This document shows positions 1-64,000 of a DNA stretch of 64,000 nucleotides, piece after piece. Source of the DNA: Bacteroides sp. An322 (GTDB taxonomy: Bacteria; Bacteroidota; Bacteroidia; Bacteroidales; Bacteroidaceae). Position numbers and translations under genes: made by a program. How positions within the stretch are numbered: the stretch's first letter is position 1; each line of letters starts with the position of its first letter. The notes beneath the pieces were generated by a model. It was given only the letters and a program-made list of their open reading frames with translations, searched no databases and was not told where the DNA came from. The DNA is taken from positions 1 to 64,000 of the forward strand of contig NZ_NFIN01000001.1 of the NCBI RefSeq assembly GCF_002161765.1. The letters run 5' to 3'.

Positions 1-92
1 ATTGTTTGGTACCTGTAAAGATATAACATTTTTCCAATTGACCGGCTGATTCTGAATTGTATGTAGCCCTATAACATTATTCTTAAATCAAT

Positions 93-290
93 TCAAAACA
101 GTTTCTTATCTTCCAATATTTCTTCTAAATTTTTATCCGTCAATCTTTTCTGTAATTGGAATAGCATATTATCTGAAAAATCATCTAAAGCAGACACATA
201 TTGAATTGCATTATCAATATCTTGCAAACTAGAAATCATTTTTGGCAATTCAACAAGCTTATATTTCTCTTTCATACTTATTGATTTCAT
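93..290 (-). CDS. small hypothetical protein
   Basis: A 65-residue ORF with an ATG start and an A/T-rich upstream stretch. The protein is mostly predicted helical and charged, with an acidic, lysine-rich C-terminus (EEILEDKKLF). I do not recognise a family. It lies downstream of a long inverted repeat and in the same direction as the next two genes, so it is probably transcribed alone or with them. It could be a small accessory gene or a spurious ORF; nothing in the sequence decides this. Confidence 0.35.
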   Translation of the reverse strand: MKSISMKEKYKLVELPKMISSLQDIDNAIQYVSALDDFSDNMLFQLQKRLTDKNLEEILEDKKLF

Positions 291-333
291 TTAAATCTAT
301 AATTACCACATGCTATCCATGCAAATATAAGAA

Positions 334-401
334 AAGTTTTCGGATTCCATTCCTAAAACTTTTGTTTTTCCATTAGTTTTAGGAATGAAATCCGAAAACT
401 T
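334..401. repeat. 27 bp inverted repeat with 14 bp loop
   Basis: Arms 334-360 and 375-401 are complementary over 27 bases with a single mismatch and begin AAGTTTTCGGATT. The element lies between the stop of the pRiA4b-like gene and the small ORF at 93-290, both on the minus strand. It may end transcription of the upstream gene, but there is no clear run of T after the minus-strand stem, so a mobile or structural repeat is equally possible. Confidence 0.7.
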
Positions 402-436
402 CAGCAAATACCTCAAAAAAGTATTCAAGCTTTTAC

Positions 437-1006
437 CTACAATTGGGATAAATACCGGTTCGCTTCTTCAAGGTTGAAATAATTGGCATCCCAAGTCTCG
501 TCCTCTTCCAGCCCCAGCCATTCGCGCATCTCTTGAGCCTCCTCCGACTCCGGATCTTCACGAAACAATGCCTTCAGATATTCATAGCCGCCCACGCCCC
601 CGCAATCTTCCGGCGGACAAGTCCCTTTACCTGCCAAGCAACGAGGATGCAAAAGAACCTCATCGGATACAAGTTCCAATTTGATAATATGCATCCAATC
701 ATCCCCAAAATCATACCAATAAACCAAACTCTTTGAAGTATCTTTCCCAAAATAAGCACGCAATTTTACTTTACTGGCATCTTTTGTAGGGATAGAATAA
801 TCATCCATTTCATTCGGTTCGGATATGCGGAAAGAACCGCCATAAACTTCTTCGGAAAACGAATACAAATGCACGTTTTCCCACCCAAACACTTCTTGAA
901 TCAAGAAATGAAATTGTTGGAAAGTAAACGTATCCGGCACCAATACCCGCCGCCACACAGGCGGTTTGGTTATGCCCTTAATCTGAATTTTGAATTGGTA
1001 AGTCAT
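437..1006 (-). CDS. plasmid pRiA4b ORF-3-like family protein
   Basis: The 189-residue product has the features of the pRiA4b ORF3 family (small accessory proteins first seen on plasmids and as passengers of IS1096-type elements; no proven biochemical role). Seen: an N-terminal segment YQFKIQIKGITKPPVWRR, the FGWENVHLYSF block, YDFGDDWMH in the centre, and the cysteine-containing C-terminal block CLAGKGTCPPEDCGG followed by a YEYL segment. Length is usual for the single-domain members. It sits 36 bp downstream of vsr on the same strand. Such genes are common in variable parts of Bacteroidales chromosomes. Confidence 0.85.
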   Translation of the reverse strand: MTYQFKIQIKGITKPPVWRRVLVPDTFTFQQFHFLIQEVFGWENVHLYSFSEEVYGGSFRISEPNEMDDYSIPTKDASKVKLRAYFGKDTSKSLVYWYDFGDDWMHIIKLELVSDEVLLHPRCLAGKGTCPPEDCGGVGGYEYLKALFREDPESEEAQEMREWLGLEEDETWDANYFNLEEANRYLSQL

Positions 1007-1042
1007 GGTTCTGGTATTTATAATTAATATTCTGACATAGCT

Positions 1043-1549
1043 TTATTTCCTTCCATATTCTGGCTCCGGCTCCGCAGCTATAGCTGAAACTTCTTCAGGC
1101 AATTCATAACGGACAATGGAACGGTCTTTCAGATAAATATGATTCAAGGTGTACGCCAAGGACTCCAACGTCTTTTCACGCACAGCCGACTTCAGTTCAC
1201 ATTCCCATACCGTAATGCAATGCCACCCCATCTTCGCCAGTTCACGCTGCTCCCGCTTGTCCCGCTCCTTGTTCCGCTCTATCTTCGCTTGCCAATATGC
1301 AACATTCGTCCGAGGCAAATGCGAATACCTGCATCCTTCATGCCCGTGCCAAAAACAACCGTTGACAAAGACAACCGTCCGGTATTTCCGCAACACAATA
1401 TCAGGATGTCCGGGCAACCGGGGATGATTCAGCCTGTATCTGAATCCGCGTGAAAACAGATACTTCCTGACTATCATCTCCGGCTTGGTATCCTTACCCC
1501 GGATAGCAGCCATACACCGATGCCGTTGTTCTTTGGTTAGCTTGTCCAT
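1043..1549 (-). CDS. vsr: very short patch repair endonuclease Vsr
   Basis: Vsr nicks next to T in T:G mismatches that arise when 5-methylcytosine deaminates, starting short-patch repair. The 168-residue product (from the ATG at 1549; an upstream in-frame GTG at 1552 is less likely) contains the family core: MAAIRGKDTKPE with the metal-binding Glu, PGHPDIVL with the catalytic Asp, the block GCFWHGHEGC with the active-site His and zinc ligands, a conserved ERDKR helix and the C-terminal VWECEL. Vsr genes normally travel with a 5-methylcytosine methyltransferase. None is visible here, although a probable HaeIII-type nuclease remnant starts 190 bp away on the other strand. That suggests a former cytosine-methylating restriction-modification locus. 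Confidence 0.93.
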   Translation of the reverse strand: MDKLTKEQRHRCMAAIRGKDTKPEMIVRKYLFSRGFRYRLNHPRLPGHPDIVLRKYRTVVFVNGCFWHGHEGCRYSHLPRTNVAYWQAKIERNKERDKREQRELAKMGWHCITVWECELKSAVREKTLESLAYTLNHIYLKDRSIVRYELPEEVSAIAAEPEPEYGRK

Positions 1550-1639
1550 CACATATCATTTCTGTGCCGAAAGTTACATCAAATCCGGCAAGATAACAAA
1601 ACAATAAACCGAAAAGCGGCATTATTCGAATGTTTTTTA

Positions 1640-1647
1640 TATTTTTG
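1640..1647 (+). promoter_or_regulatory. possible -7 promoter element (TATTTTTG)
   Basis: Matches the Bacteroidetes -7 consensus TAnnTTTG and faces the ORF at 1742. No good TTTG lies at the expected distance upstream, so support is weak. Confidence 0.3.
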
Positions 1648-1741
1648 TTGTATCATTACCCTAAGAAACAATAGGTATGCAGGTTTTAAAACCTCAGATT
1701 CTCAAAATCTAAAAAAGATATAAATTTATCACAACAAACCC

Positions 1742-2341
1742 ATGACAAAAGAAAATGCCACACAAAAAAAGAATAATAAACACGACTTTTTAGTCATGTG
1801 CAAGCCTATTCATTTAAAGATACAATCCGTATTTGATTATCTGAATAACAGCCCGAATAAACTTTTAGATTTTAATGAACTACCTGATAAAGAAAAAGAT
1901 ATTTATAGTCCATTATTAAAAGCGTTCATCAATGAAATTAAACGCCAATATGCAAGACAGAAAAATCTTCCTAAAAAGTTAGTCAAACACCTGTTAGGCA
2001 AATATGATTTTTATAAGATTATCTACATTGATAAAGAACAGAATACACAAATCCGATCTTACAATTTACACGCCACATTTGGAACCGTAAACCAAGCGCA
2101 AGAGACTGCTATAATCATCCCCACTGCGTCTTTACCAACTCGTTTTATCCATTTAGATTTCGTACCGAACAATCCAAACACTATCGAACTTTATATGAAC
2201 AAAGGATGGCAATTCATCTTCCGCATTCATAACACAAAAAACAGTATTAAGCCATCACTGGTATTTGATATAGAACTAATAGGCATACCTATAACCCTTA
2301 CTACTTCAACTTGTTTGGGAAATAAACACTTAGCGTTATAA
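1742..2341 (+). CDS. HaeIII-family restriction endonuclease, C-terminal part (probably truncated)
   Basis: A 199-residue ORF. Its C-terminal half resembles my recollection of the end of HaeIII-type restriction endonucleases (GGCC cutters): LLGKYDFYKII, a segment around NLHATFGTVNQA, then SLPTRFIHLDF, NTIELYMNKGWQF and FRIHNTKNSIKPSL. Family members are around 300 residues, so about 100 N-terminal residues appear to be missing; the first ~15 residues here are a lysine/asparagine-rich stretch that looks like a fortuitous start. No cognate cytosine methyltransferase is nearby, so an active enzyme would be toxic; a dead remnant is the simpler reading. Vsr next door fits this history. Family assignment is from memory of motif strings, not a search. 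Confidence 0.55.
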   Translation: MTKENATQKKNNKHDFLVMCKPIHLKIQSVFDYLNNSPNKLLDFNELPDKEKDIYSPLLKAFINEIKRQYARQKNLPKKLVKHLLGKYDFYKIIYIDKEQNTQIRSYNLHATFGTVNQAQETAIIIPTASLPTRFIHLDFVPNNPNTIELYMNKGWQFIFRIHNTKNSIKPSLVFDIELIGIPITLTTSTCLGNKHLAL

Positions 2342-2549
2342 TCTCCTGCGTTTTTCATCCAACGGTTCAGCTCCTTTACACTGTTCCGTCATACATTTTA
2401 AAGACATATTCGACAGATATGATTTCACCGGGCTGCATCTTCGTGCGGTAAAGCATTTCTATCAAAAAATTATCATACATCACACTATCATCCCATACAT
2501 TCCTTAATAAATAGTTTCGAAAAAAGCAATCTAAATTCGACAAATTGAT

Positions 2550-2557
2550 TAATTTTG
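2550..2557 (+). promoter_or_regulatory. possible -7 promoter element (TAATTTTG)
   Basis: Agrees with TAnnTTTG and lies 57 bp before the start of the small ORF at 2614, a typical distance. No clear TTTG at -33. Confidence 0.4.
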
Positions 2558-2613
2558 CAGTACTTCATATTGCCAATAATTACAACAAGTTTTTTACAAA
2601 ACCATAAAACCAA

Positions 2614-2775
2614 ATGAATACAGAATTAATTAAAAAAGCTTTAATCGAAGCATACCGTTTATTGCAAAATGAAATGGAAAGCCTCTGCTATAATAATTTA
2701 GAAAAAGAATACCAAAATGTATTATCCCAATTGGATCAAGCAATAAATGAAATAAACAAAGAAAGCATTCAATAA
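2614..2775 (+). CDS. small hypothetical protein ahead of HNH nuclease
   Basis: A 53-residue ORF (MNTELIKKALIEAYRLLQNE at the N-terminus, SIQ at the end) with ATG start, preceded by a candidate promoter. It ends 19 bp before the HNH gene and is probably co-transcribed with it. The sequence is strongly amphipathic helical (regular leucine/isoleucine spacing, many Glu and Asn), suggesting a small helical partner protein. I do not recognise a family. An inhibitor or specificity partner of the HNH protein is conceivable but not shown. Confidence 0.5.
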   Translation: MNTELIKKALIEAYRLLQNEMESLCYNNLEKEYQNVLSQLDQAINEINKESIQ

Positions 2776-2794
2776 TACTATTAATCAAAATATT

Positions 2795-3541
2795 ATGGGA
2801 ACAAATTATGAAAAATACTTTTGGAATATCCAATCAGATTTTTATCATTATATGATTACTTATGGTGGAATAACCCCAAAAACAAGTTCTGATTATGTCA
2901 CAAGATTAAAATACCTTTCCTCTTTCTATCGAATAGACGAAACTCTTACTGAAGAAGATATTGAATATATTTTGCAACAAGAAAACACTCGTAGATTACA
3001 ACGTACCAAGTATACCACACCAAAGGCTATAACAGATTTCAAATCTGGCTTACGTAAGTTCCTCAACTTTTTAAAATCTGATTATCGAAAACAATATGAA
3101 AACAGTATTTTATATGAAATCGAGAATATAAACATCAATAAAAAACTAACAACAACAGAAAAAGAAGCACTAATTCAATCAAGGATAGGACAAGGAATAT
3201 TTCGCAAAAGCCTAATAAAATTTTGGCAAGGATGCGCTATTAGCCACTGCTCCATGACCGATATCTTAGTAGCTTCTCACATAAAACCTTGGAAAGATGC
3301 AACAAACCATGAGCGGTTAGACATCTTCAACGGTTTATTGCTTTTACCCAATTATGACAAACTATTCGATTTAGGATATATGACATTTACTCCCCAAAAA
3401 GGCAAGGCTGTCTATTCGAAACTCCTATCTTCCGAAGATCGTCATATATTAGGATTAACAGACTCTTTATCTCTTTCTCAAATAACCAAAGAACATAAGA
3501 CTTATTTAACTTATCACAATGAATACTGTTTCATGGGATAA
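2795..3541 (+). CDS. HNH endonuclease domain protein
   Basis: The 248-residue protein has an N-terminal region of about 140 residues that resembles a helical core-binding-like segment (YGGITPKTSSDYVTRLKYL, TDFKSGLRKFLNFLKSDY) and a C-terminal HNH nuclease of the HNH_2 type. Motif evidence: GCAISHC, then LVASHIKPWKDA with the catalytic His, then NGLLLLPNYDKLFDLGYMTF with the conserved Asn and metal-site Asp. This domain type is frequent in restriction-like and defence genes. The N-terminal part recalls the SAM-like domain of tyrosine recombinases, as in some solitary HNH proteins. Its last 23 bases overlap the start of the Fic fragment, marking a recombination joint. Confidence 0.75.
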   Translation: MGTNYEKYFWNIQSDFYHYMITYGGITPKTSSDYVTRLKYLSSFYRIDETLTEEDIEYILQQENTRRLQRTKYTTPKAITDFKSGLRKFLNFLKSDYRKQYENSILYEIENININKKLTTTEKEALIQSRIGQGIFRKSLIKFWQGCAISHCSMTDILVASHIKPWKDATNHERLDIFNGLLLLPNYDKLFDLGYMTFTPQKGKAVYSKLLSSEDRHILGLTDSLSLSQITKEHKTYLTYHNEYCFMG

Positions 3542-3881
3542 CTTTTGTCCTCCGGAGCAAGTACACAGACAGATAAAAGAACTCTTGCGAGAATATAACG
3601 GAAAGAAACAGAAGACATTGGAGGATATCATCGACTTTCATGTCCGTTTCGAACGCATCCATCCGTTCCAAGACGGAAACGGACGTGTGGGAAGACTTAT
3701 CCTGTTTAAAGAATGCCTTGCCAATAATGAAGTCCCGTTTATTATCACCGATGAACTAAAGATGTTCTATTACCGGAGATTAAGCCAGTGGGGACATATA
3801 AACGGCTATTTGACAGACACTTGCCTAACGGCACAAGACCAATACAAAGCGTTATTGGACTATTTCCGCATCCCATACTAA
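3519..3881 (+). CDS. Fic domain protein, C-terminal fragment
   Basis: The 120-residue ORF carries the complete Fic active-site motif HPFQDGNGRVGR (catalytic His48), which in intact proteins transfers AMP from ATP to target hydroxyl groups. It is followed by the usual C-terminal helices (LFKECLANNEVPFII, MFYYRRLSQW, DYFRIPY). Family members of this type run to roughly 200-300 residues or more. Here the N-terminal helices and the loop before LEDIIDFHVRFERIHPF are largely gone, and the frame is closed by a stop at 3507 just upstream. The ORF starts inside the HNH gene, so the Fic gene appears to have been cut by whatever brought in the HNH gene. Probably a pseudogene fragment. Confidence 0.8.
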   Translation: MNTVSWDNFCPPEQVHRQIKELLREYNGKKQKTLEDIIDFHVRFERIHPFQDGNGRVGRLILFKECLANNEVPFIITDELKMFYYRRLSQWGHINGYLTDTCLTAQDQYKALLDYFRIPY

Positions 3882-3985
3882 AGAAGTTGCCCCAATAGCA
3901 CTCCGCATCCACTTTTCCATTTTCTCCCCCAAACACTTGCTTTCGCCTTGGGATTGTATTATCTTTACGGACGGATTGGTTTTAT

Positions 3986-4068
3986 GTTCCATGGGCTGGA
4001 ATGTATATTCCACGCCATGGAACGTATATTCCAGCCCATGGAATGTACGTTCCGCGCCGTGGAATATA
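3986..4068. repeat. cluster of palindromic TTCC/GGAA repeats
   Basis: Alternating copies of GGAATGTATATTCC-like and CCATGG/CCGTGG palindromes, e.g. TTCCATGGGCTGGAAT and its near inverted copy ATTCCAGCCCATGGAA. The block lies 50-130 bp upstream of the HU-like gene and could be a binding array for that or a related DNA-binding protein, or a folded leader. No TAnnTTTG promoter was seen between it and the gene. Confidence 0.7.
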
Positions 4069-4118
4069 AAACTAATCCTACCATAAACCGATTATAAACC
4101 TTTATTTATTACTTTATC

Positions 4119-4727
4119 ATGGATGCTCTTTATGATTTCTTGCCTGTGCCCTCGGCAAATTCGGAGGAAAAACCTCCACGCCTTTACCCTAAAATTGTAT
4201 CGAAAGGGACGGTTACGTTTGAAAAGCTGACCGAAAAAATCGCAAACCATTCGGGACTGAGCAAGGGGACTATCCTTGCCGTAATGGACGAGATAGAATA
4301 CTGGACCGCACATCTTCTTTCGGACGGATACCGGGTGCAGATAGGGAATATCGGCACGGCTTCGGTCTCGCTCAAAGCTAATACCGAGGTGTATGACCCT
4401 TCGGACATACATGCCCAGTCCATCCAGTTCGGCAAAATACGGCTCACGGCTTCGAAGAAATTCGCAAAACAATGCTATGGGAACGTGCTCCGTGCACCTG
4501 CCGGGCAAAAAATCCAACGGAATCCGAAGGCGTATTCAGAAGAGGAAAGGCTGAACCTCCTCCTATCGTATTTGGAAGACCATGTATATATCACCCTGAA
4601 AACATACGGCGAGCTGACCGGACTTCCCAAAACCACCGCCTGGCGTGACCTGAATAAGTGGGTGAAGGCAGATGTAATTGACATCGAAGGGCGCGCGCCT
4701 CACCGGGTGTATGTGAAGCATCCGTGA
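4119..4727 (+). CDS. HU-like DNA-binding protein with C-terminal winged-helix-like region
   Basis: The 202-residue product begins with a Bacteroidetes HU-type domain (about residues 20-125): RLYPKIVSKGTVTFEKLTEKIANHSGLSKGTILAVMDEI is the helical dimerisation part and GYRVQIGNIGTASVSL the start of the DNA-binding arm, followed by RLTASKKFAK. A further C-terminal region (about 135-202) looks like a helix-turn-helix: AYSEEERLNLLLSYLEDH, then YGELTGLPKTTAWRDLNKW and a wing IEGRAPHRVYVKHP. This HU-plus-HTH layout is common in Bacteroidales and is often linked to variable surface or accessory loci. The start ATG is supported by the reading frame and the neighbouring A/T-rich leader. Confidence 0.8.
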   Translation: MDALYDFLPVPSANSEEKPPRLYPKIVSKGTVTFEKLTEKIANHSGLSKGTILAVMDEIEYWTAHLLSDGYRVQIGNIGTASVSLKANTEVYDPSDIHAQSIQFGKIRLTASKKFAKQCYGNVLRAPAGQKIQRNPKAYSEEERLNLLLSYLEDHVYITLKTYGELTGLPKTTAWRDLNKWVKADVIDIEGRAPHRVYVKHP

Positions 4728-4814
4728 AAAAACGCTTTTAGCCCTACCGTCCGCATGTCGTAGCCGTATCAATGCATTTTATTCTCAACATTTTCTATTT
4801 AGAAAAAGAATCAC

Positions 4815-4822
4815 TATTTTTG
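4815..4822 (+). promoter_or_regulatory. -7 promoter element of glnS (TATTTTTG)
   Basis: Exact TAnnTTTG match 33 bp before the glnS start; the -33 region holds only a weak TTTC/TTTT match. Confidence 0.5.
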
Positions 4823-4854
4823 CAACCTGATAAGTGTAAAAACAAGAAAGCGTT

Positions 4855-6597
4855 ATGACTGAAATGAATACAACGGAAAGTTCAGAAAAGAAAAGCCTGA
4901 ACTTCATTGAACAGATTGTAGAGAAAGACTTGAAAGAAGGCAAGAACGGGGGACGGATTCAAACCCGTTTCCCGCCCGAACCGAACGGATACTTACATAT
5001 AGGCCATGCCAAAGCCATCTGCATGGACTTCGGCATCGCCAAGAAATACGGAGGCGTGTGCAACCTGCGCTTCGACGATACGAACCCTACGAAGGAAGAC
5101 GTGGAATACGTAGAGTCTATCAAGGAGGACATCCAATGGCTGGGCTTCCAATGGGGCAATGAATATTACGCTTCGGATTATTTCCAGCAATTGTGGGACT
5201 TCGCTATCCGCCTCATCAAGGAAGGAAAGGCGTATGTGGACGAACAGACTTCGGAAGAGATAGCGGCACAAAAGGGTACGCCTACCCAGCCGGGTACGGA
5301 AAGCCCATACCGCAACCGTCCCGTGGAAGAAAGCCTCGAACTTTTCCAAAAGATGAACGCGGGCGAGATAGAGGAAGGCAAAATGGTGCTCCGTGCCAAG
5401 ATTGACATGGCAAGCCCGAACATGCACTTCCGCGACCCGATTATCTACCGCGTGGTGAAAACTCCGCATCACCGTACGGGCGATACATGGAAAGCCTACC
5501 CGATGTATGACTTCGCCCACGGGCAAAGCGATTATTTCGAAGGAGTGACCCACTCGCTCTGCACGCTGGAGTTTGTGCCCCACCGCCCCTTGTACGACCT
5601 GTTCGTAGACTGGGTGAAAGAAGGCAAGGACCTGGACGATAACCGCCCGCACCAATACGAGTTTAACAAATTGAACTTGAGCTACATCTTGCTGAGCAAG
5701 CGCAACCTGCTGATATTGGTGAAAGAAGGATTGGTAAACGGATGGGACGACCCTCGTATGCCGACCTTGTGCGGATTCCGCCGGAGAGGCTATTCGCCCG
5801 AATCTATCCATAAATTCGTAGATAAAATCGGATATACCACCTACGATGCGCTGAACGATTTCGCCCTGCTGGAAAGCGCGGTACGCGAAGACCTCAACGC
5901 TCGCTCCACCCGTGTGTCGGCAGTGCTGAATCCGGTGAAGCTCATCCTGACCAACTATCCCGAAGGACAGGTGGAAGAAATGGAAGCCATCAACAATCCC
6001 GAAGACCCGAACTCGCCTACCCATACCATCGAGTTCAGCCGCGAACTCTGGATAGAGCGCGAAGACTTTATGGAGAACGCGCCGAAGAAATACTTCCGCA
6101 TGACGCCGGGACAGGAAGTGCGCCTGAAGAACGCGTACATCGTGAAATGCACCGGATGCAAGAAAGACGAGAACGGAAATGTCACCGAAGTATATGCCGA
6201 ATACGACCCGCACACCAAGAGCGGAATGCCCGAAGCCAACCGCAAGGTGAAAGGCACCCTGCACTGGGTGAGCTGCAACCATTGCCTGAAGGCGGAAGTG
6301 CGCCTGTACGACCGCTTATGGAAGGTGGAGAACCCGCGCGACGCGATGGCGGCTATCCGCGAAGAGAAAAACTGCTCGGCACTGGAAGCCATGAAAGAGA
6401 TGATTAATCCCGACTCGCTGAAGGTGTTGGACGAATGCTACGTGGAGAAGTACCTTGCCGGTGCCAAACCGCTCGATTACCTCCAGTTCCAACGCATCGG
6501 ATATTTTACGGTAGATAAAGACTCTACGGCTGGCCACCTTATCTTCAACCGTACCGTATCGTTGAAAGATACATGGAGTAAGATTAGCCAAAAATAA
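4855..6597 (+). CDS. glnS: glutaminyl-tRNA synthetase
   Basis: Class I synthetase that charges tRNA-Gln directly with glutamine in the cytoplasm. The 580-residue length is usual. Seen: HIGH-type signature PEPNGYLHIGHAKAI near residues 41-55, conserved RFDDTNP and the ASDYF segment, the catalytic-core stretch YPMYDFAHGQSDYFEGVTHSLCT (contains the GlnRS-type ending), the KMSKS-loop equivalent ILLSKR near residue 280 followed by GWDDPRMPTLCGFRRRGY, and the C-terminal anticodon-binding beta barrels ending in FNRTVSLKDTWSK. SKR-type variants of the KMSKS loop are normal for GlnRS. A single cistron with its own promoter. Confidence 0.97.
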   Translation: MTEMNTTESSEKKSLNFIEQIVEKDLKEGKNGGRIQTRFPPEPNGYLHIGHAKAICMDFGIAKKYGGVCNLRFDDTNPTKEDVEYVESIKEDIQWLGFQWGNEYYASDYFQQLWDFAIRLIKEGKAYVDEQTSEEIAAQKGTPTQPGTESPYRNRPVEESLELFQKMNAGEIEEGKMVLRAKIDMASPNMHFRDPIIYRVVKTPHHRTGDTWKAYPMYDFAHGQSDYFEGVTHSLCTLEFVPHRPLYDLFVDWVKEGKDLDDNRPHQYEFNKLNLSYILLSKRNLLILVKEGLVNGWDDPRMPTLCGFRRRGYSPESIHKFVDKIGYTTYDALNDFALLESAVREDLNARSTRVSAVLNPVKLILTNYPEGQVEEMEAINNPEDPNSPTHTIEFSRELWIEREDFMENAPKKYFRMTPGQEVRLKNAYIVKCTGCKKDENGNVTEVYAEYDPHTKSGMPEANRKVKGTLHWVSCNHCLKAEVRLYDRLWKVENPRDAMAAIREEKNCSALEAMKEMINPDSLKVLDECYVEKYLAGAKPLDYLQFQRIGYFTVDKDSTAGHLIFNRTVSLKDTWSKISQK

Positions 6598-6749
6598 AAG
6601 AGGTCATCTCAAAATAAAAATTAGCTTTTATTTTGTCATCCTGAACGTAGTGAAGGATCTCGAATACACAAGCTGACGCATACGAGATCCTTCGCCTTGC
6701 TCAGGATGACATTACATTTGATAATCTGATTTTATCTCGAAATACCTCA
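6598..6749. mobile_element. MITE-like element, copy A
   Basis: About 150 bp with imperfect terminal inverted repeats (AAGAGGTCATCTCAAAAT at 6598-6615; matching inverted end near 6729-6748) around a long internal hairpin: arms 6635-6662 (GTCATCCTGAACGTAGTGAA...) and 6683-6710. The same element recurs at 40734-40888. No coding capacity. Sits directly behind glnS and may also serve as its terminator. Confidence 0.75.
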
Positions 6750-6757
6750 TACTTTTG
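6750..6757 (+). promoter_or_regulatory. -7 promoter element (TACTTTTG)
   Basis: TAnnTTTG match 33 bp before the TPR gene, right at the edge of the MITE-like element; the -33 box is not clear. Confidence 0.4.
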
Positions 6758-6789
6758 ATTCTATATCTAAAAACAAACCCAAACACAAC

Positions 6790-8256
6790 ATGCAAGAAGA
6801 CCCCTCTTCTGTTTTCAACCAACCGGAATTCAAGGCATCGCTCGCCAAATACGAACAAATGATGCAAGACGGCATCCGTGTCTATTTCGAAGCCGAAGAA
6901 CTGACATTGATAGCTGAATATTATGCCAGTATAGGCGACCCTACCAGTTCGGAAGAAGCCATCGACTATGCATTAAGCATACATCCGGAAAACCTGGATG
7001 TACAAATCTTCAAATGCCACTCCTTATTCAGCCGCAAGAAAATACAAGAAGCCCAGCAATTATTATACTCCTTACCCGACCAGAACGATTACGAAGTCAA
7101 GCTATTGTATATTGAGCTGGCACTCATACAAAACGATACCGGAAAAGCAAAACGCTTATTCGAACAATGCTACGAAGATTATCCGCACATCGAAACATCG
7201 CTCGATATCGCCCAACTATACATGGACTATCAAATGAAAAGCGAGGCTTATCCGTGGTTGCTGAAAGCATACAAGGAAGACCCTGAGAATCCGGAAACCA
7301 TCGAACTGATGGCTTCTTTCCAATATGCGTCCGAAAACTTCGATGAAGCCGTCAAGCTCTTCAACCGCATACTGGACGAATTTCCTTATAACGTGGATGC
7401 GTGGCTGAACTTAGCCCGGTGCCACATCCGGATGAACCAAATAGAACAGGCTTTCGAAGCGCTCGACTTTGCGCTTGCCATTGACGACACCAATCTGATT
7501 GCATGGGAATTGAAAGCCCATTGCTATCTGGAACAAGGCGAAACGGAAGAAGCTTTCAAGTGTTTCGATTATATCGAGTCGCACACCAAAGACAAAGGAT
7601 ATATATGGAACGTGCTGATGTATGTACATTTCGATTTAGGCAATTTCGAGCAAGTGCTGGAATATAGCAAGAAGTTGCTTGAGCAATATCCTATGCCGGA
7701 AAATGAATTCGACTGGGCGGAGATATGCTATCGCCGTGCCTTGGCATGTATCTACCTCAACCTGGCCGATGAATGCGCCAAGGCGATTATAATGGGCTTG
7801 GCTTTCAACAATCACGACTATCGGCTCTATCTGGTTAAAGGGGAATTGCATCTGATGTATGAAGAAATGGAGAAAGCCCGTAAAAACTTCAAGTATGCCA
7901 TGCAGTTCAGTCCTACCCCTAAAGAAGCACTTGTCGGCATCGCTTATGCGTTCTTCCGCACGTCTTATTTCGACAAAGCATTGGAAACATATCAAGAATT
8001 GGAGCAGGATTATCCCGCTGAAGCCCCTTTCTTCTATTACTTCATTGCTTTTTGCCATTTCCGTCTCAACCAACAGGAAAAGATGTTCAAGTATCTGGTA
8101 CGCGGGGCAGTTTACATGCCCGAACTCTTAACAAACAACAAGAAAGAATTCCCGACCGGAGAAGACGAAGCATTTTTCAAACTGGCTTTTGAAATCATCA
8201 GGCAAATACAACAAGGGAAGTTAGACCCTTCCCCTTATTTAGATGAAAACAAATAA
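6790..8256 (+). CDS. tetratricopeptide repeat protein
   Basis: A 488-residue soluble protein without signal peptide, built almost wholly of TPR units (for example NFDEAVKLFNRILDEFPYNVDAWLNLARC, broken across residues about 198-226, then QIEQAFEALDFALAIDDTN, ETEEAFKCFDYIESH and FDKALETYQELEQDYP). About ten repeats can be counted by the recurring A..Y/F...L...P spacing. TPR arrays bind other proteins; the partner is unknown. It is a single gene between glnS and the his operon, a position that carries no functional hint. Acidic, glutamate-rich composition. Confidence 0.85.
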   Translation: MQEDPSSVFNQPEFKASLAKYEQMMQDGIRVYFEAEELTLIAEYYASIGDPTSSEEAIDYALSIHPENLDVQIFKCHSLFSRKKIQEAQQLLYSLPDQNDYEVKLLYIELALIQNDTGKAKRLFEQCYEDYPHIETSLDIAQLYMDYQMKSEAYPWLLKAYKEDPENPETIELMASFQYASENFDEAVKLFNRILDEFPYNVDAWLNLARCHIRMNQIEQAFEALDFALAIDDTNLIAWELKAHCYLEQGETEEAFKCFDYIESHTKDKGYIWNVLMYVHFDLGNFEQVLEYSKKLLEQYPMPENEFDWAEICYRRALACIYLNLADECAKAIIMGLAFNNHDYRLYLVKGELHLMYEEMEKARKNFKYAMQFSPTPKEALVGIAYAFFRTSYFDKALETYQELEQDYPAEAPFFYYFIAFCHFRLNQQEKMFKYLVRGAVYMPELLTNNKKEFPTGEDEAFFKLAFEIIRQIQQGKLDPSPYLDENK

Positions 8257-8291
8257 AATCGAAAGCAAACATAAACTTTTTCTGATAAATA

Positions 8292-8323
8292 TTTGGAAAA
8301 TCCGAATAAATGCTTTACATTTG
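8292..8323 (+). promoter_or_regulatory. his operon promoter
   Basis: TTTG at 8292-8295, then 20 bp, then TACATTTG at 8316-8323: a full match to the Bacteroidetes sigma-ABfr consensus. Predicted start of transcription is near 8330, about 17 bases before the leader peptide ATG. Confidence 0.8.
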
Positions 8324-8346
8324 CGAAGTAATAAAAACGAGAAGAC

Positions 8347-8391
8347 ATGAGAAATTGCACTACACATCGCCATCATCATTACCTGACGTAA
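8347..8391 (+). CDS. hisL: his operon leader peptide
   Basis: A 14-codon ORF, MRNCTTHRHHHYLT, with four histidines in a five-residue span. It starts just after the promoter and is followed by mutually exclusive RNA hairpins before hisG. When charged tRNA-His is scarce the ribosome would stall on the His codons and favour the antiterminator; when it is plentiful the ribosome reaches the stop and the terminator forms. The peptide itself has no other expected job. It is too short for routine gene callers. Confidence 0.85.
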   Translation: MRNCTTHRHHHYLT

Positions 8392-8394
8392 ACA

Positions 8395-8470
8395 TACGGT
8401 GGGCTGAAGGGTCGTGTAAATTTCTTTATAAGATAATAAGGCTTGCCGTAAATGCGGTAAGCCTTTTTTA
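8395..8470 (+). promoter_or_regulatory. histidine attenuator (antiterminator/terminator)
   Basis: Terminator: AGGCTTGCCG (8439-8448), loop TAAATG, CGGTAAGCCT (8455-8464), then TTTTTT. Competing pairing: TACGGTGGGCT (8395-8405) can pair with 8440-8451, using three or four G-U pairs, which would open the terminator stem. This region begins four bases after the leader peptide stop, as expected for ribosome-controlled attenuation, and ends 33 bp before hisG. Confidence 0.85.
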
Positions 8471-8503
8471 TTTCAGGAATCATAAAAAAAACGATATACA
8501 ATT

Positions 8504-9355
8504 ATGTTAAGAATTGCCGTACAATCAAAGGGCCGCCTGTTCGAGGACACCATGGCCCTGTTAAGCGAAGCAGACATCAAAATCTCTACTTCCAAGCGCA
8601 CCTTGCTTACCCAAGCAAGCAACTTCCCTGTAGAAGTACTCTTCCTCCGCGACGATGACATTCCGCAAACCATAGCCAGCGGAGTAGCCGACATCGGCAT
8701 CGTAGGCGAAAACGAGTTTGTAGAACGAAACGAGAAAGCCGACATCATCTACCGCCTCGGATTCAGCAAATGCCGCCTCTCGTTAGCAATACACAAGGAA
8801 GAGCCTTACGAAGGACTTTCGTGGTTCGAGGGCAAGAAGATAGCCACGTCTTATCCGGGCATCCTCCGGAGCTTCTTGGATAAAAACAACATCAAGGCGG
8901 ATATCCATGTCATCACGGGGTCGGTAGAGATTGCGCCGGGCATCGGACTTGCCGACGCTATCTTTGACATCGTAAGCTCCGGCTCTACCCTCATCAGCAA
9001 CAACCTGAAAGAGGTGGAAGTAGTGATGAAGAGCGAAGCGGTGCTTATCGGCTATCCGGGACTTTCGGAAGAGAAAAAAGAGATTCTCGAACAACTCTTG
9101 TTCCGCATCGAAGCCGTAAAAGCCGCCGAAGACAAGAAATATGTATTGATGAACGCACCTACCGATAAGGTGCAGGAAATCATCGAAGTGCTTCCCGGCA
9201 TCAAGAGCCCGACCATTATGCCCCTTGCCACCGAAGGCTGGAGCAGTGTACACACCGTGCTCGACCAAAAATGTTTCTGGGAAATCATCGGAAAGCTGAA
9301 AGCGCTCGGCGCGCAAGGCATCTTGGTATTACCCATCGAAAAAATGATTTTGTAA
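8504..9355 (+). CDS. hisG: ATP phosphoribosyltransferase
   Basis: First enzyme of histidine synthesis: joins ATP and phosphoribosyl pyrophosphate. The 283-residue length marks the long form, which has its own C-terminal ACT-like regulatory domain (about 205-283) for feedback by histidine and does not need HisZ. Seen: MLRIAVQSKGRLFEDTMALL at the N-terminus, the substrate-site strand IGIVGENE, KIATSYPGILRSFL, and the PRPP-binding loop ISGS-like stretch around GLADAIFDIVSSGSTL. First structural gene after the attenuator; hisD follows after 12 bp. Confidence 0.97.
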   Translation: MLRIAVQSKGRLFEDTMALLSEADIKISTSKRTLLTQASNFPVEVLFLRDDDIPQTIASGVADIGIVGENEFVERNEKADIIYRLGFSKCRLSLAIHKEEPYEGLSWFEGKKIATSYPGILRSFLDKNNIKADIHVITGSVEIAPGIGLADAIFDIVSSGSTLISNNLKEVEVVMKSEAVLIGYPGLSEEKKEILEQLLFRIEAVKAAEDKKYVLMNAPTDKVQEIIEVLPGIKSPTIMPLATEGWSSVHTVLDQKCFWEIIGKLKALGAQGILVLPIEKMIL

Positions 9356-9367
9356 ATACAAACCACC

Positions 9368-10642
9368 ATGAACATCATCCGTTATCCTGAACGTGCCAAA
9401 TGGAGCGACCTGCTGAAACGCTCGGCACTGCATACCGAAGACATACGCCTTGCCGTAAAGGAAATCATCGGCAAAGTACGCGCGGAAGGCGACCGTGCCA
9501 TCTACGAATACGAAGAGAAGTTTGATAAGGTAAAGCTAAGCTCGCTGCTCGTGACCCCGGAAGAATTCGATGAAGCCGGAAAAGCCATCGGGAGCGAACT
9601 GAAGGAAGCCATCCTGCGTGCGTTGGAAAACATCCGTACGTTCCATGCCGCACAAAAATTCGAAGGCAAGAAAGTGGAAACCGTTCCGGGAGTGACCTGC
9701 TGGCAAAAAGCGGTTCCCATCGAAAAGGTAGGCCTTTACATTCCGGGCGGGACGGCTCCCCTGTTCTCTACCGTCCTGATGCTTGCCGTTCCGGCACAAA
9801 TAGCCGGATGCAAGGAAATCGTGCTCTGCTCGCCCCCCAACCGCGAAGGCAAGATACACCCTGCCATCCTGTTTGCGGCACAGGCGTCGGGCGTAAAGAA
9901 AGTATTCAAGACCGGAGGTGTGCAAGCCATCGCCGCCATGGCATACGGAACGGAGAGCGTGCCCAAGGTATATAAGATATTCGGTCCGGGCAACCAATAC
10001 GTCACCATAGCCAAGCAAGAAGTGTCCTTGCGAGATGTAGCCATCGACATGCCCGCCGGCCCTTCGGAAGTAGCGGTGCTTGCCGACGAAACCGCCAATC
10101 CGATATTCGTGGCATCCGACCTCCTTTCGCAAGCCGAACACGGAGTGGACAGCCAAGCCATCCTGATTACCACATCCGAGACCTTGCTACGCGAAACCCA
10201 AGCTGAAGTGGAACGCCAACTTGCCGTGCTCCCGCGTAAAACCATTACCGAGCAATCGTTGAAATCGAGCAAGCTAATAGTAGTAAAGAACATCGACGAA
10301 GCCCTCGACATGGTGAACGAATACGCTCCCGAACACCTGATTATCGAAACCCGTGACTATCGGGATATAGCCGAGCGGGTCGTCAATGCCGGTTCGGTAT
10401 TCATGGGTCCGTATGCGCCCGAAAGTGCTGGCGATTATGCTTCGGGCACCAACCATACCCTCCCCACCAACGGATATGCCAAAGCGTATAGCGGAGTAAG
10501 CCTGGATAGCTTCATCCGAAAGATTACCTTCCAGGAAATCACCCGTGAAGGCATCCGCACCTTGGGACCGACCATCCAAACAATGGCGGAAAACGAACAA
10601 CTCGACGCACATAAGAATGCCGTGACGGTACGGCTTTTATAG
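9368..10642 (+). CDS. hisD: histidinol dehydrogenase
   Basis: Catalyses the last two steps, oxidising L-histidinol to L-histidine with NAD and zinc. The 424 residues match the family length. Family blocks seen: VGLYIPGGTAPLFSTVLM, IFGPGNQYVTIAKQEVS, IDMPAGPSEVAVLADE, the zinc-site stretch LLSQAEHGVDSQAI, and EYAPEHLIIETRD near the C-terminus, plus GTNHTLPTNGYAKAYSGVS. Closely follows hisG; a long inverted repeat separates it from hisC. Confidence 0.97.
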   Translation: MNIIRYPERAKWSDLLKRSALHTEDIRLAVKEIIGKVRAEGDRAIYEYEEKFDKVKLSSLLVTPEEFDEAGKAIGSELKEAILRALENIRTFHAAQKFEGKKVETVPGVTCWQKAVPIEKVGLYIPGGTAPLFSTVLMLAVPAQIAGCKEIVLCSPPNREGKIHPAILFAAQASGVKKVFKTGGVQAIAAMAYGTESVPKVYKIFGPGNQYVTIAKQEVSLRDVAIDMPAGPSEVAVLADETANPIFVASDLLSQAEHGVDSQAILITTSETLLRETQAEVERQLAVLPRKTITEQSLKSSKLIVVKNIDEALDMVNEYAPEHLIIETRDYRDIAERVVNAGSVFMGPYAPESAGDYASGTNHTLPTNGYAKAYSGVSLDSFIRKITFQEITREGIRTLGPTIQTMAENEQLDAHKNAVTVRLL

Positions 10643-10766
10643 GAGTTAAAGGAAGTTATTTCAGGTAGTTAAAGGGAGTTAGAAGCCAATGCAACAAGAC
10701 TATTGGCATTTAACTCCTGCCGAAGGCATAACTCCTTTTAACTTCCCAAAATAACTCCTATTAAAT
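10641..10766. repeat. imperfect inverted repeat between hisD and hisC
   Basis: Left half has AGGAGTTAAAGGAAGTTATTT, broken by one base from the GGTAGTTAAAGGGAGTTAG repeat; right half carries the complements (AACTCCTTTTAACTTCCC, AAAATAACTCCTATT). It can fold into a long imperfect hairpin inside the his operon, where it may stabilise or attenuate the transcript. Confidence 0.6.
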
Positions 10767-10783
10767 ATAATAAAGATACACCC

Positions 10784-11824
10784 ATGAAACCATTAAAAGA
10801 ATTGACCCGACCGAACATTTGGGCACTGAAGCCCTATTCTTCGGCACGCGATGAATATAGCGGAAAGACGGCATCGGTGTTCCTCGATGCCAACGAGAAC
10901 CCGTATAATACCCCCAACAACCGCTATCCCGACCCGCTCCAAAAAGAGCTGAAAGCCTTGATAGCACCCGTCAAGAAGGTAAACCCCGAACAAATCTTCT
11001 TGGGAAACGGAAGCGATGAAGCCATCGACCTTCTCTTCCGTGCCTTTTGCCGTCCGGAGGTGGACAATGTAGTGGCTATCCATCCCACCTACGGCATGTA
11101 CGAAGTATGCGCCGACATCAACGACGTGGAATACCGCAAAGTGTTGCTCGACGGGAACTTCCAGTTTAAGGCGGAAGATTTGCTCAAGGCTTCGGACGAG
11201 AACACCAAGCTGATGTTCCTCTGCTCGCCCAACAACCCTACGGGAAACAACCTCGATGCCAAGGAAATCATCGCCTTGCTACAAGCGTTTCAAGGCATTG
11301 TCGTCATCGACGAAGCCTACATCGACTTCTCCAGCCAGCCTTCGTTTATAGGCATCCTTGACGAATATCCCAACCTCATCATCCTCCAAACATTCTCGAA
11401 AGCGTGGGGATGCGCCGCTATCCGCTTAGGCATGGCATTCGCTTCGCCCGACATCATCGGCATATTCACCAAAATCAAATATCCGTACAACATCAACCTC
11501 CTCACCCAGCAAGAAGCCCTGCGCATGATGCAACGCCATTACGAAGTGCAACGCTGGGTAAGCACCCTGTTAGAAGAACGCGCGCGCCTGATGGAAGCTT
11601 TCGCCCGACTCTCGTGTTGCAAGAAGGTATTCCCCACCGATGCCAATTTCTTCCTGACCCGCGTGACCCATGCGAAAGCCATCTACGATTACTTAGTAGA
11701 CCAAGGCATCATCGTGCGAAACCGTTCCAACGTCACGCTTTGCGAAGATTGCCTCCGCATCACCGTTGGCACCCGTCCTGAAAACGACACCTTACTGGAA
11801 GCATTGAGAAACTATACCGAATAA
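10784..11824 (+). CDS. hisC: histidinol-phosphate aminotransferase
   Basis: PLP enzyme of fold type I that makes L-histidinol phosphate from imidazole acetol phosphate and glutamate. 346 residues. Seen: [10 protein letters not shown] near the N-terminus, the cofactor-binding [32 protein letters not shown], and the PLP lysine in [14 protein letters not shown], with [11 protein letters not shown] near the end. Third structural gene of the his operon. Confidence 0.97.
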
Positions 11825-11832
11825 TGATTTAT

Positions 11833-11963
11833 CACCACAGATTACACAGATTTCATTAATTGATAATGAACAATTAATAGTTAATAACGACCGAGAAAAC
11901 ACCTACAGTTATTCATTATTCACTCTTAATTATTAATTAATAAAATCTGTGTAATCTGTGGTG
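11833..11963. repeat. 21 bp perfect inverted repeat between hisC and hisB
   Basis: Arms 11833-11853 (CACCACAGATTACACAGATT plus T) and 11943-11963 are exact reverse complements. The spacer holds further AT-rich inverted motifs (ATTAATAGTTAATAA-like). It ends 18 bp before the hisB ATG, so the hisB ribosome site lies just outside the right arm. The related words GCAGATTAACGC and CACCACAGAGGACACAGG appear at 42880-42990. Confidence 0.8.
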
Positions 11964-11981
11964 AAAAAACAAAGAAGCAGC

Positions 11982-13106
11982 ATGAAAAAGAAAGTCCTGT
12001 TTATCGACCGCGACGGAACACTCGTGATTGAACCTCCCGTCGACTACCAGCTCGATTCGTTCGAGAAACTGGAATTCTATCCGAAAGTGTTCCGCAACCT
12101 GCATTTTATCCACACCCGCCTCGACTTCGAACTCGTGATGGTGACCAATCAAGACGGGCTGGGCACGGCTTCGTTCCCCGAAGACACCTTTTGGCCCGTG
12201 CACAACCTGATGCTGAAGAGCTTCGCCGGCGAAGGCATCACCTTCGACGACATCTGCATCGACCGCTCCTTCCCCGAAGACAATGCGCCCACACGCAAGC
12301 CGCGCACGGGAATGCTCACCCGCTATATCCATAACGAGGAATACGACCTTGCGGGGAGTTTTGTCATCGGAGACCGGGCTACCGACGTGGAACTTGCCAA
12401 GAACTTGGGATGCCGGGCTATCCTGTTGCAACCCGACACCTCGATACTAAAAGATACAGAACTGGAAAACGTGTGCGCCCTCGCCACGACCGACTGGGAC
12501 CGCATTGCGGAATTCCTCTTTGCGGGAGAGCGTATCGCCGAAGTGCGACGCACCACGAAAGAAACCGACATCCATGTCCGCATCAACTTAGACGGAAACG
12601 GCACGTGCGACATATCTACGGGATTAGGCTTCTTCGACCACATGTTAGAACAAATAGGCAAACACGGAGGCATCGACCTGACCATCCGCGTGAAAGGGGA
12701 TTTATACGTAGACGAACATCATACGATAGAAGATACCGCTATCGCCTTGGGCGAGTGCATCTATCAGGCGTTGGGAAGCAAGCGGGGCATCGAACGCTAC
12801 GGATACTGCCTGCCCATGGACGATTGCCTGTGCCAAGTGGCGCTCGATTTCGGCGGACGCCCCTGGCTGGTATGGGACGCCTCGTTCCGCCGCGAGAAGA
12901 TAGGCGAAATGCCCACCGAAATGTTCTTGCACTTCTTCAAGTCGCTGAGCGATTCCGCCCGCATGAACCTCAACATCCGTGCCGAAGGCGAAAACGAGCA
13001 CCACAAGATAGAAGGCATCTTCAAAGCCCTCGCCCGAAGCCTCAAAATGGCTATCCGACGCGACATCTATCACTACGAAGTGCCCTCGAGCAAAGGAAGC
13101 CTGTAA
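11982..13106 (+). CDS. hisB: bifunctional histidinol-phosphatase / imidazoleglycerol-phosphate dehydratase
   Basis: Two enzymes in one chain. N-terminal HAD phosphatase (about 1-165): nucleophile motif [17 protein letters not shown], and [14 protein letters not shown]; it removes phosphate from histidinol phosphate. C-terminal dehydratase (about 180-374): [25 protein letters not shown], the metal-binding repeat [14 protein letters not shown] and its second copy [19 protein letters not shown] chose the ATG at 11982; the in-frame GTG at 11958 lies within the right arm of the inverted repeat and adds residues not typical of the family. Fused hisB is usual for Bacteroidetes and enteric bacteria. 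Confidence 0.96.
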
Positions 13107-13172
13107 GAATGAAAAATTTTTGAGAATGAAGAATCGCTCCACCCGCTTGAAATTCTTCATTGAAGCGTCAAA

Positions 13173-13204
13173 TTTGGTCACTTTTACATTTTTCGCTATC
13201 TTTG
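13173..13204 (+). promoter_or_regulatory. lepA promoter
   Basis: TTTG at 13173-13176, 20 bp spacer, TATCTTTG at 13197-13204: full Bacteroidetes consensus. It lies inside an N-terminal extension of the open frame and so supports the later lepA start at 13235. Confidence 0.8.
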
Positions 13205-13234
13205 CACACAAAACGCTGTAATCAAGTAAACTAT

Positions 13235-15016
13235 ATGAAGAATATCCGAAATTTCTGCATCATTGCCCATATCGACCATGGGAAATCCACACTTGCCGAC
13301 CGCTTGTTGGAACATACCCAAACCATTAAAATTACGGAAGGACAGATGCTTGATGACATGGATTTGGAAAGGGAACGAGGTATAACCATCAAAAGCCATG
13401 CCATACAAATGGAGTATCTATACAACGGAGAAAAATACATTCTGAACTTAATCGATACTCCGGGTCACGTAGACTTTTCGTACGAAGTGTCCCGCTCCAT
13501 TGCAGCCTGTGAAGGAGCTTTGTTGGTGGTAGACGCTTCGCAAGGGGTGCAGGCACAGACCATCTCTAATCTCTATATGGCATTGGAACACGATTTGGAA
13601 ATCATTCCGGTTATGAACAAATGCGACATGGATAGTGCCATGCCCGATGAAGTGGAAGACGAAATCATCGACCTATTAGGATGCAAGCGGGAAGAGATTA
13701 TCCGTGCATCCGGAAAGACCGGAATGGGGGTAGAAGAAATACTGAAAGCTGTAGTAGAGCGTATTCCTTGCCCTACGGGAGACGAGAATGCACCGCTTCA
13801 AGCCTTGATTTTCGACTCGGTATTCAATTCGTTCCGTGGTATCATCGCTTATTTCAAGGTAGAAAACGGTATTATCCGTACAGGAGACAAAGTGAAGTTC
13901 TTCAATACCGGAAAAGAATACGATGCCGATGAAGTAGGGGTGTTGAAAATGGATTTAGTACCCCGCAAAGAATTGCGTACCGGAGACGTAGGCTATATCA
14001 TTTCAGGTATCAAGACCTCCCGTGAAGTGAAGGTCGGTGATACGATTACGCATATCGAACGTCCGTGTGAAAAAGCCATCGAAGGGTTTGAGGAAGTCAA
14101 GCCGATGGTCTTTGCCGGTGTATATCCCATCGAAGCGGAAGATTACGAGAATTTGCGTTCTTCATTAGAGAAACTTCAGTTGAATGACGCTTCTCTGACT
14201 TTCCAACCCGAATCGTCTTTGGCTTTGGGCTTCGGTTTCCGGTGCGGTTTCTTGGGGTTGCTCCACATGGAAATCATACAAGAACGGCTCGACCGTGAAT
14301 TTAATATGAATGTTATTACTACTGTGCCCAACGTGTCTTATATGGTATATGATAAGCAGGGCGGGGTGCAGGAAGTTCATAATCCCGGCGGTATGCCCGA
14401 ACCGACATTGATAGACCACATCGAAGAACCTTATATTGATGCGTCTATCATCACCACTACTGATTACATCGGTCCGATTATGACCCTTTGCTTGGGAAAA
14501 CGCGGTGAATTGGTACGTCAAGACTATATTTCTGGGAATCGTGTGGAATTGCATTACAAGATGCCCTTGGGTGAAATTGTCATCGATTTCTACGACAAGT
14601 TGAAGAGTATTTCGAAAGGGTATGCTTCGTTTGATTATCATACATCGGGGTTCCGTCCTTCGAAATTAGTAAAGCTGGATATCCTATTGAACGGCGAACC
14701 GGTTGACGCTCTTTCTACCTTGACACATGTAGACAATGCATACGAATTAGGTCGTCGCATGTGTGAAAAATTGAAAGAACTCATTCCTCGGCAGCAATTC
14801 GAGATTGCGATTCAAGCTGCTATCGGTGCCAAGATTATTGCCCGCGAAACCATAAAAGCTGTGCGCAAGGACGTAACGGCAAAATGTTACGGAGGTGACG
14901 TAAGTCGTAAGCGTAAATTGCTTGAAAAACAAAAGCGGGGCAAGAAGCGCATGAAGCAAATCGGTACGGTAGAGGTGCCGCAGAAAGCCTTCCTTGCTGT
15001 ATTGAAGTTAGACTAA
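13235..15016 (+). CDS. lepA: elongation factor 4 (LepA)
   Basis: Ribosome-associated GTPase related to EF-G. The 593-residue product has G1 [15 protein letters not shown]3 DTPGHVDF, G4 NKCD, then EF-G-like domains and the LepA-specific C-terminal domain ending [23 protein letters not shown]. The open frame extends 25 codons upstream to 13160, but the promoter lies in that extension and the family starts at [18 protein letters not shown], so 13235 is the start. Single cistron. Confidence 0.97.
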
Positions 15017-15051
15017 TTTTTAATAGAATCAATAAAACTTACCAATCAACA

Positions 15052-15096
15052 AGTAATGTCATTCTTCCTCCTCACGGTCGCTAGAATGACATTACT
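15052..15096. repeat. hairpin behind lepA, related to the MITE core
   Basis: AGTAATGTCATTC (15052-15064) and GAATGACATTACT (15084-15096) pair perfectly and are followed by TTTT on the plus strand. Word content (GTCAT...AATGACATTACT) is shared with the ends of the hairpin in the 6.6 and 40.8 kb elements. It can act as a lepA terminator. Confidence 0.6.
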
Positions 15097-15131
15097 TTTC
15101 AATAACTGGCTTTCATCAAAAAACTCCCTTT

Positions 15132-17789
15132 TTATATCCGAAAACCAATTCGGGAAACCGGTGATTGGGATATCGATTTAAACCGGACGTATGCCGACTC
15201 TACATCTTCTTTTTTAATCAACCGGCAAGTTTCCCAATCAATCGGAAGTTCATGAGAAAGAACCCGATTTGCCATAGCAGGAAAAATCCCATGGCAAACA
15301 TATTGCTCTATCCAACGGGCATTACTGAAATTTTTTCCTTTCACATTAACCGTTTCACAAATAGTAGAATACAAATATTCCGCAGCTTCCCCTTCCAAAA
15401 CATAATTCCCTTTCGCCAAAAGCTGCCGGGCTATCTGCATCAGCTCATCCGCCGAATAATCAGCAAACCGGAACACATGTGGGAATCTTCCTTTCAACCC
15501 CGGATTGGTATCCAACATTTGCAACATCTCCTGCTCATATCCAGCAAGAATGACAATCATATCTTGTTTAGGCTGAGCCAATACGGTAAGCAAACACTCA
15601 ATGGCACGATAACCGAAATCTTTCTTTCCGTCACGATCTGCAGTTAATGTATAAGCTTCGTCTATAAACAAGACATTTCCTTGTGCCTGACTCAAGATAG
15701 CCTGCATATTCTTTTCTGTTTCCCCAATATACTGTCCGACTATCCGACTACGTTCTGTAACAATTACCTCACCTTTTGAAAGCAGCCCCATAGCATGATA
15801 AATTTTCCCCATCATCTTTGCCACGGTTGTCTTTCCGGTTCCCGGACTACCGATAAAAACACAATGGTTTATCCCAGCCTCCTTATTCGGCAATCCTATC
15901 TGCTTGCGAAGCTGATTGAAGCGAACATGATTGAACGTTTCAGCCAAATGTCTTTTTATATCAACCAAACCGACCATAGCCTCCAGCTCTTTCATACATT
16001 GCCCGTAAGACAAGCCATCTTTTTCTGCCGTTTCATAACGGATATCTTCCGGTTCTATCGTGGCATAAACGGTTTGCCTTTCAGCTTCATCTACATTTGC
16101 TAAATTCAACACACGCTGTTGGAAATACGGAAAAACCGATTCTTGCAAAAAACGTTCTGCCTCTTCCTGTCCCCATTGGTTAAGTTCTCCCTTTCGATAC
16201 AGAGTCATAATCAAGTCCGCCAAATACCGTTCAGCTTTGGGTGAAAAATAGAGCTGTTGATTTTCCAAACTTTTTTGTATGGTATGTGCCACATCAGAAG
16301 GAGTATAACAACCCAATTCAATTCGATTGCTTTTTGGAAAACTAGCCCTCAATGCCGGATAAATATCAAACAACTGAACAGCTTCCGCCTCTGTAGCCCG
16401 GATAAAAAACGTGCAATAACCCTCATCCAATTTCCGTTTCAAAAACCGGTAAATCGCTCTTCCATTTCCTCCCAACAAAGGGGCTATCCGAGTCAGGCAA
16501 ACTATACCTTCCTTACATTTATCTAATGCATCTGGCATTTCCCCGCAAAGTTCAGCAGCATTTTTAGGCTCAGCCAAATATTCTATATCCAAATAATGGA
16601 AATCTTTCGGTTGGCAAAGCAAATACGCAAAGTGGTCTAAAACCTGTTGTGTCTCTGCCCTTTCCTCTCCAATAAATACATAATTCATATTTCGGGTTAT
16701 TGGAAACAGTCCGTTATCTTCACGCAGACAATCAAATACTTGGGCTTGAAAACATTCCATAACTTTATGCTTTAGCGAAGCAAAGCCCATGACTCTCCGA
16801 AGCATACTCCAAGAAGAAAGATATTCTTTTCTCACTTCCAAGTAATTCATCAAGGCATAATCTGGAAGGTTTTTCTGGATATTTTCCCCATAACAAACAG
16901 CCTTCCCGTTACAATCCAATTCAAAAGATACTTTATAAAACGGTTCTCCGTTATGGGCTATCAGACAAAGATACCGGTCAGGCATCCACATAAACGGAGA
17001 ATCGAAAACAAAGTCAATTTTCCGTTTTGCCGGGGAACCGTTTCTTTTCGTAACCGAAATCTTATCCATCAGGCAATAAGAATTGTCATAGCAATACGCC
17101 ATAAACTCATCGTGCATATTCAAAGCTCTGGAAATACTCAGCGAAAGCATAAGTTTGCCTGACATGCCAACCGATTCTCCCGCTTCACGTTCCACTTCCA
17201 TACTCCGGATGCGCGGATGAGAAACTTTTCCTCCGTCAGGCAAAAGCGAAAAACAAAACCGATAATTATTACCGATTTGTTCAAAACGAGTATCTGAAGG
17301 AACCGGAGCTAAATTATTCAACAAGATAAAATAATCTCCTGGGCACAAACCTCCTAGCAAATCAGACATATCTAGATAAATTCCGCTTTCATTGGGTTCA
17401 TAACTTTCCTGAATCAAAGCCTTGCTTCTTCCTTTTTTATAGAGAAACACCTGAGCAAGTTCACCGTTACAAAAAGCCGCTTTTTCTATCTGGTCAAACA
17501 TCAAATAGAAAAAAGCATCACTCCGGTACTTATGTAAGCTTGTCTTAAAATGAGTTGCCTCATCCAGCACATCCGTACCGTCTAAATTCAATTCGGCAGA
17601 ACCGAATGTATATGCAGCAGGAAGAATCCCTTCCGGCATTTCATATTCTGTTTCCCCTTCCCGATAACAAATCATCGTTTCAGATGTTTTCACTACATCC
17701 GAATCAGAATGAGATGACAAAAATTCTTCTAAAGCTTTATCAAATTCGTGACCCGAAACCAACTCTTCTTTTTCTATATCATCAATCAT
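15132..17789 (-). CDS. CbxX/CfqX-type AAA+ ATPase with long N-terminal region
   Basis: 885 residues. The C-terminal third is a AAA+ domain of the CbbX/SpoVK family, whose members remodel protein assemblies: Walker A GSPGTGKTT (Lys653), the ERSRIVGQYIGETEKN pore-loop region, Walker B NVLFIDEAYTLT, sensor-type AGYEQEMLQML and the arginine-finger stretch NPGLKGRFPHVFRF. A middle region (about 365-600) may be a worn ATPase-like fold (NYVFIGEERAETQQVLDHF) with no P-loop. The N-terminal 300 residues are beta-rich with an acidic start and resemble stress-linked TerD-like carriers in places (DAFFYLMFDQIEKAAFCNG, GDYFILLNN), but I cannot name the domain. Own promoter 290 bp upstream. Confidence 0.75.
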   Translation of the reverse strand: MIDDIEKEELVSGHEFDKALEEFLSSHSDSDVVKTSETMICYREGETEYEMPEGILPAAYTFGSAELNLDGTDVLDEATHFKTSLHKYRSDAFFYLMFDQIEKAAFCNGELAQVFLYKKGRSKALIQESYEPNESGIYLDMSDLLGGLCPGDYFILLNNLAPVPSDTRFEQIGNNYRFCFSLLPDGGKVSHPRIRSMEVEREAGESVGMSGKLMLSLSISRALNMHDEFMAYCYDNSYCLMDKISVTKRNGSPAKRKIDFVFDSPFMWMPDRYLCLIAHNGEPFYKVSFELDCNGKAVCYGENIQKNLPDYALMNYLEVRKEYLSSWSMLRRVMGFASLKHKVMECFQAQVFDCLREDNGLFPITRNMNYVFIGEERAETQQVLDHFAYLLCQPKDFHYLDIEYLAEPKNAAELCGEMPDALDKCKEGIVCLTRIAPLLGGNGRAIYRFLKRKLDEGYCTFFIRATEAEAVQLFDIYPALRASFPKSNRIELGCYTPSDVAHTIQKSLENQQLYFSPKAERYLADLIMTLYRKGELNQWGQEEAERFLQESVFPYFQQRVLNLANVDEAERQTVYATIEPEDIRYETAEKDGLSYGQCMKELEAMVGLVDIKRHLAETFNHVRFNQLRKQIGLPNKEAGINHCVFIGSPGTGKTTVAKMMGKIYHAMGLLSKGEVIVTERSRIVGQYIGETEKNMQAILSQAQGNVLFIDEAYTLTADRDGKKDFGYRAIECLLTVLAQPKQDMIVILAGYEQEMLQMLDTNPGLKGRFPHVFRFADYSADELMQIARQLLAKGNYVLEGEAAEYLYSTICETVNVKGKNFSNARWIEQYVCHGIFPAMANRVLSHELPIDWETCRLIKKEDVESAYVRFKSISQSPVSRIGFRI

Positions 17790-18075
17790 AATTATAACTA
17801 TTTTTTAAGTGAATAATAAACAAGAATAAAGCGCATATACAACTTAATTGCATACGCAAAAGAATACAAAAAATACATTTTGCTTAAAGACACAAATTAC
17901 CCGAATATGTACAATAAATCAAAGAACACAACAAACGCTACTTTGCAACGCTCCTGCCTAAGCAAGAACCTCGTAAAGTGCTTCCACATTGTTTTTCTTT
18001 GATTATCGACATCATCTTTCTTGAATATTATGATTGATAGTAAAATCGAAAAGTCTTTAATTCTTTAAGATGTCA
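17790..18075 (-). other. long 5' leader of the AAA+ gene
   Basis: Between the minus-strand promoter at 18076-18106 and the AAA+ start there are about 280 bases without a clear gene. A 24-codon ATG ORF can be read at 17938-18012, without recognisable composition bias. I see no riboswitch or terminator pattern; the stretch is AT-rich. Confidence 0.4.
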
Positions 18076-18106
18076 CAAAGATACAACTCTTTTTAGAATT
18101 TTCAAA
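18076..18106 (-). promoter_or_regulatory. promoter of the AAA+ gene
   Basis: On the minus strand TTTG (18103-18106), 19 bp, TATCTTTG (18076-18083): full consensus match, facing the AAA+ gene at 17789. Confidence 0.7.
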
Positions 18107-18127
18107 AAACAGACACAATTTATAGAC

Positions 18128-18157
18128 AAAAAAATAAGAATGTTCGTAAACACTCTT
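18128..18157 (-). terminator. terminator downstream of the DUF4301 gene
   Basis: Read on the minus strand: AAGAGTGTT, loop TACG, AACATTCTT, then a short A and a run of seven T. One G-U pair in the stem. Confidence 0.6.
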
Positions 18158-18200
18158 ACTAATCAAACAATTAAAGCTAAACCAAGTATAGAATTTACAT

Positions 18201-18256
18201 AGTTGATAATTGATAGTTTAGCCGGCATATCAACTATAAACTATCAATTATCAACT
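18201..18256. repeat. 20 bp perfect inverted repeat
   Basis: AGTTGATAATTGATAGTTTA (18201-18220) and its exact complement at 18237-18256, just past the DUF4301 stop. Similar AT-rich hairpins lie behind galE (23364-23416) and tyrA. Confidence 0.8.
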
Positions 18257-18266
18257 GATAAAACGT

Positions 18267-19790
18267 TTACTGATGCTGCTCACGCAACAAGTCGTTTACG
18301 GTCTTTACCGGATTGAAGGTGCTGAGGGGCACTTCTACGAATACCGTGCTCCAGTCGCTCATCGAGCCGTTCCACAAGCCCGGAAGTTCGAGGGCTTTCA
18401 GGTCTTTTCCGTTCTTCGACTTGTAGGAGATGAAGCCTGTCGCCTTGTCTACATACGCCGTCAGGTTGAACTTATTGCCCTTGTAATCGCGTACGGCGCA
18501 AACCAAGTCTACCGGATTGAAGTGCGTGCCTTGTTCGAACATCGCTTTCTTTTCGGGGTCTTTCATGTCGATTTGCGAGCTTTCCAAGATTTGGAGCGAT
18601 ACGGTTCCGTCGGGGTTGTATGCCAAGAACGGTCCTCCGCCCGGTTCGCCCACGTTCTTCACCATGCCGCATACACGCATCGGACGGTTCAGCTTCTTGC
18701 GCAGGTAGATAACGAGGTCGGCGTCTTCCATATCCTTGATGTCTTCCTTGCGGCACCGCAATTGTTGCTGGACGAAACGGATGATGTTCTCCAGTTGTTC
18801 GTGGCTGTAATGCCCGCTATCCAACAATTCCAGGTAATCGAACGCTTGCTTCTGGAGAGTCACCAATACACCGGCGATGAGTTTCTTGTAAGTTACGGTG
18901 TCGGCTTTCAAACGGTCGGGGACCACGTTGTCGATGTTCTTGATAAACACGATGTCGGCGTCCAGGTCGTTCAGGTTTTCAATCAACGCTCCGTGTCCGC
19001 CCGGACGGAAGAGCAGCTTGCCCTTATCGTCACGGAAGGGCTTGTTTTCCATATCGGCGGCAATCGTGTCGGTGCTGGGTTTCTGCTCGGAGAACGAGAT
19101 GTTGTATTCCACACCGTATTTTTGGGCATATTCGCTCACCTTGGCGTCAACTAACTTTTCGAAAAGCGCACGGTGTTCGGCAGATACGGTGAAATGCACA
19201 TTTACCTTGCCTGTCTTTCCTGCGGCATAAAGCGCGCCTTCCACCAAATGTTCTTCTAACGGAGTGCGTACCCCGTCGGCATAGCGGTGAAACTTGAGCA
19301 AACCTTTCGGAAGCGAGCCGTAGTTCAGCCCTGCCGCTTCAAGCAAGTTCGAAACCACCGCCTTGTAGTTCTTTTCTTCCAACAAGGCATCAATGTTCTT
19401 GCCCGTATTGTCCATACAAGCCGCGTTCAAGTCGTTGTAGAAAGCGAAATTGTGAATATGGTCGAAGAATTTCTTTTCGAAATCAGTGGTAGGCACGTCA
19501 TAATCCGCTCCTAAAAATTCGAACATATTCTTGAACATACGGCTCGCCGCTCCCGAAGCCGGAACGAACTTCACGATTTTCCGGTCGCCGTCCTTGTAAG
19601 CGTCCCATGCAGCCAAATACATTTTCTGCATCGCTTCGTCTGCCACCATAATGCCGTTGTTTTCTACGGATGCGGCTCCCGCCAAGCGCAAGAAAGGAAA
19701 CCCTTTCTCAAAACAAGCCAACTGTTCTTCAATCTGTTTTTCGGAAATTCCTTTCTTTTCCAACAATTCTTTGTCTTCGCGTGTTAACAT
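18267..19790 (-). CDS. DUF4301 family protein
   Basis: 507 residues from the ATG at 19790 (MLTREDKELLEKKGIS). The open frame continues 48 codons upstream, but that part overlaps the opposite-strand relA start and reads as untranslated leader. DUF4301 proteins are widespread in Bacteroidetes with no established function. Conserved stretches: KFVPASGAASRMFKNMFEF, HRYADGVRTPLEEHLVEGAL, LLFRPGGHGALIENLNDLDADIVFIKNIDN, and the FNPVDLVCAVRDYKG end. The pattern of a glycine-rich PASGAASRM loop plus GGHGALIENLN recalls nucleotide-sugar pyrophosphorylase-like folds (UDP-sugar binding), which is an inference. No signal peptide; cytoplasmic. Confidence 0.85.
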   Translation of the reverse strand: MLTREDKELLEKKGISEKQIEEQLACFEKGFPFLRLAGAASVENNGIMVADEAMQKMYLAAWDAYKDGDRKIVKFVPASGAASRMFKNMFEFLGADYDVPTTDFEKKFFDHIHNFAFYNDLNAACMDNTGKNIDALLEEKNYKAVVSNLLEAAGLNYGSLPKGLLKFHRYADGVRTPLEEHLVEGALYAAGKTGKVNVHFTVSAEHRALFEKLVDAKVSEYAQKYGVEYNISFSEQKPSTDTIAADMENKPFRDDKGKLLFRPGGHGALIENLNDLDADIVFIKNIDNVVPDRLKADTVTYKKLIAGVLVTLQKQAFDYLELLDSGHYSHEQLENIIRFVQQQLRCRKEDIKDMEDADLVIYLRKKLNRPMRVCGMVKNVGEPGGGPFLAYNPDGTVSLQILESSQIDMKDPEKKAMFEQGTHFNPVDLVCAVRDYKGNKFNLTAYVDKATGFISYKSKNGKDLKALELPGLWNGSMSDWSTVFVEVPLSTFNPVKTVNDLLREQHQ

Positions 19791-19835
19791 ATATGATAAA
19801 TTTAAGTAATGAATAATCCTTAACCGATTACACCC

Positions 19836-19843
19836 CAAAAATA
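19836..19843 (-). promoter_or_regulatory. -7 promoter element of the DUF4301 gene (TATTTTTG)
   Basis: TAnnTTTG on the minus strand 46 bp before the chosen start at 19790; this supports that start over the upstream one. No well-placed TTTG at -33. Confidence 0.45.
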
Positions 19844-19911
19844 TAAAAAATCCGCAAATTATGCATGGATAATAAAGAAAAAAAGTAATTTTACGGTTAA
19901 ATTTAAACATT

Positions 19912-22128
19912 ATGGAAGAGCAAGCATTTTTCACACCGCAAGAACATAGCCAACTCCTCTCGCTCTACCGGCGTTTGTTGCGCCAATCGGGCGACACGTT
20001 GCAAAAAGAGGATTGCCATCACCTGAAGCAGCACCTCATCGGAGCCATGTCGGGAGGAACAATACCCCGCAACGCATTCGGGATGAACCCTATCATCAAG
20101 GACATGCAGACCGCCGTTATCGTGGCGGAAGAAATCGGCATGCGCCGGGCTTCCATCTTGGGCATCATGCTCCACGAATCGGTGAAATACCACTTATGTA
20201 CATTAGAATCCGTCCAGCAGATGTATGGGGAAGACGTGGCGGGCATCATCCGCGGGCTGGTCAAGATAAACGAGCTTTACGAGAAAAACCCGACCATCGA
20301 ATCGGAGAACTTCCGCAACCTGCTTCTTTCCTTTGCCGAAGACATGCGCGTCATCCTCATCATGATAGCCGACCGCGTGAACATCATGCGCCAAATCAAG
20401 GACAACCCCAACGAAGAGGCACGGCAGGAAGTGTCGAACGAAGCGGCTTACCTCTATGCCCCGTTGGCACACAAATTAGGGCTGTATAAGCTGAAATCGG
20501 AGTTGGAGGACTTATCCCTGAAATATACCCAACACGATGTGTATTACCACATCAAGGACAAGCTGAACGCCACCAAGGCGGCACGCGACCGCTACATCGA
20601 AGCCTTCATCGAGCCGGTGAAACGGAAGTTAGAGGAAAGCGGGCTGAAATTCCACATCAAGGGGCGTACCAAGTCTATCCATTCCATCTACCAAAAGATG
20701 AAAAAGCAGGGATGCCCTTTCGAAGGCGTGTATGACCTGTTTGCCATCCGCATCATCCTCGATTCACCTCTCGACAAGGAAAAGCAAGAATGCTGGCAGG
20801 TGTATTCCATCGTGACCGATATGTATCTGCCCAATCCCAAACGCCTCCGCGACTGGCTCTCTGTACCTAAAAGCAACGGATACGAGTCGCTCCATATCAC
20901 CGTAATGGGTCCCGAAGGCAAATGGGTGGAAGTGCAGATACGCACCGAGCGCATGGACGAAATAGCCGAAAAAGGACTTGCCGCGCACTGGAGGTACAAA
21001 GGCATCAAGGGGGAAACCGGACTGGACGAATGGCTGAACTCCATCCGCGAGACCTTGGAGAACGCCGATGGAGACACCGAGACCATCGACCAGTTCAAGC
21101 TCGACCTCTACAAAGACGAGGTATTCGTGTTCAGCCCCAAAGGCGACCTCTACAAGTTGCCCCAAGGAGCTACCGTGCTCGATTTTGCCTTCGCCATCCA
21201 TTCCAATTTGGGATGTCGGTGCGTGGGAGCCAAAGTGAACGGGCGCAACGTCCAACTCCGCCACACCTTGAATAGCGGAGACCAAGTGGAAATCATGACA
21301 TCCGCCACCCAAACGCCCAAGCGTGACTGGCTGAACTTTGTCACCACTTCGAAGGCACGCACCAAGATACGCCAGGCACTGAAGGAATTAGTGGCACGGC
21401 AGACCGAATTTGCCCGCGAAACCTTAGAGCGCAAATTCAAGAACCGCAAGATAGACTATGACGAAGCCATCCTGATGCGCCTCATCAAGAAATCGGGTTT
21501 CAAGACCGTGACCGACTTCTACCAAAGCATTGCCAACGAAACCACCGACGTGAACACCCTGATAGACCGCTACGTGGAGATGCAAAAGCGGGAAACCGAA
21601 CAGCACGAAGACGTGACGTACCGCAGTGCCGAAGGGTTCAACATGCAGCAAGCGCAAGAGGAAAAGAATCCCTACAAGGACGATGTATTGGTCATCGACC
21701 AGCACCTGAAAGGCATCGACTTCAAATTAGCACGGTGTTGCAACCCTATCTACGGCGATGAAGTGTTCGGCTTTGTCACCATATCGGGAGGCATCAAGAT
21801 ACACCGCTCGGACTGTCCCAACGCACCCGAACTGAAAGCCCGCTTCCCTTACCGCATCGTGCGTGCCCGCTGGGCAGGCAAGAGCCAGGGCAAACAATAT
21901 CCGATTACGCTACGCATCGTGGGGCATGACGATATCGGCATCGTGACCAACATCACGTCCATCATCAATAAGGAAGACAACATCCTGCTCCGTTCCATCA
22001 GCATTGATTCGAACGACGGCCTTTTTTCGGGCATGCTTACGGTGATGATAGACGATACCGCCAAATTGGAAGCCCTTATCCGCAAGCTGAAGACCGTGAA
22101 AGGCGTAAAACAAGTGAGCCGCGGGTAA
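19912..22128 (+). CDS. relA: RelA/SpoT-type (p)ppGpp synthetase
   Basis: 738 residues, domain order HD, synthetase, TGS, ACT. The synthetase looks intact: GRTKSIHSIYQKM, YDLFAIRIIL, and PKSNGYESLHITVMGPEGK followed by EVQIRT. TGS (about 400-465) has VFSPKGDLYKLPQGATVLDFAFAIH; the C-terminal ACT domain has ITLRIVGHDDIGIVTNITSII. The N-terminal hydrolase domain lacks the usual HDxxED: at His88 the sequence reads LHESVKYHL, so ppGpp hydrolysis is probably lost and the protein acts as a RelA-like synthetase. Divergent from the DUF4301 gene. Bacteroidales usually carry a second, bifunctional paralogue elsewhere. Confidence 0.92.
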   Translation: MEEQAFFTPQEHSQLLSLYRRLLRQSGDTLQKEDCHHLKQHLIGAMSGGTIPRNAFGMNPIIKDMQTAVIVAEEIGMRRASILGIMLHESVKYHLCTLESVQQMYGEDVAGIIRGLVKINELYEKNPTIESENFRNLLLSFAEDMRVILIMIADRVNIMRQIKDNPNEEARQEVSNEAAYLYAPLAHKLGLYKLKSELEDLSLKYTQHDVYYHIKDKLNATKAARDRYIEAFIEPVKRKLEESGLKFHIKGRTKSIHSIYQKMKKQGCPFEGVYDLFAIRIILDSPLDKEKQECWQVYSIVTDMYLPNPKRLRDWLSVPKSNGYESLHITVMGPEGKWVEVQIRTERMDEIAEKGLAAHWRYKGIKGETGLDEWLNSIRETLENADGDTETIDQFKLDLYKDEVFVFSPKGDLYKLPQGATVLDFAFAIHSNLGCRCVGAKVNGRNVQLRHTLNSGDQVEIMTSATQTPKRDWLNFVTTSKARTKIRQALKELVARQTEFARETLERKFKNRKIDYDEAILMRLIKKSGFKTVTDFYQSIANETTDVNTLIDRYVEMQKRETEQHEDVTYRSAEGFNMQQAQEEKNPYKDDVLVIDQHLKGIDFKLARCCNPIYGDEVFGFVTISGGIKIHRSDCPNAPELKARFPYRIVRARWAGKSQGKQYPITLRIVGHDDIGIVTNITSIINKEDNILLRSISIDSNDGLFSGMLTVMIDDTAKLEALIRKLKTVKGVKQVSRG

Positions 22129-22256
22129 TCAAAACGCAACGCACGACTCTGCTTCCACTAAATTGATTACATCATTGGCAAATTACAAACATTCATATTT
22201 TAAAGAGACGAAATGAAATTTACTTCTAAACATATTTATTTTTCAAGATTTCTTTA

Positions 22257-22264
22257 TAACTTTG
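22257..22264 (+). promoter_or_regulatory. -7 promoter element of galE (TAACTTTG)
   Basis: Exact TAnnTTTG 45 bp before galE; the -33 box is poor. Confidence 0.5.
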
Positions 22265-22309
22265 GCTCACGAAGATAATTAACCTACTAATAAACAACCT
22301 TTAAAAAAC

Positions 22310-23344
22310 ATGAAAGAAAGAATTTTAGTCACAGGCGGTACGGGCTACATTGGCTCACACACCGTAGTCGAACTCCAGAACAATGGGTATGATGTAATAA
22401 TCGTAGATAATTTGTCTAATTCACGGGCAGACGTGGTAGACAACATTGAAAAAATAACAGGCATCCGTCCGGCTTTTGAAGAAGTGGACTGCTTGGATTA
22501 TGCAAAACTAGAAGCTGTATTTGCCAAATATCCTGGAATCAAAGGCATTATCCATTTTGCGGCAAGCAAAGCAGTAGGCGAATCGGTTCAAAAGCCTTTG
22601 TTGTACTATCGCAATAACCTTGTTTCACTTATCAACTTGTTGGAACTGATGCCGAAATACAATGTAGAAGGCATTATCTTCTCTTCTTCATGCACCGTTT
22701 ACGGCCAACCAGACAAACTTCCGGTAACAGAAGAAGCTCCTATCAAGAAAGCTGAATCGCCGTACGGTAATACCAAACAAATCAACGAGGAAATTATCCG
22801 CGACACCATTGCTTCGGGTTCTCCTATCCATGCTATCTTATTGCGTTACTTCAATCCGATTGGCGCGCATCCGACAGCCCTTATCGGTGAATTACCTAAT
22901 GGCGTTCCGCAAAACCTTATCCCTTATCTAACTCAAACCGCTATCGGTATCCGTGAAAAACTGACCGTATTCGGCGATAATTACAATACCCCCGACGGTT
23001 CTTGTATCCGCGATTATATTTATGTAGTAGACTTGGCTAAAGCTCACGTAACAGCTATGCACCGCATTTTGGACAACAAGCAAAAAGATACGGTAGAAGT
23101 ATTCAATATCGGTACAGGAAGAGGCGTTTCAGTATTGGAACTAATTCATGCATTCGAAGCTTCAACAGGTGTAAAATTAAACTATCAAATAGGTGAGCGC
23201 CGTGCCGGAGATATCGAGCAAGTATGGGCTGACCCGACTTATGCAAACAATGAATTGGGGTGGAAAGCTGAAACATCATTGGAAGATACCTTGCGTTCGG
23301 CATGGGATTGGCAATTGAAATTGCGTGAGAACGGAATCCAATGA
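22310..23344 (+). CDS. galE: UDP-glucose 4-epimerase
   Basis: Short-chain dehydrogenase/reductase that interconverts UDP-glucose and UDP-galactose. 344 residues. NAD-binding GGTGYIGSH, the SSSCTVYG strand with the catalytic Ser/Thr region, the Tyr-x-x-x-Lys pair in SPYGNTK, the substrate-side RYFNPIGAHPT, and TPDGSCIRDYIYVVDLA are all present. Single gene with its own promoter; a hairpin follows. Confidence 0.96.
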   Translation: MKERILVTGGTGYIGSHTVVELQNNGYDVIIVDNLSNSRADVVDNIEKITGIRPAFEEVDCLDYAKLEAVFAKYPGIKGIIHFAASKAVGESVQKPLLYYRNNLVSLINLLELMPKYNVEGIIFSSSCTVYGQPDKLPVTEEAPIKKAESPYGNTKQINEEIIRDTIASGSPIHAILLRYFNPIGAHPTALIGELPNGVPQNLIPYLTQTAIGIREKLTVFGDNYNTPDGSCIRDYIYVVDLAKAHVTAMHRILDNKQKDTVEVFNIGTGRGVSVLELIHAFEASTGVKLNYQIGERRAGDIEQVWADPTYANNELGWKAETSLEDTLRSAWDWQLKLRENGIQ

Positions 23345-23363
23345 TAGTTAATAATGAATAGTG

Positions 23364-23416
23364 AACAGTTAATAGTGAACAGTGATATATGATATCGTTA
23401 TTCACTATTAACTGTT
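23364..23416. repeat. 16 bp inverted repeat between galE and GH31
   Basis: AACAGTTAATAGTGAA (23364-23379) and its exact complement (23401-23416), between convergent genes; probably a two-way terminator-like hairpin. Confidence 0.65.
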
Positions 23417-23429
23417 AATTATTAATTGC

Positions 23430-25907
23430 TTACAGTTTCACCGAAATCTTTCTTCCTGAGTAGCTTACTTTCTTATCAGCATTCACGATAACGGTTTCTG
23501 CTGTTTGCTTGCCCGGTTGCATCAAAGTAATGCGGAAATTACGACGTTTCAGCATATCGGGATATTCTCCTTTACGGTCATCAATAGTTAAGGTACGAGT
23601 TGCATCGTCCCAAGAGAAACGGATTGTAGAGAACATTCCTTTTTCATAGTTGTAATTATCTCCTTCATCTTCATACAAGGTAAATTCCCCATTGGCTCCC
23701 GGATAAATGCAAAGGTCAAGGTTATCCCATTTCTTTTCATCCGAATATTGTACTTTTGGACCAAGCGGAAGGATACTTCCTGCTTTGATATAAAGCGGAA
23801 GAATATCAATAGGACATTCACGGTTAATCTCTTGTCCGCCTTCTACGGTTTCGTTCGTCCAAAAATCAATCCATTTCGTACCCTTAGGCAAATAAACCTT
23901 CACCGGAGCAGATGCCTTGGCTACATCGGGGACAATAGCTACGCCTTTATTGTCTTCCACTTTCTTCGTATAAAGCGGATCTGTTACAGGACGCACCAAA
24001 ATATTTTTTCCGAACAAGTATTCATTATCCAATAAGATAGCCTTACGGTCTTGAGCAAAATCCATGACAAGCGGACGCATTATCATGCCGTCTTCTTGTA
24101 CTACTGCACCATTCAAACTATATATATAAGGTAAGAGACGGTAACGCAATTCGATGAAACGCTTCTGCACATCATACGCCCACTCACCTTCTTTGCCGAA
24201 GAGCCAAATTTCGTTCATCATCGGTGAAGAACAGTGATTACGCATTAAAGGCATGAAACAGCCCCATTGGAACCAACGTGCATGAAGTTCCTGATAAGCA
24301 ACATTGGTGCAATCATTATTGTATTCCCAACCAAAGAAACCGCCCAAGTCTGTATTCCAGAACGGGATTCCGCAAAGTGTAAAATTCAGTCCGGCTGGAA
24401 TCTGCTGACGCAATACATTCCAACTGGATACCACATCACCACTCCAACTTAACGCACCATAATGTTGCTGACCTAAATAGCCTGAACGGGTCATTTGGAA
24501 TACACGTTTTTCATCAGAAACATTACGTTGACGTTCATAAATACCCCGATTATGAACCAAAGGAAAAGCATTATGGTTCGAACGGAAGGAGCCATCTGCA
24601 GTCTGTAAATCGAAATCACTGTCCTTCGGATTCAAGTGGTCAGGTTCTGTCGAATCTGTCCACCACGCATCAATACCCATACCATGCAAATGGCTAAGAT
24701 AACGCCAATACAAGTCACGTGCATCTTTGTTGAACGGGTCATACGGATGTGCGCCCGATTTAGGAGGCCATGTCTCGAATTTCAACAAGGCATTCATCTT
24801 ATCCAATTCTTTAAATTGGTCGGTCCATGGTCCGAAGCTTGCCCATACCGAAATCATCAAATGCGCATTGTTCTTGTGTACGTATTCCACCATTTCTTCA
24901 GGACTCTTGATACGAGGTTTCGGATAATGTGCATTCGGGTCTTCTCCATTAGGCAGATAGCGCATGGCTTCTGCATCGCCCATCTTGTTAATGTAACGAG
25001 GATTCATGAACTTCATTGCGTTCCAATTCGAGTCACATCCCCAATATTGCCAATCTTGTACAATACCGTCAAGTGGAATCTCTAATTTACGATATTTATC
25101 GAGCACATCACACAATTCATCTGGACTCTTATAACGCTCACGGCATTGCCAATAGCCCATGGTCCACAACGGGAACATGGTAGCTTTGCCCGTCAGATCA
25201 CGAATACAAGCAATGACGCCGTCCTGCGTACCATCACGGTATAAGAAATAATAGTCCGAGCAATGTCCTACTTGCGAAGAGAATGAAGTTTCGTATGGCG
25301 AATCGCTGAAATCCGAAATGCCCGGATTATCCCAATACACGCCATATCCCTTTTCTGAAGTAAAATAAGGAATACAGATATTCGTATTTCCATTCGACAA
25401 ATGAATCTGCTGATTCCGATGATTCATTGCCCCACTCTGACGTTGTCCTAATCCGTAAATAGCTTCTTCCGGTTGGAGAACAAACGATTGGCTGACAGTA
25501 TAAGCATCTTTGGTCACATCTTTACGAGCGACAAAGTTTGTTCCCATTTCCTTTTCCTGCAACAAAGTCTTTCCTTTTCCGTCCGCATAAACCACTTTTC
25601 CAGTAGTAATGTCAAGCGTAACAGTCATATTGGAAGTGGTCATCTGCACTTCGTTCCCATCCTGCGTATAAGTAATGTCTACTTTTTCGGGAGTCTTGAT
25701 GATGGGATAACTCTTTTTTTCAGGCATCTCTGCCGACGGATACTTCACTACACGTACAATAGATGGCGCATAGAATACCACTTCTCCATTCAGGACAGGC
25801 GAAGCAGTCTGAAACTTCACTCCATTGTCGGTCTTCTCATAGGTCTGTGCCCAAGTTGCCATACACGATGCCAGTGCGGCAAACAGAATCAAATTTCGTC
25901 TTTTCAT
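23430..25907 (-). CDS. secreted GH31 glycoside hydrolase (alpha-glucosidase/alpha-xylosidase type)
   Basis: 825 residues with a signal peptide (MKRRNLILFAALASCMATWAQ). GH31 layout: N-terminal beta-sandwich, (beta/alpha)8 barrel from about residue 240, C-terminal beta domains. Catalytic nucleophile Asp418 in WWTDSTEPD; acid/base Asp491 in LSWSGDVVSS; other barrel motifs PLDGIVQDWQYWG and SVWASFGPW. GH31 enzymes cleave alpha-glucosyl or alpha-xylosyl residues from non-reducing ends with retention. The second gene of a tandem pair, 25 bp behind its paralogue, in the same locus as SusC/SusD. The exact substrate cannot be read from the sequence. Confidence 0.93.
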   Translation of the reverse strand: MKRRNLILFAALASCMATWAQTYEKTDNGVKFQTASPVLNGEVVFYAPSIVRVVKYPSAEMPEKKSYPIIKTPEKVDITYTQDGNEVQMTTSNMTVTLDITTGKVVYADGKGKTLLQEKEMGTNFVARKDVTKDAYTVSQSFVLQPEEAIYGLGQRQSGAMNHRNQQIHLSNGNTNICIPYFTSEKGYGVYWDNPGISDFSDSPYETSFSSQVGHCSDYYFLYRDGTQDGVIACIRDLTGKATMFPLWTMGYWQCRERYKSPDELCDVLDKYRKLEIPLDGIVQDWQYWGCDSNWNAMKFMNPRYINKMGDAEAMRYLPNGEDPNAHYPKPRIKSPEEMVEYVHKNNAHLMISVWASFGPWTDQFKELDKMNALLKFETWPPKSGAHPYDPFNKDARDLYWRYLSHLHGMGIDAWWTDSTEPDHLNPKDSDFDLQTADGSFRSNHNAFPLVHNRGIYERQRNVSDEKRVFQMTRSGYLGQQHYGALSWSGDVVSSWNVLRQQIPAGLNFTLCGIPFWNTDLGGFFGWEYNNDCTNVAYQELHARWFQWGCFMPLMRNHCSSPMMNEIWLFGKEGEWAYDVQKRFIELRYRLLPYIYSLNGAVVQEDGMIMRPLVMDFAQDRKAILLDNEYLFGKNILVRPVTDPLYTKKVEDNKGVAIVPDVAKASAPVKVYLPKGTKWIDFWTNETVEGGQEINRECPIDILPLYIKAGSILPLGPKVQYSDEKKWDNLDLCIYPGANGEFTLYEDEGDNYNYEKGMFSTIRFSWDDATRTLTIDDRKGEYPDMLKRRNFRITLMQPGKQTAETVIVNADKKVSYSGRKISVKL

Positions 25908-25932
25908 GGTTATGTCATTTAATTGGTTTATA

Positions 25933-28395
25933 TCATAGCTTCACCGATACTTTCTTACCGGTATAGTTCACAATCTCTTCTTTGCCATCAGGCGTACGTA
26001 CGATAAACTTACGGCTCTCTAACATACCCGGATACGAACCCTTACGGGAACCGATGGTCAGGCGACGGGAAGACTCGTCCCATGTCATTAGAATTTCGGT
26101 GTAAGCACCTTTCTCGTAATTGTAGTTGTCAAACTCATCTTCGTAGAGAATGAAACTTCCGTCAGCACCAGGATATACGCAAAGCGTCAAGGCATCCCAC
26201 CGCTTTTCGGTAGCATACTGCACATCGGGACCCAACGGCACGATACTACCTGCCTTTATATATAAAGGTATAAGGTCGAGCGTGGTCTCACGGGTTATCT
26301 CCTGCCCGCCTTCCAGCTTTTCATTAGTCCAGTAATCGTACCAAGAAGCACCTTCAGGCAAATAAACCTTAGCGGATTTCTTCTGTGTGAAATCAACACC
26401 AGCCATACTTTCTTCCGCCTTTCCGGCATTGTCACGGTTCCATCCGCTTTGTTCATCGACTTTCACAACCTTTTCGGGCGTATATTGCGCTTCGAGTACC
26501 GGAGCTACCAAGAAAGCCTTACCGAACATATATTCGTCATTCATGTCCCATACTTTCTTGTCTTTCGGGAAATCCATCACTAAGGCACGCATGAATGTAG
26601 ACTGACGATGAGTTACATCCCACGAAGTGGAATAAATATAAGGCAGGAGCAAATAACGCAAACGGATCATTTTCTCAATAGCATCATACACCGGTTCGCC
26701 TTTCTTCCCGAACTGATAAATCTCACGAGGTGTATCTGCACCATGCGAACGCATCATCGGTGTAAAGGTGCCAAATTGCAACCAGCGGACATAAAGCTCC
26801 TGATAAAGCGGGTTCTTCGGAGCAGTCCCGTCGTTCCAACTCTTGTTGTATTGTCCGGCAAAGAAACCGCCTATATCGTTGTTCCAATGCGGCATACCGC
26901 AAAGCGAGTAGTTCAAACCCGCAGGCACTTGATTGCGCAAACTTTCCCATGACGAACCGGTATCACCCGACCATACGTTAGCCCCGTAACGTTGCTGTCC
27001 CATAAACCCCGAACGGGTAAGGATAAACACCCGCTTATCGGACGTGACAGCACGCTGGTGATCGTACACACCTCCTACAGCCATCAGCGGATACGCATTG
27101 CGTACCTTACGGAACGAACCGAGATAAGTCTTTTGGTCAAGGTCACTGGGCTTAAAGTCAAGATGGTCGGGATCGGTAGAGTCCATCCACCAAGCATCCA
27201 TTCCATACTTAAAAATTCCATCGTTCAAATATTTCCAATAAATGTCGCGGGCTTCGGGCGAATATGCGTCGTACACCTTCACACCCGACGGATATTCAGG
27301 ATCAGGCGGCCAACTTTCTAAGCCCGATGCAGGCCATGTCTTGAAATCGTAAAGCAAGCCTTTGGGAGACAACTCACGATAAGGTTTCGTGGCGGGTCCG
27401 AAAGAAGACCAAATGGATATGCTCATGTGTGCATTCATGGCGTGTACATCGTCCAGCATCTCCTGCGGATTCGGGAAAAGCGGATTGGTAAAATCCATCG
27501 CATTCCACAGATAATTATGTCCCCAATATTGCCAGTCTTGAATGATGCCGTCCAAAGGCACCCCTAATTCACGATACTTGCGCACTACACCTACTACTTC
27601 GTCCTGACTTTTATAGCGTTCCTTGCTCTGCCAGTAGCCGTATGTCCATAAAGGGAACATTGGGACTTGTCCTGTCAGTTCGCGTACCTCAGCCACCACT
27701 CCATCAGCATTTCCACCATACATGAAATAATAGTTCACACACGTCCCCACCTCAAAATCGAACGAAGTGCCTTCGGCATTATCGGTAAACATAACAGGAG
27801 AATAGTTATCCCAATACAAACCGTAACCCTTCACCGACTGGAAGAACGGACTGGAATCTTCCAAATTACTTTGGATAAGATATTTCCTCAGATTCCGTTG
27901 ATTCATCTTACCCGTCTGATGCTGACCTATACCATAAATAGCCTCATCTTTATCCAAGCGGAAAGCCTGACGGACACGATAGTATCCTTTATCCACTTCG
28001 TTTTCGCAAGGCTTGAACGAAGGCATGCCTTGTTCTGCTAACAAAAGCACTCCTTCTTTGTCGGCAAACTTCACCGTTCCGTCTTGTTTATCAAGCGTAA
28101 CAATGATATCAGTACTTTCCAATGTCACAACATCGCCAGTCTCGTCTACTTTAAACTTGGTTTCTTCGGGAGCAAGCACCACAGCAAGGCTCTTCTCATC
28201 CGGCATTTCAGCCTGCGGATATTTCACGATACGCACGATGGAAGGAGTATAAAACTGCACTTCACACCGAAGATTTCCACCCGGCACATTTAGTTTCACG
28301 CCATACGCTGTCTGGCTCACTTCTTGAGCCATCAATAACCCTACACTACATAGCATCAGAGCTAACCCTACAAATCGGAATATTTTCATAAGCAT
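25933..28395 (-). CDS. secreted GH31 glycoside hydrolase, paralogue
   Basis: 820 residues (818 if translation starts at the second ATG, whose product MKIFRFVGLALMLCSVG begins like a normal signal peptide). Same family signatures as its neighbour: PLDGIIQDWQYWG, SIWSSFGP, nucleophile Asp405 in WWMDSTDPD and acid/base in NVWSGDTGSSW. It differs by an insertion rich in charged residues near EKVVKVDEQSGWNRDNAGKA (about residues 650-680). The two enzymes are alike along most of their length, so they arose by duplication and probably split the job between linkages or chain lengths of one glycan. Confidence 0.93.
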   Translation of the reverse strand: MLMKIFRFVGLALMLCSVGLLMAQEVSQTAYGVKLNVPGGNLRCEVQFYTPSIVRIVKYPQAEMPDEKSLAVVLAPEETKFKVDETGDVVTLESTDIIVTLDKQDGTVKFADKEGVLLLAEQGMPSFKPCENEVDKGYYRVRQAFRLDKDEAIYGIGQHQTGKMNQRNLRKYLIQSNLEDSSPFFQSVKGYGLYWDNYSPVMFTDNAEGTSFDFEVGTCVNYYFMYGGNADGVVAEVRELTGQVPMFPLWTYGYWQSKERYKSQDEVVGVVRKYRELGVPLDGIIQDWQYWGHNYLWNAMDFTNPLFPNPQEMLDDVHAMNAHMSISIWSSFGPATKPYRELSPKGLLYDFKTWPASGLESWPPDPEYPSGVKVYDAYSPEARDIYWKYLNDGIFKYGMDAWWMDSTDPDHLDFKPSDLDQKTYLGSFRKVRNAYPLMAVGGVYDHQRAVTSDKRVFILTRSGFMGQQRYGANVWSGDTGSSWESLRNQVPAGLNYSLCGMPHWNNDIGGFFAGQYNKSWNDGTAPKNPLYQELYVRWLQFGTFTPMMRSHGADTPREIYQFGKKGEPVYDAIEKMIRLRYLLLPYIYSTSWDVTHRQSTFMRALVMDFPKDKKVWDMNDEYMFGKAFLVAPVLEAQYTPEKVVKVDEQSGWNRDNAGKAEESMAGVDFTQKKSAKVYLPEGASWYDYWTNEKLEGGQEITRETTLDLIPLYIKAGSIVPLGPDVQYATEKRWDALTLCVYPGADGSFILYEDEFDNYNYEKGAYTEILMTWDESSRRLTIGSRKGSYPGMLESRKFIVRTPDGKEEIVNYTGKKVSVKL

Positions 28396-28423
28396 CTTTA
28401 TAATATATGAATAAATGATGCTA

Positions 28424-28431
28424 CAAAGATA
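28424..28431 (-). promoter_or_regulatory. -7 promoter element of the GH31 pair (TATCTTTG)
   Basis: Minus-strand TAnnTTTG 29 bp before the first GH31 start and downstream of the SusD terminator, so the GH31 pair can be transcribed separately from susCD. Confidence 0.5.
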
Positions 28432-28491
28432 ACACGTTTCAGTTCACACACAATACACACATGTTGCAAGGAGCAACATAATTGTTGAATC

Positions 28492-28538
28492 TTACAAATA
28501 AAAATCCATTCGCTGCAATATACCACAGCGAATGGATT
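28492..28538 (-). terminator. terminator of the susCD transcript
   Basis: AATCCATTCGCTG (28503-28515) pairs exactly with CAGCGAATGGATT (28526-28538); on the minus strand the stem is followed by TTTTTATTTG. Lies 18 bp past the susD stop. Confidence 0.8.
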
Positions 28539-28555
28539 ACAAACATGACTTTATA

Positions 28556-30178
28556 TTACTGAGGATTTTGAGTCAAGTTACTATTGGTTAACATAATCTT
28601 ATTAGGTATCGGATATAGATTCCGGTTCGGGTTACTCTTGTCATGAGAGAACCATGATTTCGTTGTAAATACACCAAAACGAATCATGTCTTGACGACGG
28701 CGTCCCTCTTGACAAAACTCCCATCCTAATTCATCTAAGAAACGACCGTATTTTATATCCTCTCCACCTTCGTGGGTTTCCAGATTTTCATCACGGCGTC
28801 CATAATCATAGCAACTGCCTTCTTCCAATTGCTGGTCGGTCACAATAGCGTCATTTATGTCCTCAAATGCACGTTTGCGGACTTCGGTAACCAATTCCCC
28901 TGCGCCCGGTTGCCCCGAACGCATCAATGCTTCCGCTTTCATCATCAAGACATCAGCATAACGGAATAAAGGCCAGTCATTACTTAAACGGTTGGTTATT
29001 CCTTGAGCATATTCAAACTTACCCCAACGGTAGCCATCATCTACATCCGAAGCATCTATCGAGGGTACTGAATTCGTATAAATCAACGGTCCTTCACCAT
29101 CACTTCGTTGCAATATCTCACCCGAAGCCGTATATTGCTGACCCTGAATATAATTTTGTGCCAAACGAAGGTCATTCGGATGGAAAGTATCAATAAATTG
29201 CGGGATAGCACATACTCCTCCCCAAGGCCGTTCTGTAAATTGATAAGTATCCTGGTTTTCCGGAGCCAATGTATACATGTGGAAATCGAAATCGTTCCAA
29301 CCCGTTACATAGATTTCATCAAAAGGCAAGGCAAAAATAATTTCTTTTGAGTTTTCATTGTTTGTAACAAATACATTTTTTTGGTTGGCTTCCAAGGCAT
29401 ACTCATTAGATGAATTAGCAAAGTCAATCACTGCATCACATTCATCTATGCACTTTTGCCATTGTGGAGTACCCGACCATATTTCTGCATTCAGATACAT
29501 TTTAGCGAGCAATGTATGGGCTGCCCATTTATTGAAACGTCCATAATAATACCCACGTGGAGTTTCCGATAATAAATCAATGTTCTCGGTCACTTCTTTT
29601 ATGATAAAGTCGAATACCTCTTTCCGTGTAGACTGCTTAGGCAAAGAAGAATCTTTAAAATCTGTCACAATAGGCACATTCCCATAGAGGTCTACCAATA
29701 TATAATAATAAGATGCGCGTAATACCTTCAACTCAGCGATTAAAGGTTCTCTTGTAGCCTCATCTACCGTAATTACCCCCTCTTCTATCTGAGAAAGAAT
29801 CCGGTTACAAGTATTGATTCCGTTATAAGTGCGTTCCCAGCCTTGCAATACACCGTCATCCTCTGTAGTCCATGTATGCTCATGCCAACGCTTATAAATA
29901 TATCCGTCTACCCAACCGATTCCCAAGCGGGCAGGAATAACATCTTGGTCAGCCGACAATTCTTGCGAACGAACTACGCCGTTCCATTGCAAAAGCGTTT
30001 CACGCCAAGGAATATAAGCAGCATTCACCAAATAACTTACTTCTTCCTCAGTTTTCGGAGCGTAATTTTCAGACACTACTTGTCCATAGCTATCATCCAA
30101 TAAATTGGTACATGCGCTGCTGCCTGCCAAAAGCAAGCCCAACAAACCAATTGAATATATTTTATTTATATGTTTCAT
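28556..30178 (-). CDS. SusD-like surface glycan-binding lipoprotein
   Basis: 540 residues. Lipoprotein signal with lipobox LAGSSAC (Cys23), then the acidic TNLLDD start typical of SusD. Helical, TPR-containing fold: VLRASYYYILVDLYGNVPIVTDF and TRKEVFDFIIKEVTENIDLL are standard SusD stretches; C-terminal RRRQDMIRFGVF and NPNRNLYPIPNKIM end as the family does. It caps the SusC channel at the cell surface and binds the oligosaccharide. 20 bp behind SusC. Confidence 0.94.
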   Translation of the reverse strand: MKHINKIYSIGLLGLLLAGSSACTNLLDDSYGQVVSENYAPKTEEEVSYLVNAAYIPWRETLLQWNGVVRSQELSADQDVIPARLGIGWVDGYIYKRWHEHTWTTEDDGVLQGWERTYNGINTCNRILSQIEEGVITVDEATREPLIAELKVLRASYYYILVDLYGNVPIVTDFKDSSLPKQSTRKEVFDFIIKEVTENIDLLSETPRGYYYGRFNKWAAHTLLAKMYLNAEIWSGTPQWQKCIDECDAVIDFANSSNEYALEANQKNVFVTNNENSKEIIFALPFDEIYVTGWNDFDFHMYTLAPENQDTYQFTERPWGGVCAIPQFIDTFHPNDLRLAQNYIQGQQYTASGEILQRSDGEGPLIYTNSVPSIDASDVDDGYRWGKFEYAQGITNRLSNDWPLFRYADVLMMKAEALMRSGQPGAGELVTEVRKRAFEDINDAIVTDQQLEEGSCYDYGRRDENLETHEGGEDIKYGRFLDELGWEFCQEGRRRQDMIRFGVFTTKSWFSHDKSNPNRNLYPIPNKIMLTNSNLTQNPQ

Positions 30179-30198
30179 TGTAGTAAATAGTTAAAAGG

Positions 30199-33100
30199 TT
30201 AGAACTTGACATTGACTCCAAAAGTAAATGAACGTGATGTCGGATACCGGTCTCGCGTATCATACCCCGGTGTCAATCCATCGGTAGGAACTTCCGGGTC
30301 AATTCCTTTATAACCTGTAATGGTCAAAGTATTCAAAACTGAAGCATACAAACGTAAGGACTTTATATACTTCCCAATCTTACCAAAATTATATCCCAAG
30401 GTGATATTATCTATTTTCCAATAATCACCGTCCTCTACATAATAGCTATTAAATTCCGGCTCAACTTCTGGGCTTAATGTATGCTTGCCGAAAACCAAGT
30501 CATTGACAGATTTCAAACGGTTTTCTACACGGGAGTTTTTCACATTTTCATAGTTCATACGGGCACCGTTGATAATTTGGAAACCGAATGCACCACGCAT
30601 GGTAATTGCCAAATCAAAATTCTTATAACGGAAGTTATTGTTCCAACCGGCATAATATTTCGGCAAACCGTTTCCGATAACATGCTTGTCTTCCGGAGCA
30701 TGAGTAAAATCTTTGTAGTTAACCAAGTTTCCGTTCCGGTCTTCATAAATCCAACGTCCTTCGCTATCCACATCAACCACTTTAAATCCATAGAAATTAC
30801 CGATACTTTCGCCTACTTGCACCCGGTGTGATGATGCCACTTGTCCGGCATATTCTACTGAACCTGTATCGAAATAATCATACTCGGTCTTAAAGATACT
30901 TCCTGAAAGACTCTCTAATTTGTTCGAGTTGAAAGAGAACGTTGCGGTTGTGCTCCATTCAAAATCTTTTGTTTGTACTGGAATCACATTCACTAACACT
31001 TCAACACCTTGGTTTCTCATCTTACCACCGTTAGCAGTAGTCGTATTATACAGATTCGGAGGAGTAGGCACTGCATAATCATAAATCAAGCCATCTACCA
31101 ACCGGTTATAATAATCAATCGTACCAGACAAACGTCCCTTCCAAGAAACCCAGTCAATACCTACGTTTGTTTCTTTCTTTTCTTCCCAACGCAAATCCGG
31201 ATTCGGATTAGAAGCAGGGACAATCGTTTGTATCCATGCATTATTCACGTATGCATACGAACCATATTTAAGCATAGCTACACCTAAGAATGATTTAGCA
31301 GGCTGGGAACCAGTCACACCATAACCTACACGAAGCTTCAAATCATCGAATAGATTCTGATGCTGCATGAATGATTCTTCAGTAATTCTCCAACCGAATG
31401 AAACAGACGGGAACAATCCCCATGCATTATCAGTCCCCCACAACTGGCTGGCACCTTCATAACGCAAGGCAGCCATAAACAAATAACGGTTTTTCCATGA
31501 ATAAGTAGCACGACCAAAGAAACCAATCAGATTTGTACGCGTCTTGCTTGACCCTGCCGATGCTTTTCCTTCTTTCAATGCAGAGCCGATACCAATATTG
31601 TGCCATCCACCAAAATAATCGTCTTGGAATCCATAGTTATCAAAATAAAGGTCTTCATAATCAGTTTCGTCATACGTATAACCTCCCATTATAGAGAACG
31701 TATGGTCATTGATAGTCTTATTATATTGAGCCGTTAATTCCATCAATTTTTCCATTTCTGTAGAAGAGCCAACCGAAGACCAACCGTCTTTATGGTCACG
31801 TAATGCAGAAATATGGTTTTGAGTTTCATTATATCCTCGGTTCATGTTTTTACGAGTATAAGAGAACATGGCAGATAACGTCAAATCCTTAATCGGATTA
31901 TATGTAATGCTTCCATTATAGCGCAATTCTGTCCGTTTCACGTTTCCACTTGCTTCATACAACAAAGCCAACGGATTTTCATATTCAAATTTATTCACAT
32001 TCTCATACCACGAGCCGTCTTCATTGCGGATAGGTTCGGTCGGATTACGGCGTGTAGCCTGTGAATAAACACCTCCACGGAAACTTCCTCCATTAGTTGT
32101 AGATTCCATTTGGCTTTTTCTTCCGAATACACCGAATTTCAATCTAACCTTATCGTCAAACATGCGATGCGTAATTTCAACACGTCCGCGGAAATTTTCA
32201 AAATCAGATTTCTTCATCGTTCCCTGACGGTCTGCATAGTTGATATTGGCTATGTAACTGGTCTTTGAATTACCTCCCATCAAAGAAAGATTGTGCACAT
32301 GACTGATTGGAGTACGGGTTATTTCATCTACCCAATCTGTATTATATCCATAATCATAATCTGGATACAATGCAGCAAACTCACGTCCGTCCAGCATATC
32401 CAATTTGCTTGCCAACATAGAGGTACTGATGTATCCACTATAATCTACCGCACAAATATCACCTCCTTTAGCTTGCTTGGTTGTAATCAAAATTACACCA
32501 TTCGTACCTCGTGTACCATAGATAGCTGCAGCAGAACCATCTTTCAACACATCCACACTTTCTACGTCTTCCGGCGCTACAGTACTCAAGTCACCCGGGA
32601 CTCCGTCAATCAATATTAAAGGATTGGTATTTGCTCCACCAATGGTATTCGTTCCTCTTAAACGAATCTGTGTACCTCCAGCCGGGTCACCGCTCGGATT
32701 AGTAATAGCCAAACCAGCGACTTTACCTTGAATCAACTGGCCGACATCTTTTACCGCACCTTTTACAAAATCATCAGCTTTTACACTAGCAACCGCACTG
32801 GTCACATCTCCTTTACGCTGTGTACCATAACCGATTACCACAACTTCATCCAGCAATTCCGTATCTTCGCGCATGATTATTTGCAAAGTTTTGCCTGACT
32901 GAACCAATACACGTTCAGGCTTGAAGCCAATAAAAGAGATTTCAAGCATAGCTTTCTTTGCCACTTCCAATGAAAAGTTTCCATCCAAGTCAGTAATTGT
33001 ACCGTTTGCAGAACCTTCCTCTTTAATAGAGGCGCCAATAATTGGTTCTCCGTTCTTGTCCACCACTTTTCCTGACACTTTGATTTTTTCTTGCCGTTGT

Positions 33101-33225
33101 TGCGATAATTCAACAGCTTCTTTCATTTCCTTGCCGGTATCCAAAGGGACTGAATGCGAAAATGCCGGCACATTCAAACAAAATGCGGCTAAACCAGCCA
33201 ACACCATTCTTTTTAAGTTTCTCAT
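30199..33225 (-). CDS. SusC-like TonB-dependent outer membrane transporter
   Basis: 1008 residues. Signal peptide (MRNLKRMVLAGLAAFCLNVPAFS), then an N-terminal carboxypeptidase-D-like domain (about 48-125: VSGKVVDKNGEPIIGASI, FSLEVAKKAMLEISFIGF), the TonB-box region DEVVVIGYGTQRKGDVTSAV, the plug with LRGTNTIGGANTNPLILIDG and DVLKDGSAAAIYGTRGTNGV, and a 22-strand barrel ending SRSFTFGVNVKF. Imports the oligosaccharide captured by SusD using TonB energy. First gene of the locus downstream of the regulator. Confidence 0.95.
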   Translation of the reverse strand: MRNLKRMVLAGLAAFCLNVPAFSHSVPLDTGKEMKEAVELSQQRQEKIKVSGKVVDKNGEPIIGASIKEEGSANGTITDLDGNFSLEVAKKAMLEISFIGFKPERVLVQSGKTLQIIMREDTELLDEVVVIGYGTQRKGDVTSAVASVKADDFVKGAVKDVGQLIQGKVAGLAITNPSGDPAGGTQIRLRGTNTIGGANTNPLILIDGVPGDLSTVAPEDVESVDVLKDGSAAAIYGTRGTNGVILITTKQAKGGDICAVDYSGYISTSMLASKLDMLDGREFAALYPDYDYGYNTDWVDEITRTPISHVHNLSLMGGNSKTSYIANINYADRQGTMKKSDFENFRGRVEITHRMFDDKVRLKFGVFGRKSQMESTTNGGSFRGGVYSQATRRNPTEPIRNEDGSWYENVNKFEYENPLALLYEASGNVKRTELRYNGSITYNPIKDLTLSAMFSYTRKNMNRGYNETQNHISALRDHKDGWSSVGSSTEMEKLMELTAQYNKTINDHTFSIMGGYTYDETDYEDLYFDNYGFQDDYFGGWHNIGIGSALKEGKASAGSSKTRTNLIGFFGRATYSWKNRYLFMAALRYEGASQLWGTDNAWGLFPSVSFGWRITEESFMQHQNLFDDLKLRVGYGVTGSQPAKSFLGVAMLKYGSYAYVNNAWIQTIVPASNPNPDLRWEEKKETNVGIDWVSWKGRLSGTIDYYNRLVDGLIYDYAVPTPPNLYNTTTANGGKMRNQGVEVLVNVIPVQTKDFEWSTTATFSFNSNKLESLSGSIFKTEYDYFDTGSVEYAGQVASSHRVQVGESIGNFYGFKVVDVDSEGRWIYEDRNGNLVNYKDFTHAPEDKHVIGNGLPKYYAGWNNNFRYKNFDLAITMRGAFGFQIINGARMNYENVKNSRVENRLKSVNDLVFGKHTLSPEVEPEFNSYYVEDGDYWKIDNITLGYNFGKIGKYIKSLRLYASVLNTLTITGYKGIDPEVPTDGLTPGYDTRDRYPTSRSFTFGVNVKF

Positions 33226-33282
33226 GATTAAGATTAGTTTTTATTAACATAAAGTTTTTGCAATTATGCATAATTATCAATA

Positions 33283-33290
33283 CAAAAATA
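33283..33290 (-). promoter_or_regulatory. -7 promoter element of susC (TATTTTTG)
   Basis: TAnnTTTG on the minus strand 58 bp before susC. No -33 TTTG, as expected for a promoter that needs an activator; the regulator gene lies just upstream. Confidence 0.5.
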
Positions 33291-33363
33291 GCTTATTCAA
33301 CACCATGTACTAATATATTCATGTTGAAAAGAATAATACAAATGTTGAAAACCGCATTAATTA

Positions 33364-36177
33364 TCAGTGCTTTCCTTTTCTATTTACATATTGGGAAGGG
33401 CGTACCCCAAATTCCTCCTGAAAACATTTACTGAGATAGCTCGATGTACTAAAGCCTACCATATCTGCCACCTCGGCTACCGTATACCCCTCCTCCAATA
33501 AATGAGCAGCTTGCTTCAAACGAACGGAACGGATGAAATTAGTCGGCGTTTTTCCTACTATAGCGACTAATTTCCGGTATAATCCGGTACGGTCCATGCA
33601 AAGGTCACGGCTCCATGCCTCTACCGAATATGCCGGATTCGTGAGGTTCATCTCTACATAATGCAATGCCTTCCGGATAAAAGCCTCATCAGATTCCGAC
33701 AATAAAGAATTTTCTTCATCAGGCGACACTTTCTCCTGCGATTGCTTTTTCCGTTCCTCCTGCTGTTCCAACAAACGGCGCATATCCATCAATAATGCGT
33801 CCAAGTCAAGTGTTTTCTCATCTGCAGGCAAAGGAAGTAATACGCCCTCAGCCAATTGCCCTATCAGATTTTTCAATCCTATGGTCTCCTGCTTTATCCC
33901 CTGCAGCCGACGCTTCGTACAACCTTCATTTACTAAAAGGAGTGCCTCATCCAGAGAGGGCAACATTTTTTCTACAGGAGCCTGCAACTCTTGATTGATA
34001 TTTTGTAGAAATACCCCTTTCATCTCATCCAACTTTTCTTTCTGCTCACGCACCAAACAACGCTTCTTATAACGTAAATAACCCGTTAATGAAGCTACAA
34101 CCGCCCCTAATGCCATTACTACATAAAGCAAGTAAGCCCACGAAGTCTGCCAAAAAGGAGGTTTTACCGTAATCTGCAATTCCGCATAACATTTTTGCCA
34201 ATTCTCGCCATTGCGCGTCGCCCGTACCCGAAAGCAATATGTTCCGGGAGGCACATCGGTATAAGTGACATATCCACGTCCGTCTGAAGAACGCATCTGC
34301 AATTCTTTTTCATCCAATCCCTCCAAACAATACCGGTAATACGTCTGGGTAGGATTGATATAATTTAAAGCAGAAAACTCCAATGAGAAAAAGTTTTGGT
34401 CATAATCCAATATAATCTCTTGCGTTTGCGACAAAGGACGTTCTAAAATCACCCTACCATCGTATGCTATCCCCTGCTCTACCCGTTTGCCAAACAAATT
34501 AAAACCAACAAAAAGCGGGACAAAAGGAGGTTGCCCCAATACTAATTTGGAAGAAGAAAGACTATTGAATCCATTGATGCCGCCCCAATAAATCGTACCG
34601 TCAGAAGCTTGAAAGACCGAACGGGGACAAAATTCATTCTCGATAACTCCGTCTAATTGATTGAAATTAGCAAATGAATAACGGTCTGTTCCGTCTCTCC
34701 TTGAATGAACCGTCAAATAAGAAAGTCCGTTAGCTGTAGCAATCCAAAGCGTTGAATCAGAAGTCGCAATAATTGAACGGATTACATTATTAACCAAACC
34801 GTCTGTTGTATAAAATATACGTTTAACACCTGTTCTCGGATTCCAGTACACCAATCCGTCTTCTTGCCCTATCCAAATATTCTTTTTAGCATCAACCAAT
34901 GCATCATTACACGAGTGCAAAGACGAAATGTGCAATGAATCGCTTATCGAAATATTTTTACGAGATACAGACAAGCCTGTTTTCTTCAATGGAGAAAGTG
35001 CATTATCAGGAGTATATTCAAATACGCCTTCCGTAGTCTCCACCAATATCTGATGTTCATCGGTTTCTCTAAAGCCTGTAACCTGTAAATCCTCATCACC
35101 TGTAACCGGAAATAAAGTCCGTCCGATGTTACGGAAACGAAAACGGTCAGGGTGATAATAAAGTATACCTCTATTCAGTGTACCGACCCACAATCCGCCT
35201 CGGACATCGTAATAAAGTGTACTCACTTCGGTTTCGATTTTACGTCCGTCTACCAATTTCAAGACAGGAATATATTCTTTCTGATTCAAATCTGAAGAAA
35301 TAAACCACAAGCCGTTTGTACCGCTTAACCAAATATTGCCTTTATGGTCAAGCGAAATGTAATTAGCCCAACCAGAAGGACGTAACACTTCAGTCCATTC
35401 GCTTGATGTATAATCGAAATAAAGCAGTACGCCCCCTTGACTCCCGTTACAAAGTTGATAAAAACCGTCTTCAACCGTCACGATATACGATGTTCGTCCA
35501 TACCGTTCTTTAGAAAGAATATTACCCAACCACTTTCTATATAATTCGGTTTTGGAAACTAAATCATAACAAAACAAGACACCCGACTTATAAAACAGAT
35601 AGAGTTTGCCTTTGGATACAGCCAAATCATAAATCGAATCATCCTTTTGTCCGGACAAAGAAAACACCTGACGTAAAATACATTTTGCTTGTAAATCCTC
35701 ATTATCAACGCAAACCAATTTATCACTTTCCGTCACTATCCAAAAGTTTTTCTCTTCATCCATGAAGAAATCGTTCAAAGGCTCGTCTATCCCCCATTGC
35801 ATTAACAAGCTATCCGGATGAACCACAACCTGTTCTTGGGTTATATCCACCGCCATAAGCATTTCCCAGTTTTTCATCCAGACATGCCCGTGCCCGTCTA
35901 TATATTCATGATGAAATCCTTCATACGTAGAAAGTTTGCAAATATGTTCTTGCCCATAATGCAGGTAAGTGAATCCCGTACCATCGTACAAGTTAAACTG
36001 CCCGACCGTGGTTATTAACATACGTCCATCGGGAAGCTGGGTTATGTTCCGCACCCGATTGCCCGACAATCCTTGCGTAGCATCTATGGGCGTAAAAACC
36101 ACAAAAGGTGCTTCTGCAAAGCTATAACCTGTTGCCCATACTGCACACATATATATAATAAGGAGCAAACGTCTCAT
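33364..36177 (-). CDS. propeller-type membrane regulator with AraC DNA-binding domain, lacking kinase and receiver
   Basis: 937 residues. Signal/anchor at the N-terminus, two-component-type propeller repeats (about 25-600; e.g. ITQLPDGRMLITT, WIGTATGLSYL-like LWIATANGLSYL), Y_Y_Y domain (about 605-670; VPPGTYCFRVRATRNGENW), one membrane helix (about 681-702), then a short helical linker and an AraC HTH (about 849-935: YRKLVAIVGKTPTNFIRSVRL, AEVADMVGFSTSSYLSKCF). Hybrid two-component regulators of ~1300-1400 residues have histidine kinase and receiver domains between these parts; here both are missing. A relic of the phosphate-acceptor helix remains, FLQNINQELQAPV, with Gln729 where the His should be. 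Probably signals directly through the membrane to the DNA-binding domain. Confidence 0.85.
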   Translation of the reverse strand: MRRLLLIIYMCAVWATGYSFAEAPFVVFTPIDATQGLSGNRVRNITQLPDGRMLITTVGQFNLYDGTGFTYLHYGQEHICKLSTYEGFHHEYIDGHGHVWMKNWEMLMAVDITQEQVVVHPDSLLMQWGIDEPLNDFFMDEEKNFWIVTESDKLVCVDNEDLQAKCILRQVFSLSGQKDDSIYDLAVSKGKLYLFYKSGVLFCYDLVSKTELYRKWLGNILSKERYGRTSYIVTVEDGFYQLCNGSQGGVLLYFDYTSSEWTEVLRPSGWANYISLDHKGNIWLSGTNGLWFISSDLNQKEYIPVLKLVDGRKIETEVSTLYYDVRGGLWVGTLNRGILYYHPDRFRFRNIGRTLFPVTGDEDLQVTGFRETDEHQILVETTEGVFEYTPDNALSPLKKTGLSVSRKNISISDSLHISSLHSCNDALVDAKKNIWIGQEDGLVYWNPRTGVKRIFYTTDGLVNNVIRSIIATSDSTLWIATANGLSYLTVHSRRDGTDRYSFANFNQLDGVIENEFCPRSVFQASDGTIYWGGINGFNSLSSSKLVLGQPPFVPLFVGFNLFGKRVEQGIAYDGRVILERPLSQTQEIILDYDQNFFSLEFSALNYINPTQTYYRYCLEGLDEKELQMRSSDGRGYVTYTDVPPGTYCFRVRATRNGENWQKCYAELQITVKPPFWQTSWAYLLYVVMALGAVVASLTGYLRYKKRCLVREQKEKLDEMKGVFLQNINQELQAPVEKMLPSLDEALLLVNEGCTKRRLQGIKQETIGLKNLIGQLAEGVLLPLPADEKTLDLDALLMDMRRLLEQQEERKKQSQEKVSPDEENSLLSESDEAFIRKALHYVEMNLTNPAYSVEAWSRDLCMDRTGLYRKLVAIVGKTPTNFIRSVRLKQAAHLLEEGYTVAEVADMVGFSTSSYLSKCFQEEFGVRPSQYVNRKGKH

Positions 36178-36212
36178 ATTCCCGTTTCAGTTATTTGATT
36201 TGAAGGTTTCAA

Positions 36213-36244
36213 CAAAGATACATCATTCTTTCTCCAAATCCAAA
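36213..36244 (-). promoter_or_regulatory. promoter of the propeller regulator
   Basis: Minus-strand TTTG (36241-36244), 20 bp, TATCTTTG (36213-36220), 36 bp before the regulator start. Full consensus, so expression is likely constitutive. Confidence 0.7.
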
Positions 36245-36361
36245 TGTATACTTTAAAAATCATATTTCAAATAATGAGTTTCAATTCTTGATATAGCGCA
36301 AGATTTTCAATCAAAATCCGATTATTCTCATCTTAAAGATACACAATCGTCCGCTTTCACC

Positions 36362-36369
36362 TAATTTTG
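36362..36369 (+). promoter_or_regulatory. -7 promoter element of the MATE gene (TAATTTTG)
   Basis: Exact TAnnTTTG 24 bp before the MATE start. No -33 box. Confidence 0.5.
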
Positions 36370-36392
36370 CACCGATTTTTAGTTGGAGTAGT

Positions 36393-37763
36393 ATGGCACA
36401 ATCAAAAGAGATGACAGCGGGGCCTTCCTTGCCGTTGATATTCAATTTCACTTTACCCCTTTTATTGGGAAATTTATTACAACAGACCTATTCACTGGTA
36501 GATGCTGCAATTGTCGGTAAATTCCTAGGCATCAACGCATTGGCTTCTGTAGGCGCAAGCACCTCTGTGGTATTTTTGATATTAGGCTTTTGTAACGGAT
36601 GTTGCGGTGGTTTTGCTATTCCCGTAGCACAAAAATTCGGAGCAAGAGATTATGTCACGATGCGCCGTTATGTTTCGGTCAGCCTGAAGATTTCTGGAGT
36701 CATGTCGGTTATCATTACGGTTATTACAAGTTTGCTTTGCGCATTCATTTTAAAGAGTATGCAAACGCCCGAAAATATCTTCGAAGGAGCATATTACTAC
36801 TTGCTTATCACCTTTATCGGAATCCCTTGTACGTTCTTCTACAATCTTTTATCGAGTATTATCCGGGCATTGGGAGATAGCAAAACACCATTTTGGTTCT
36901 TGCTTCTTTCTACGGTGCTGAATATTTTCCTCGACTTATTTTGCATTTTAATATTAAATTGGGGAGTAGCCGGAGCTTCCATTGCTACGGTTCTCTCACA
37001 AGGAGTATCTGCCGTACTTTGCTATTTCTATATGAACCGCAAATTCGAGATATTGCGCACTACAGCCTCCGACCGGCGTTATCGTCCCGAATTGGCAAAA
37101 CAACTTTTATCAATCGGAGTGCCGATGGGACTTCAATTTTCGATTACCGCTATCGGCAGCATCATGCTGCAAAGTGCCAATAATGCATTAGGTACAGCAT
37201 GTGTGGCTGCATTTACGGCAGCTATGCGCATCAAAATGGTTTTCTTATGCGCCCTTGATAGTTTGGGTATGGCAATGGCTACCTATAGCGGTCAGAATTA
37301 CGGTGCAGGAAAGCCCGACCGGATTTGGCAAGGCATCAAGTCGGCTATCGTTATGATGATGATTTACATCGTAGCGGTAAATATTATCATTTGGGGATGG
37401 GCGGACAAAATTGCCCTTTTATTTATTGCCCCAAGCGAAACGGAAATCATTAAAGATACCGCCCTTTTTGTCCACATCAATGTCTCCTTTTTCCCTTTAT
37501 TGGGATTACTCAGTGTACTCCGTTATAGCATTCAAGGAGCGGGGTATACCAAGCTGGCAATGTTTTCGGGTGTGTCGGAAATGGTTGCCCGAGTCTTGGT
37601 TAGTCTTATCATAGTCCCGATATTCGGCTTTATGGGGGTCTGCTTCGGAGACCCTACCGCCTGGCTTTTCGCTTGCCTGTTTCTCATTCCCGCGTTCTCG
37701 TACGTCTACCGGCGATTACAGCACATCGTAGTGAAAGAACAAATTTCTACTGTACATAATTAA
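36393..37763 (+). CDS. MATE family efflux transporter
   Basis: 456 residues with about twelve hydrophobic helices in two six-helix halves. Family landmarks: FNFTLPLLLGNLLQQTYSLVDAAIVGKFLG at the start (broken here across TM1), GASTSVVFLILGFCNGC, PFWFLLLSTVLNIFLD, IGVPMGLQFSITAIGS opening the second half, and AMATYSGQNYGAGKPDRI. Exports drugs or metabolites in exchange for Na+ or H+; substrate unknown. Divergent from the regulator gene; not obviously part of the glycan locus. Confidence 0.93.
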   Translation: MAQSKEMTAGPSLPLIFNFTLPLLLGNLLQQTYSLVDAAIVGKFLGINALASVGASTSVVFLILGFCNGCCGGFAIPVAQKFGARDYVTMRRYVSVSLKISGVMSVIITVITSLLCAFILKSMQTPENIFEGAYYYLLITFIGIPCTFFYNLLSSIIRALGDSKTPFWFLLLSTVLNIFLDLFCILILNWGVAGASIATVLSQGVSAVLCYFYMNRKFEILRTTASDRRYRPELAKQLLSIGVPMGLQFSITAIGSIMLQSANNALGTACVAAFTAAMRIKMVFLCALDSLGMAMATYSGQNYGAGKPDRIWQGIKSAIVMMMIYIVAVNIIIWGWADKIALLFIAPSETEIIKDTALFVHINVSFFPLLGLLSVLRYSIQGAGYTKLAMFSGVSEMVARVLVSLIIVPIFGFMGVCFGDPTAWLFACLFLIPAFSYVYRRLQHIVVKEQISTVHN

Positions 37764-37803
37764 TATAAGTTCAATATATAGAACCTATTTCGGAGAATTA
37801 AAT

Positions 37804-37811
37804 TATATTTG
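37804..37811 (+). promoter_or_regulatory. -7 promoter element (TATATTTG)
   Basis: TAnnTTTG 34 bp before the small membrane protein gene; no -33 box. Confidence 0.4.
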
Positions 37812-37844
37812 TAAAGATGAAGAAATAAAGAAACGATTCGAACT

Positions 37845-38303
37845 ATGAAAAAAGCCGTTGTTTGGTACATATTGATTGCTATTATAGTATTGCTAGTCGC
37901 TTTTAATAGAAAAGAAATAACTGCTTATGTAGCGAAAACATGGATGGAATCCGTGAAAGAAGACATACCGGATATGCTTCATTTCCGATATACATCGGTC
38001 GATTCATTATACGAAATAAAACCGTACATGTATTTTCTTTTTATCGGGAAAAATGCGGATGAAAATAAAGATTCCTTGTATCTATCGTCTCAAAGAATGG
38101 ACTCCTTATTAGTACTAACATGTCATTCAATACCTGATGAGTTAAAACAGACTGATACAGACATCTTGTATTTACCCCAATCGGCTTTTGATTTTTTGGT
38201 AGATGAAAATAATTCCATACAGCTATATAAAGTAGTAAACGTGAGGAAAAATACGGCTGGAAATCTGTATCAATTGCACAAAATGTTAAATGCGCAAAGA
38301 TAG
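37845..38303 (+). CDS. hypothetical single-pass membrane protein
   Basis: 152 residues. An N-terminal hydrophobic helix (VVWYILIAIIVLLVAF, residues 4-20 roughly) and a soluble remainder, probably outside the inner membrane. The soluble part alternates short strands and helices (MYFLFIGKNADENKD, DSLLVLTCHSIPDEL, DILYLPQSAFDFL). I do not recognise a family. It lies 87 bp before the GH10-like gene on the same strand, but that gene has its own promoter signal. Confidence 0.6.
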   Translation: MKKAVVWYILIAIIVLLVAFNRKEITAYVAKTWMESVKEDIPDMLHFRYTSVDSLYEIKPYMYFLFIGKNADENKDSLYLSSQRMDSLLVLTCHSIPDELKQTDTDILYLPQSAFDFLVDENNSIQLYKVVNVRKNTAGNLYQLHKMLNAQR

Positions 38304-38360
38304 CCATTTTGCATATCATAAAGTCCGGACGAAAATGATAGGGCATATCATGAAATTCAC

Positions 38361-38368
38361 TATCTTTG
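38361..38368 (+). promoter_or_regulatory. -7 promoter element (TATCTTTG)
   Basis: TAnnTTTG 22 bp before the GH10-like gene. Confidence 0.45.
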
Positions 38369-38390
38369 CCCCCGACTGAAAATAATGTAA

Positions 38391-39899
38391 ATGACAATGA
38401 AAGCAAAAATGATTTTGGCGGTTTGGTTGCTTTGCTTATTTGTATGGCAAACGATAGGAGCACAAACCGTATATCCGAAACGGGAATTTCGCGGAGCATG
38501 GATACAATGTGTAAACGGACAATTTCAAGGAATGCCTCCCCAGCAGATGCAGGCTATGCTTATTAGCCAACTGGATAAGTTGAAAGAAGCAGGTATTAAT
38601 GCGATTATCTTTCAAGTACGTGCAGAATGTGACGCACTTTATAAATCTTCATACGAGCCATGGAGCCGGTTCTTGACCGGCGCACAAGGACAAGCACCGA
38701 ATCCTATGTGGGATCCTTTGCAATTCATGATAGACGAATGCCACAAGCGGGGCATGGAACTTCATGCATGGATTAATCCGTACCGGGCACAAACAAAAGG
38801 CACAACGGCACTTTCTCCGCTTCATCCTTACAGCAAATACCCGAACCTCTTCGTGCGCTATGGAGGTCAGTTGTATTTCGACCCCGGACAACCTGAATCA
38901 CGGAAGTACATTTGCCGAATCGTACGTGACATTGTTTCACGTTATGATATAGATGCCATTCACATGGATGATTATTTCTATCCTTATCCGGTAAACGGTA
39001 TGGATTTTCCCGATGATATCAGCTTTGCGGCATACGGACGGGGCTTTACCAATAAAGCGGACTGGAGACGCGATAATGTAAATGTATTGATAAAGGAAAT
39101 TCATGAAACGGTGCGTGATTGCAAACCGTGGGTGAAATTTGGAGTTTCACCTTTTGGTATTTACCGGAATAAGAAATCAGACCCGAATGGAAGCGATACC
39201 AATGGGCTTCAAAATTACGATGACCTCTATGCCGATGTGCTTTTGTGGGTAAACAACGGTTGGGTGGATTATAACATTCCGCAAGTATATTGGGAAATCG
39301 GACATCCAGCGGCTGATTATGATACCTTGATACGTTGGTGGGCAAAACATTCATCGGCTCGTCCTTTGTTTATCGGTCAAGACGTAATGCGCACGGTTTC
39401 TAAAGCCGATTTGAAGAATCCTGCCCAGCATCAGATGCCGGCGAAATACCAATTACAACGTTCTTTTCCTACGGTACAAGGAAGTTGCCAATGGTATGCA
39501 GGAGCCGTAGTGAATAATCCGGGGAATTATTGTGATATGTTGGAAAAAGTTTATCATCGGTATCCGGCTCTTCAACCTCATTATCCCTTTATGGATGATA
39601 AGGCTCCCAAGAAAGTGCGTAAGGTGAAACCTGTATGGACCGAAGATGGATACATCTTGTTTTGGACCGCTCCAAAAGCCAAGGATATAATGGACGAAGC
39701 GGTGCAATACGTGGTTTATCGGTTTGGGAATAGGGAAAAAGTAAATCTGAAAGACCCTTCTCGCATTGTTGCCATTACACATAATTGTTTTTATAAACTT
39801 CCATACGAGAATGGAAAAACGAAGTATCGCTATGTAGTGACTGCCCTCGACCGTTTGCAAAATGAATCGAAAGCGGTAAAAAAGAAGATAAGATTATAG
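38391..39899 (+). CDS. secreted glycosyl hydrolase-like protein (GHL10/DUF187 family)
   Basis: 502 residues; signal peptide MILAVWLLCLFVWQTIGAQ (start at 38391 or the second ATG at 38397). Mature part begins KREFRGAWIQCVNG, the standard opening of the GHL10 barrel, followed by INAIIFQVRAECDALY, ELHAWINPYRAQTKG, IDAIHMDDYFYPYPV (acidic active-site candidates), GVSPFGIYRN and VDYNIPQVYWEIGH. The last ~90 residues form a fibronectin-like domain. Bacterial members are linked to peptidoglycan or exported glycan turnover; some act on denuded glycan strands. Exact substrate is not evident. No clear lipobox. Confidence 0.88.
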   Translation: MTMKAKMILAVWLLCLFVWQTIGAQTVYPKREFRGAWIQCVNGQFQGMPPQQMQAMLISQLDKLKEAGINAIIFQVRAECDALYKSSYEPWSRFLTGAQGQAPNPMWDPLQFMIDECHKRGMELHAWINPYRAQTKGTTALSPLHPYSKYPNLFVRYGGQLYFDPGQPESRKYICRIVRDIVSRYDIDAIHMDDYFYPYPVNGMDFPDDISFAAYGRGFTNKADWRRDNVNVLIKEIHETVRDCKPWVKFGVSPFGIYRNKKSDPNGSDTNGLQNYDDLYADVLLWVNNGWVDYNIPQVYWEIGHPAADYDTLIRWWAKHSSARPLFIGQDVMRTVSKADLKNPAQHQMPAKYQLQRSFPTVQGSCQWYAGAVVNNPGNYCDMLEKVYHRYPALQPHYPFMDDKAPKKVRKVKPVWTEDGYILFWTAPKAKDIMDEAVQYVVYRFGNREKVNLKDPSRIVAITHNCFYKLPYENGKTKYRYVVTALDRLQNESKAVKKKIRL

Positions 39900-39983
39900 T
39901 TCCGAAAGCGATAAATACTTATGTTTTTTGGACTATAAGATTATTAAAAAGAACTTTTATACTACTTTTTCTTAGGATATAAA

Positions 39984-40014
39984 TTTGCAGATGAAGATTG
40001 ATTTTCTAACTTTG
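39984..40014 (+). promoter_or_regulatory. promoter of the outer membrane barrel gene
   Basis: TTTG at 39984-39987, 19 bp, TAACTTTG at 40007-40014: full consensus, giving a 5' leader of about 115 bases. A second -7-like word, TAAATTTG, overlaps at 39980-39987. Confidence 0.65.
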
Positions 40015-40134
40015 TATTAACAGAACATGTTGGAAATGGCTCTTTTAAAAAGGCGTCCCTTCATTTCCGGCAAATGTGAGTGTAAATTTGATTGGGTCAG
40101 AAAGGGGCTGGCTGTAATTTTAAATAAACGGACT

Positions 40135-40716
40135 ATGAAAAAGTTAGTATTAACAATGTTGTTTGGGCTGATAGCCCTTGCAGGGTACTCACAAGTACGT
40201 TGGGATGTTCAGCTTGGTATGAACTTTAGTAACATGACAAAAGCTGATGATGCGAAAATGTTGCCAGGCTTTAAGGTAGGGTTAGGCATGGATTATGCCT
40301 TTACTGATGTTTGGTCTCTGAAATCGGGATTGATGTTCGAGTCAAAAGGTTATAAACTTGACGAAGAAAAGGCTCGTCCAATTTATATGCAAATTCCGGT
40401 AATGGCTGCTTGGAAAGCAAATATTACAGACGATATTAAGTTTGTTGTGAATGCAGGTCCTTATTTTGCAGTAGGACTTGGTGGTAAATATAAGGAGGGC
40501 AATTCGGATATTAAGTTATTCAGTTCTGATGGAATGAATATGAAACGTTTCGATTTAGGTATCCAATGGGGAATTGGCGTAGAATTATCAGAACGTTATA
40601 TTGTTAATTTCACGGGAGAAAATGGCTTTATTTCTCCGTTTGATTTCCCGAGTGGATATAATGGCGATAAGCCCAAGAATATGACCTTCACTATCGGTGT
40701 TGGCTATATTTTCTAA
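40135..40716 (+). CDS. outer membrane beta-barrel protein
   Basis: 193 residues from ATG 40135, which gives a normal signal peptide MKKLVLTMLFGLIALAGYSQ; the longer open frame from 40027 adds 36 residues without signal character and begins in the 5' leader. The mature protein is a small barrel of the porin/OmpA-like family: alternating hydrophobic/polar strands such as WDVQLGMNFSNM, LPGFKVGLGMDYAF, DVWSLKSGLMFESKGY, MKRFDLGIQWGIGVEL and the C-terminal strand MTFTIGVGYIF ending in aromatic Phe, typical for BAM recognition. Function unknown. Confidence 0.85.
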   Translation: MKKLVLTMLFGLIALAGYSQVRWDVQLGMNFSNMTKADDAKMLPGFKVGLGMDYAFTDVWSLKSGLMFESKGYKLDEEKARPIYMQIPVMAAWKANITDDIKFVVNAGPYFAVGLGGKYKEGNSDIKLFSSDGMNMKRFDLGIQWGIGVELSERYIVNFTGENGFISPFDFPSGYNGDKPKNMTFTIGVGYIF

Positions 40717-40733
40717 TAAATACTAACTCGGGA

Positions 40734-40888
40734 AAGAGGCTGTTTCAAAATAGAAATTAGCTTTCATTTTGTCATCCTGAACGTAGTGAAGGATCTCGAA
40801 AACACAAGCTGATGCACACGAGATTCTTCACTTCGCTCAGAATGACATTACTTTTTGATACTCAATTACCATTTTGAGACAACCTCTT
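40734..40888. mobile_element. MITE-like element, copy B
   Basis: 155 bp with 18 bp terminal inverted repeats, AAGAGGCTGTTTCAAAAT (40734-40751) and its near complement at 40871-40888, around the hairpin GTCATCCTGAACGTAGTGAA... (40771-40798) / 40819-40846. Sequence matches copy A at 6598 almost throughout. Non-coding. It sits between convergent genes. Confidence 0.8.
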
Positions 40889-40902
40889 GTTCATTAGCAC
40901 AT

Positions 40903-41676
40903 TCACTTTATATGTCCTCGAATCTTCTCCAGATAGGCACGCATCCGAGTAGCGTCTTTTTGGTTGATGATATCCAATAGCTCGTTCAGTTCGGTGCGGA
41001 TGCCTTCCACATGGGCAGGTGTGCGCGGGTTGAACAGAATTTCCTGTAAAAGATAATCGTCTTCGCTCAATACACCTTTGGCTATTGCCATGTGGCGCTT
41101 GAAGGTCGTGCCCGGTGCGTCCTGATGCTTCATCACTGCCGCAAAGGCGAAAGTAGATACAAACGGAATGGAAAGCGAGTAAGCCATGGTCTCATCGTGT
41201 TCATCGAAAGTATATTCGAAGATGTTCAAGCCCAAACGTTGGTACAGGTCTTTGAAGAATATCTTTCCCAAATGGTCGCCTTCCTTGATGATGATGGCAT
41301 TCTCCGAACTCAGTTGGTCTAAGTTGGCGAAAGTCGGTCCGAACATGGGGTGAGTGGATACATAGCGGAATCCGCATTGTTCGTAAAACGCCAATAAGTC
41401 GGTCTTTACCGAAGCGATATCGCTGATGATGCAATCCTTAGGCAAGAACGGCATGACTTGGTTGAACGCCTGAAGCGTGTATTTCACCGTCACGGCATTG
41501 ATGACCAATTCGGGACGGAACGCTTCGATTTCCTCTTCTTTTGTAAACCGGTAGCAATTATACATGAAACGCAACCGCTTAGGGTCTGTTTCAAATACAG
41601 CCACTTCGTGTTCAAAACTCAATACATCAGTAAAGAAGGAGCCCATTTTGCCGGCTCCTAATATCAGAATCTTCAT
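40903..41676 (-). CDS. tyrA: prephenate dehydrogenase
   Basis: 257 residues. N-terminal NAD(P)-binding fold with MKILILGAGKMGSFFTDVL, then DCIISDIASVKTDLLAFY and STHPMFGPTFANL, followed by the helical dimerisation domain (HDETMAYSLSIPFVSTFAFA). Converts prephenate to 4-hydroxyphenylpyruvate on the tyrosine branch. Shorter than fused T-proteins: no chorismate mutase or ACT domain here, since the mutase is fused to the DAHP synthase upstream. Last gene of the aromatic operon. Confidence 0.93.
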   Translation of the reverse strand: MKILILGAGKMGSFFTDVLSFEHEVAVFETDPKRLRFMYNCYRFTKEEEIEAFRPELVINAVTVKYTLQAFNQVMPFLPKDCIISDIASVKTDLLAFYEQCGFRYVSTHPMFGPTFANLDQLSSENAIIIKEGDHLGKIFFKDLYQRLGLNIFEYTFDEHDETMAYSLSIPFVSTFAFAAVMKHQDAPGTTFKRHMAIAKGVLSEDDYLLQEILFNPRTPAHVEGIRTELNELLDIINQKDATRMRAYLEKIRGHIK

Positions 41677-41769
41677 CTTTTTTCAGTTAATAATTAAAAG
41701 TGAATAATTAATAGTGGCTAACGACATCTTTGTTGTTCATTATTCGCTATTCATTATTCACTAAATACA

Positions 41770-42837
41770 TCATTTATTAATGATTTCCAATTGTTGGCGC
41801 ACGCTTTCTTCGTGTATGGCTTCGAATACGGTTTTTACAAATTCGGGATCCATGCCACAGAGACTTCCTTGTGCTCCGCGCTTGTCGAGGATTTCGTTGT
41901 AACGTCCAGTTTGGAGGACAGTCATGTTGTGCTCTTTCTTGAACGTACCGATTTCGCGGCATACGCGCATACGTTTGGCGAGGATTTCCATCAGGTTATT
42001 GTCGCATTCGTCTATTTGCTGACGCAATTCGTGCAGGCTTTCGGTAGTCTGGTGCTCTTTGCGGATGACTAATAGATTCAGGATGTAGTCGAGTACATCC
42101 GGGGTTACTTGTTGCGAAGCGTCACTCCAAGCACTATCCGGATTGCAATGCGATTCTACGATTAATCCGTCGAAACCTAAGTCCATCGCCTGTTGGCAAA
42201 GCGGGGCAATGAGTTCGCGTTTGCCTCCGATATGGCTTGGATCGCAAAGGATAGGCAGGTTCGGGATACGGCGGCGCAATTCGATAGGGATGTGCCATTG
42301 GGGCAGGTTGCGGTAGATTTTCTTGTCGTAAGAAGAAAATCCACGATGAATAGCAGCCAATCGTTTCAATCCGGCTGCATTGATGCGTTCCAAGGCGCCT
42401 ATCCACAATTCCAAGTCAGGATTAACCGGATTCTTGACCAACACGGGGACATCCACACCTTTCAGTGCATCAGCAATTTCCTGTACGGCAAAGGGATTGG
42501 CAGAAGTGCGTGCGCCTATCCAAAGGATATCGATTCCGGCTTTCAGGCATTCGTACACGTGTTTAGCCGTAGCCACTTCGGTCGCTACATACATGCCGGT
42601 TTCTTTCTTCACGTTTTTCATCCATGCTAATCCTTCTACACCGATACCTTCGAAGCCTCCGGGTTTGGTGCGCGGTTTCCAAATGCCTGCGCGGAAGATT
42701 TTGATTCCTTTGTTGGCAAGTTGGGTAGCGGTTGACATCACTTGTTCTTCGGTCTCTGCACTGCAAGGTCCTGCAATGACAACTGGGCGTTCCTTTGATA
42801 CGCCTTCCAGTTCGATGGGTTGTAATTCGAGTTCCAT
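41770..42837 (-). CDS. bifunctional DAHP synthase / chorismate mutase
   Basis: 355 residues. N-terminal class I-beta type 3-deoxy-D-arabino-heptulosonate-7-phosphate synthase (about 1-260): VVIAGPCSAETEEQV, RAGIWKPRTKPGGFEGIG, LVKNPVNPDLELWIGAL, ILCDPSHIGGKRELI, and VESHCNPDSAWSD. C-terminal AroQ-type chorismate mutase (about 268-355): LHELRQQIDECDNNLMEIL, KRMRVCREIGTFKK, QTGRYNEILDKR. First step of the shikimate pathway joined to the branch step to Phe/Tyr; mutase ligands probably regulate the synthase. Third gene of the operon. Confidence 0.94.
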   Translation of the reverse strand: MELELQPIELEGVSKERPVVIAGPCSAETEEQVMSTATQLANKGIKIFRAGIWKPRTKPGGFEGIGVEGLAWMKNVKKETGMYVATEVATAKHVYECLKAGIDILWIGARTSANPFAVQEIADALKGVDVPVLVKNPVNPDLELWIGALERINAAGLKRLAAIHRGFSSYDKKIYRNLPQWHIPIELRRRIPNLPILCDPSHIGGKRELIAPLCQQAMDLGFDGLIVESHCNPDSAWSDASQQVTPDVLDYILNLLVIRKEHQTTESLHELRQQIDECDNNLMEILAKRMRVCREIGTFKKEHNMTVLQTGRYNEILDKRGAQGSLCGMDPEFVKTVFEAIHEESVRQQLEIINK

Positions 42838-42878
42838 ATCTTTAAGTTTTTAAGTTCATAAGTTTTTAAGTGTTTTTG

Positions 42879-42990
42879 AAACGCAGATTTTCGCAGATTA
42901 ACGCTGATATTTTTATTCACCACAGAGGACACAGGGTATCACGGAGGATTTTAGATTGTTATCCGCGAAAATCTGCGTTAATCTGCGTTT
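42879..42990. repeat. complex inverted repeat inside the aromatic operon
   Basis: AAACGCAGATTTTCGCAGAT at 42879-42898 faces ATCTGCGTTAATCTGCGTTT at 42971-42990; the 10-12 bp words AACGCAGATT and CGCAGATT are repeated in both orientations, with CACCACAGAGGACACAGG in the spacer. Same style as the element before hisB. Confidence 0.65.
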
Positions 42991-42999
42991 TTAAAAGAA

Positions 43000-44184
43000 T
43001 CACATAATCGCTTTGATTCGTTTCAAGGCTTCCGCTAATTTCTCGTCTTTGGCGCAGAGCGAGATACGGATGTACCGCTTTCCGTTGCTTCCAAAGATAA
43101 AACCGGGTGTGATGAAGACACGGGCTTCATGCAATACCTTTTCGGTCAGGTCTTCTACATCGGCATACGTGTCGGGTATCTTGCCCCACAAGAACATGCC
43201 CACTTGTTCAGGGTCGAACGTACATCCTAAGGTGCGCATGATTTCCTCAGCTAATTTCCGGCGTCGGCTATATACATTAAAGTTGGCTTCTTCATGCCAT
43301 TCCGCGCTATTCTGATAGGCTTGTGCGGCGGCAAGTTGCAGAGGACGGAATGTGCCAGAGTCGATGTTGCTCTTTATCTTCAATATCCATTGGATAAAGG
43401 TGGCATTCGTGGCAATCATGCCCACACGCCAGCCCGGCATGTTGTGGCTCTTGCTCATCGAATTGAATTCGATGCAGCACTCTTTCGCTCCTTCGATATT
43501 TAGGATGCTGATGGGCTTGCGGTTCAGGATGAAGCTGTACGGGTTATCGTTTACTATCACGATGTTGTGACGGCGGGCAAAGTCCACCAGCTTTTGATAC
43601 AATTCCAGCGTGGCATTGGCTCCGGTAGGCATATTCGGATAGTTGGTCCACATGATTTTCACGCGGCTCAGGTCCATTTGTTCCAGTTCATCGAAGTCGG
43701 GTTGCCAATGATTGTCCTCGCGCAAAGTGTAGTTGACGATTTCGCTTCCCAATATCTTATTGAGCGATGTATATGTGGGATAGCCCGGATTGGGTACCAA
43801 TACCTGGTCGCCCGGATTCACTAAAGCCAATGTAACGTGCAGGATGCCTTCTTTCGAGCCGATAAGTGGTTGGATTTCCGTATCGGGATTCAGGTCTACG
43901 TTATACCAGCGTTTGTACCAGTCTGCCATGGCGCGGCGTAATTCAGGAATACCCACAGTGGGCTGGTAACCATGCGCATCGGGTTTCTTAGCATTCTCGC
44001 ACAATACATTAATGGTTTCTTCCGAGGGTGGCATATCAGGGCTTCCGATACCTAAACTGATAACGTCTTTTCCTTCGGCATTCATGCGTGCCACTTCTTT
44101 CAGCTTTCGGCTGAAGTAATATTCGCTTACATTCGCCAACCGGTCGGCGGGCTGGATGTTATAAAGTTGATTCTCCTTCTGCAT
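43000..44184 (-). CDS. class I/II pyridoxal phosphate aminotransferase
   Basis: 394 residues, fold type I. Seen: VISLGIGSPDMPPSEETI at the start, YQPTVGIPELRRAMADWY, GSKEGILH, VLVPNPGYPTYTS, TNYPNMPTGAN, and the PLP lysine in NSMSKSHNMPGWRVGMI. Position between pheA and the DAHP synthase/mutase suggests it transaminates prephenate or the phenyl-/hydroxyphenylpyruvate products; an aspartate or LL-diaminopimelate-type specificity is also possible by family. Its start overlaps the pheA end by 26 bp, so translation is probably coupled. Confidence 0.88.
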   Translation of the reverse strand: MQKENQLYNIQPADRLANVSEYYFSRKLKEVARMNAEGKDVISLGIGSPDMPPSEETINVLCENAKKPDAHGYQPTVGIPELRRAMADWYKRWYNVDLNPDTEIQPLIGSKEGILHVTLALVNPGDQVLVPNPGYPTYTSLNKILGSEIVNYTLREDNHWQPDFDELEQMDLSRVKIMWTNYPNMPTGANATLELYQKLVDFARRHNIVIVNDNPYSFILNRKPISILNIEGAKECCIEFNSMSKSHNMPGWRVGMIATNATFIQWILKIKSNIDSGTFRPLQLAAAQAYQNSAEWHEEANFNVYSRRRKLAEEIMRTLGCTFDPEQVGMFLWGKIPDTYADVEDLTEKVLHEARVFITPGFIFGSNGKRYIRISLCAKDEKLAEALKRIKAIM

Positions 44185-45001
44185 ATTCTCCTAATATTTT
44201 AAGTGCTTTGGTAAGCGGGGTTACGGCATCTATGGATTGTTTGTATCTCAGGTAATCGGTGAACATCACGTCGACGTAGAACATGTATTCCCATTCACGT
44301 CCGATGATGGGCAACGATTGTATCTTGGTCAGATTAATTTTATAGAACGAAAAGATAGACAATACTTGCGAAAGACTTCCCTCGTTATGAGGAAGGGAGA
44401 AGACGATGCTCGACTTATTCAGCTTCGAACGCTCGCGTAGGTCATCGGCTATCCATGGGTCGCATACCACGAGAAAGCGGGTGAAATTGTGTTTATTTGT
44501 CTCGATTCCCTCTTGCAGGATTTTCATGCCATAGAGTTCGGCTGCATATTTCGAGCAGATGGCGGCATGCCCTTTCAATCCTTTCTCTTTGATGTCGCGC
44601 GCGCTTCCGGCAGTATCTTCGGTTTCCACCACTTTCAGGTGCGGATGGTGTTGCAGGAAGTCTCGGCATTGTGCCAAAGCTACAGGATGCGAATTGATTT
44701 CGGTCAAGGTACTCCAATCTTCGCCGGGCAAGCACATGATGCTATGGCTGATGCGCAATTTGTGTTCGCCGATAATAGTGGCTCCGCTATCGCGCAATAA
44801 TTCGTAATTATGGAGCAAGCTGCCTGCAATCGTATTTTCAATGGCTATCACTCCCAAAACATTATCATCGCGTTTCATTTCGCCGAACACGTCTTCGAAC
44901 GTATTGCAACAAATCAATTCGATGTCTTCGTCCTTAAAGTATTTGTGGGCTGCGATGTCGTGATACGAGCCCGGTACTCCTTGTATGGCTATTCTTTTCA
45001 T
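44159..45001 (-). CDS. pheA: prephenate dehydratase
   Basis: 280 residues. N-terminal PDT domain: RIAIQGVPGSYHDIAAHKYF, GVIAIENTIAGSLLHNYELL, SHPVALAQCRDFL, and VVETEDTAGSARDIKE (TRD-like Thr/Asp loop). C-terminal ACT domain (about 195-280) beginning SSIVFSLPHNEGSLSQVLSI, with KINLTKIQSLPI in place of ESRP, the phenylalanine feedback region. No fused mutase. First structural gene after the Phe/Tyr attenuator. Confidence 0.95.
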   Translation of the reverse strand: MKRIAIQGVPGSYHDIAAHKYFKDEDIELICCNTFEDVFGEMKRDDNVLGVIAIENTIAGSLLHNYELLRDSGATIIGEHKLRISHSIMCLPGEDWSTLTEINSHPVALAQCRDFLQHHPHLKVVETEDTAGSARDIKEKGLKGHAAICSKYAAELYGMKILQEGIETNKHNFTRFLVVCDPWIADDLRERSKLNKSSIVFSLPHNEGSLSQVLSIFSFYKINLTKIQSLPIIGREWEYMFYVDVMFTDYLRYKQSIDAVTPLTKALKILGEYAEGESTL

Positions 45002-45021
45002 TTTCCAAATGCTTTTAAAAT

Positions 45022-45054
45022 AAAAAATCCCGTCTTCGTTTGGAAGCGGGATTT
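45022..45054 (-). terminator. attenuator terminator before pheA
   Basis: On the minus strand AAATCCCG (45054-45047) pairs with CGGGATTT (45032-45025), extended by CTT/AAG with a small bulge, followed by TTTTTT. It ends about 20 bp before the pheA start, 40 bp past the leader peptide stop. With the Phe/Tyr leader it forms an attenuator. Confidence 0.85.
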
Positions 45055-45093
45055 CGTATCATATTAGTTTCGTTTTTTCTTGTTTGTTTTGGT

Positions 45094-45183
45094 TTAACGT
45101 ACACATACAAACTCCCGCTTCACTTCATTGCTAAAGTAAAAGTAATAAAAGAAAAAGAAGAAGTATGTAGCAAATGTTTTCAT
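45094..45183 (-). CDS. aromatic operon leader peptide (Phe/Tyr-rich)
   Basis: 29 codons starting MKTFATYFFFFFYYFYF and ending in CVR. Nine Phe and four Tyr, with ten aromatic residues in the eleven positions 7-17. ATG start at 45183, preceded by a consensus-like promoter and followed by a terminator and pheA. Stalling at Phe or Tyr codons when the charged tRNAs run low would prevent the terminator and raise pheA-aminotransferase-DAHPS/CM-tyrA expression. Too short for ordinary gene calling, and misreadable as a membrane peptide. Confidence 0.88.
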   Translation of the reverse strand: MKTFATYFFFFFYYFYFSNEVKREFVCVR

Positions 45184-45217
45184 ACGTTTATTTGTTATTT
45201 TGTTAGTTTCTTGGGTG

Positions 45218-45247
45218 CAAATGTAATACTTTTCTTTAAAAAACAAA
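45218..45247 (-). promoter_or_regulatory. promoter of the aromatic operon
   Basis: Minus-strand TTTG (45244-45247), 18 bp, TACATTTG (45218-45225), 35 bp before the leader peptide. The spacer is one base short of the usual 19-21. Confidence 0.65.
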
Positions 45248-45289
45248 CATTTTACGAACTTTTTCTTCTAAATTTTGCAGAAATTCTTT

Positions 45290-46252
45290 TTAGTAAATAC
45301 TTGCCGGATTGTCCGCACCGCCAATATTCCCTTGATTATCAAATTTCCCGTTGATTTGTTGTTCACTTTCGGGATTTAGTTCAATAACTTTTTTCATATC
45401 TTCTATCGAGCCTTCTTTATCCCCGTTCAGGAGCCGGATGCGTCCACGTTCTTGGTAAAGAGCGGCATTCTCAGGCATCAGTTCCAAAGCTTCTGTATAT
45501 AGTTCTATGGCTTTATCAAACTCTTTTTGTCCGGCAAGCAATTCACCTTTCAATATGTAGGCTTTCTCGTTGAACGGATTATTTTCCATTACCTTGTCAA
45601 AGCACAGACAAGCATCTTCCGTTTTTCCCTGTGCGGCAAAAATCGTACCTTTCAGCAAAAGTGCATCTTCGTCCTCAGGATTAATCGATAATACTTGTTC
45701 TATATCTTCTAGTGCTTCTTTGGCTTGTTTCATGCCCCATAATGTCTCGGCACGGAATCGGTAGGCTGCAACAAAACTTTCATCTAAGGCAATGGCTTTG
45801 GTCACCATAACAATGGCTTGCAAGTCGTTACCTTGTCCGTGAGCGGCTTTAGAGGCTAGATAATAGGCAGAAGCATTTTTTTCATCAATTTTGATAGCTT
45901 GTTGGCAAGCGCGGTCCATGCTTTCATAGTCTTCTTGCATATAGCAGGTATGTGCCAAAGTAATCAAGGCAGAAACGTCATCGGGAGCCGCTTCTGTCAG
46001 TTTGTTTAGCGTATTGCGTGCCTCATCCAAACGCTGTGTCTTAATATATGCGTCTGCCAGATAATGTAAAGTTTCGGGGTCATTGCGTAACGTAACGGCT
46101 TGTTCAAAACACCGTATGGCATAATCAAGACGGTTTATGTTGCGTGCACGTATGCCGTCGTATTTCAGAATCTCAAAGTTTTTTTGTTCTTGTTTTTCCT
46201 GTTGGTTATCTTCCGGCTTGTTCCCGCCGAAAAGTGCTGATAATAAACCCAT
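45290..46252 (-). CDS. tetratricopeptide repeat protein
   Basis: 320 residues, cytoplasmic (no signal peptide; the N-terminus MGLLSALFGGNKPEDNQQEK is a short hydrophobic/charged lead). About seven TPR units: RLDYAIRCFEQAVTLRNDP, RLDEARNTLNKLTEAAPDD, ESMDRACQQAIKIDEKN, QAKEALEDIEQVLSINPED, KTEDACLCFDKVMENNPFN, EFDKAIELYTEALELMPEN, DKEGSIEDMKKVIELNPES. The C-terminal GNIGGADNPASIY tail is conserved-looking but unknown. Own promoter (46279-46286). Partner unknown. Confidence 0.87.
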   Translation of the reverse strand: MGLLSALFGGNKPEDNQQEKQEQKNFEILKYDGIRARNINRLDYAIRCFEQAVTLRNDPETLHYLADAYIKTQRLDEARNTLNKLTEAAPDDVSALITLAHTCYMQEDYESMDRACQQAIKIDEKNASAYYLASKAAHGQGNDLQAIVMVTKAIALDESFVAAYRFRAETLWGMKQAKEALEDIEQVLSINPEDEDALLLKGTIFAAQGKTEDACLCFDKVMENNPFNEKAYILKGELLAGQKEFDKAIELYTEALELMPENAALYQERGRIRLLNGDKEGSIEDMKKVIELNPESEQQINGKFDNQGNIGGADNPASIY

Positions 46253-46278
46253 GTTTTCTTATGTTTTTAATGTTATTG

Positions 46279-46286
46279 CAAATATA
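46279..46286 (-). promoter_or_regulatory. -7 promoter element of the TPR gene (TATATTTG)
   Basis: Minus-strand TAnnTTTG 26 bp before the TPR start. Confidence 0.45.
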
Positions 46287-46363
46287 TTGTATTCCTTTTA
46301 AATGACAATGGATTCAAGGCAAGCATTCGAACGTTATTCTTCGTTTTACTCAAGATTATCAAT

Positions 46364-46404
46364 AAAAAAGGTGTGCCCCAATGAAACACTCATCCAGACA
46401 CACC
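46364..46404 (-). terminator. terminator of the lipoprotein gene
   Basis: Minus strand: GGTGTG (46404-46399), interrupted loop region, CACACC (46375-46370), then TTTTTT. About 55 bp past the lipoprotein stop. Confidence 0.55.
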
Positions 46405-46459
46405 CAATACAACTATTACTAAAAATCTGTTTCACCAACAGACAGGGAATCCAAAACTT

Positions 46460-47353
46460 TTATTCTACCGGAACCATATAGCAAGGGCTGGGCGCACTTT
46501 CCACTTCCGTATCTCCGTGATACCAAGAATATTTTTCAGTGATAACATCATTATTATCCAATACACCGTCTCCATTGTAATCAACATACATATACTCACC
46601 GTTTTCATCCACTCCGGAAACTCTCCATCCATTTACTGTATCCGAATACCCTTCCTTACTTACAGTATAATAAATAGTAGGCTGTACATGCTCTATCACA
46701 GCAGCTCCGTCTGCATCGGTCTGCCAAGTACCTATCACGACATAATTTTCATCATTCTCATCATACACCGTAATAGTAACCCCTTCCAATGGAGCCGGTT
46801 CAGGGTTTCCTTTTGTAAGCAAATTTACCTGCATCTTCGTCACATAATAAGCGGCAGCCCGTTCTTCCAACGGCTCAGTCACGGTAAACACACGCCCTTG
46901 ACCGGCAGAAATTCCATCGCCTTCGATAACAATGCCATTCACTCGCACATTATCCCCGTCGCGTGTCACATACACATTTTCTCCGTTCACGCTTTTCAGC
47001 ACCAATCCTTCAATCAGTTGGTCTTTGGTATAATTCCCTACAACCACGTGCCGTCCGATAGTTTCTTCCGTCAACGTTTCCGCCCGGCTGAATTCCGTAC
47101 CGTTGCCTGTTCCGTTCTTCGGTGCAAAAGCCGTAAATTGCGCTCCGTCTACCCCGCTCATATCCACTACCGAAAGCCAATTCTTAAAATCGCTCAAGTC
47201 CGGCTGAGTTTCCAAAGCCTCCACCATATCATCAATAGCCTGTTGCTCCTCCGAAACCGGAGTTTCACTCGTTTGTTCTGAATCGTCATCACTACATGCC
47301 GGAAATGCTGTCAGAAGCATAAAACCAGCCACATACATAAAAAACTTTTTCAT
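46460..47353 (-). CDS. lipoprotein with fasciclin (FAS1)-like domain
   Basis: 297 residues from the ATG at 47353, giving a lipoprotein signal MKKFFMYVAGFMLLTAFPAC followed by SDDDSEQ, a surface-export-like acidic stretch of Bacteroidetes lipoproteins; the longer frame from 47380 is not needed. Residues about 40-165 look like a FAS1 domain: QFTAFAPKNGTGNG, IGRHVVVGNYTKDQLIEG, NGENVYVTRDGDNVRVNG. The C-terminal part (about 165-297) resembles an Ig/CNA-B-like fold (PLEGVTITVYDENDENYV, ADGAAVIEHVQPTIYYTV) with a possible calcium loop DYNGDGVLDNND. Probably surface adhesin-type; ligand unknown. -7 box TATTTTTG at 47403-47410. Confidence 0.7.
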   Translation of the reverse strand: MKKFFMYVAGFMLLTAFPACSDDDSEQTSETPVSEEQQAIDDMVEALETQPDLSDFKNWLSVVDMSGVDGAQFTAFAPKNGTGNGTEFSRAETLTEETIGRHVVVGNYTKDQLIEGLVLKSVNGENVYVTRDGDNVRVNGIVIEGDGISAGQGRVFTVTEPLEERAAAYYVTKMQVNLLTKGNPEPAPLEGVTITVYDENDENYVVIGTWQTDADGAAVIEHVQPTIYYTVSKEGYSDTVNGWRVSGVDENGEYMYVDYNGDGVLDNNDVITEKYSWYHGDTEVESAPSPCYMVPVE

Positions 47354-47402
47354 ACGAATACATTCATTTTTAACATTCAACGCCTATATTTCATTTGGAT
47401 TG

Positions 47403-47410
47403 CAAAAATA
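47403..47410 (-). promoter_or_regulatory. -7 promoter element of the lipoprotein gene (TATTTTTG)
   Basis: Minus-strand TAnnTTTG 49 bp before the ATG at 47353; supports that start. Confidence 0.45.
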
Positions 47411-47465
47411 AAGACTTTCTCCAGATTTGTCTATCACCCAAAACAGTGATTTTTCAGATAAATCC

Positions 47466-48392
47466 TTATAACGGAGCCTTATCACCCAAATCAGCGGCTT
47501 TTAAGAGAATTTCTACCTCTCTGACAAAACTCCGGCTATCATTCAGGTCTTTAAAGAAATCATTCCGTTTCAGGTATTTGTAATATTTCTCCTGATGTTC
47601 CTGATCAACTTTTCCTTTTTTACCAAAGTAATAATACTCTAACTGATTCAGTAAGTAACACAACAACTCGTAATTATTCATTTGAGCCTGAATGAGTTGT
47701 ACATATTTCTTTGCCATTCCCCTTGTCAATATCCCCTCTTTCTCATATTCCCGAATGATATCTACTTCATGATAAATAAACTTGAAATAGTTTTTCAGAT
47801 TCTCGTACTTGACTTTATTTCCTTTAGAGTATTCATCCACATACGACCTCCACAACGCATTCAATCCGTTTTTATCGATGATCGATTCTTTTATCTCGCG
47901 GCAATAATACAAAAAGATATTTTCTTCTTCACTTACATGCGCATCTTGAATCTTCTCATACAATTTAATGTGATGAGCAAAAAGTTGCGAAAAAAGTGTG
48001 TCAAATGAATTCCGCTTCAAAGCAAGCACCTGCCCCTTAAATGCTTCAAACGCCAATAAAACTGAAATAAAAGCAAAGACCCCAGTCATACAAGTGGCAA
48101 AATCACCCCAATCCCCCATATCGGTAGAGAACGTGCCAAAAGGAAACTCCACCTCACGGAACCAAGTCGTTCCGAATGTCAATCCGAACAAACAGGCAGA
48201 TACGGCTATCATCACGAAAAAAAACAGATACAATCGCCTTCCCAACCGTTTCAGATCACGCCTTTTTCGAATGGATATAATATACAGATATAAAATAGCG
48301 AACAGTACGATGAGTAAAAACAGTAATACAAAGCGATAGCTGTCGTGTTTTAAGGGATGTAAAGTCAAAAGAGTTAAAATAAAAGTATCCAT
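47466..48392 (-). CDS. putative phage abortive infection (AbiC-like) membrane protein
   Basis: 308 residues from ATG 48392 (an upstream in-frame TTG at 48404 is less likely). Two N-terminal membrane helices (FVLLFLLIVLFAILYLYIISI and LYLFFFVMIAVSACLFGLTF, each slightly over the visible core), a third hydrophobic stretch FATCMTGVFAFISVLLAF, then a cytoplasmic helical domain with SFDTLFSQLFAHHIKLYEKI and NLKNYFKFIYHEVDIIREYE. The layout resembles putative AbiC phage-abortive-infection proteins, which is from memory of the family pattern. It follows the accessory operon after 69 bp in the same direction without an obvious promoter or terminator between, so it may be its last gene. Confidence 0.55.
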   Translation of the reverse strand: MDTFILTLLTLHPLKHDSYRFVLLFLLIVLFAILYLYIISIRKRRDLKRLGRRLYLFFFVMIAVSACLFGLTFGTTWFREVEFPFGTFSTDMGDWGDFATCMTGVFAFISVLLAFEAFKGQVLALKRNSFDTLFSQLFAHHIKLYEKIQDAHVSEEENIFLYYCREIKESIIDKNGLNALWRSYVDEYSKGNKVKYENLKNYFKFIYHEVDIIREYEKEGILTRGMAKKYVQLIQAQMNNYELLCYLLNQLEYYYFGKKGKVDQEHQEKYYKYLKRNDFFKDLNDSRSFVREVEILLKAADLGDKAPL

Positions 48393-48461
48393 AAAAATTA
48401 ACAACCTAATTTATTTGCGTACCAACTTAAATATATCTATATGATTCCATTTATCTTATTA

Positions 48462-49124
48462 TCACTTTAAAACATCATTCAAAACTGATTGAATCTTATT
48501 TATCAACTTATTAATTTTAGTAAGAAGTTCCTGTTTTACATCAGAAGCAGGAGTATTTTGAACCTTTGCATATTCACTATTAATATATTCCTGAAGTTCC
48601 AAAACACACGATTGAACATTTTTTATTTTTTCTCCAAACTTCTGCTTTCTATCCAAAACTTGTATTTCTAAAATTCTTTTCAATATTTCAGAAGCAGATT
48701 GTCTTATACTCCAAAGTTGATTTTTACATGATTGAGAGAATTTATTATTTGCTTTAATCTGCATATCAAAAACTAAATTCTGAATTTCAAAAAGCTTTTG
48801 TCGAATTTCATCCATTTGCTGATTTTCAAATTTTGTGATAGTAACTGTACACTCTGAATTACAAAAAGAAGAGTATCCATTCTTAATCTTACGTTTTTGT
48901 AACTGACCGTCTTCTTTTTGATATTCAATAGTTTTATTATAATAATAACCTGTACCCATTATACACACTACAATAGATAATAACACCACATAAGAAATAA
49001 CCGTTATCCACCAATCCCAGCTATATTCAGCTCCTACAGATAGTATAATCACAAAAATTCCCATCGCAAAAATAACAAAGAGAACCATATCAAATTTACG
49101 GCTGAGTTTCGATGTTCTTCCCAT
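48462..49124 (-). CDS. two-helix membrane protein with coiled-coil domain
   Basis: 220 residues. Two membrane helices near the N-terminus (FDMVLFVIFAMGIFVIILSV and WWITVISYVVLLSIVVCIM) with a short outer loop, then a cytoplasmic region that is almost all helical with heptad-like spacing (MDEIRQKLFEIQNLVFDMQI, ASEILKRILEIQVLDRKQKF, LLTKINKLINKIQSVLNDVL). No family recognised. 37 bp behind the LIM/DA1-like peptidase gene in the same direction. By layout it could be a membrane anchor or effector for the proteins encoded upstream. AT-rich like its neighbours. Confidence 0.65.
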   Translation of the reverse strand: MGRTSKLSRKFDMVLFVIFAMGIFVIILSVGAEYSWDWWITVISYVVLLSIVVCIMGTGYYYNKTIEYQKEDGQLQKRKIKNGYSSFCNSECTVTITKFENQQMDEIRQKLFEIQNLVFDMQIKANNKFSQSCKNQLWSIRQSASEILKRILEIQVLDRKQKFGEKIKNVQSCVLELQEYINSEYAKVQNTPASDVKQELLTKINKLINKIQSVLNDVLK

Positions 49125-49161
49125 ATATTCAGATTTTAATCATTAAGAGATACAGCTTTAT

Positions 49162-49908
49162 TTACAAATTCCCTTTAATTGCCAAGTTGAGAATTCCTTC
49201 TGTACCCAATTCTTGATAACGGTTATAAACATATCTAAAACCATCCCCGTATATTGGGTCAGGATTCTCCATCAATGATTTAAGCAAATAAGGAGTATTA
49301 GCCGAGGTTATTTTATTGTATATAAGCCATGACCCTAAATTACACAGCCCTTCACATTTTTTAGGTTCTAACTTCACGCCATTTTCATTTTGCCAAATAT
49401 GCATAAATTCATGTGCCAAAGTCGCAGCAAATTCAATCTTTATCAAATGATCCAAGATATAAACAGAATGCGTCATCTTTGACTTTTGCCCCAATGCCAT
49501 ACCAATTAAAGATGACATAGATTTCGTTATCGTAACCCCTTTATTAGCCAAAGATATAGATGAATTACGCATTCGTGCGATTTCTGTGACTCCTACGATA
49601 TTAATACTAACATCATCTAACGTCCTATTATGAAAAAAGATATCTTCATTTGCAAAAAAATAAAGAATTTGTTTTTTTATTCTCTGTATTTGCTCCACAG
49701 AGTTTACTCCCTGAGCCATACATACCGGACACAAATGACGTCCATCTAACAATGTAAATTCAGGTGAATTATATGTAAACGCTCCACAAGAGAAGCATTG
49801 TACCGCTTCTTTTTGCTCATAATGTGAAGCACAAATACAATTACCATGTCCATCACGATAATAACGCCCGGAAATTATTGCATTACATAAATAACACTTC
49901 ATAATCAT
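49162..49908 (-). CDS. LIM-type zinc protein with DA1-like metallopeptidase domain
   Basis: 248 residues. N-terminal treble-clef/LIM-like metal site (1-70): CYLCNAIISGRYY, CICASHYE, CFSCGAF and HLCPVCMAQG, i.e. pairs of CxxC-type knuckles plus His. C-terminal peptidase: LAHEFMHIWQNE (HExxH at about residues 166-170) followed by KKCEGLCNLGSWLIYN, where the Glu after the helix is the expected third zinc ligand. This LIM+HExxH+EGxCN layout is that of plant DA1, a ubiquitin-activated peptidase, and its bacterial relatives. The start is the ATG at 49908, which shares one base with the stop of the preceding gene (TGATG); an in-frame TTG at 49911 is less likely. Likely target: a protein partner in the operon. 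Confidence 0.75.
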   Translation of the reverse strand: MIMKCYLCNAIISGRYYRDGHGNCICASHYEQKEAVQCFSCGAFTYNSPEFTLLDGRHLCPVCMAQGVNSVEQIQRIKKQILYFFANEDIFFHNRTLDDVSINIVGVTEIARMRNSSISLANKGVTITKSMSSLIGMALGQKSKMTHSVYILDHLIKIEFAATLAHEFMHIWQNENGVKLEPKKCEGLCNLGSWLIYNKITSANTPYLLKSLMENPDPIYGDGFRYVYNRYQELGTEGILNLAIKGNL

Positions 49909-50201
49909 CAATACTCATTTTCTTCTTCCTGCTCCGCAGACTGCATTTCATTCTCATAATACGAATAAACCTGTTCACGATCAGCTTTATAATCATCAAA
50001 ATTACGATCTTGTTGAGCATTATATTCCTTATACTGATCTACTTCTGCTGAAACATCTTCCCCTTTAGCCTGCTTTTCTGCTGCTTGAGCTTTAACTTTT
50101 TCTTTCTCATTCTCTACTTCATACTGACGTTGTTGATAACTATGATCCATTTCACTAAGACGTGCATCTCTTTCTTTTGCTAAATCTTCTCTTCTTCCCA
50201 T
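49908..50201 (-). CDS. small charged coiled-coil protein
   Basis: 97 residues, almost entirely charged or polar: DLAKERDARLSEMDHSYQQR, NEKEKVKAQAAEKQAKGEDV, and an acidic tail EQEEENEY. One long helix or coiled coil, no hydrophobic core of its own. It begins 20 bp behind the VirD4-type gene and its stop overlaps the start of the peptidase gene by one base, so it is translated with both. It may act as adaptor between ATPase and peptidase, or as the peptidase's substrate or inhibitor; this is inference. No known family. Confidence 0.7.
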   Translation of the reverse strand: MGRREDLAKERDARLSEMDHSYQQRQYEVENEKEKVKAQAAEKQAKGEDVSAEVDQYKEYNAQQDRNFDDYKADREQVYSYYENEMQSAEQEEENEY

Positions 50202-50221
50202 AATTTTTATAATTTAAAAGT

Positions 50222-52810
50222 TTAACATAAACGAGTCAAATTCTCAGACGCTTCTCCATAAAATTCCAAATCTTCATAATATTTAATTTTTCCACTCAAT
50301 ATAGGGAACGGGCATCTATTTTTATAAAATACAAACTGAACCCCAAATGAACTGCCTGTTGTTACCTCATACGGAGTAATTAACGGTACAACCTCTTTCG
50401 CAAGAGAAGTTCCTTCACTATGCGAAGTGCTTATTTGAATCGAACGAGAAAAAGAATAACTATCACTGTATCCCATTGACTCGCTTTTTGACATTGAATC
50501 ACCCGATGTACTTGAAAAATTAAAACCTTGATACGTATAACTATTACTTGTTCCTTTAGAATAACTAGAACCGACATTTCTTGAATTACCGAATGTTTTA
50601 GCTATTGTTTCTCCACGAGATTCTCCTTGAGTTGTTGTATAAGTCTCCTTAAATACAGTTGTATTACCTGCTGCTTTACTTACAACTTCTGCCGTAGATT
50701 GGTCATTTACTCCAAAATATTGCTGTACGTCACAATTACCAATCATACTTTCCCAATCCTTCTCATAATTAGAACGAATTTGTTCCAAATTTTGCCATAT
50801 AGTCCATACAACTACTCCTTTCGAGCGATATATGCTCATTAAATTAGGCAAATACTGAAGATTGCCCAATTGAGCGATTTCATCCAACATAAATAATAAT
50901 TTATGTTTTGCATTTGTTTTAACCGATGCCCCAAGCATACAAGTAGTAATAATAAGACGTACAAGAGGTTTATAATTTTCACCTACAAACAATATCTTAT
51001 CCATGTCAAGAACCAAATAAAGTGACATTGGGGAAATTTTTAACTCACAAATATTTATATTCGATCTAGCTAAAGATTCACCAACTCGAGGACTCGATAA
51101 GAACTCTGTTGCCTGCAAAGCAAAAGAATAAATATCATTGAAAGAACGTGCTTTACTCGCAATATTAGTGTGAAGCCAATCAATAAGATCACAAAACATC
51201 GGATGTGGGGTTTGTCTTTTCGTCTTCAAATCATTATAACTTGGCATAAGAATTTTCTCCAACAAATATTTGGGAGGTAGATTAAGCAAATCCCGAAGAT
51301 ATAACATATTACGGTCTTCATCGCCAACCGGTATCACCGTACATATATATATGATTAATCTGGCTATAAGATTTTCTGCACCATTATAAAAGAATGCACC
51401 ATTCTGATCTGTCCGTAAAATCAACGAAGAAGCCAACATTCTTGCATGATCTTCTAAATCTGGACTATTAGGTAACAAGAAATCAAGAGGGTTAATTTGA
51501 GCCTTTATCGCTTCAGGAACAACTCTGCGTGAAAACTTCTTATCATAAAAACCTATCACATCCCACGGGTCATAATAAAAGACTTGATTTCCCATTTGTG
51601 AACGTTTACGAGCTGTTGTTATAAGATTTTCACCTTTAGGATCAAGCACTACTGTAGAACCTTGATGACGCAACAAATTAGGAATAACAACTCCTACCCC
51701 TTTACCACTTCCTACAGAAGCCACAGTAAGTATATGACTGTCATAATTAGGCTTTGTATAAACAAAAGCACCGTACCCCATCTTACCAATCAAAAAACCA
51801 CCTGGCTCAAGCATTCCAGCTCGTCTAAGATCTTCAAGTTGTGCCCAACGTTGCTTACCACCATGCATTTTCTGATCATCAGGTAAATATTCAACAGGAG
51901 GAGGTGCTGTTTGTACAAACGACTTTAATTCAGGAAACACATTTTCTTCCAACTCTTCCACTTCACGCAACGATAAACTCGTTTTATGTGCATAAAAATT
52001 AAATTCACGTTTATGCATGATACGCTGCATATAATCAAATATTTCTGACACATCATAATGATCTATTTCAGAAATATCACGCATTATCTTATACTCCAAC
52101 TTCCTTTGATTATTAAAATAAACCAATGTATTGGGTTCTACATATTGCCATGGATGTTTCGGATTATCAATAAAAGTAACCGATTCGTGAGGTGATGCCG
52201 TTATTGATACTTTTTGATGCCGTTCATCATATTCCAATAAATAATTCGCATTAGGAGTAGAATAAGTCCAACTATCTTTTGTCTTTTTCTTAACATCTGC
52301 AACTTTAGCATACTTTATAAGAGTTTCTATAAACCGATTCTTTGACATGTTATTCCTTGAAATCTCACGTAAACGGTTTTCATCCATAGGATAATGAATA
52401 GATGCAATACGCTTACTTATAGCCTTACTTTTATTTACAATCAACAAAAAATTCTCCGGTGAAACAGACTTCAAATCATTAGAAAGCACTTCATAATCAT
52501 TTTTTAAATTATCATCAAGTTCATTGCAATAATTTATCAACTGACTCAATTCAAGGTATTCGTGTGAACTAACTTCAACAATATTCATCAATTTAAAAGC
52601 TTCATCTTTCAATTGAGTATTTTTCTTTTGGCACAATACAATATCATCCAATAACTGCTGTAACTTTTTCATTTTATTTCGGTTCGACACATTATTCATA
52701 TTACCGAACAACCATGAAAAGACTGTACCGAAAATCTTAAACAATCCAGACACAAGTGCCATTAGCAAATTCAACATAACGCCTAAAATAGCTGCTATCA
52801 AATTTCCCAT
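50222..52810 (-). CDS. VirD4/TraG-type coupling ATPase, standalone
   Basis: 862 residues. Hydrophobic N-terminus (LIAAILGVMLNLLMALVSGLFKIFGTVFSWLFG, split as two short helices within residues 3-36), a helical region, then a type IV coupling-protein ATPase: VASVGSGKGVGVVIPNLL (Walker A, Lys370), STVVLDPKGENL, YYDPWDVIGF, RMLASSLILRTD, LLFMLDEIAQLG (Walker B, Asp643) and VVWTIWQNLEQI with the sensor-like Gln. After about residue 700 there is an unusual Ser/Thr/Gly/Tyr-rich stretch (SSYSKGTSNSYTYQGFNFSS, SMSKSESMGYSDSYSFSRSI) before a short end domain. VirD4-like ATPases normally feed DNA or protein to a type IV secretion channel; no relaxase, VirB-type or mobilisation gene is in view. Two bp behind the GAP1-like gene. 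Confidence 0.85.
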   Translation of the reverse strand: MGNLIAAILGVMLNLLMALVSGLFKIFGTVFSWLFGNMNNVSNRNKMKKLQQLLDDIVLCQKKNTQLKDEAFKLMNIVEVSSHEYLELSQLINYCNELDDNLKNDYEVLSNDLKSVSPENFLLIVNKSKAISKRIASIHYPMDENRLREISRNNMSKNRFIETLIKYAKVADVKKKTKDSWTYSTPNANYLLEYDERHQKVSITASPHESVTFIDNPKHPWQYVEPNTLVYFNNQRKLEYKIMRDISEIDHYDVSEIFDYMQRIMHKREFNFYAHKTSLSLREVEELEENVFPELKSFVQTAPPPVEYLPDDQKMHGGKQRWAQLEDLRRAGMLEPGGFLIGKMGYGAFVYTKPNYDSHILTVASVGSGKGVGVVIPNLLRHQGSTVVLDPKGENLITTARKRSQMGNQVFYYDPWDVIGFYDKKFSRRVVPEAIKAQINPLDFLLPNSPDLEDHARMLASSLILRTDQNGAFFYNGAENLIARLIIYICTVIPVGDEDRNMLYLRDLLNLPPKYLLEKILMPSYNDLKTKRQTPHPMFCDLIDWLHTNIASKARSFNDIYSFALQATEFLSSPRVGESLARSNINICELKISPMSLYLVLDMDKILFVGENYKPLVRLIITTCMLGASVKTNAKHKLLFMLDEIAQLGNLQYLPNLMSIYRSKGVVVWTIWQNLEQIRSNYEKDWESMIGNCDVQQYFGVNDQSTAEVVSKAAGNTTVFKETYTTTQGESRGETIAKTFGNSRNVGSSYSKGTSNSYTYQGFNFSSTSGDSMSKSESMGYSDSYSFSRSIQISTSHSEGTSLAKEVVPLITPYEVTTGSSFGVQFVFYKNRCPFPILSGKIKYYEDLEFYGEASENLTRLC

Positions 52811-52812
52811 AT

Positions 52813-55800
52813 TTATTTTACATTTAAATTATGAAGCACTCTTTCTGTTAGGGCATCCATACGTATCTTAAACTCAGAATTCACGCTAACCAAATCATAT
52901 TCTACCTTATGAAAAGCCCCACGTGCTGCATTGATAATATTAGTCAAACCAAGTTCTGATTGCATGAATGTTTTTATAACTTCATCCTTTGCATCAATAT
53001 CATACCCACAATATTCCATATATCCAGTATCTGCTTTTACTAATACAAACATAAAATCAATATCTTTAGGATGACGTCCTACACTTTCTAATATAGACTT
53101 CAGTGTAGAAAATGTCCCATCAATAGAATATTTTTCTAAAGACGGATGCTCTTGAAGCCATCCGCTCATCTTTTCACTACAAGCACTAAACGTATAATCT
53201 ATCATAGAAGGATCTATTATAAATATAATCTGATTTACGTTACGATAAAAATCCATAGCAGTTTTCGATGCAGTAGAAGTCTGATTAAATTTTTCTCCCG
53301 CCACATCATAAAAAAACAAATGATAAGGTACCGGACGTAATTTTGGTGCTATAATTATCTGAATCGCACGATATGAGTCACGGACTACAGTTTGTATTTT
53401 ATCTCTAATTTGTATACGTTTAAAATTTGATTCTATATTAGTAGTATTATCTGTATCTATTTGACGGGCTAACTGACCATACTGTTCCAATATCTGATTT
53501 AAAATAGAATAAATTAAATAAGTCTTTCCAGAACTACGATGCCCAACAATGCCAATATGCCTTTCCGTTCCATAAGAAGTCGTATCACCTGCATGTATAA
53601 AACTACCACATTGCGGACATTTACGCAATAATTTATCTTTGCCCGCAATCAATAAGGTTGGCATTTTTACTTTTGTTGCAGGGTCTATGTGGGAAAATAC
53701 ACCATAAATACCAGGTTGCAATTTAACAGGATGTTTATGCATTTCATCCGCCCAATACTCTTTTTCTTTTTTACTTCCACATACAGGACATGGCCTTCTG
53801 ATTCCGTAAATTTTCATTATGCCCCCTTCTACCCCCATTAAAAAGAATATTAATGCCATCACACTTAAAGCGATTAATATAAAAACGAACAATGGCATTG
53901 CAAAAGCCGTTAATATAACATCCCAAAAATTGCGGAACAAACTTACTCCCCAATCAAAAAGATTAAGCTTGTTCATAAAATTAAAGCCCCAATTAACAAT
54001 AGCATTTCCAAAATTACGCAATGTGTCCTCAAAATAGACAATGACACCTCCCAATATTATCGGAAGACACCCCATACCTTCTTTTGCCAAAAATAAGACA
54101 ATCAGTCCCAATATCAATGAAATCCAACCGACCCAAATCAAAATAACTATTAAAATTTTAACCACCCATAAAACGCCATACGTTATTCCCCCAACAGCAA
54201 GTAAGACCAACACCGCTGAAACAAATGAAGCTAAAAGAATCCCTACATACAATGCTACATTTATGTAAGGTCCCCCATTAAACATCCATAATCGTCTCAT
54301 TCCAGTACTAGTCGGTACTCCGATAAAAGACTGAAACCAATTAGCGTTTTCCACTAATTTATAATAAAAGAAAGCCCCTATACTTGTCAAAACAAAAACT
54401 ACAACCAATAACCACATTCCTGGTGAAGCTGTCTTCACTCGATTTACAGCAATGCGATACTTTATATTAGAGTAATAATTTGAAAAAAAACTACCAGATT
54501 TTGAAGGTTTTTCTATTGCTGCTATTTCTTTCTTTATCTCAAATTCTTTTTTTAAATTTTCCTTATTATCTACTTCCGCTGTATAAAGTGCCAAAGCCTC
54601 TGATGTATAAATTTTATATACGTTATCATAACGTCCTTGATTATACCCTTTACTATTAGTCAACTTAATAGATTGCGCATATTGAGATTCTTTTTCTTGT
54701 TTTACATCATCATATTTATAATTTCGAACAAAACGAAGTTGTTTTTGTGGATAACTATATGTATAAACAGAGAGTATTTCCCCATTCGATGAACTAAAGT
54801 TAATTTCTTTCATTTGCTTCCCTTCATACTCTCTAATGCATCGCAATTTACCTGAAGCATAAATATACTCTGTTTGAACCGTTGAATTTCCACCATTCTT
54901 TGAAACTGATATCGATTGAAGAAGGTTGTCGGAATTGTAGGAAAAACTTACAAGCTCATTTGTTGTGCTTCCATCTTCGTCCTTTATTACTTTTTCTATA
55001 CTACAAAGCTGGTTGTTGTCGTTATACTGAATATTGTTAACGAACATATTTGCGGCTTTAATGCCAAGTAACTTTTCATTTTTGTCATAACTGTAAAGAA
55101 CAGAATCAATGCTGCCTTTCGAATTATAAGCTGTACTATATAGCAAATTTCCATTAGGCGTAAAACCTCTACTATATATATTTAATAAGACTCCGTTTTT
55201 ATTATATTCAGAAATTTGTATTTCTGAAGTACCCTTAGGATCACCGTAATACTCTATTCGAAAAGGATTATGATAAGCTGTTTGTCCTCCATCCAAATTT
55301 CCGCAAGACGTCATACACAAAACTGTAACAATAGACAAAATCATAAACATCTTGCCTCCCAATAACTTGCGCATCATTTTTTTTACAAATCCTGACTCTT
55401 TTTCAAGAATACTTTTTGCTTCACTTGCACTCATTTTATTAATAACGTCTTTTATTGAATAGCGGTGTAAACGAACATGATCTACAATCCAAAGAAATAT
55501 TTTTTCTTTTTTTGCCACTTTCGCATACTTCCAGTACAAATCAAGAAGTTGTGCTGTTATAGCAGCTGATTTTGAGAAATTTGAAATAAATTCTACAATC
55601 TCAGCTTTATCTGCATTATTCCTTATCCATCCTGTATACAACCGCAACATATATTCTTGGTCTACATCTATCACTTGGGCTAATTTCATATCGTCATAAA
55701 CCGGAGAACTCAGAAGCGCTCCATTATGAAGAATCAATAGTTTATTTATAGCTTCAGATTGTATGCCTTTGTCCTTCAAATTTAGGCCAATGCGTTCCAA

Positions 55801-57582
55801 TGCATTATAATCAATACTTTGAGGAGATTGCAACAAAGCATCTGCATAAGCATTTGACAAACCTTTTAAATCTAATTGACAAAGTACCGCTTTATCAAGC
55901 GCAAATATTTTATCCATAACTTGTTGTGGGAATTGACCTATTTTACGTATCAACAAATTGTCAATATCAACTTTCACTAAAGAAATGTATTCTGGATTAT
56001 GATTTATCAAATTCAACCAACGTTCTGCATTCGAATCCATTGGAAACAATGCATTAACCAATTCATACTTATTATTAAGTGCTGATTCCATAATACATCC
56101 TACCGCCACATTCATCGAATCAGCAATCAATTCGTCATCTTTATAATAATATGTCATTAAAGCCCTCCATTCATCAACATAAGGCGATGTCATCAATGAC
56201 TTAAACAAACTATCCTCTGATGGAAGTTCAATACCCGTCTTAGAAAACAACAATAATGCTGCTTCAAGACGTTCTGGATTATGTTCAATAATCTTTTGAA
56301 AATACTTATCCGTTGCGAAAAACAAATCTTTCAGCACTTCTGCTTCTTCTATATCCAATTGCAATTTATCAGGTACAATACGGTTTATTCGACAAATTAT
56401 TTCCAATGTGATTTTTACCTCACTCAATTTACAAGGATAAGCAAAAGCATCTTTTATAATTGCATTGATTTTTTGCCAAACGGAAGTTTTTTCCCGTTCA
56501 TTAAGAGGAGAAACAGAAACCATTTCCATATTCAATTTACCCACTTCCTGTAAGGTCAACATTTCTGGTGTAGAAGCAAGAACTAACAAACGATAGGCTT
56601 GTTCATAATTTACCTCTGACTTTGTACATAATTGCATATAAAGTTCTGCAATTTGATTTATCCTCTCGGCATTTCCCGTTAATGCCATCTCTTGTATTCG
56701 GTCAAATAAATAATTATCCTCTACGTTATGGCAAATGGGGACTTCTCCCCGCAAATCCACCGTAATGTGATAAGCATCAAGTGTTTCGGTTGTGTCTTTC
56801 TCATTCATAATCATCATACGCATATCTAAAGGTACACTTGATCGTCCTATTACATTCGTTTTAAAGAAAAACTGTTCTGTAAGAGAAGCCGGCATATCTC
56901 CCAATGCCATAAGAAGCGGTTCTACATCATTTTGCTTTAATTTAAGAATCACATTACGTATGTCCTTATTCTCTACATTATTTTTATAAGCCTGCAACAA
57001 AACTTTCATAACATTGGCAACAACCGGTGTTATAATCAACGAACCACCCCGATCTACAGATATTTGTCCTTCGGGCAATTCATAAGGCTCGCCTATAAGG
57101 ATGTCTAAAAATTCACGATTGGCTGAAGAACACTCTGTGTTAACAGGAATAAACAACTTTTGTCTAAGCACTTCAGATACCACTTTCATTGGCGGGACTT
57201 CGTCAAAAACCAAAATATGTGCAATATAATTAGAACCGACACGATTGGCATTACCTGAACCAGTAAAAAAGCCATAATCACCTCCCACGTACATGACCCG
57301 GGCTATCAAATATTTTATGGAGCCATCGGGCAATTGCATACTGCGAAATACATAAATATGAGGATAAATGCGATCCAATTGCGGGTTATTCTGCAAAATG
57401 TCAGCTGTAACCATCATATCCGTAGGAATATCATAATAAAGCGATGACTTCAAAAAAATATTATCAGCCAAATTCAAATCAATATTTGCACTCTTTGCCC
57501 TTACTCCAAACCCAGAAAAACCAGAAGTAAGTGATTTTTCTGAAGAACAACAAATAATTTGTCCGTATTTAAATGTATCCAT
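52813..57582 (-). CDS. giant GAP1-like membrane protein with C-terminal zinc ribbon and GTPase
   Basis: 1589 residues. (1) 1-190: resembles the GTPase-associated protein 1 N-terminal domain: YGQIICCSSEKSLTSGFSGF, YLIARVMYVGGDYGFFTGSG, RVGSNYIAHILVFDE. (2) 190-730: helical. (3) 734-760: a hydrophobic segment that reads like a lipoprotein signal, MFMILSIVTVLCMTSCGNLDGG with Cys760. (4) 770-1000: beta-rich repeats of YD type (GNLLYSTAYNSKGSIDSVLY). (5) 1055-1250: about six membrane helices, part of which (KLVENANWFQSF...) lie between. (6) Zinc ribbon CPVCG near 1261 and CPQCG near 1322. (7) GTPase 1340-1589: Walker A GHRSSGKT (Lys1353), YDVAGEKF (Asp1426), VKAD (Asp1518). By homology to conflict systems it would sense and pass on a signal at the membrane; no function is established. 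Confidence 0.75.
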   Translation of the reverse strand: MDTFKYGQIICCSSEKSLTSGFSGFGVRAKSANIDLNLADNIFLKSSLYYDIPTDMMVTADILQNNPQLDRIYPHIYVFRSMQLPDGSIKYLIARVMYVGGDYGFFTGSGNANRVGSNYIAHILVFDEVPPMKVVSEVLRQKLFIPVNTECSSANREFLDILIGEPYELPEGQISVDRGGSLIITPVVANVMKVLLQAYKNNVENKDIRNVILKLKQNDVEPLLMALGDMPASLTEQFFFKTNVIGRSSVPLDMRMMIMNEKDTTETLDAYHITVDLRGEVPICHNVEDNYLFDRIQEMALTGNAERINQIAELYMQLCTKSEVNYEQAYRLLVLASTPEMLTLQEVGKLNMEMVSVSPLNEREKTSVWQKINAIIKDAFAYPCKLSEVKITLEIICRINRIVPDKLQLDIEEAEVLKDLFFATDKYFQKIIEHNPERLEAALLLFSKTGIELPSEDSLFKSLMTSPYVDEWRALMTYYYKDDELIADSMNVAVGCIMESALNNKYELVNALFPMDSNAERWLNLINHNPEYISLVKVDIDNLLIRKIGQFPQQVMDKIFALDKAVLCQLDLKGLSNAYADALLQSPQSIDYNALERIGLNLKDKGIQSEAINKLLILHNGALLSSPVYDDMKLAQVIDVDQEYMLRLYTGWIRNNADKAEIVEFISNFSKSAAITAQLLDLYWKYAKVAKKEKIFLWIVDHVRLHRYSIKDVINKMSASEAKSILEKESGFVKKMMRKLLGGKMFMILSIVTVLCMTSCGNLDGGQTAYHNPFRIEYYGDPKGTSEIQISEYNKNGVLLNIYSRGFTPNGNLLYSTAYNSKGSIDSVLYSYDKNEKLLGIKAANMFVNNIQYNDNNQLCSIEKVIKDEDGSTTNELVSFSYNSDNLLQSISVSKNGGNSTVQTEYIYASGKLRCIREYEGKQMKEINFSSSNGEILSVYTYSYPQKQLRFVRNYKYDDVKQEKESQYAQSIKLTNSKGYNQGRYDNVYKIYTSEALALYTAEVDNKENLKKEFEIKKEIAAIEKPSKSGSFFSNYYSNIKYRIAVNRVKTASPGMWLLVVVFVLTSIGAFFYYKLVENANWFQSFIGVPTSTGMRRLWMFNGGPYINVALYVGILLASFVSAVLVLLAVGGITYGVLWVVKILIVILIWVGWISLILGLIVLFLAKEGMGCLPIILGGVIVYFEDTLRNFGNAIVNWGFNFMNKLNLFDWGVSLFRNFWDVILTAFAMPLFVFILIALSVMALIFFLMGVEGGIMKIYGIRRPCPVCGSKKEKEYWADEMHKHPVKLQPGIYGVFSHIDPATKVKMPTLLIAGKDKLLRKCPQCGSFIHAGDTTSYGTERHIGIVGHRSSGKTYLIYSILNQILEQYGQLARQIDTDNTTNIESNFKRIQIRDKIQTVVRDSYRAIQIIIAPKLRPVPYHLFFYDVAGEKFNQTSTASKTAMDFYRNVNQIIFIIDPSMIDYTFSACSEKMSGWLQEHPSLEKYSIDGTFSTLKSILESVGRHPKDIDFMFVLVKADTGYMEYCGYDIDAKDEVIKTFMQSELGLTNIINAARGAFHKVEYDLVSVNSEFKIRMDALTERVLHNLNVK

Positions 57583-57587
57583 AGTTA

Positions 57588-58784
57588 TTATTGTTTTTTT
57601 ATCGGTAATGAATAACCTAATTCATGTAATATCCACACTAACGGGTCTAAAACACGATAAGGTCTAATTTCTGATATATTTTTTGAAGGGGTAGGTTGCC
57701 CTCCAAGTGCTGAAATGCCAAAATATTTAGCATTCTTATAATGATTATTAATAGTCGTAACAAAATTATTTTCTTCCCACATAGACAATGCACCTTGAAT
57801 AGAAGCGCTTATACTATTAAAATCCGAAAGCAGAATAGGCGATCCGTCTAAATAATTACTGTTATTGGAAATTGACATTCCAGCAATTGAAGTATCTTCA
57901 AATTTATCTTCATTCGTTAATATCGCATCTATTTTGCTAAAAACCAAAGCCATTGGTTTCTGAAAATGAGCATCTCGAATGGTCGGATCTCCCTCTTTAA
58001 AATAAGTAAGCAAATTATCTATAATCAGATTATAACGTATTTTTATATCTTCTTTTATTCCTAATTTATCATGCACATAAGGAACTGCGAATGTATCCAA
58101 TAAAAATATTATCGCATCCGACTCCTTCAAAAATTTCACATTCTCTGCTATATATTTAATATCAACAAAATTTTCTCCAGCTGTATCATAAAAAACCAAA
58201 TATGCTGATTTCTTTTGAGGATTTGACAATTCATAAATTAATGGAATACGACTCTTACGATCCGTAATTCCTGTTTGACCCGGACACTTTTTCTTACGAT
58301 AAAGCTCATCAAAAAAATCACGTTCATAACGCTGTTGGGTATTATTCTTAGGATCATCTGTAACATTTGCAGCTGTGATGCCCATATCACCTAAATTACA
58401 TCCGTGACGCATCAATTCATTGATTAACGTAGTTATATAAATGGTCTTACCACTACCACGCGCTCCGATAATAGAAATAATAAATCCCTTTTTTTTCACC
58501 ATTTCTTTAGGAATACGATTGTGACAATGGGGACAAATGGTTAAATATGATTTTTCTCCACATTTAGGGCAGATTGCAAAATCGGGACATTGCCCCATTA
58601 TAGAACGAAAAAAAGAACGTTTCGGAAGAATAGGGATACCAACAGGCTTAGGATCATCTCCTCCCCAAAAACGCTCCAACACTTGATCTTTTTCAAGTGT
58701 ACAACGACCAACATTCCCGCAACGGAACTCAACTTCACTACGTTCAAATTGTTCAAAGCAAAATGGACATACAACTTTACTCAT
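57588..58784 (-). CDS. zinc-ribbon TRAFAC-like GTPase (double-GTPase type)
   Basis: 398 residues. Zinc-binding N-terminus: CPFCFEQFERSE, a second pair CGNVGRC, and ICPKCGEKSYLTICPHCHNR. GTPase core: IIGARGSGKTIYITTL (Walker A Lys113), VFYDTAGENF (Asp200), VFSKIDAIL (NKxD-like, Asp286), and GISALGG as G5. Switch DTAGE and the paired neighbour GTPase at the end of the 1589-residue protein suggest the double-GTPase families, in which two related GTPases work together. The gene is 4 bp behind the 961-residue protein gene and 5 bp ahead of the large GAP1-like gene, so it is firmly in the operon. Cytoplasmic. Confidence 0.8.
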   Translation of the reverse strand: MSKVVCPFCFEQFERSEVEFRCGNVGRCTLEKDQVLERFWGGDDPKPVGIPILPKRSFFRSIMGQCPDFAICPKCGEKSYLTICPHCHNRIPKEMVKKKGFIISIIGARGSGKTIYITTLINELMRHGCNLGDMGITAANVTDDPKNNTQQRYERDFFDELYRKKKCPGQTGITDRKSRIPLIYELSNPQKKSAYLVFYDTAGENFVDIKYIAENVKFLKESDAIIFLLDTFAVPYVHDKLGIKEDIKIRYNLIIDNLLTYFKEGDPTIRDAHFQKPMALVFSKIDAILTNEDKFEDTSIAGMSISNNSNYLDGSPILLSDFNSISASIQGALSMWEENNFVTTINNHYKNAKYFGISALGGQPTPSKNISEIRPYRVLDPLVWILHELGYSLPIKKQ

Positions 58785-58788
58785 TTTT

Positions 58789-61674
58789 CTATTTTATTTG
58801 TTGGATTTCAGAACTTATTGTCATTAAATTTGCCATCGTTCGATCAGCTGCTATCAAACGGAAAAAAAGAGGAGCCGAATTATTACGTCTTGCATAATTA
58901 AATCGAATCTTATTTTCTTTACCGACCTTTATACTGCCATTCTTAATTATAGCAACCGGAGAATAATTAACCAAATTCATAGGCGGAGTCGATTCACTCG
59001 CTAAGACGTGTAAATCGCAAGGCAATAATGAATCTGATATAAAAGTTATTTCATATTCATTTGAAGACAAAAATAACAACCGCCTCAAATTAGTCACACT
59101 AACAAATTGCACTTTAGAAGGCTTTAAATTCAAAACTTTAGTTATGGGAGGACCTAAAAGTACTTTTGAGGAAGTTTTTACCAATGACATAGCCGATAAG
59201 GATATGGACCGACTTCCTTCCGGAACTTTAATCTCATAGGTTGCACTATTTATTGCATCCCTTTCCAAATCAACTTCCTTCTTGGCTTGAGAATCGATTG
59301 AATAAGAAATACGAATTGCCGCACAATTATCCCACTTCCATTTTGCTTGCACGGTCTTGTCTATAAGACAAACGGATAAATCGGAAACAAGCTGCAGGGA
59401 TACAATGCTAACCATTGTTCCTGCTACTCCAATTGTATCTTGAATCGTTACCGGCATAAAAAAACGTTCGCCGCTAAAATCCTTATTCACAGTGCAACTT
59501 GTTCCTGTTACATTTAATCGTGCAGCTTTAAGTGTATCAATGGAAAGCAAATCATTCTTGTTATATTTAAATGGCTCATCTGCATAAAATATCGCCAACC
59601 TTCCTACTTTGGGATTATCCCAACTTATCATGGCCTTATCTTCCGTCTCTTTTATGACAATATCAACAGGCTGCGGTTTGGGCATTGGAGTAAACTGCAT
59701 AGAAGTTTCCTCCGAACGATGAATATTACCCGCTGAGTCCGTATAAATTGCTACAAAAATATAAGTATATGCCTGTCCGGTAACAAGCCCTTTATCAACA
59801 AATGCCCCTCCTGTAATAACATGAGTTTCACCCTTTAAACGGGTTATTTCTATCGATGAACGCTTTGATGGAGTGAAAGAGAACTCCAATTGCGTTTCAC
59901 TTGGATTCACTTTAATATGCTGTGGCTCGATATTTAATGTTTTCAAAACAGGCTGGCTAATTGTTGCCCCCACGGCTGATACCCTATCACCAAACTTACT
60001 ATAAACAGTATAATAATAACTTCTTTCAGGCAAGGCTGATACATCATCATAATAATTTTCCTGCGTTGTATTCAACTGTACTCCATCATTAAAAGAAGAA
60101 GATTTTGCGTTTTCTTTCCGTACCACTAAATAGGATAAAAATGAGGATTTACAACGTGTCCAAGACAATGCTACTACATTACCTTTCACCAAAGCTGTCA
60201 AACCTGTAGGTACGGGTAACGGCATCACATTCAATTTGACTAAAGCTGCCTGATAATCCGCGCAAAGGCTCAATGCTTTCAAATAATTTTCAAATTTAAC
60301 ATTGTCATCCGTCGCACCTTCTGCTTGTTTTACTAACTGTTCCGCATCTGCAATGGCTTTCTCTGCTTCTATGCGGAGTCTGTCATTTACAGCCAACTTA
60401 GCCCCTTCTTTCATTGCTGTACAGTATTTTCTTTCTGCACACAATTTCGTCACTGCCTGTCTGATATGCTGTTGTGTATTACTATATTCCTTAATTTTAG
60501 TACCTATCGCATTCAGATCCGGACATGTTGGCCAAAATTTTACAGCTGCATCAAATTCACGACATGCCCCTTCCACATCACCCATTTCAAGAGCCGCCTC
60601 TGCTATCTTCAGATGAAGCGGTGCCTCTTGCATATCAATTAATGAAAAGCCACATTCGCTGCAACGATAGTCATCATATTCTGCAGGATGCCCACATTTA
60701 GGACAAACAATATTTACAGGCATGCCACACGTACCGCAAGTTTTCGCTGTTTTATCATTCAATCCCCCACAATAACGACATACTGTCATTGTTGATACAT
60801 TTCCCTCTTCAATCTCTAACCCTGCTTTTTTGGCCGTATCATATATCAAATATTCTGCAATGTCAAAAGGAACACCATTTTTTGTACAGATGCCAAGCAT
60901 TTGCTTATATTGTTGAGGACTAATGATTTTAACCCCGGCTTTCATTTGATTGATGACAGTACGTACTGTCTCAAAACCGGCATTGCCACATGCCTTATCA
61001 TAACTTTTACGAGCTTCTTCATTTGCAAATATAGCTGTACACTCTTTAGCCAATTTATCTGTTGCATTCAACTTAGGGTCTGTTTTATTACTATCATCAT
61101 CTACGTCTTTTTTCACTTTGGCTAAGCGAACTTGCAAATCGGCTAATTTAGCAGAAGATGAAGTTCCAAGAAATTCGTATAGATTCTTCTTGCCTAATAT
61201 AGACAAAAGCTCATTCAAAGTTTTCATCTTTTTAGAATCCAATTCTTTTACGCCATCATCTTTATATTTAAAGGTTTTAGGCTTTTTCACTTTTGCGTTC
61301 AACAAACGTAAAATCTCATCTTCTGACATTTTCAAATCTGTCACAAGCTGCCGCAAATTAGCCTCTGCAATCAAGCCGTTCACTACATAAAGACTACCTT
61401 CTTCTTGCAATCTTTTACGTACTTCTATCTCCCGCTTCTTTGCTATCTCAGCATACGCCATCGCATGCTGTTGAATAACAACAGGCGATTCGTTTATCTG
61501 TTTTTTAAGTGCTGTAAGCTGTTTTTTCTTTGCTACTCCAATAACACTATATTTAGGATTGTTGACACGCTGATTATACCACTTTATCTTATCATCAATG
61601 GCTTTTAACACCATTGAAGAGTCGGTTATTGTTACATCAAGAGCTAATTCTTCATATAAATTAAAATCATCCAT
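58789..61674 (-). CDS. J-like, zinc-ribbon and fibronectin-like multidomain protein
   Basis: 961 residues, no signal peptide. N-terminal helical region (1-150) with two segments that resemble worn J domains: ELALDVTITDSSMVLKAIDD near residue 5-25 and, clearer, LYEFLGTSSSAKLADLQVRL ... AIFANEEARKSYDKACG at about 160-230; the HPD motif that drives Hsp70 is absent from both. Two zinc ribbons: CRYCGGLNDKTAKTCGTCG (about 300-320) and CPKCGHPAEYDDYRCSECG (about 325-343). TPR-like stretch 355-470 (EMGDVEGACREFDAAVKFWP). From about 480 on, fibronectin-III-like domains (VVALSWTRCKSSFLSYLVVR; ERSYYYTVYSKFGDRVS). Together with the Hsp70 genes next to it, it looks like a co-chaperone or scaffold for the system. 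Confidence 0.65.
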   Translation of the reverse strand: MDDFNLYEELALDVTITDSSMVLKAIDDKIKWYNQRVNNPKYSVIGVAKKKQLTALKKQINESPVVIQQHAMAYAEIAKKREIEVRKRLQEEGSLYVVNGLIAEANLRQLVTDLKMSEDEILRLLNAKVKKPKTFKYKDDGVKELDSKKMKTLNELLSILGKKNLYEFLGTSSSAKLADLQVRLAKVKKDVDDDSNKTDPKLNATDKLAKECTAIFANEEARKSYDKACGNAGFETVRTVINQMKAGVKIISPQQYKQMLGICTKNGVPFDIAEYLIYDTAKKAGLEIEEGNVSTMTVCRYCGGLNDKTAKTCGTCGMPVNIVCPKCGHPAEYDDYRCSECGFSLIDMQEAPLHLKIAEAALEMGDVEGACREFDAAVKFWPTCPDLNAIGTKIKEYSNTQQHIRQAVTKLCAERKYCTAMKEGAKLAVNDRLRIEAEKAIADAEQLVKQAEGATDDNVKFENYLKALSLCADYQAALVKLNVMPLPVPTGLTALVKGNVVALSWTRCKSSFLSYLVVRKENAKSSSFNDGVQLNTTQENYYDDVSALPERSYYYTVYSKFGDRVSAVGATISQPVLKTLNIEPQHIKVNPSETQLEFSFTPSKRSSIEITRLKGETHVITGGAFVDKGLVTGQAYTYIFVAIYTDSAGNIHRSEETSMQFTPMPKPQPVDIVIKETEDKAMISWDNPKVGRLAIFYADEPFKYNKNDLLSIDTLKAARLNVTGTSCTVNKDFSGERFFMPVTIQDTIGVAGTMVSIVSLQLVSDLSVCLIDKTVQAKWKWDNCAAIRISYSIDSQAKKEVDLERDAINSATYEIKVPEGSRSISLSAMSLVKTSSKVLLGPPITKVLNLKPSKVQFVSVTNLRRLLFLSSNEYEITFISDSLLPCDLHVLASESTPPMNLVNYSPVAIIKNGSIKVGKENKIRFNYARRNNSAPLFFRLIAADRTMANLMTISSEIQQIK

Positions 61675-61706
61675 AAATTCTGCTTGTTTTTAGTATTTAT
61701 ATACCT

Positions 61707-63827
61707 TTACCTTTTCCAGCTTAAATGTTTCGTTCCTCCTGAACGGCTTATCTCTTGAGCTATATTTCCAAAAGACTCCACAAGATGATCAAGGTCAGTC
61801 AACAATGCATTCTCACTGGAAGTAGATATACGCCTTAAAAACTTTTCATCGGCACCTCCGAACCCCACTGCTATAATATCCATACTTTCTTCCCGATAAC
61901 GATCGGACCATTTAACGGCTCGTTGCGAATTAGACCATACCCCATCCGTAAGTACGACAAGGATTTTTTTCTTATCTGATTTATTATTAAAAACATCATT
62001 AAACTTCCGATATGCATCCTCAAGCGGGTTATTATCATTTCCACCTCCTACATTAGGATAACTTTTAGTCCAACCTGCATCTATTTTTTTTATTGTCTTG
62101 AGCAATTCTTTTACATTATTTGAATTCCGACATACCATTTCAGCCTTATCCGCAAATCCCATAAGACCGATTTCTATATTTTCAAGATTTGGATTTCCAG
62201 CAGACAACTGCATCACAAACTCTCGCGCTGCATCACGAGCTTTAGCTACAGGTGAACCAATCATACTACCAGATAAATCAATTGCAATAATAATCGACAA
62301 AGGTTTGTGCTTTCCTCGTGGTTTCTCATACAACCAATCCAAATTCTCATCCAAATCAACTTTGCCTACATGCAAACTTATTCCGGTTTCTTGTTGTATG
62401 CCTTCTACTACAACCATACCATTCAAATCATAACTGTAACGTATCTCTATCTTTGTTCCATTGGGTTGATGTTTAATGCCGCTAAGAACATATTTACCTA
62501 CTACTATACAGTTTTTAATATCTGAACTTTCACCTTGTGTCAGATACACATCCAATGTATTATCACCATTCGGATTTGTATGATGAAGAAACTCCTTTCG
62601 CTCTGTTATGGGTATAGGTTTATTTTTAGAGATGATTATCGAATTTATATATTTTTGCCCATCCTCACTTACAGCTATTGTACCTAATGAATGACTCATC
62701 ACATCAACAATATCCATTGATGAAGCCAATTGATATTGTTGCTTGTTCATTCCACCTAAACTATATAATTGGCGTGAAACTTCTATTCCTGCCTGTATCG
62801 CAGCACCAAGAGCCACAGCTTCGTCTACATTCACTCCACGTAATGGTTCTTTACCCGACATCTCGCGCACCCAGTTCTCTACCATAGGCATTCGTGTACT
62901 TCCTCCTACAAGCAATACCCCGTCTATATCTTTCCATTTCAATCCAGCCTCTTCAAGTACAAATTCTGCCATAAACTTAGTACTACGCAATAAATGTTCG
63001 GTAAGTTGCTCAAATAATGCACGGCTGACACTGTATTTTCCTCGTACACCTTCATATCTTACAGTAATGAAACTACTTTCCTTAGCGGATAATTGCTTTT
63101 TCAGTTTCTCGCAATTGAATGCAAGGTCATTATAAGCTTCTATGGAATCACTCAAATCAAACCCATGCTCAAGTCTAAATTGCTCACTGACATAATTGAC
63201 AAGTTGGTCATCCCAGTCTTTCCCTCCAAGCTCATGATCCCCACCTGTAGACAATACATTTATACTTTTCAATGTCATTTCAAGTACGGTAACATCAAAT
63301 GTGCCGCCACCTAAATCGTAAACTAACACACGTTGTCCCGGTTGAAATTTGACCCCATACGTAATGGCAGCTGCTGTAGGTTCATTAATAATACGTAACA
63401 CTTGGAAGCCGGCGTTCCTGCCGGCTTTCATTGTTTCATTACGCTGAATGTCATTAAAATAAGCAGGAACGGTTATCACAGCTTTCGTCACCGGACTACC
63501 AAGACTCGCTTCTGCCTCCGCTTTTATCTTCCGCAACAAAACAGTAGATAAATCTGTAGGAGTATATGGCTTGCCTGCATAATGAAACACCATGTCTTTA
63601 TTCCCCATATAGCGTTTAAAAAACACGGCCACATCTTCCACTCCTGCCTGCATCATCTCCTTTGCTTCGGTACCTGCCGTTTCATTACCGGAAGAATCAA
63701 CATAAACCGCAGAAGGGATAAGTGATTCTCCATCCGTTGTTTTTACAATTACCGGCTGACCATATTCATCGATAGTAGCTATCGATGAATACGTCGTTCC
63801 GAGATCTATTCCGATAAATCGTTCCAT
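61707..63827 (-). CDS. Hsp70 ATPase fused to von Willebrand A domain
   Basis: 706 residues. N-terminal Hsp70 nucleotide-binding domain (1-370): MERFIGIDLGTTYSSIATID, VITVPAYFNDIQRNETMKAG, IINEPTAAAITYG, VYDLGGGTFDVTVLEM, VLLVGGSTRMPMV. A short substrate-binding-like beta region follows (370-500: DVMSHSLGTIAVSEDG, TLDVYLTQGES). C-terminal vWA (about 508-695) with MIDAS: AIDLSGSM (Asp517), LVVLTDGVWSN (Asp628), Thr/Ser candidates in AGWTKSYPN. vWA binds partners through a metal; Hsp70 supplies ATP-driven binding. A second Hsp70-like gene ends 14 bp upstream. This fusion is unusual compared with DnaK, which ends in a helical lid. Confidence 0.88.
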   Translation of the reverse strand: MERFIGIDLGTTYSSIATIDEYGQPVIVKTTDGESLIPSAVYVDSSGNETAGTEAKEMMQAGVEDVAVFFKRYMGNKDMVFHYAGKPYTPTDLSTVLLRKIKAEAEASLGSPVTKAVITVPAYFNDIQRNETMKAGRNAGFQVLRIINEPTAAAITYGVKFQPGQRVLVYDLGGGTFDVTVLEMTLKSINVLSTGGDHELGGKDWDDQLVNYVSEQFRLEHGFDLSDSIEAYNDLAFNCEKLKKQLSAKESSFITVRYEGVRGKYSVSRALFEQLTEHLLRSTKFMAEFVLEEAGLKWKDIDGVLLVGGSTRMPMVENWVREMSGKEPLRGVNVDEAVALGAAIQAGIEVSRQLYSLGGMNKQQYQLASSMDIVDVMSHSLGTIAVSEDGQKYINSIIISKNKPIPITERKEFLHHTNPNGDNTLDVYLTQGESSDIKNCIVVGKYVLSGIKHQPNGTKIEIRYSYDLNGMVVVEGIQQETGISLHVGKVDLDENLDWLYEKPRGKHKPLSIIIAIDLSGSMIGSPVAKARDAAREFVMQLSAGNPNLENIEIGLMGFADKAEMVCRNSNNVKELLKTIKKIDAGWTKSYPNVGGGNDNNPLEDAYRKFNDVFNNKSDKKKILVVLTDGVWSNSQRAVKWSDRYREESMDIIAVGFGGADEKFLRRISTSSENALLTDLDHLVESFGNIAQEISRSGGTKHLSWKR

Positions 63828-63841
63828 GCTCTCTTTATCAA

Positions 63842-64000
63842 TTATTGCATTTTCAATGCATTGACTTTCTTTATTTCTTCTTCTATTTCTTCCTGGCTCA
63901 GCATATTACCTAACTTGATATCCATGTGGCGTTTTGCATTGCTTGGCTTATGCTCTACATCAATGCTTAACAATCCATTTTGATCAATATTAAAAACGAT
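63842..64000 (-). CDS. Hsp70-like chaperone, C-terminal end (partial)
   Basis: The window holds 52 residues: IVFNIDQNGLLSIDVEHK, broken by PSNAKRHMDIKLG, then LSQEEIEEEIKKVNALKMQ. This matches the end of the Hsp70 substrate-binding beta domain (DnaK: FDIDANGIL... followed by LSEEEI) but stops where the helical lid would begin, so the protein lacks a long lid. It belongs to the same operon as the Hsp70-vWA gene 14 bp downstream and may be the second chaperone of the system. The rest lies outside the window. Confidence 0.7.
   Translation of the reverse strand: MVFNIDQNGLLSIDVEHKPSNAKRHMDIKLGNMLSQEEIEEEIKKVNALKMQ

Follow-up and report, generated by a model that had tools for sequence, protein, structure and literature searches.

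What kind of system is encoded by a run of closely spaced genes in which chaperones and GTPases stand beside a VirD4-like ATPase and a DA1-like peptidase? The question is raised by a 64,000-nucleotide stretch of the genome of Bacteroides sp. An322, referred to here as the window, for which a preliminary description had proposed an undescribed conflict system. Our answer, held with high confidence, is that the locus is a double-GTPase system of the GAP1-N2 type with the Hsp70/GrpE theme, acquired as a chromosomal block and carrying an accessory cassette of three genes, D4, S97 and DA1. The whole cannot be called undescribed, because the text of Kaur et al. 2020 (PMC7159879) already describes HSP70, GrpE and a DnaJ-FNIII protein as parts of GAP1-N2 systems; the combination of that core with VirD4 and DA1 occurs in none of the texts found, as the preliminary description had supposed.

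Organization and setting of the operon

The open reading frames first reported here, all in one direction, are real and lie on the minus strand (Table 1). The proposed operon of nine or more genes is likewise real, except that its start lies outside the window: twelve co-directional genes run from position 67431 of the contig (C1) to 48462, and the first three, M274, S117 and GrpE, lie beyond the window end. In operon order the intergenic gaps are 21, 13, 28, 14, 32, 4, 5, 2, 20, −4 and 37 bp, so that the proposed range of 1–37 bp is borne out with the addition of one overlap, of 4 bp, between the S97 and DA1 genes. An AbiC-like gene does adjoin the operon, starting 57 bp downstream of TM220, although its Pfam match falls below the cut-off of 22 bits. 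Comparison of TM220 itself with SLATT proteins gave 13.4 bits for SLATT_1, far under the cut-off of 41, and that assignment was rejected.

Table 1. Genes of the operon and its downstream neighbor, in operon order (window positions, or contig positions where prefixed C1)
Feature	Position	Strand	Basis or remark
M274, membrane protein, first gene	C1:66607-67431	-	outside window
S117, small charged protein	C1:66232-66585	-	outside window
GrpE	C1:65478-66218	-	PF01025 5e-16, 59.2 bits; outside window
Hsp70, 535 aa	C1:63842-65449 (63842..64000 in window)	-	PF00012 2.2e-105; cut by window end
Hsp70-vWA, 706 aa	61707..63827	-	PF00012 2.7e-117, PF00092 4.4e-16
J-like / double zinc ribbon / Fn3-like protein, 961 aa	58789..61674	-	DZR 28.0 bits
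Zinc-ribbon DO-GTPase, 398 aa	57588..58784	-	PF19993 30.2 bits
Fused GAP1-N2 + membrane DO-GTPase, 1589 aa	52813..57582	-	Pfam and hydropathy
D4, VirD4-like ATPase, 862 aa	50222..52810	-	PF02534 5e-51
S97, 97-aa charged protein	49908..50201	-	homologues at same position in L017 and L061
DA1-like zinc-finger zincin metallopeptidase, 249 aa	49162..49911	-	PF12315 33.0 bits
TM220, candidate last operon gene	48462..49124	-	two hydrophobic segments, then probably helical part (hydropathy)
AbiC-like membrane protein, operon membership unsure	47466..48404	-	PF16872 21.1 bits

The block is AT-rich, with a G+C content of 32–39% at 48–64 kb against 43–50% at 4–16 kb, in keeping with the earlier comparison with the core genes at 5–15 kb. 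Six genomes of the same genus lack it next to argR, and three lack it next to the TPR gene; five of the six without the block at argR have no GTPase match anywhere. In one genome (G293) the two flanks lie ~95 kb apart, and therefore the block sits at a rearrangement; a clean empty site was not found among the relatives. Direct and inverted repeats occur at the downstream edge only, none of them convincing, and searches for tandem repeats and tRNA genes found none. A promoter scan returned 81 sites against 80 expected, and terminator-like sites numbered 18 against 10 expected. A phage or virus origin was rejected, with no GTPase match in phages and no confirmed GTPase, D4 or DA1 match in viral contigs, as was a plasmid origin, with two distant Rhodococcus matches to the GTPase and none to DA1.

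The chaperone and GTPase core

HSP70 and GrpE genes are linked in the operon, as they are in the corresponding theme of GAP1-N2 systems. The two Hsp70-type proteins score 392.9 and 353.6 bits against the HSP70 profile; in the 535-aa Hsp70, the best-matching stretch covers residues 4–346, and in Hsp70-vWA, an Hsp70 portion reaching to residue ~485 is followed by a vWA domain (60.0 bits) whose DxSxS and LTDG sites are conserved in 22 of 22 aligned proteins. The double zinc ribbon of the J-like protein passes its cut-off of 27.3 bits; its Fn3 match (19.0 bits, cut-off 25) and DnaJ match (10.7 bits, cut-off 27.8) do not, and HPD is absent from the J position in all 26 aligned rows that contain the J-like domain.

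Both GTPases pass the DO-GTPase2 cut-off of 27 bits, the membrane half of the fused protein with 30.7 bits. In the zinc-ribbon DO-GTPase, the cysteines C6, C9, C22, C72, C75, C84 and C87 are invariant in 23 sequences, as are S111-G112-K113, D200-T-A-G-E204, K284 and D286. The preliminary description spoke of a GAP1-like membrane GTPase, and both domains are indeed present; GAP1 and the membrane GTPase are here fused in one frame where two genes are usual. Specifically, GAP1-N2 (residues 1 to ~735) is followed by a hydrophobic segment with a lipobox-like CMTSC, next by a region that is probably exported, then by three more hydrophobic segments and last by the DO-GTPase (1342–1566). The GAP1-N2 profile (PF20013) gives 22.6 bits over the whole frame, under its cut-off of 24, and exactly 24.0 bits over the first 763 residues; at E 1e-3 it matched 16 of 18 chosen proteins. 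Of 20 loci of relatives that show both halves, 19 encode them as two genes, and at locus L017 they are fused; at locus L011, a stand-alone gene for the membrane DO-GTPase scores 32.8 bits.

The D4-S97-DA1 cassette

The Walker A and B residues of D4 are invariant across 33 sequences, whereas its N-terminal ~310 residues matched no counterpart in plasmids. The S97 protein, which the preliminary description called a small coiled coil, has homologues at L017 and at the Prevotellamassilia locus L061 (z of 27 and 24 against shuffled sequences), and in its acidic, tyrosine-ending tail no more than three acidic residues stand in a row. S117, a 122-aa protein of L061 and a 102-aa protein of L085 were considered as further relatives and rejected, since their z did not exceed 3.1 and that of the true set is at least 22. 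The DA1-like match clears its cut-off of 25 bits, and H167, E168, H171 and E187 are invariant in 26 sequences, leaving the catalytic motif intact. The modelled structure (pLDDT 93.5) is zincin-like by VIA-align, a method in which the absence of a match carries no weight as evidence, and DA1 is accordingly predicted to adopt a zincin fold.

Recurrence in other genomes

The core genes are kept together elsewhere, as the preliminary description had anticipated: Hsp70 and/or Hsp70-vWA are present at 27 of 40 GTPase loci, and at 17 of the 40 they occur with GrpE, J, GTPase and GAP (phmmer, with the window proteins as queries). For the core, neither genes scattered in other genomes nor conjugation neighbors, which that description took to speak against a system, appeared. 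The cassette keeps the order D4-S97-DA1 at three loci: it follows the core both in the window and at L017, stands directly before GrpE at L061, and is separated from the core by 2 bp in the window and 11 bp at L061. L017 carries the whole cassette and shows no Hsp70-vWA, which is therefore dispensable alongside it; at L011, DA1 lies 94 bp after the membrane GTPase without the rest of the cassette. In the stretches examined, many of which end at contig ends, 36 of 40 core-GTPase loci have no D4 or DA1 match, and the cassette is therefore accessory.

Both parts are patchy in occurrence, the cassette being the rarer. The GTPase occurs in 3 of 301 genomes of the family, own genome included; D4 occurs only in the window's own genome among 393 genomes of the order and among 395 of the class, in none of 268 genomes of the family to which the L011 genome belongs, and only at one already known locus each in genus-level sets of 151 and 58 genomes. 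Indirect support for co-location comes from exactly equal longest-contig sizes, which 10 of 68 D4 proteins share with the 120 GTPase proteins listed (~0.2 expected from an offset control), compared with 0 of 52 ordinary coupling proteins; for DA1 the counts are 4 of 45 with D4 (0.09 expected) and 3 of 45 with the GTPase (0.11 expected).

Translocase-like neighbors recur in a different form. At L049 in the Clostridia, whose D4 match is a distant clostridial ATPase, and at L085 (genome G1016, of the same family as that of L049), a pair of TrwB/TraD-type ATPases only distantly related to D4 directly precedes the DO-GTPase; the second ATPase of L049 has no Walker A. Against the proposed linkage, the 26 kb surrounding a relative of the clostridial ATPase in G1145 yielded no match to GAP1 or the GTPase, nor did the setting of a second DA1 (L062/L089), whose neighbor is a tubulin-like protein. 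Known defence genes were identified beside the core at two loci only, Cas9/Cas1 at L018 and restriction-modification at L020, a tally that has no control set. Likewise with no control set, 64 flanking proteins matched 156 PADLOC models at E 1e-10, the first 25 of which were each matched by at most two members; the nine window proteins scanned gave no PADLOC match better than E 0.0014.

How the system might work

By family, the system would serve defence, with phage or conjugative invasion the likeliest trigger. We tentatively envisage a membrane-based machine for sensing and response. Topology and the account of Kaur et al. suggest that the trigger would be met by the membrane GTPase through its probably exported region, by the J-like protein through its Fn3-like part, or by both. 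The two DO-GTPases with GAP1 would form the switch, in line with the invariant nucleotide-binding motifs of the soluble one, and Hsp70, Hsp70-vWA and GrpE, brought by the HPD-less J-like domain, might remodel the complex or set its threshold. D4, a predicted VirD4-type ring ATPase, would act at the membrane by pulling DNA or protein, and DA1 would cut a substrate, possibly the acidic tail of S97 or a target delivered by D4. Taken as a whole, the identity of the system together with a membrane sensing and response machine bearing a motor-protease arm has, in our estimate, an even chance of being right. A bolder version, which we consider unlikely, is that conjugation-type translocase ATPases were taken at least twice from DNA transfer (VirD4 type in Bacteroidales, TrwB/TraD type in Clostridia) to drive an immune machine of chaperones and GTPases. 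At the membrane, such a motor would grip DNA or protein of the invader and either pass it to the DA1 zincin or unleash that enzyme; S97 and DA1 may themselves form a precursor-peptidase signal in which an acidic, tyrosine-ending tail is trimmed.

The best-surviving alternative, though a doubtful one, is an envelope-stress or protein-quality machine, in which the membrane GTPase would be a sensor of envelope damage, and clearance of misassembled membrane proteins would fall to the chaperones together with the motor and the protease. The probably exported region, the lipobox-like signals, the hydrophobic segments and the conserved vWA sites would suit such a role, as would the prediction, in PMC11237479, that a DO-GTPase family protein acts in membrane-related stresses. 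However, the patchy occurrence of GTPase and D4 is unusual for a maintenance function, and the cassette lies at either end of the core, in an accessory block.

That the operon is instead a secretion device, with D4 as the substrate receptor exporting DA1 or other effectors to neighbors, seems improbable. Coupling proteins can act as secretion receptors, and Cag5, a named Cag pathogenicity island protein, is the only sequence relative of D4 among solved structures at E 0.001; but channel or mating-pair genes were not seen by eye in the operon or its flanks, and hydropathy finds no hydrophobic signal segment in DA1.

A conjugative-element remnant, with D4 as an ordinary coupling protein, is very improbable. 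The T4SS-DNA_transf match of D4 (174.4 bits) speaks for it, but we reject it because no conjugation genes are visible and no plasmid match is full-length. Specifically, 0 of 2695 plasmid records cover at least 80% of D4, and by eye, as first reported for this coupling ATPase, no conjugation genes appear on either side, among reading frames of at least 90 aa in 16.5 kb of sequence past the first operon gene or among those of the opposite flank, which spans 48 kb (at least 150 aa below 44 kb). Furthermore, D4 belongs to a discrete family of ~860 aa (a score gap of 405 versus 231 bits), on its own side of one edge with support of 0.88, and keeps the same neighbors at three loci. Chance adjacency of cassette and core is scarcely credible: the cassette is missing from most cores examined, but it recurs in three genomes, at both operon ends, with very short gaps and coincident contig sizes.

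Relation to known systems

GAP1-N2 systems were predicted in 2020, and the literature found on them is, by title and abstract, comparative genomics. With a gut Bacteroidales example contained in a single stretch of ~20 kb, that prediction could be put to the test in laboratory Bacteroides, as two of the enzymes encoded there have point-mutable active sites (D4 Walker A and DA1 HExxH). If the proposal is true, coupling-protein motors act outside DNA transfer.

It is informative to set the parts of the locus beside their known counterparts. D4 resembles type IV coupling proteins (VirD4/TraG/TrwB) in its NTPase domain with Walker A and B, hydrophobic N-terminus and C-terminal part; it differs in its plasmid-unmatched N-terminal part and in being linked to chaperone and GTPase genes, with no relaxase or channel genes seen by eye nearby. 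DA1 shares with DA1 family peptidases the Pfam match, the zinc-finger cysteines and an HExxH with a later Glu, although it is a bacterial form of 249 aa whose operon also encodes chaperones and GTPases. The overlap of a zincin gene with that of a small, C-terminally acidic protein recalls the VMAP/FtsH zincin-precursor pairs in the text of PMC7159879, but S97 is conserved, its acidic runs are short and no VMAP or radical-SAM gene was seen in the operon. In VMAP systems, another class in that text, FtsK ATPase domains predicted to be inactive are reported as effectors.

The closest likeness of the double-GTPase system is to the GAP1-N2 HSP70/GrpE theme as set out in that text, where a role in conflict is itself a prediction: shared are the zinc-ribbon DO-GTPase, a TM-bearing second GTPase, GAP1-N2, HSP70, GrpE, a second HSP70 and a candidate FNIII-like protein with a J-like part. 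The present locus differs in its Bacteroidales host, the fusion of GAP1 to the membrane GTPase, the Hsp70-vWA and the J-like domain without HPD. VirD4, TraG and DA1 have no occurrences in the main text of PMC7159879, and relative to that text the VirD4-like ATPase D4, S97 and the DA1 peptidase are new, as three added genes.

Organization and acquisition of the operon

The gene block at 48462–64000 in the preliminary description is real, as judged by open reading frames, G+C content and Pfam matches, and it belongs to a twelve-gene operon that continues past the end of the window, where M274, S117, GrpE and the larger part of the first Hsp70 are found. The intergenic gaps had been put at 1–37 bp; the upper bound holds, and the lower, measured over all twelve genes, is −4 bp. 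The block is also AT-rich, as described, with 32–39% G+C in the operon versus 44–54% in the 16 kb beyond its start.

In six genomes of the same genus, the 19–20 kb next to argR lack the genes from 46460 to 70451, and in three of these the stretch beside a TPR gene lacks them too; the GTPase has no match genome-wide in five of the six, the sixth lying outside that search. In the nearest relative (G293), the two flanks of the block are ~95 kb apart. The block is therefore accessory and lies at a rearrangement, although comparing its flanks with the same-genus genomes did not demonstrate a clean insertion.

Features of the operon, its surroundings and related loci (L numbers denote individual stretches of sequence)
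Feature	Location	Remarks
Operon, downstream order	contig 67431 to 48462, minus strand	M274 (single weak N-terminal hydrophobic segment), S117, GrpE, Hsp70, Hsp70-vWA, J-like/zinc-ribbon/Fn3 protein, zinc-ribbon DO-GTPase, fused GAP1-N2/membrane DO-GTPase, D4, S97, DA1-like peptidase, TM220
AbiC-like membrane protein	window 47466–48404	57 bp past TM220; score just under Pfam cut-off
Probable histidine kinase and response regulator (by eye)	contig 67913–70451 (L004 3913–6451)	divergent from operon start; no counterpart found next to argR in the six relatives
Presumed Vsr-type endonuclease (by resemblance)	window 1043–1552	
TIR-like gene (sub-threshold) and MORN-repeat gene (strong)	L035 13669–15309; L034 15216–16988	after GTPase genes of tubulin-type loci
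Cas9 and Cas1 genes	L018 15988–21168	directly after GTPase operon of tubulin-like type
Type II restriction enzyme, two cytosine methyltransferases	L020 409–4255	beside GrpE end of core operon
Second clostridial ATPase	L049 8732–9937	PF12696 0.0005, just below cut-off; no Walker A
Operon with second DA1	L062 2–9921 (also L089)	Prevotellamassilia G689, contig C193

A conserved chaperone–GTPase core

Searched with directly, the 398-aa GTPase is matched in only 3 of 301 family genomes, its own included. A profile built from 23 GTPases and run against species genomes reached 40 loci, labelled as Bacteroidota (30) and Firmicutes or Coriobacteriales (10). The core recurs elsewhere: with the window proteins as phmmer queries, Hsp70 and/or Hsp70-vWA occurs at 27 of the 40 loci, and either or both of these together with GrpE, J, GTPase and GAP at 17. 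Five loci (L016, L017, L020–L022) have GrpE and Hsp70 with no Hsp70-vWA match by phmmer. Loci outside the counts of 27 and 17 are truncated at contig ends, have diverged too far for the window queries, or represent a second type with the GTPase beside a tubulin-like protein (L034, PF13809 19.7 bits, below the cut-off of 27).

The vWA motifs DxSxS and LTDG are conserved in all 22 aligned Hsp70-vWA proteins. In J proteins, the HPD motif is tied to the usual stimulation of Hsp70. Four of 30 aligned rows (L011, L018, L019, L050) lack the J-like domain, and none of the other 26 has HPD at the J position, although the L013 protein has one elsewhere within its first 300 residues; the J-like protein thus probably engages Hsp70 but does not stimulate it in the usual way. 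Both halves of the fused protein were seen at 20 loci of relatives; at 19 of them, GAP1 and the membrane GTPase are encoded by separate genes, and in roughly 12 of these 19, as judged by eye, the membrane GTPase opens with a lipobox-like signal. They share one frame in the window and L017, and the window's fusion retains a lipobox-like motif internally. Its four hydrophobic segments would place GAP1 and GTPase in the cytoplasm and a region of ~290 residues outside.

The D4–S97–DA1 cassette

The VirD4-like ATPase (D4), a small charged protein (S97) and the DA1 metallopeptidase follow the core in this order in the window and L017, and precede GrpE by 11 bp in Prevotellamassilia; L011 has DA1 without the rest, 94 bp after the core. 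Among 42 handles (genomes of all 40 GTPase loci plus two more; D4 threshold E 1e-20), D4 was found in three and DA1 in four. Two positive handles are one genome, that of Prevotellamassilia, so that, besides the window's, D4 is in two distinct genomes and DA1 in three. Exact matches in contig size link D4, DA1 and GTPase above an offset control. Of 52 ordinary coupling proteins, by contrast, not one shares an exact contig size with the GTPase list.

Another DA1 of the Prevotellamassilia genome is encoded in a long operon, together with a vWA protein, a papain/lipase-like protein of 1275 aa and a protein that matches the tubulin-like family strongly (PF13809 132.5 bits). The 27.6-kb contig of this operon shows neither a GAP1 nor a GTPase match, and the operon is possibly a further system that uses DA1. 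In Clostridia, L049 has two ATPase-like proteins between the J-like and GTPase genes, probably an active/inactive pair; the first, in which both Walker motifs A and B are present, is of TrwB/TraD type (PF10412 9.1e-38). It has two further holders among 246 genomes of the family to which L049 belongs: in G1016 the pair directly precedes GTPase, GAP1 and membrane GTPase, whereas G1145 has the pair but none of these three in the stretch read. As the first ATPase scores only 29 bits against the D4 profile, its recruitment was likely separate from that of D4.

Possible function

The sequences establish the gene content, the conservation of active sites, the linkage and the patchy distribution. The proteins may form a complex with a sensing role, D4 being its putative motor and DA1 its putative protease, and the system may act in defence. 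The main rival explanation is an envelope-stress machine. The defence neighbours at L018 and L020, two loci considered without a control, fit a conflict role.

Relation to known systems

In a literature search with most subscription journals outside it, no paper was found that joins VirD4 to Hsp70, a GTPase and phage defence, or on a DA1-like metallopeptidase with a LIM domain, or on an antiphage role with GrpE, DnaK, GTPase and vWA; two papers turned up on GAP1-N2 or DO-GTPase. Among the coupling-protein and VirD4 papers listed, nothing was seen on a combination with a chaperone–GTPase core. The block had been thought a probable undescribed or little-known system. For the core this does not stand: it is a GAP1-N2 member, of the kind predicted by Kaur et al. 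2020 (PMC7159879), and comes from a phylum that the paper's section on these systems does not name for it. Themes 1 and 2 there match the split of our GTPase loci into Hsp70/GrpE and tubulin-like types. For the VirD4/DA1 addition the claim stands as far as the literature covered goes, and within that scope it is this cassette that is new relative to the known GAP1-N2 systems.
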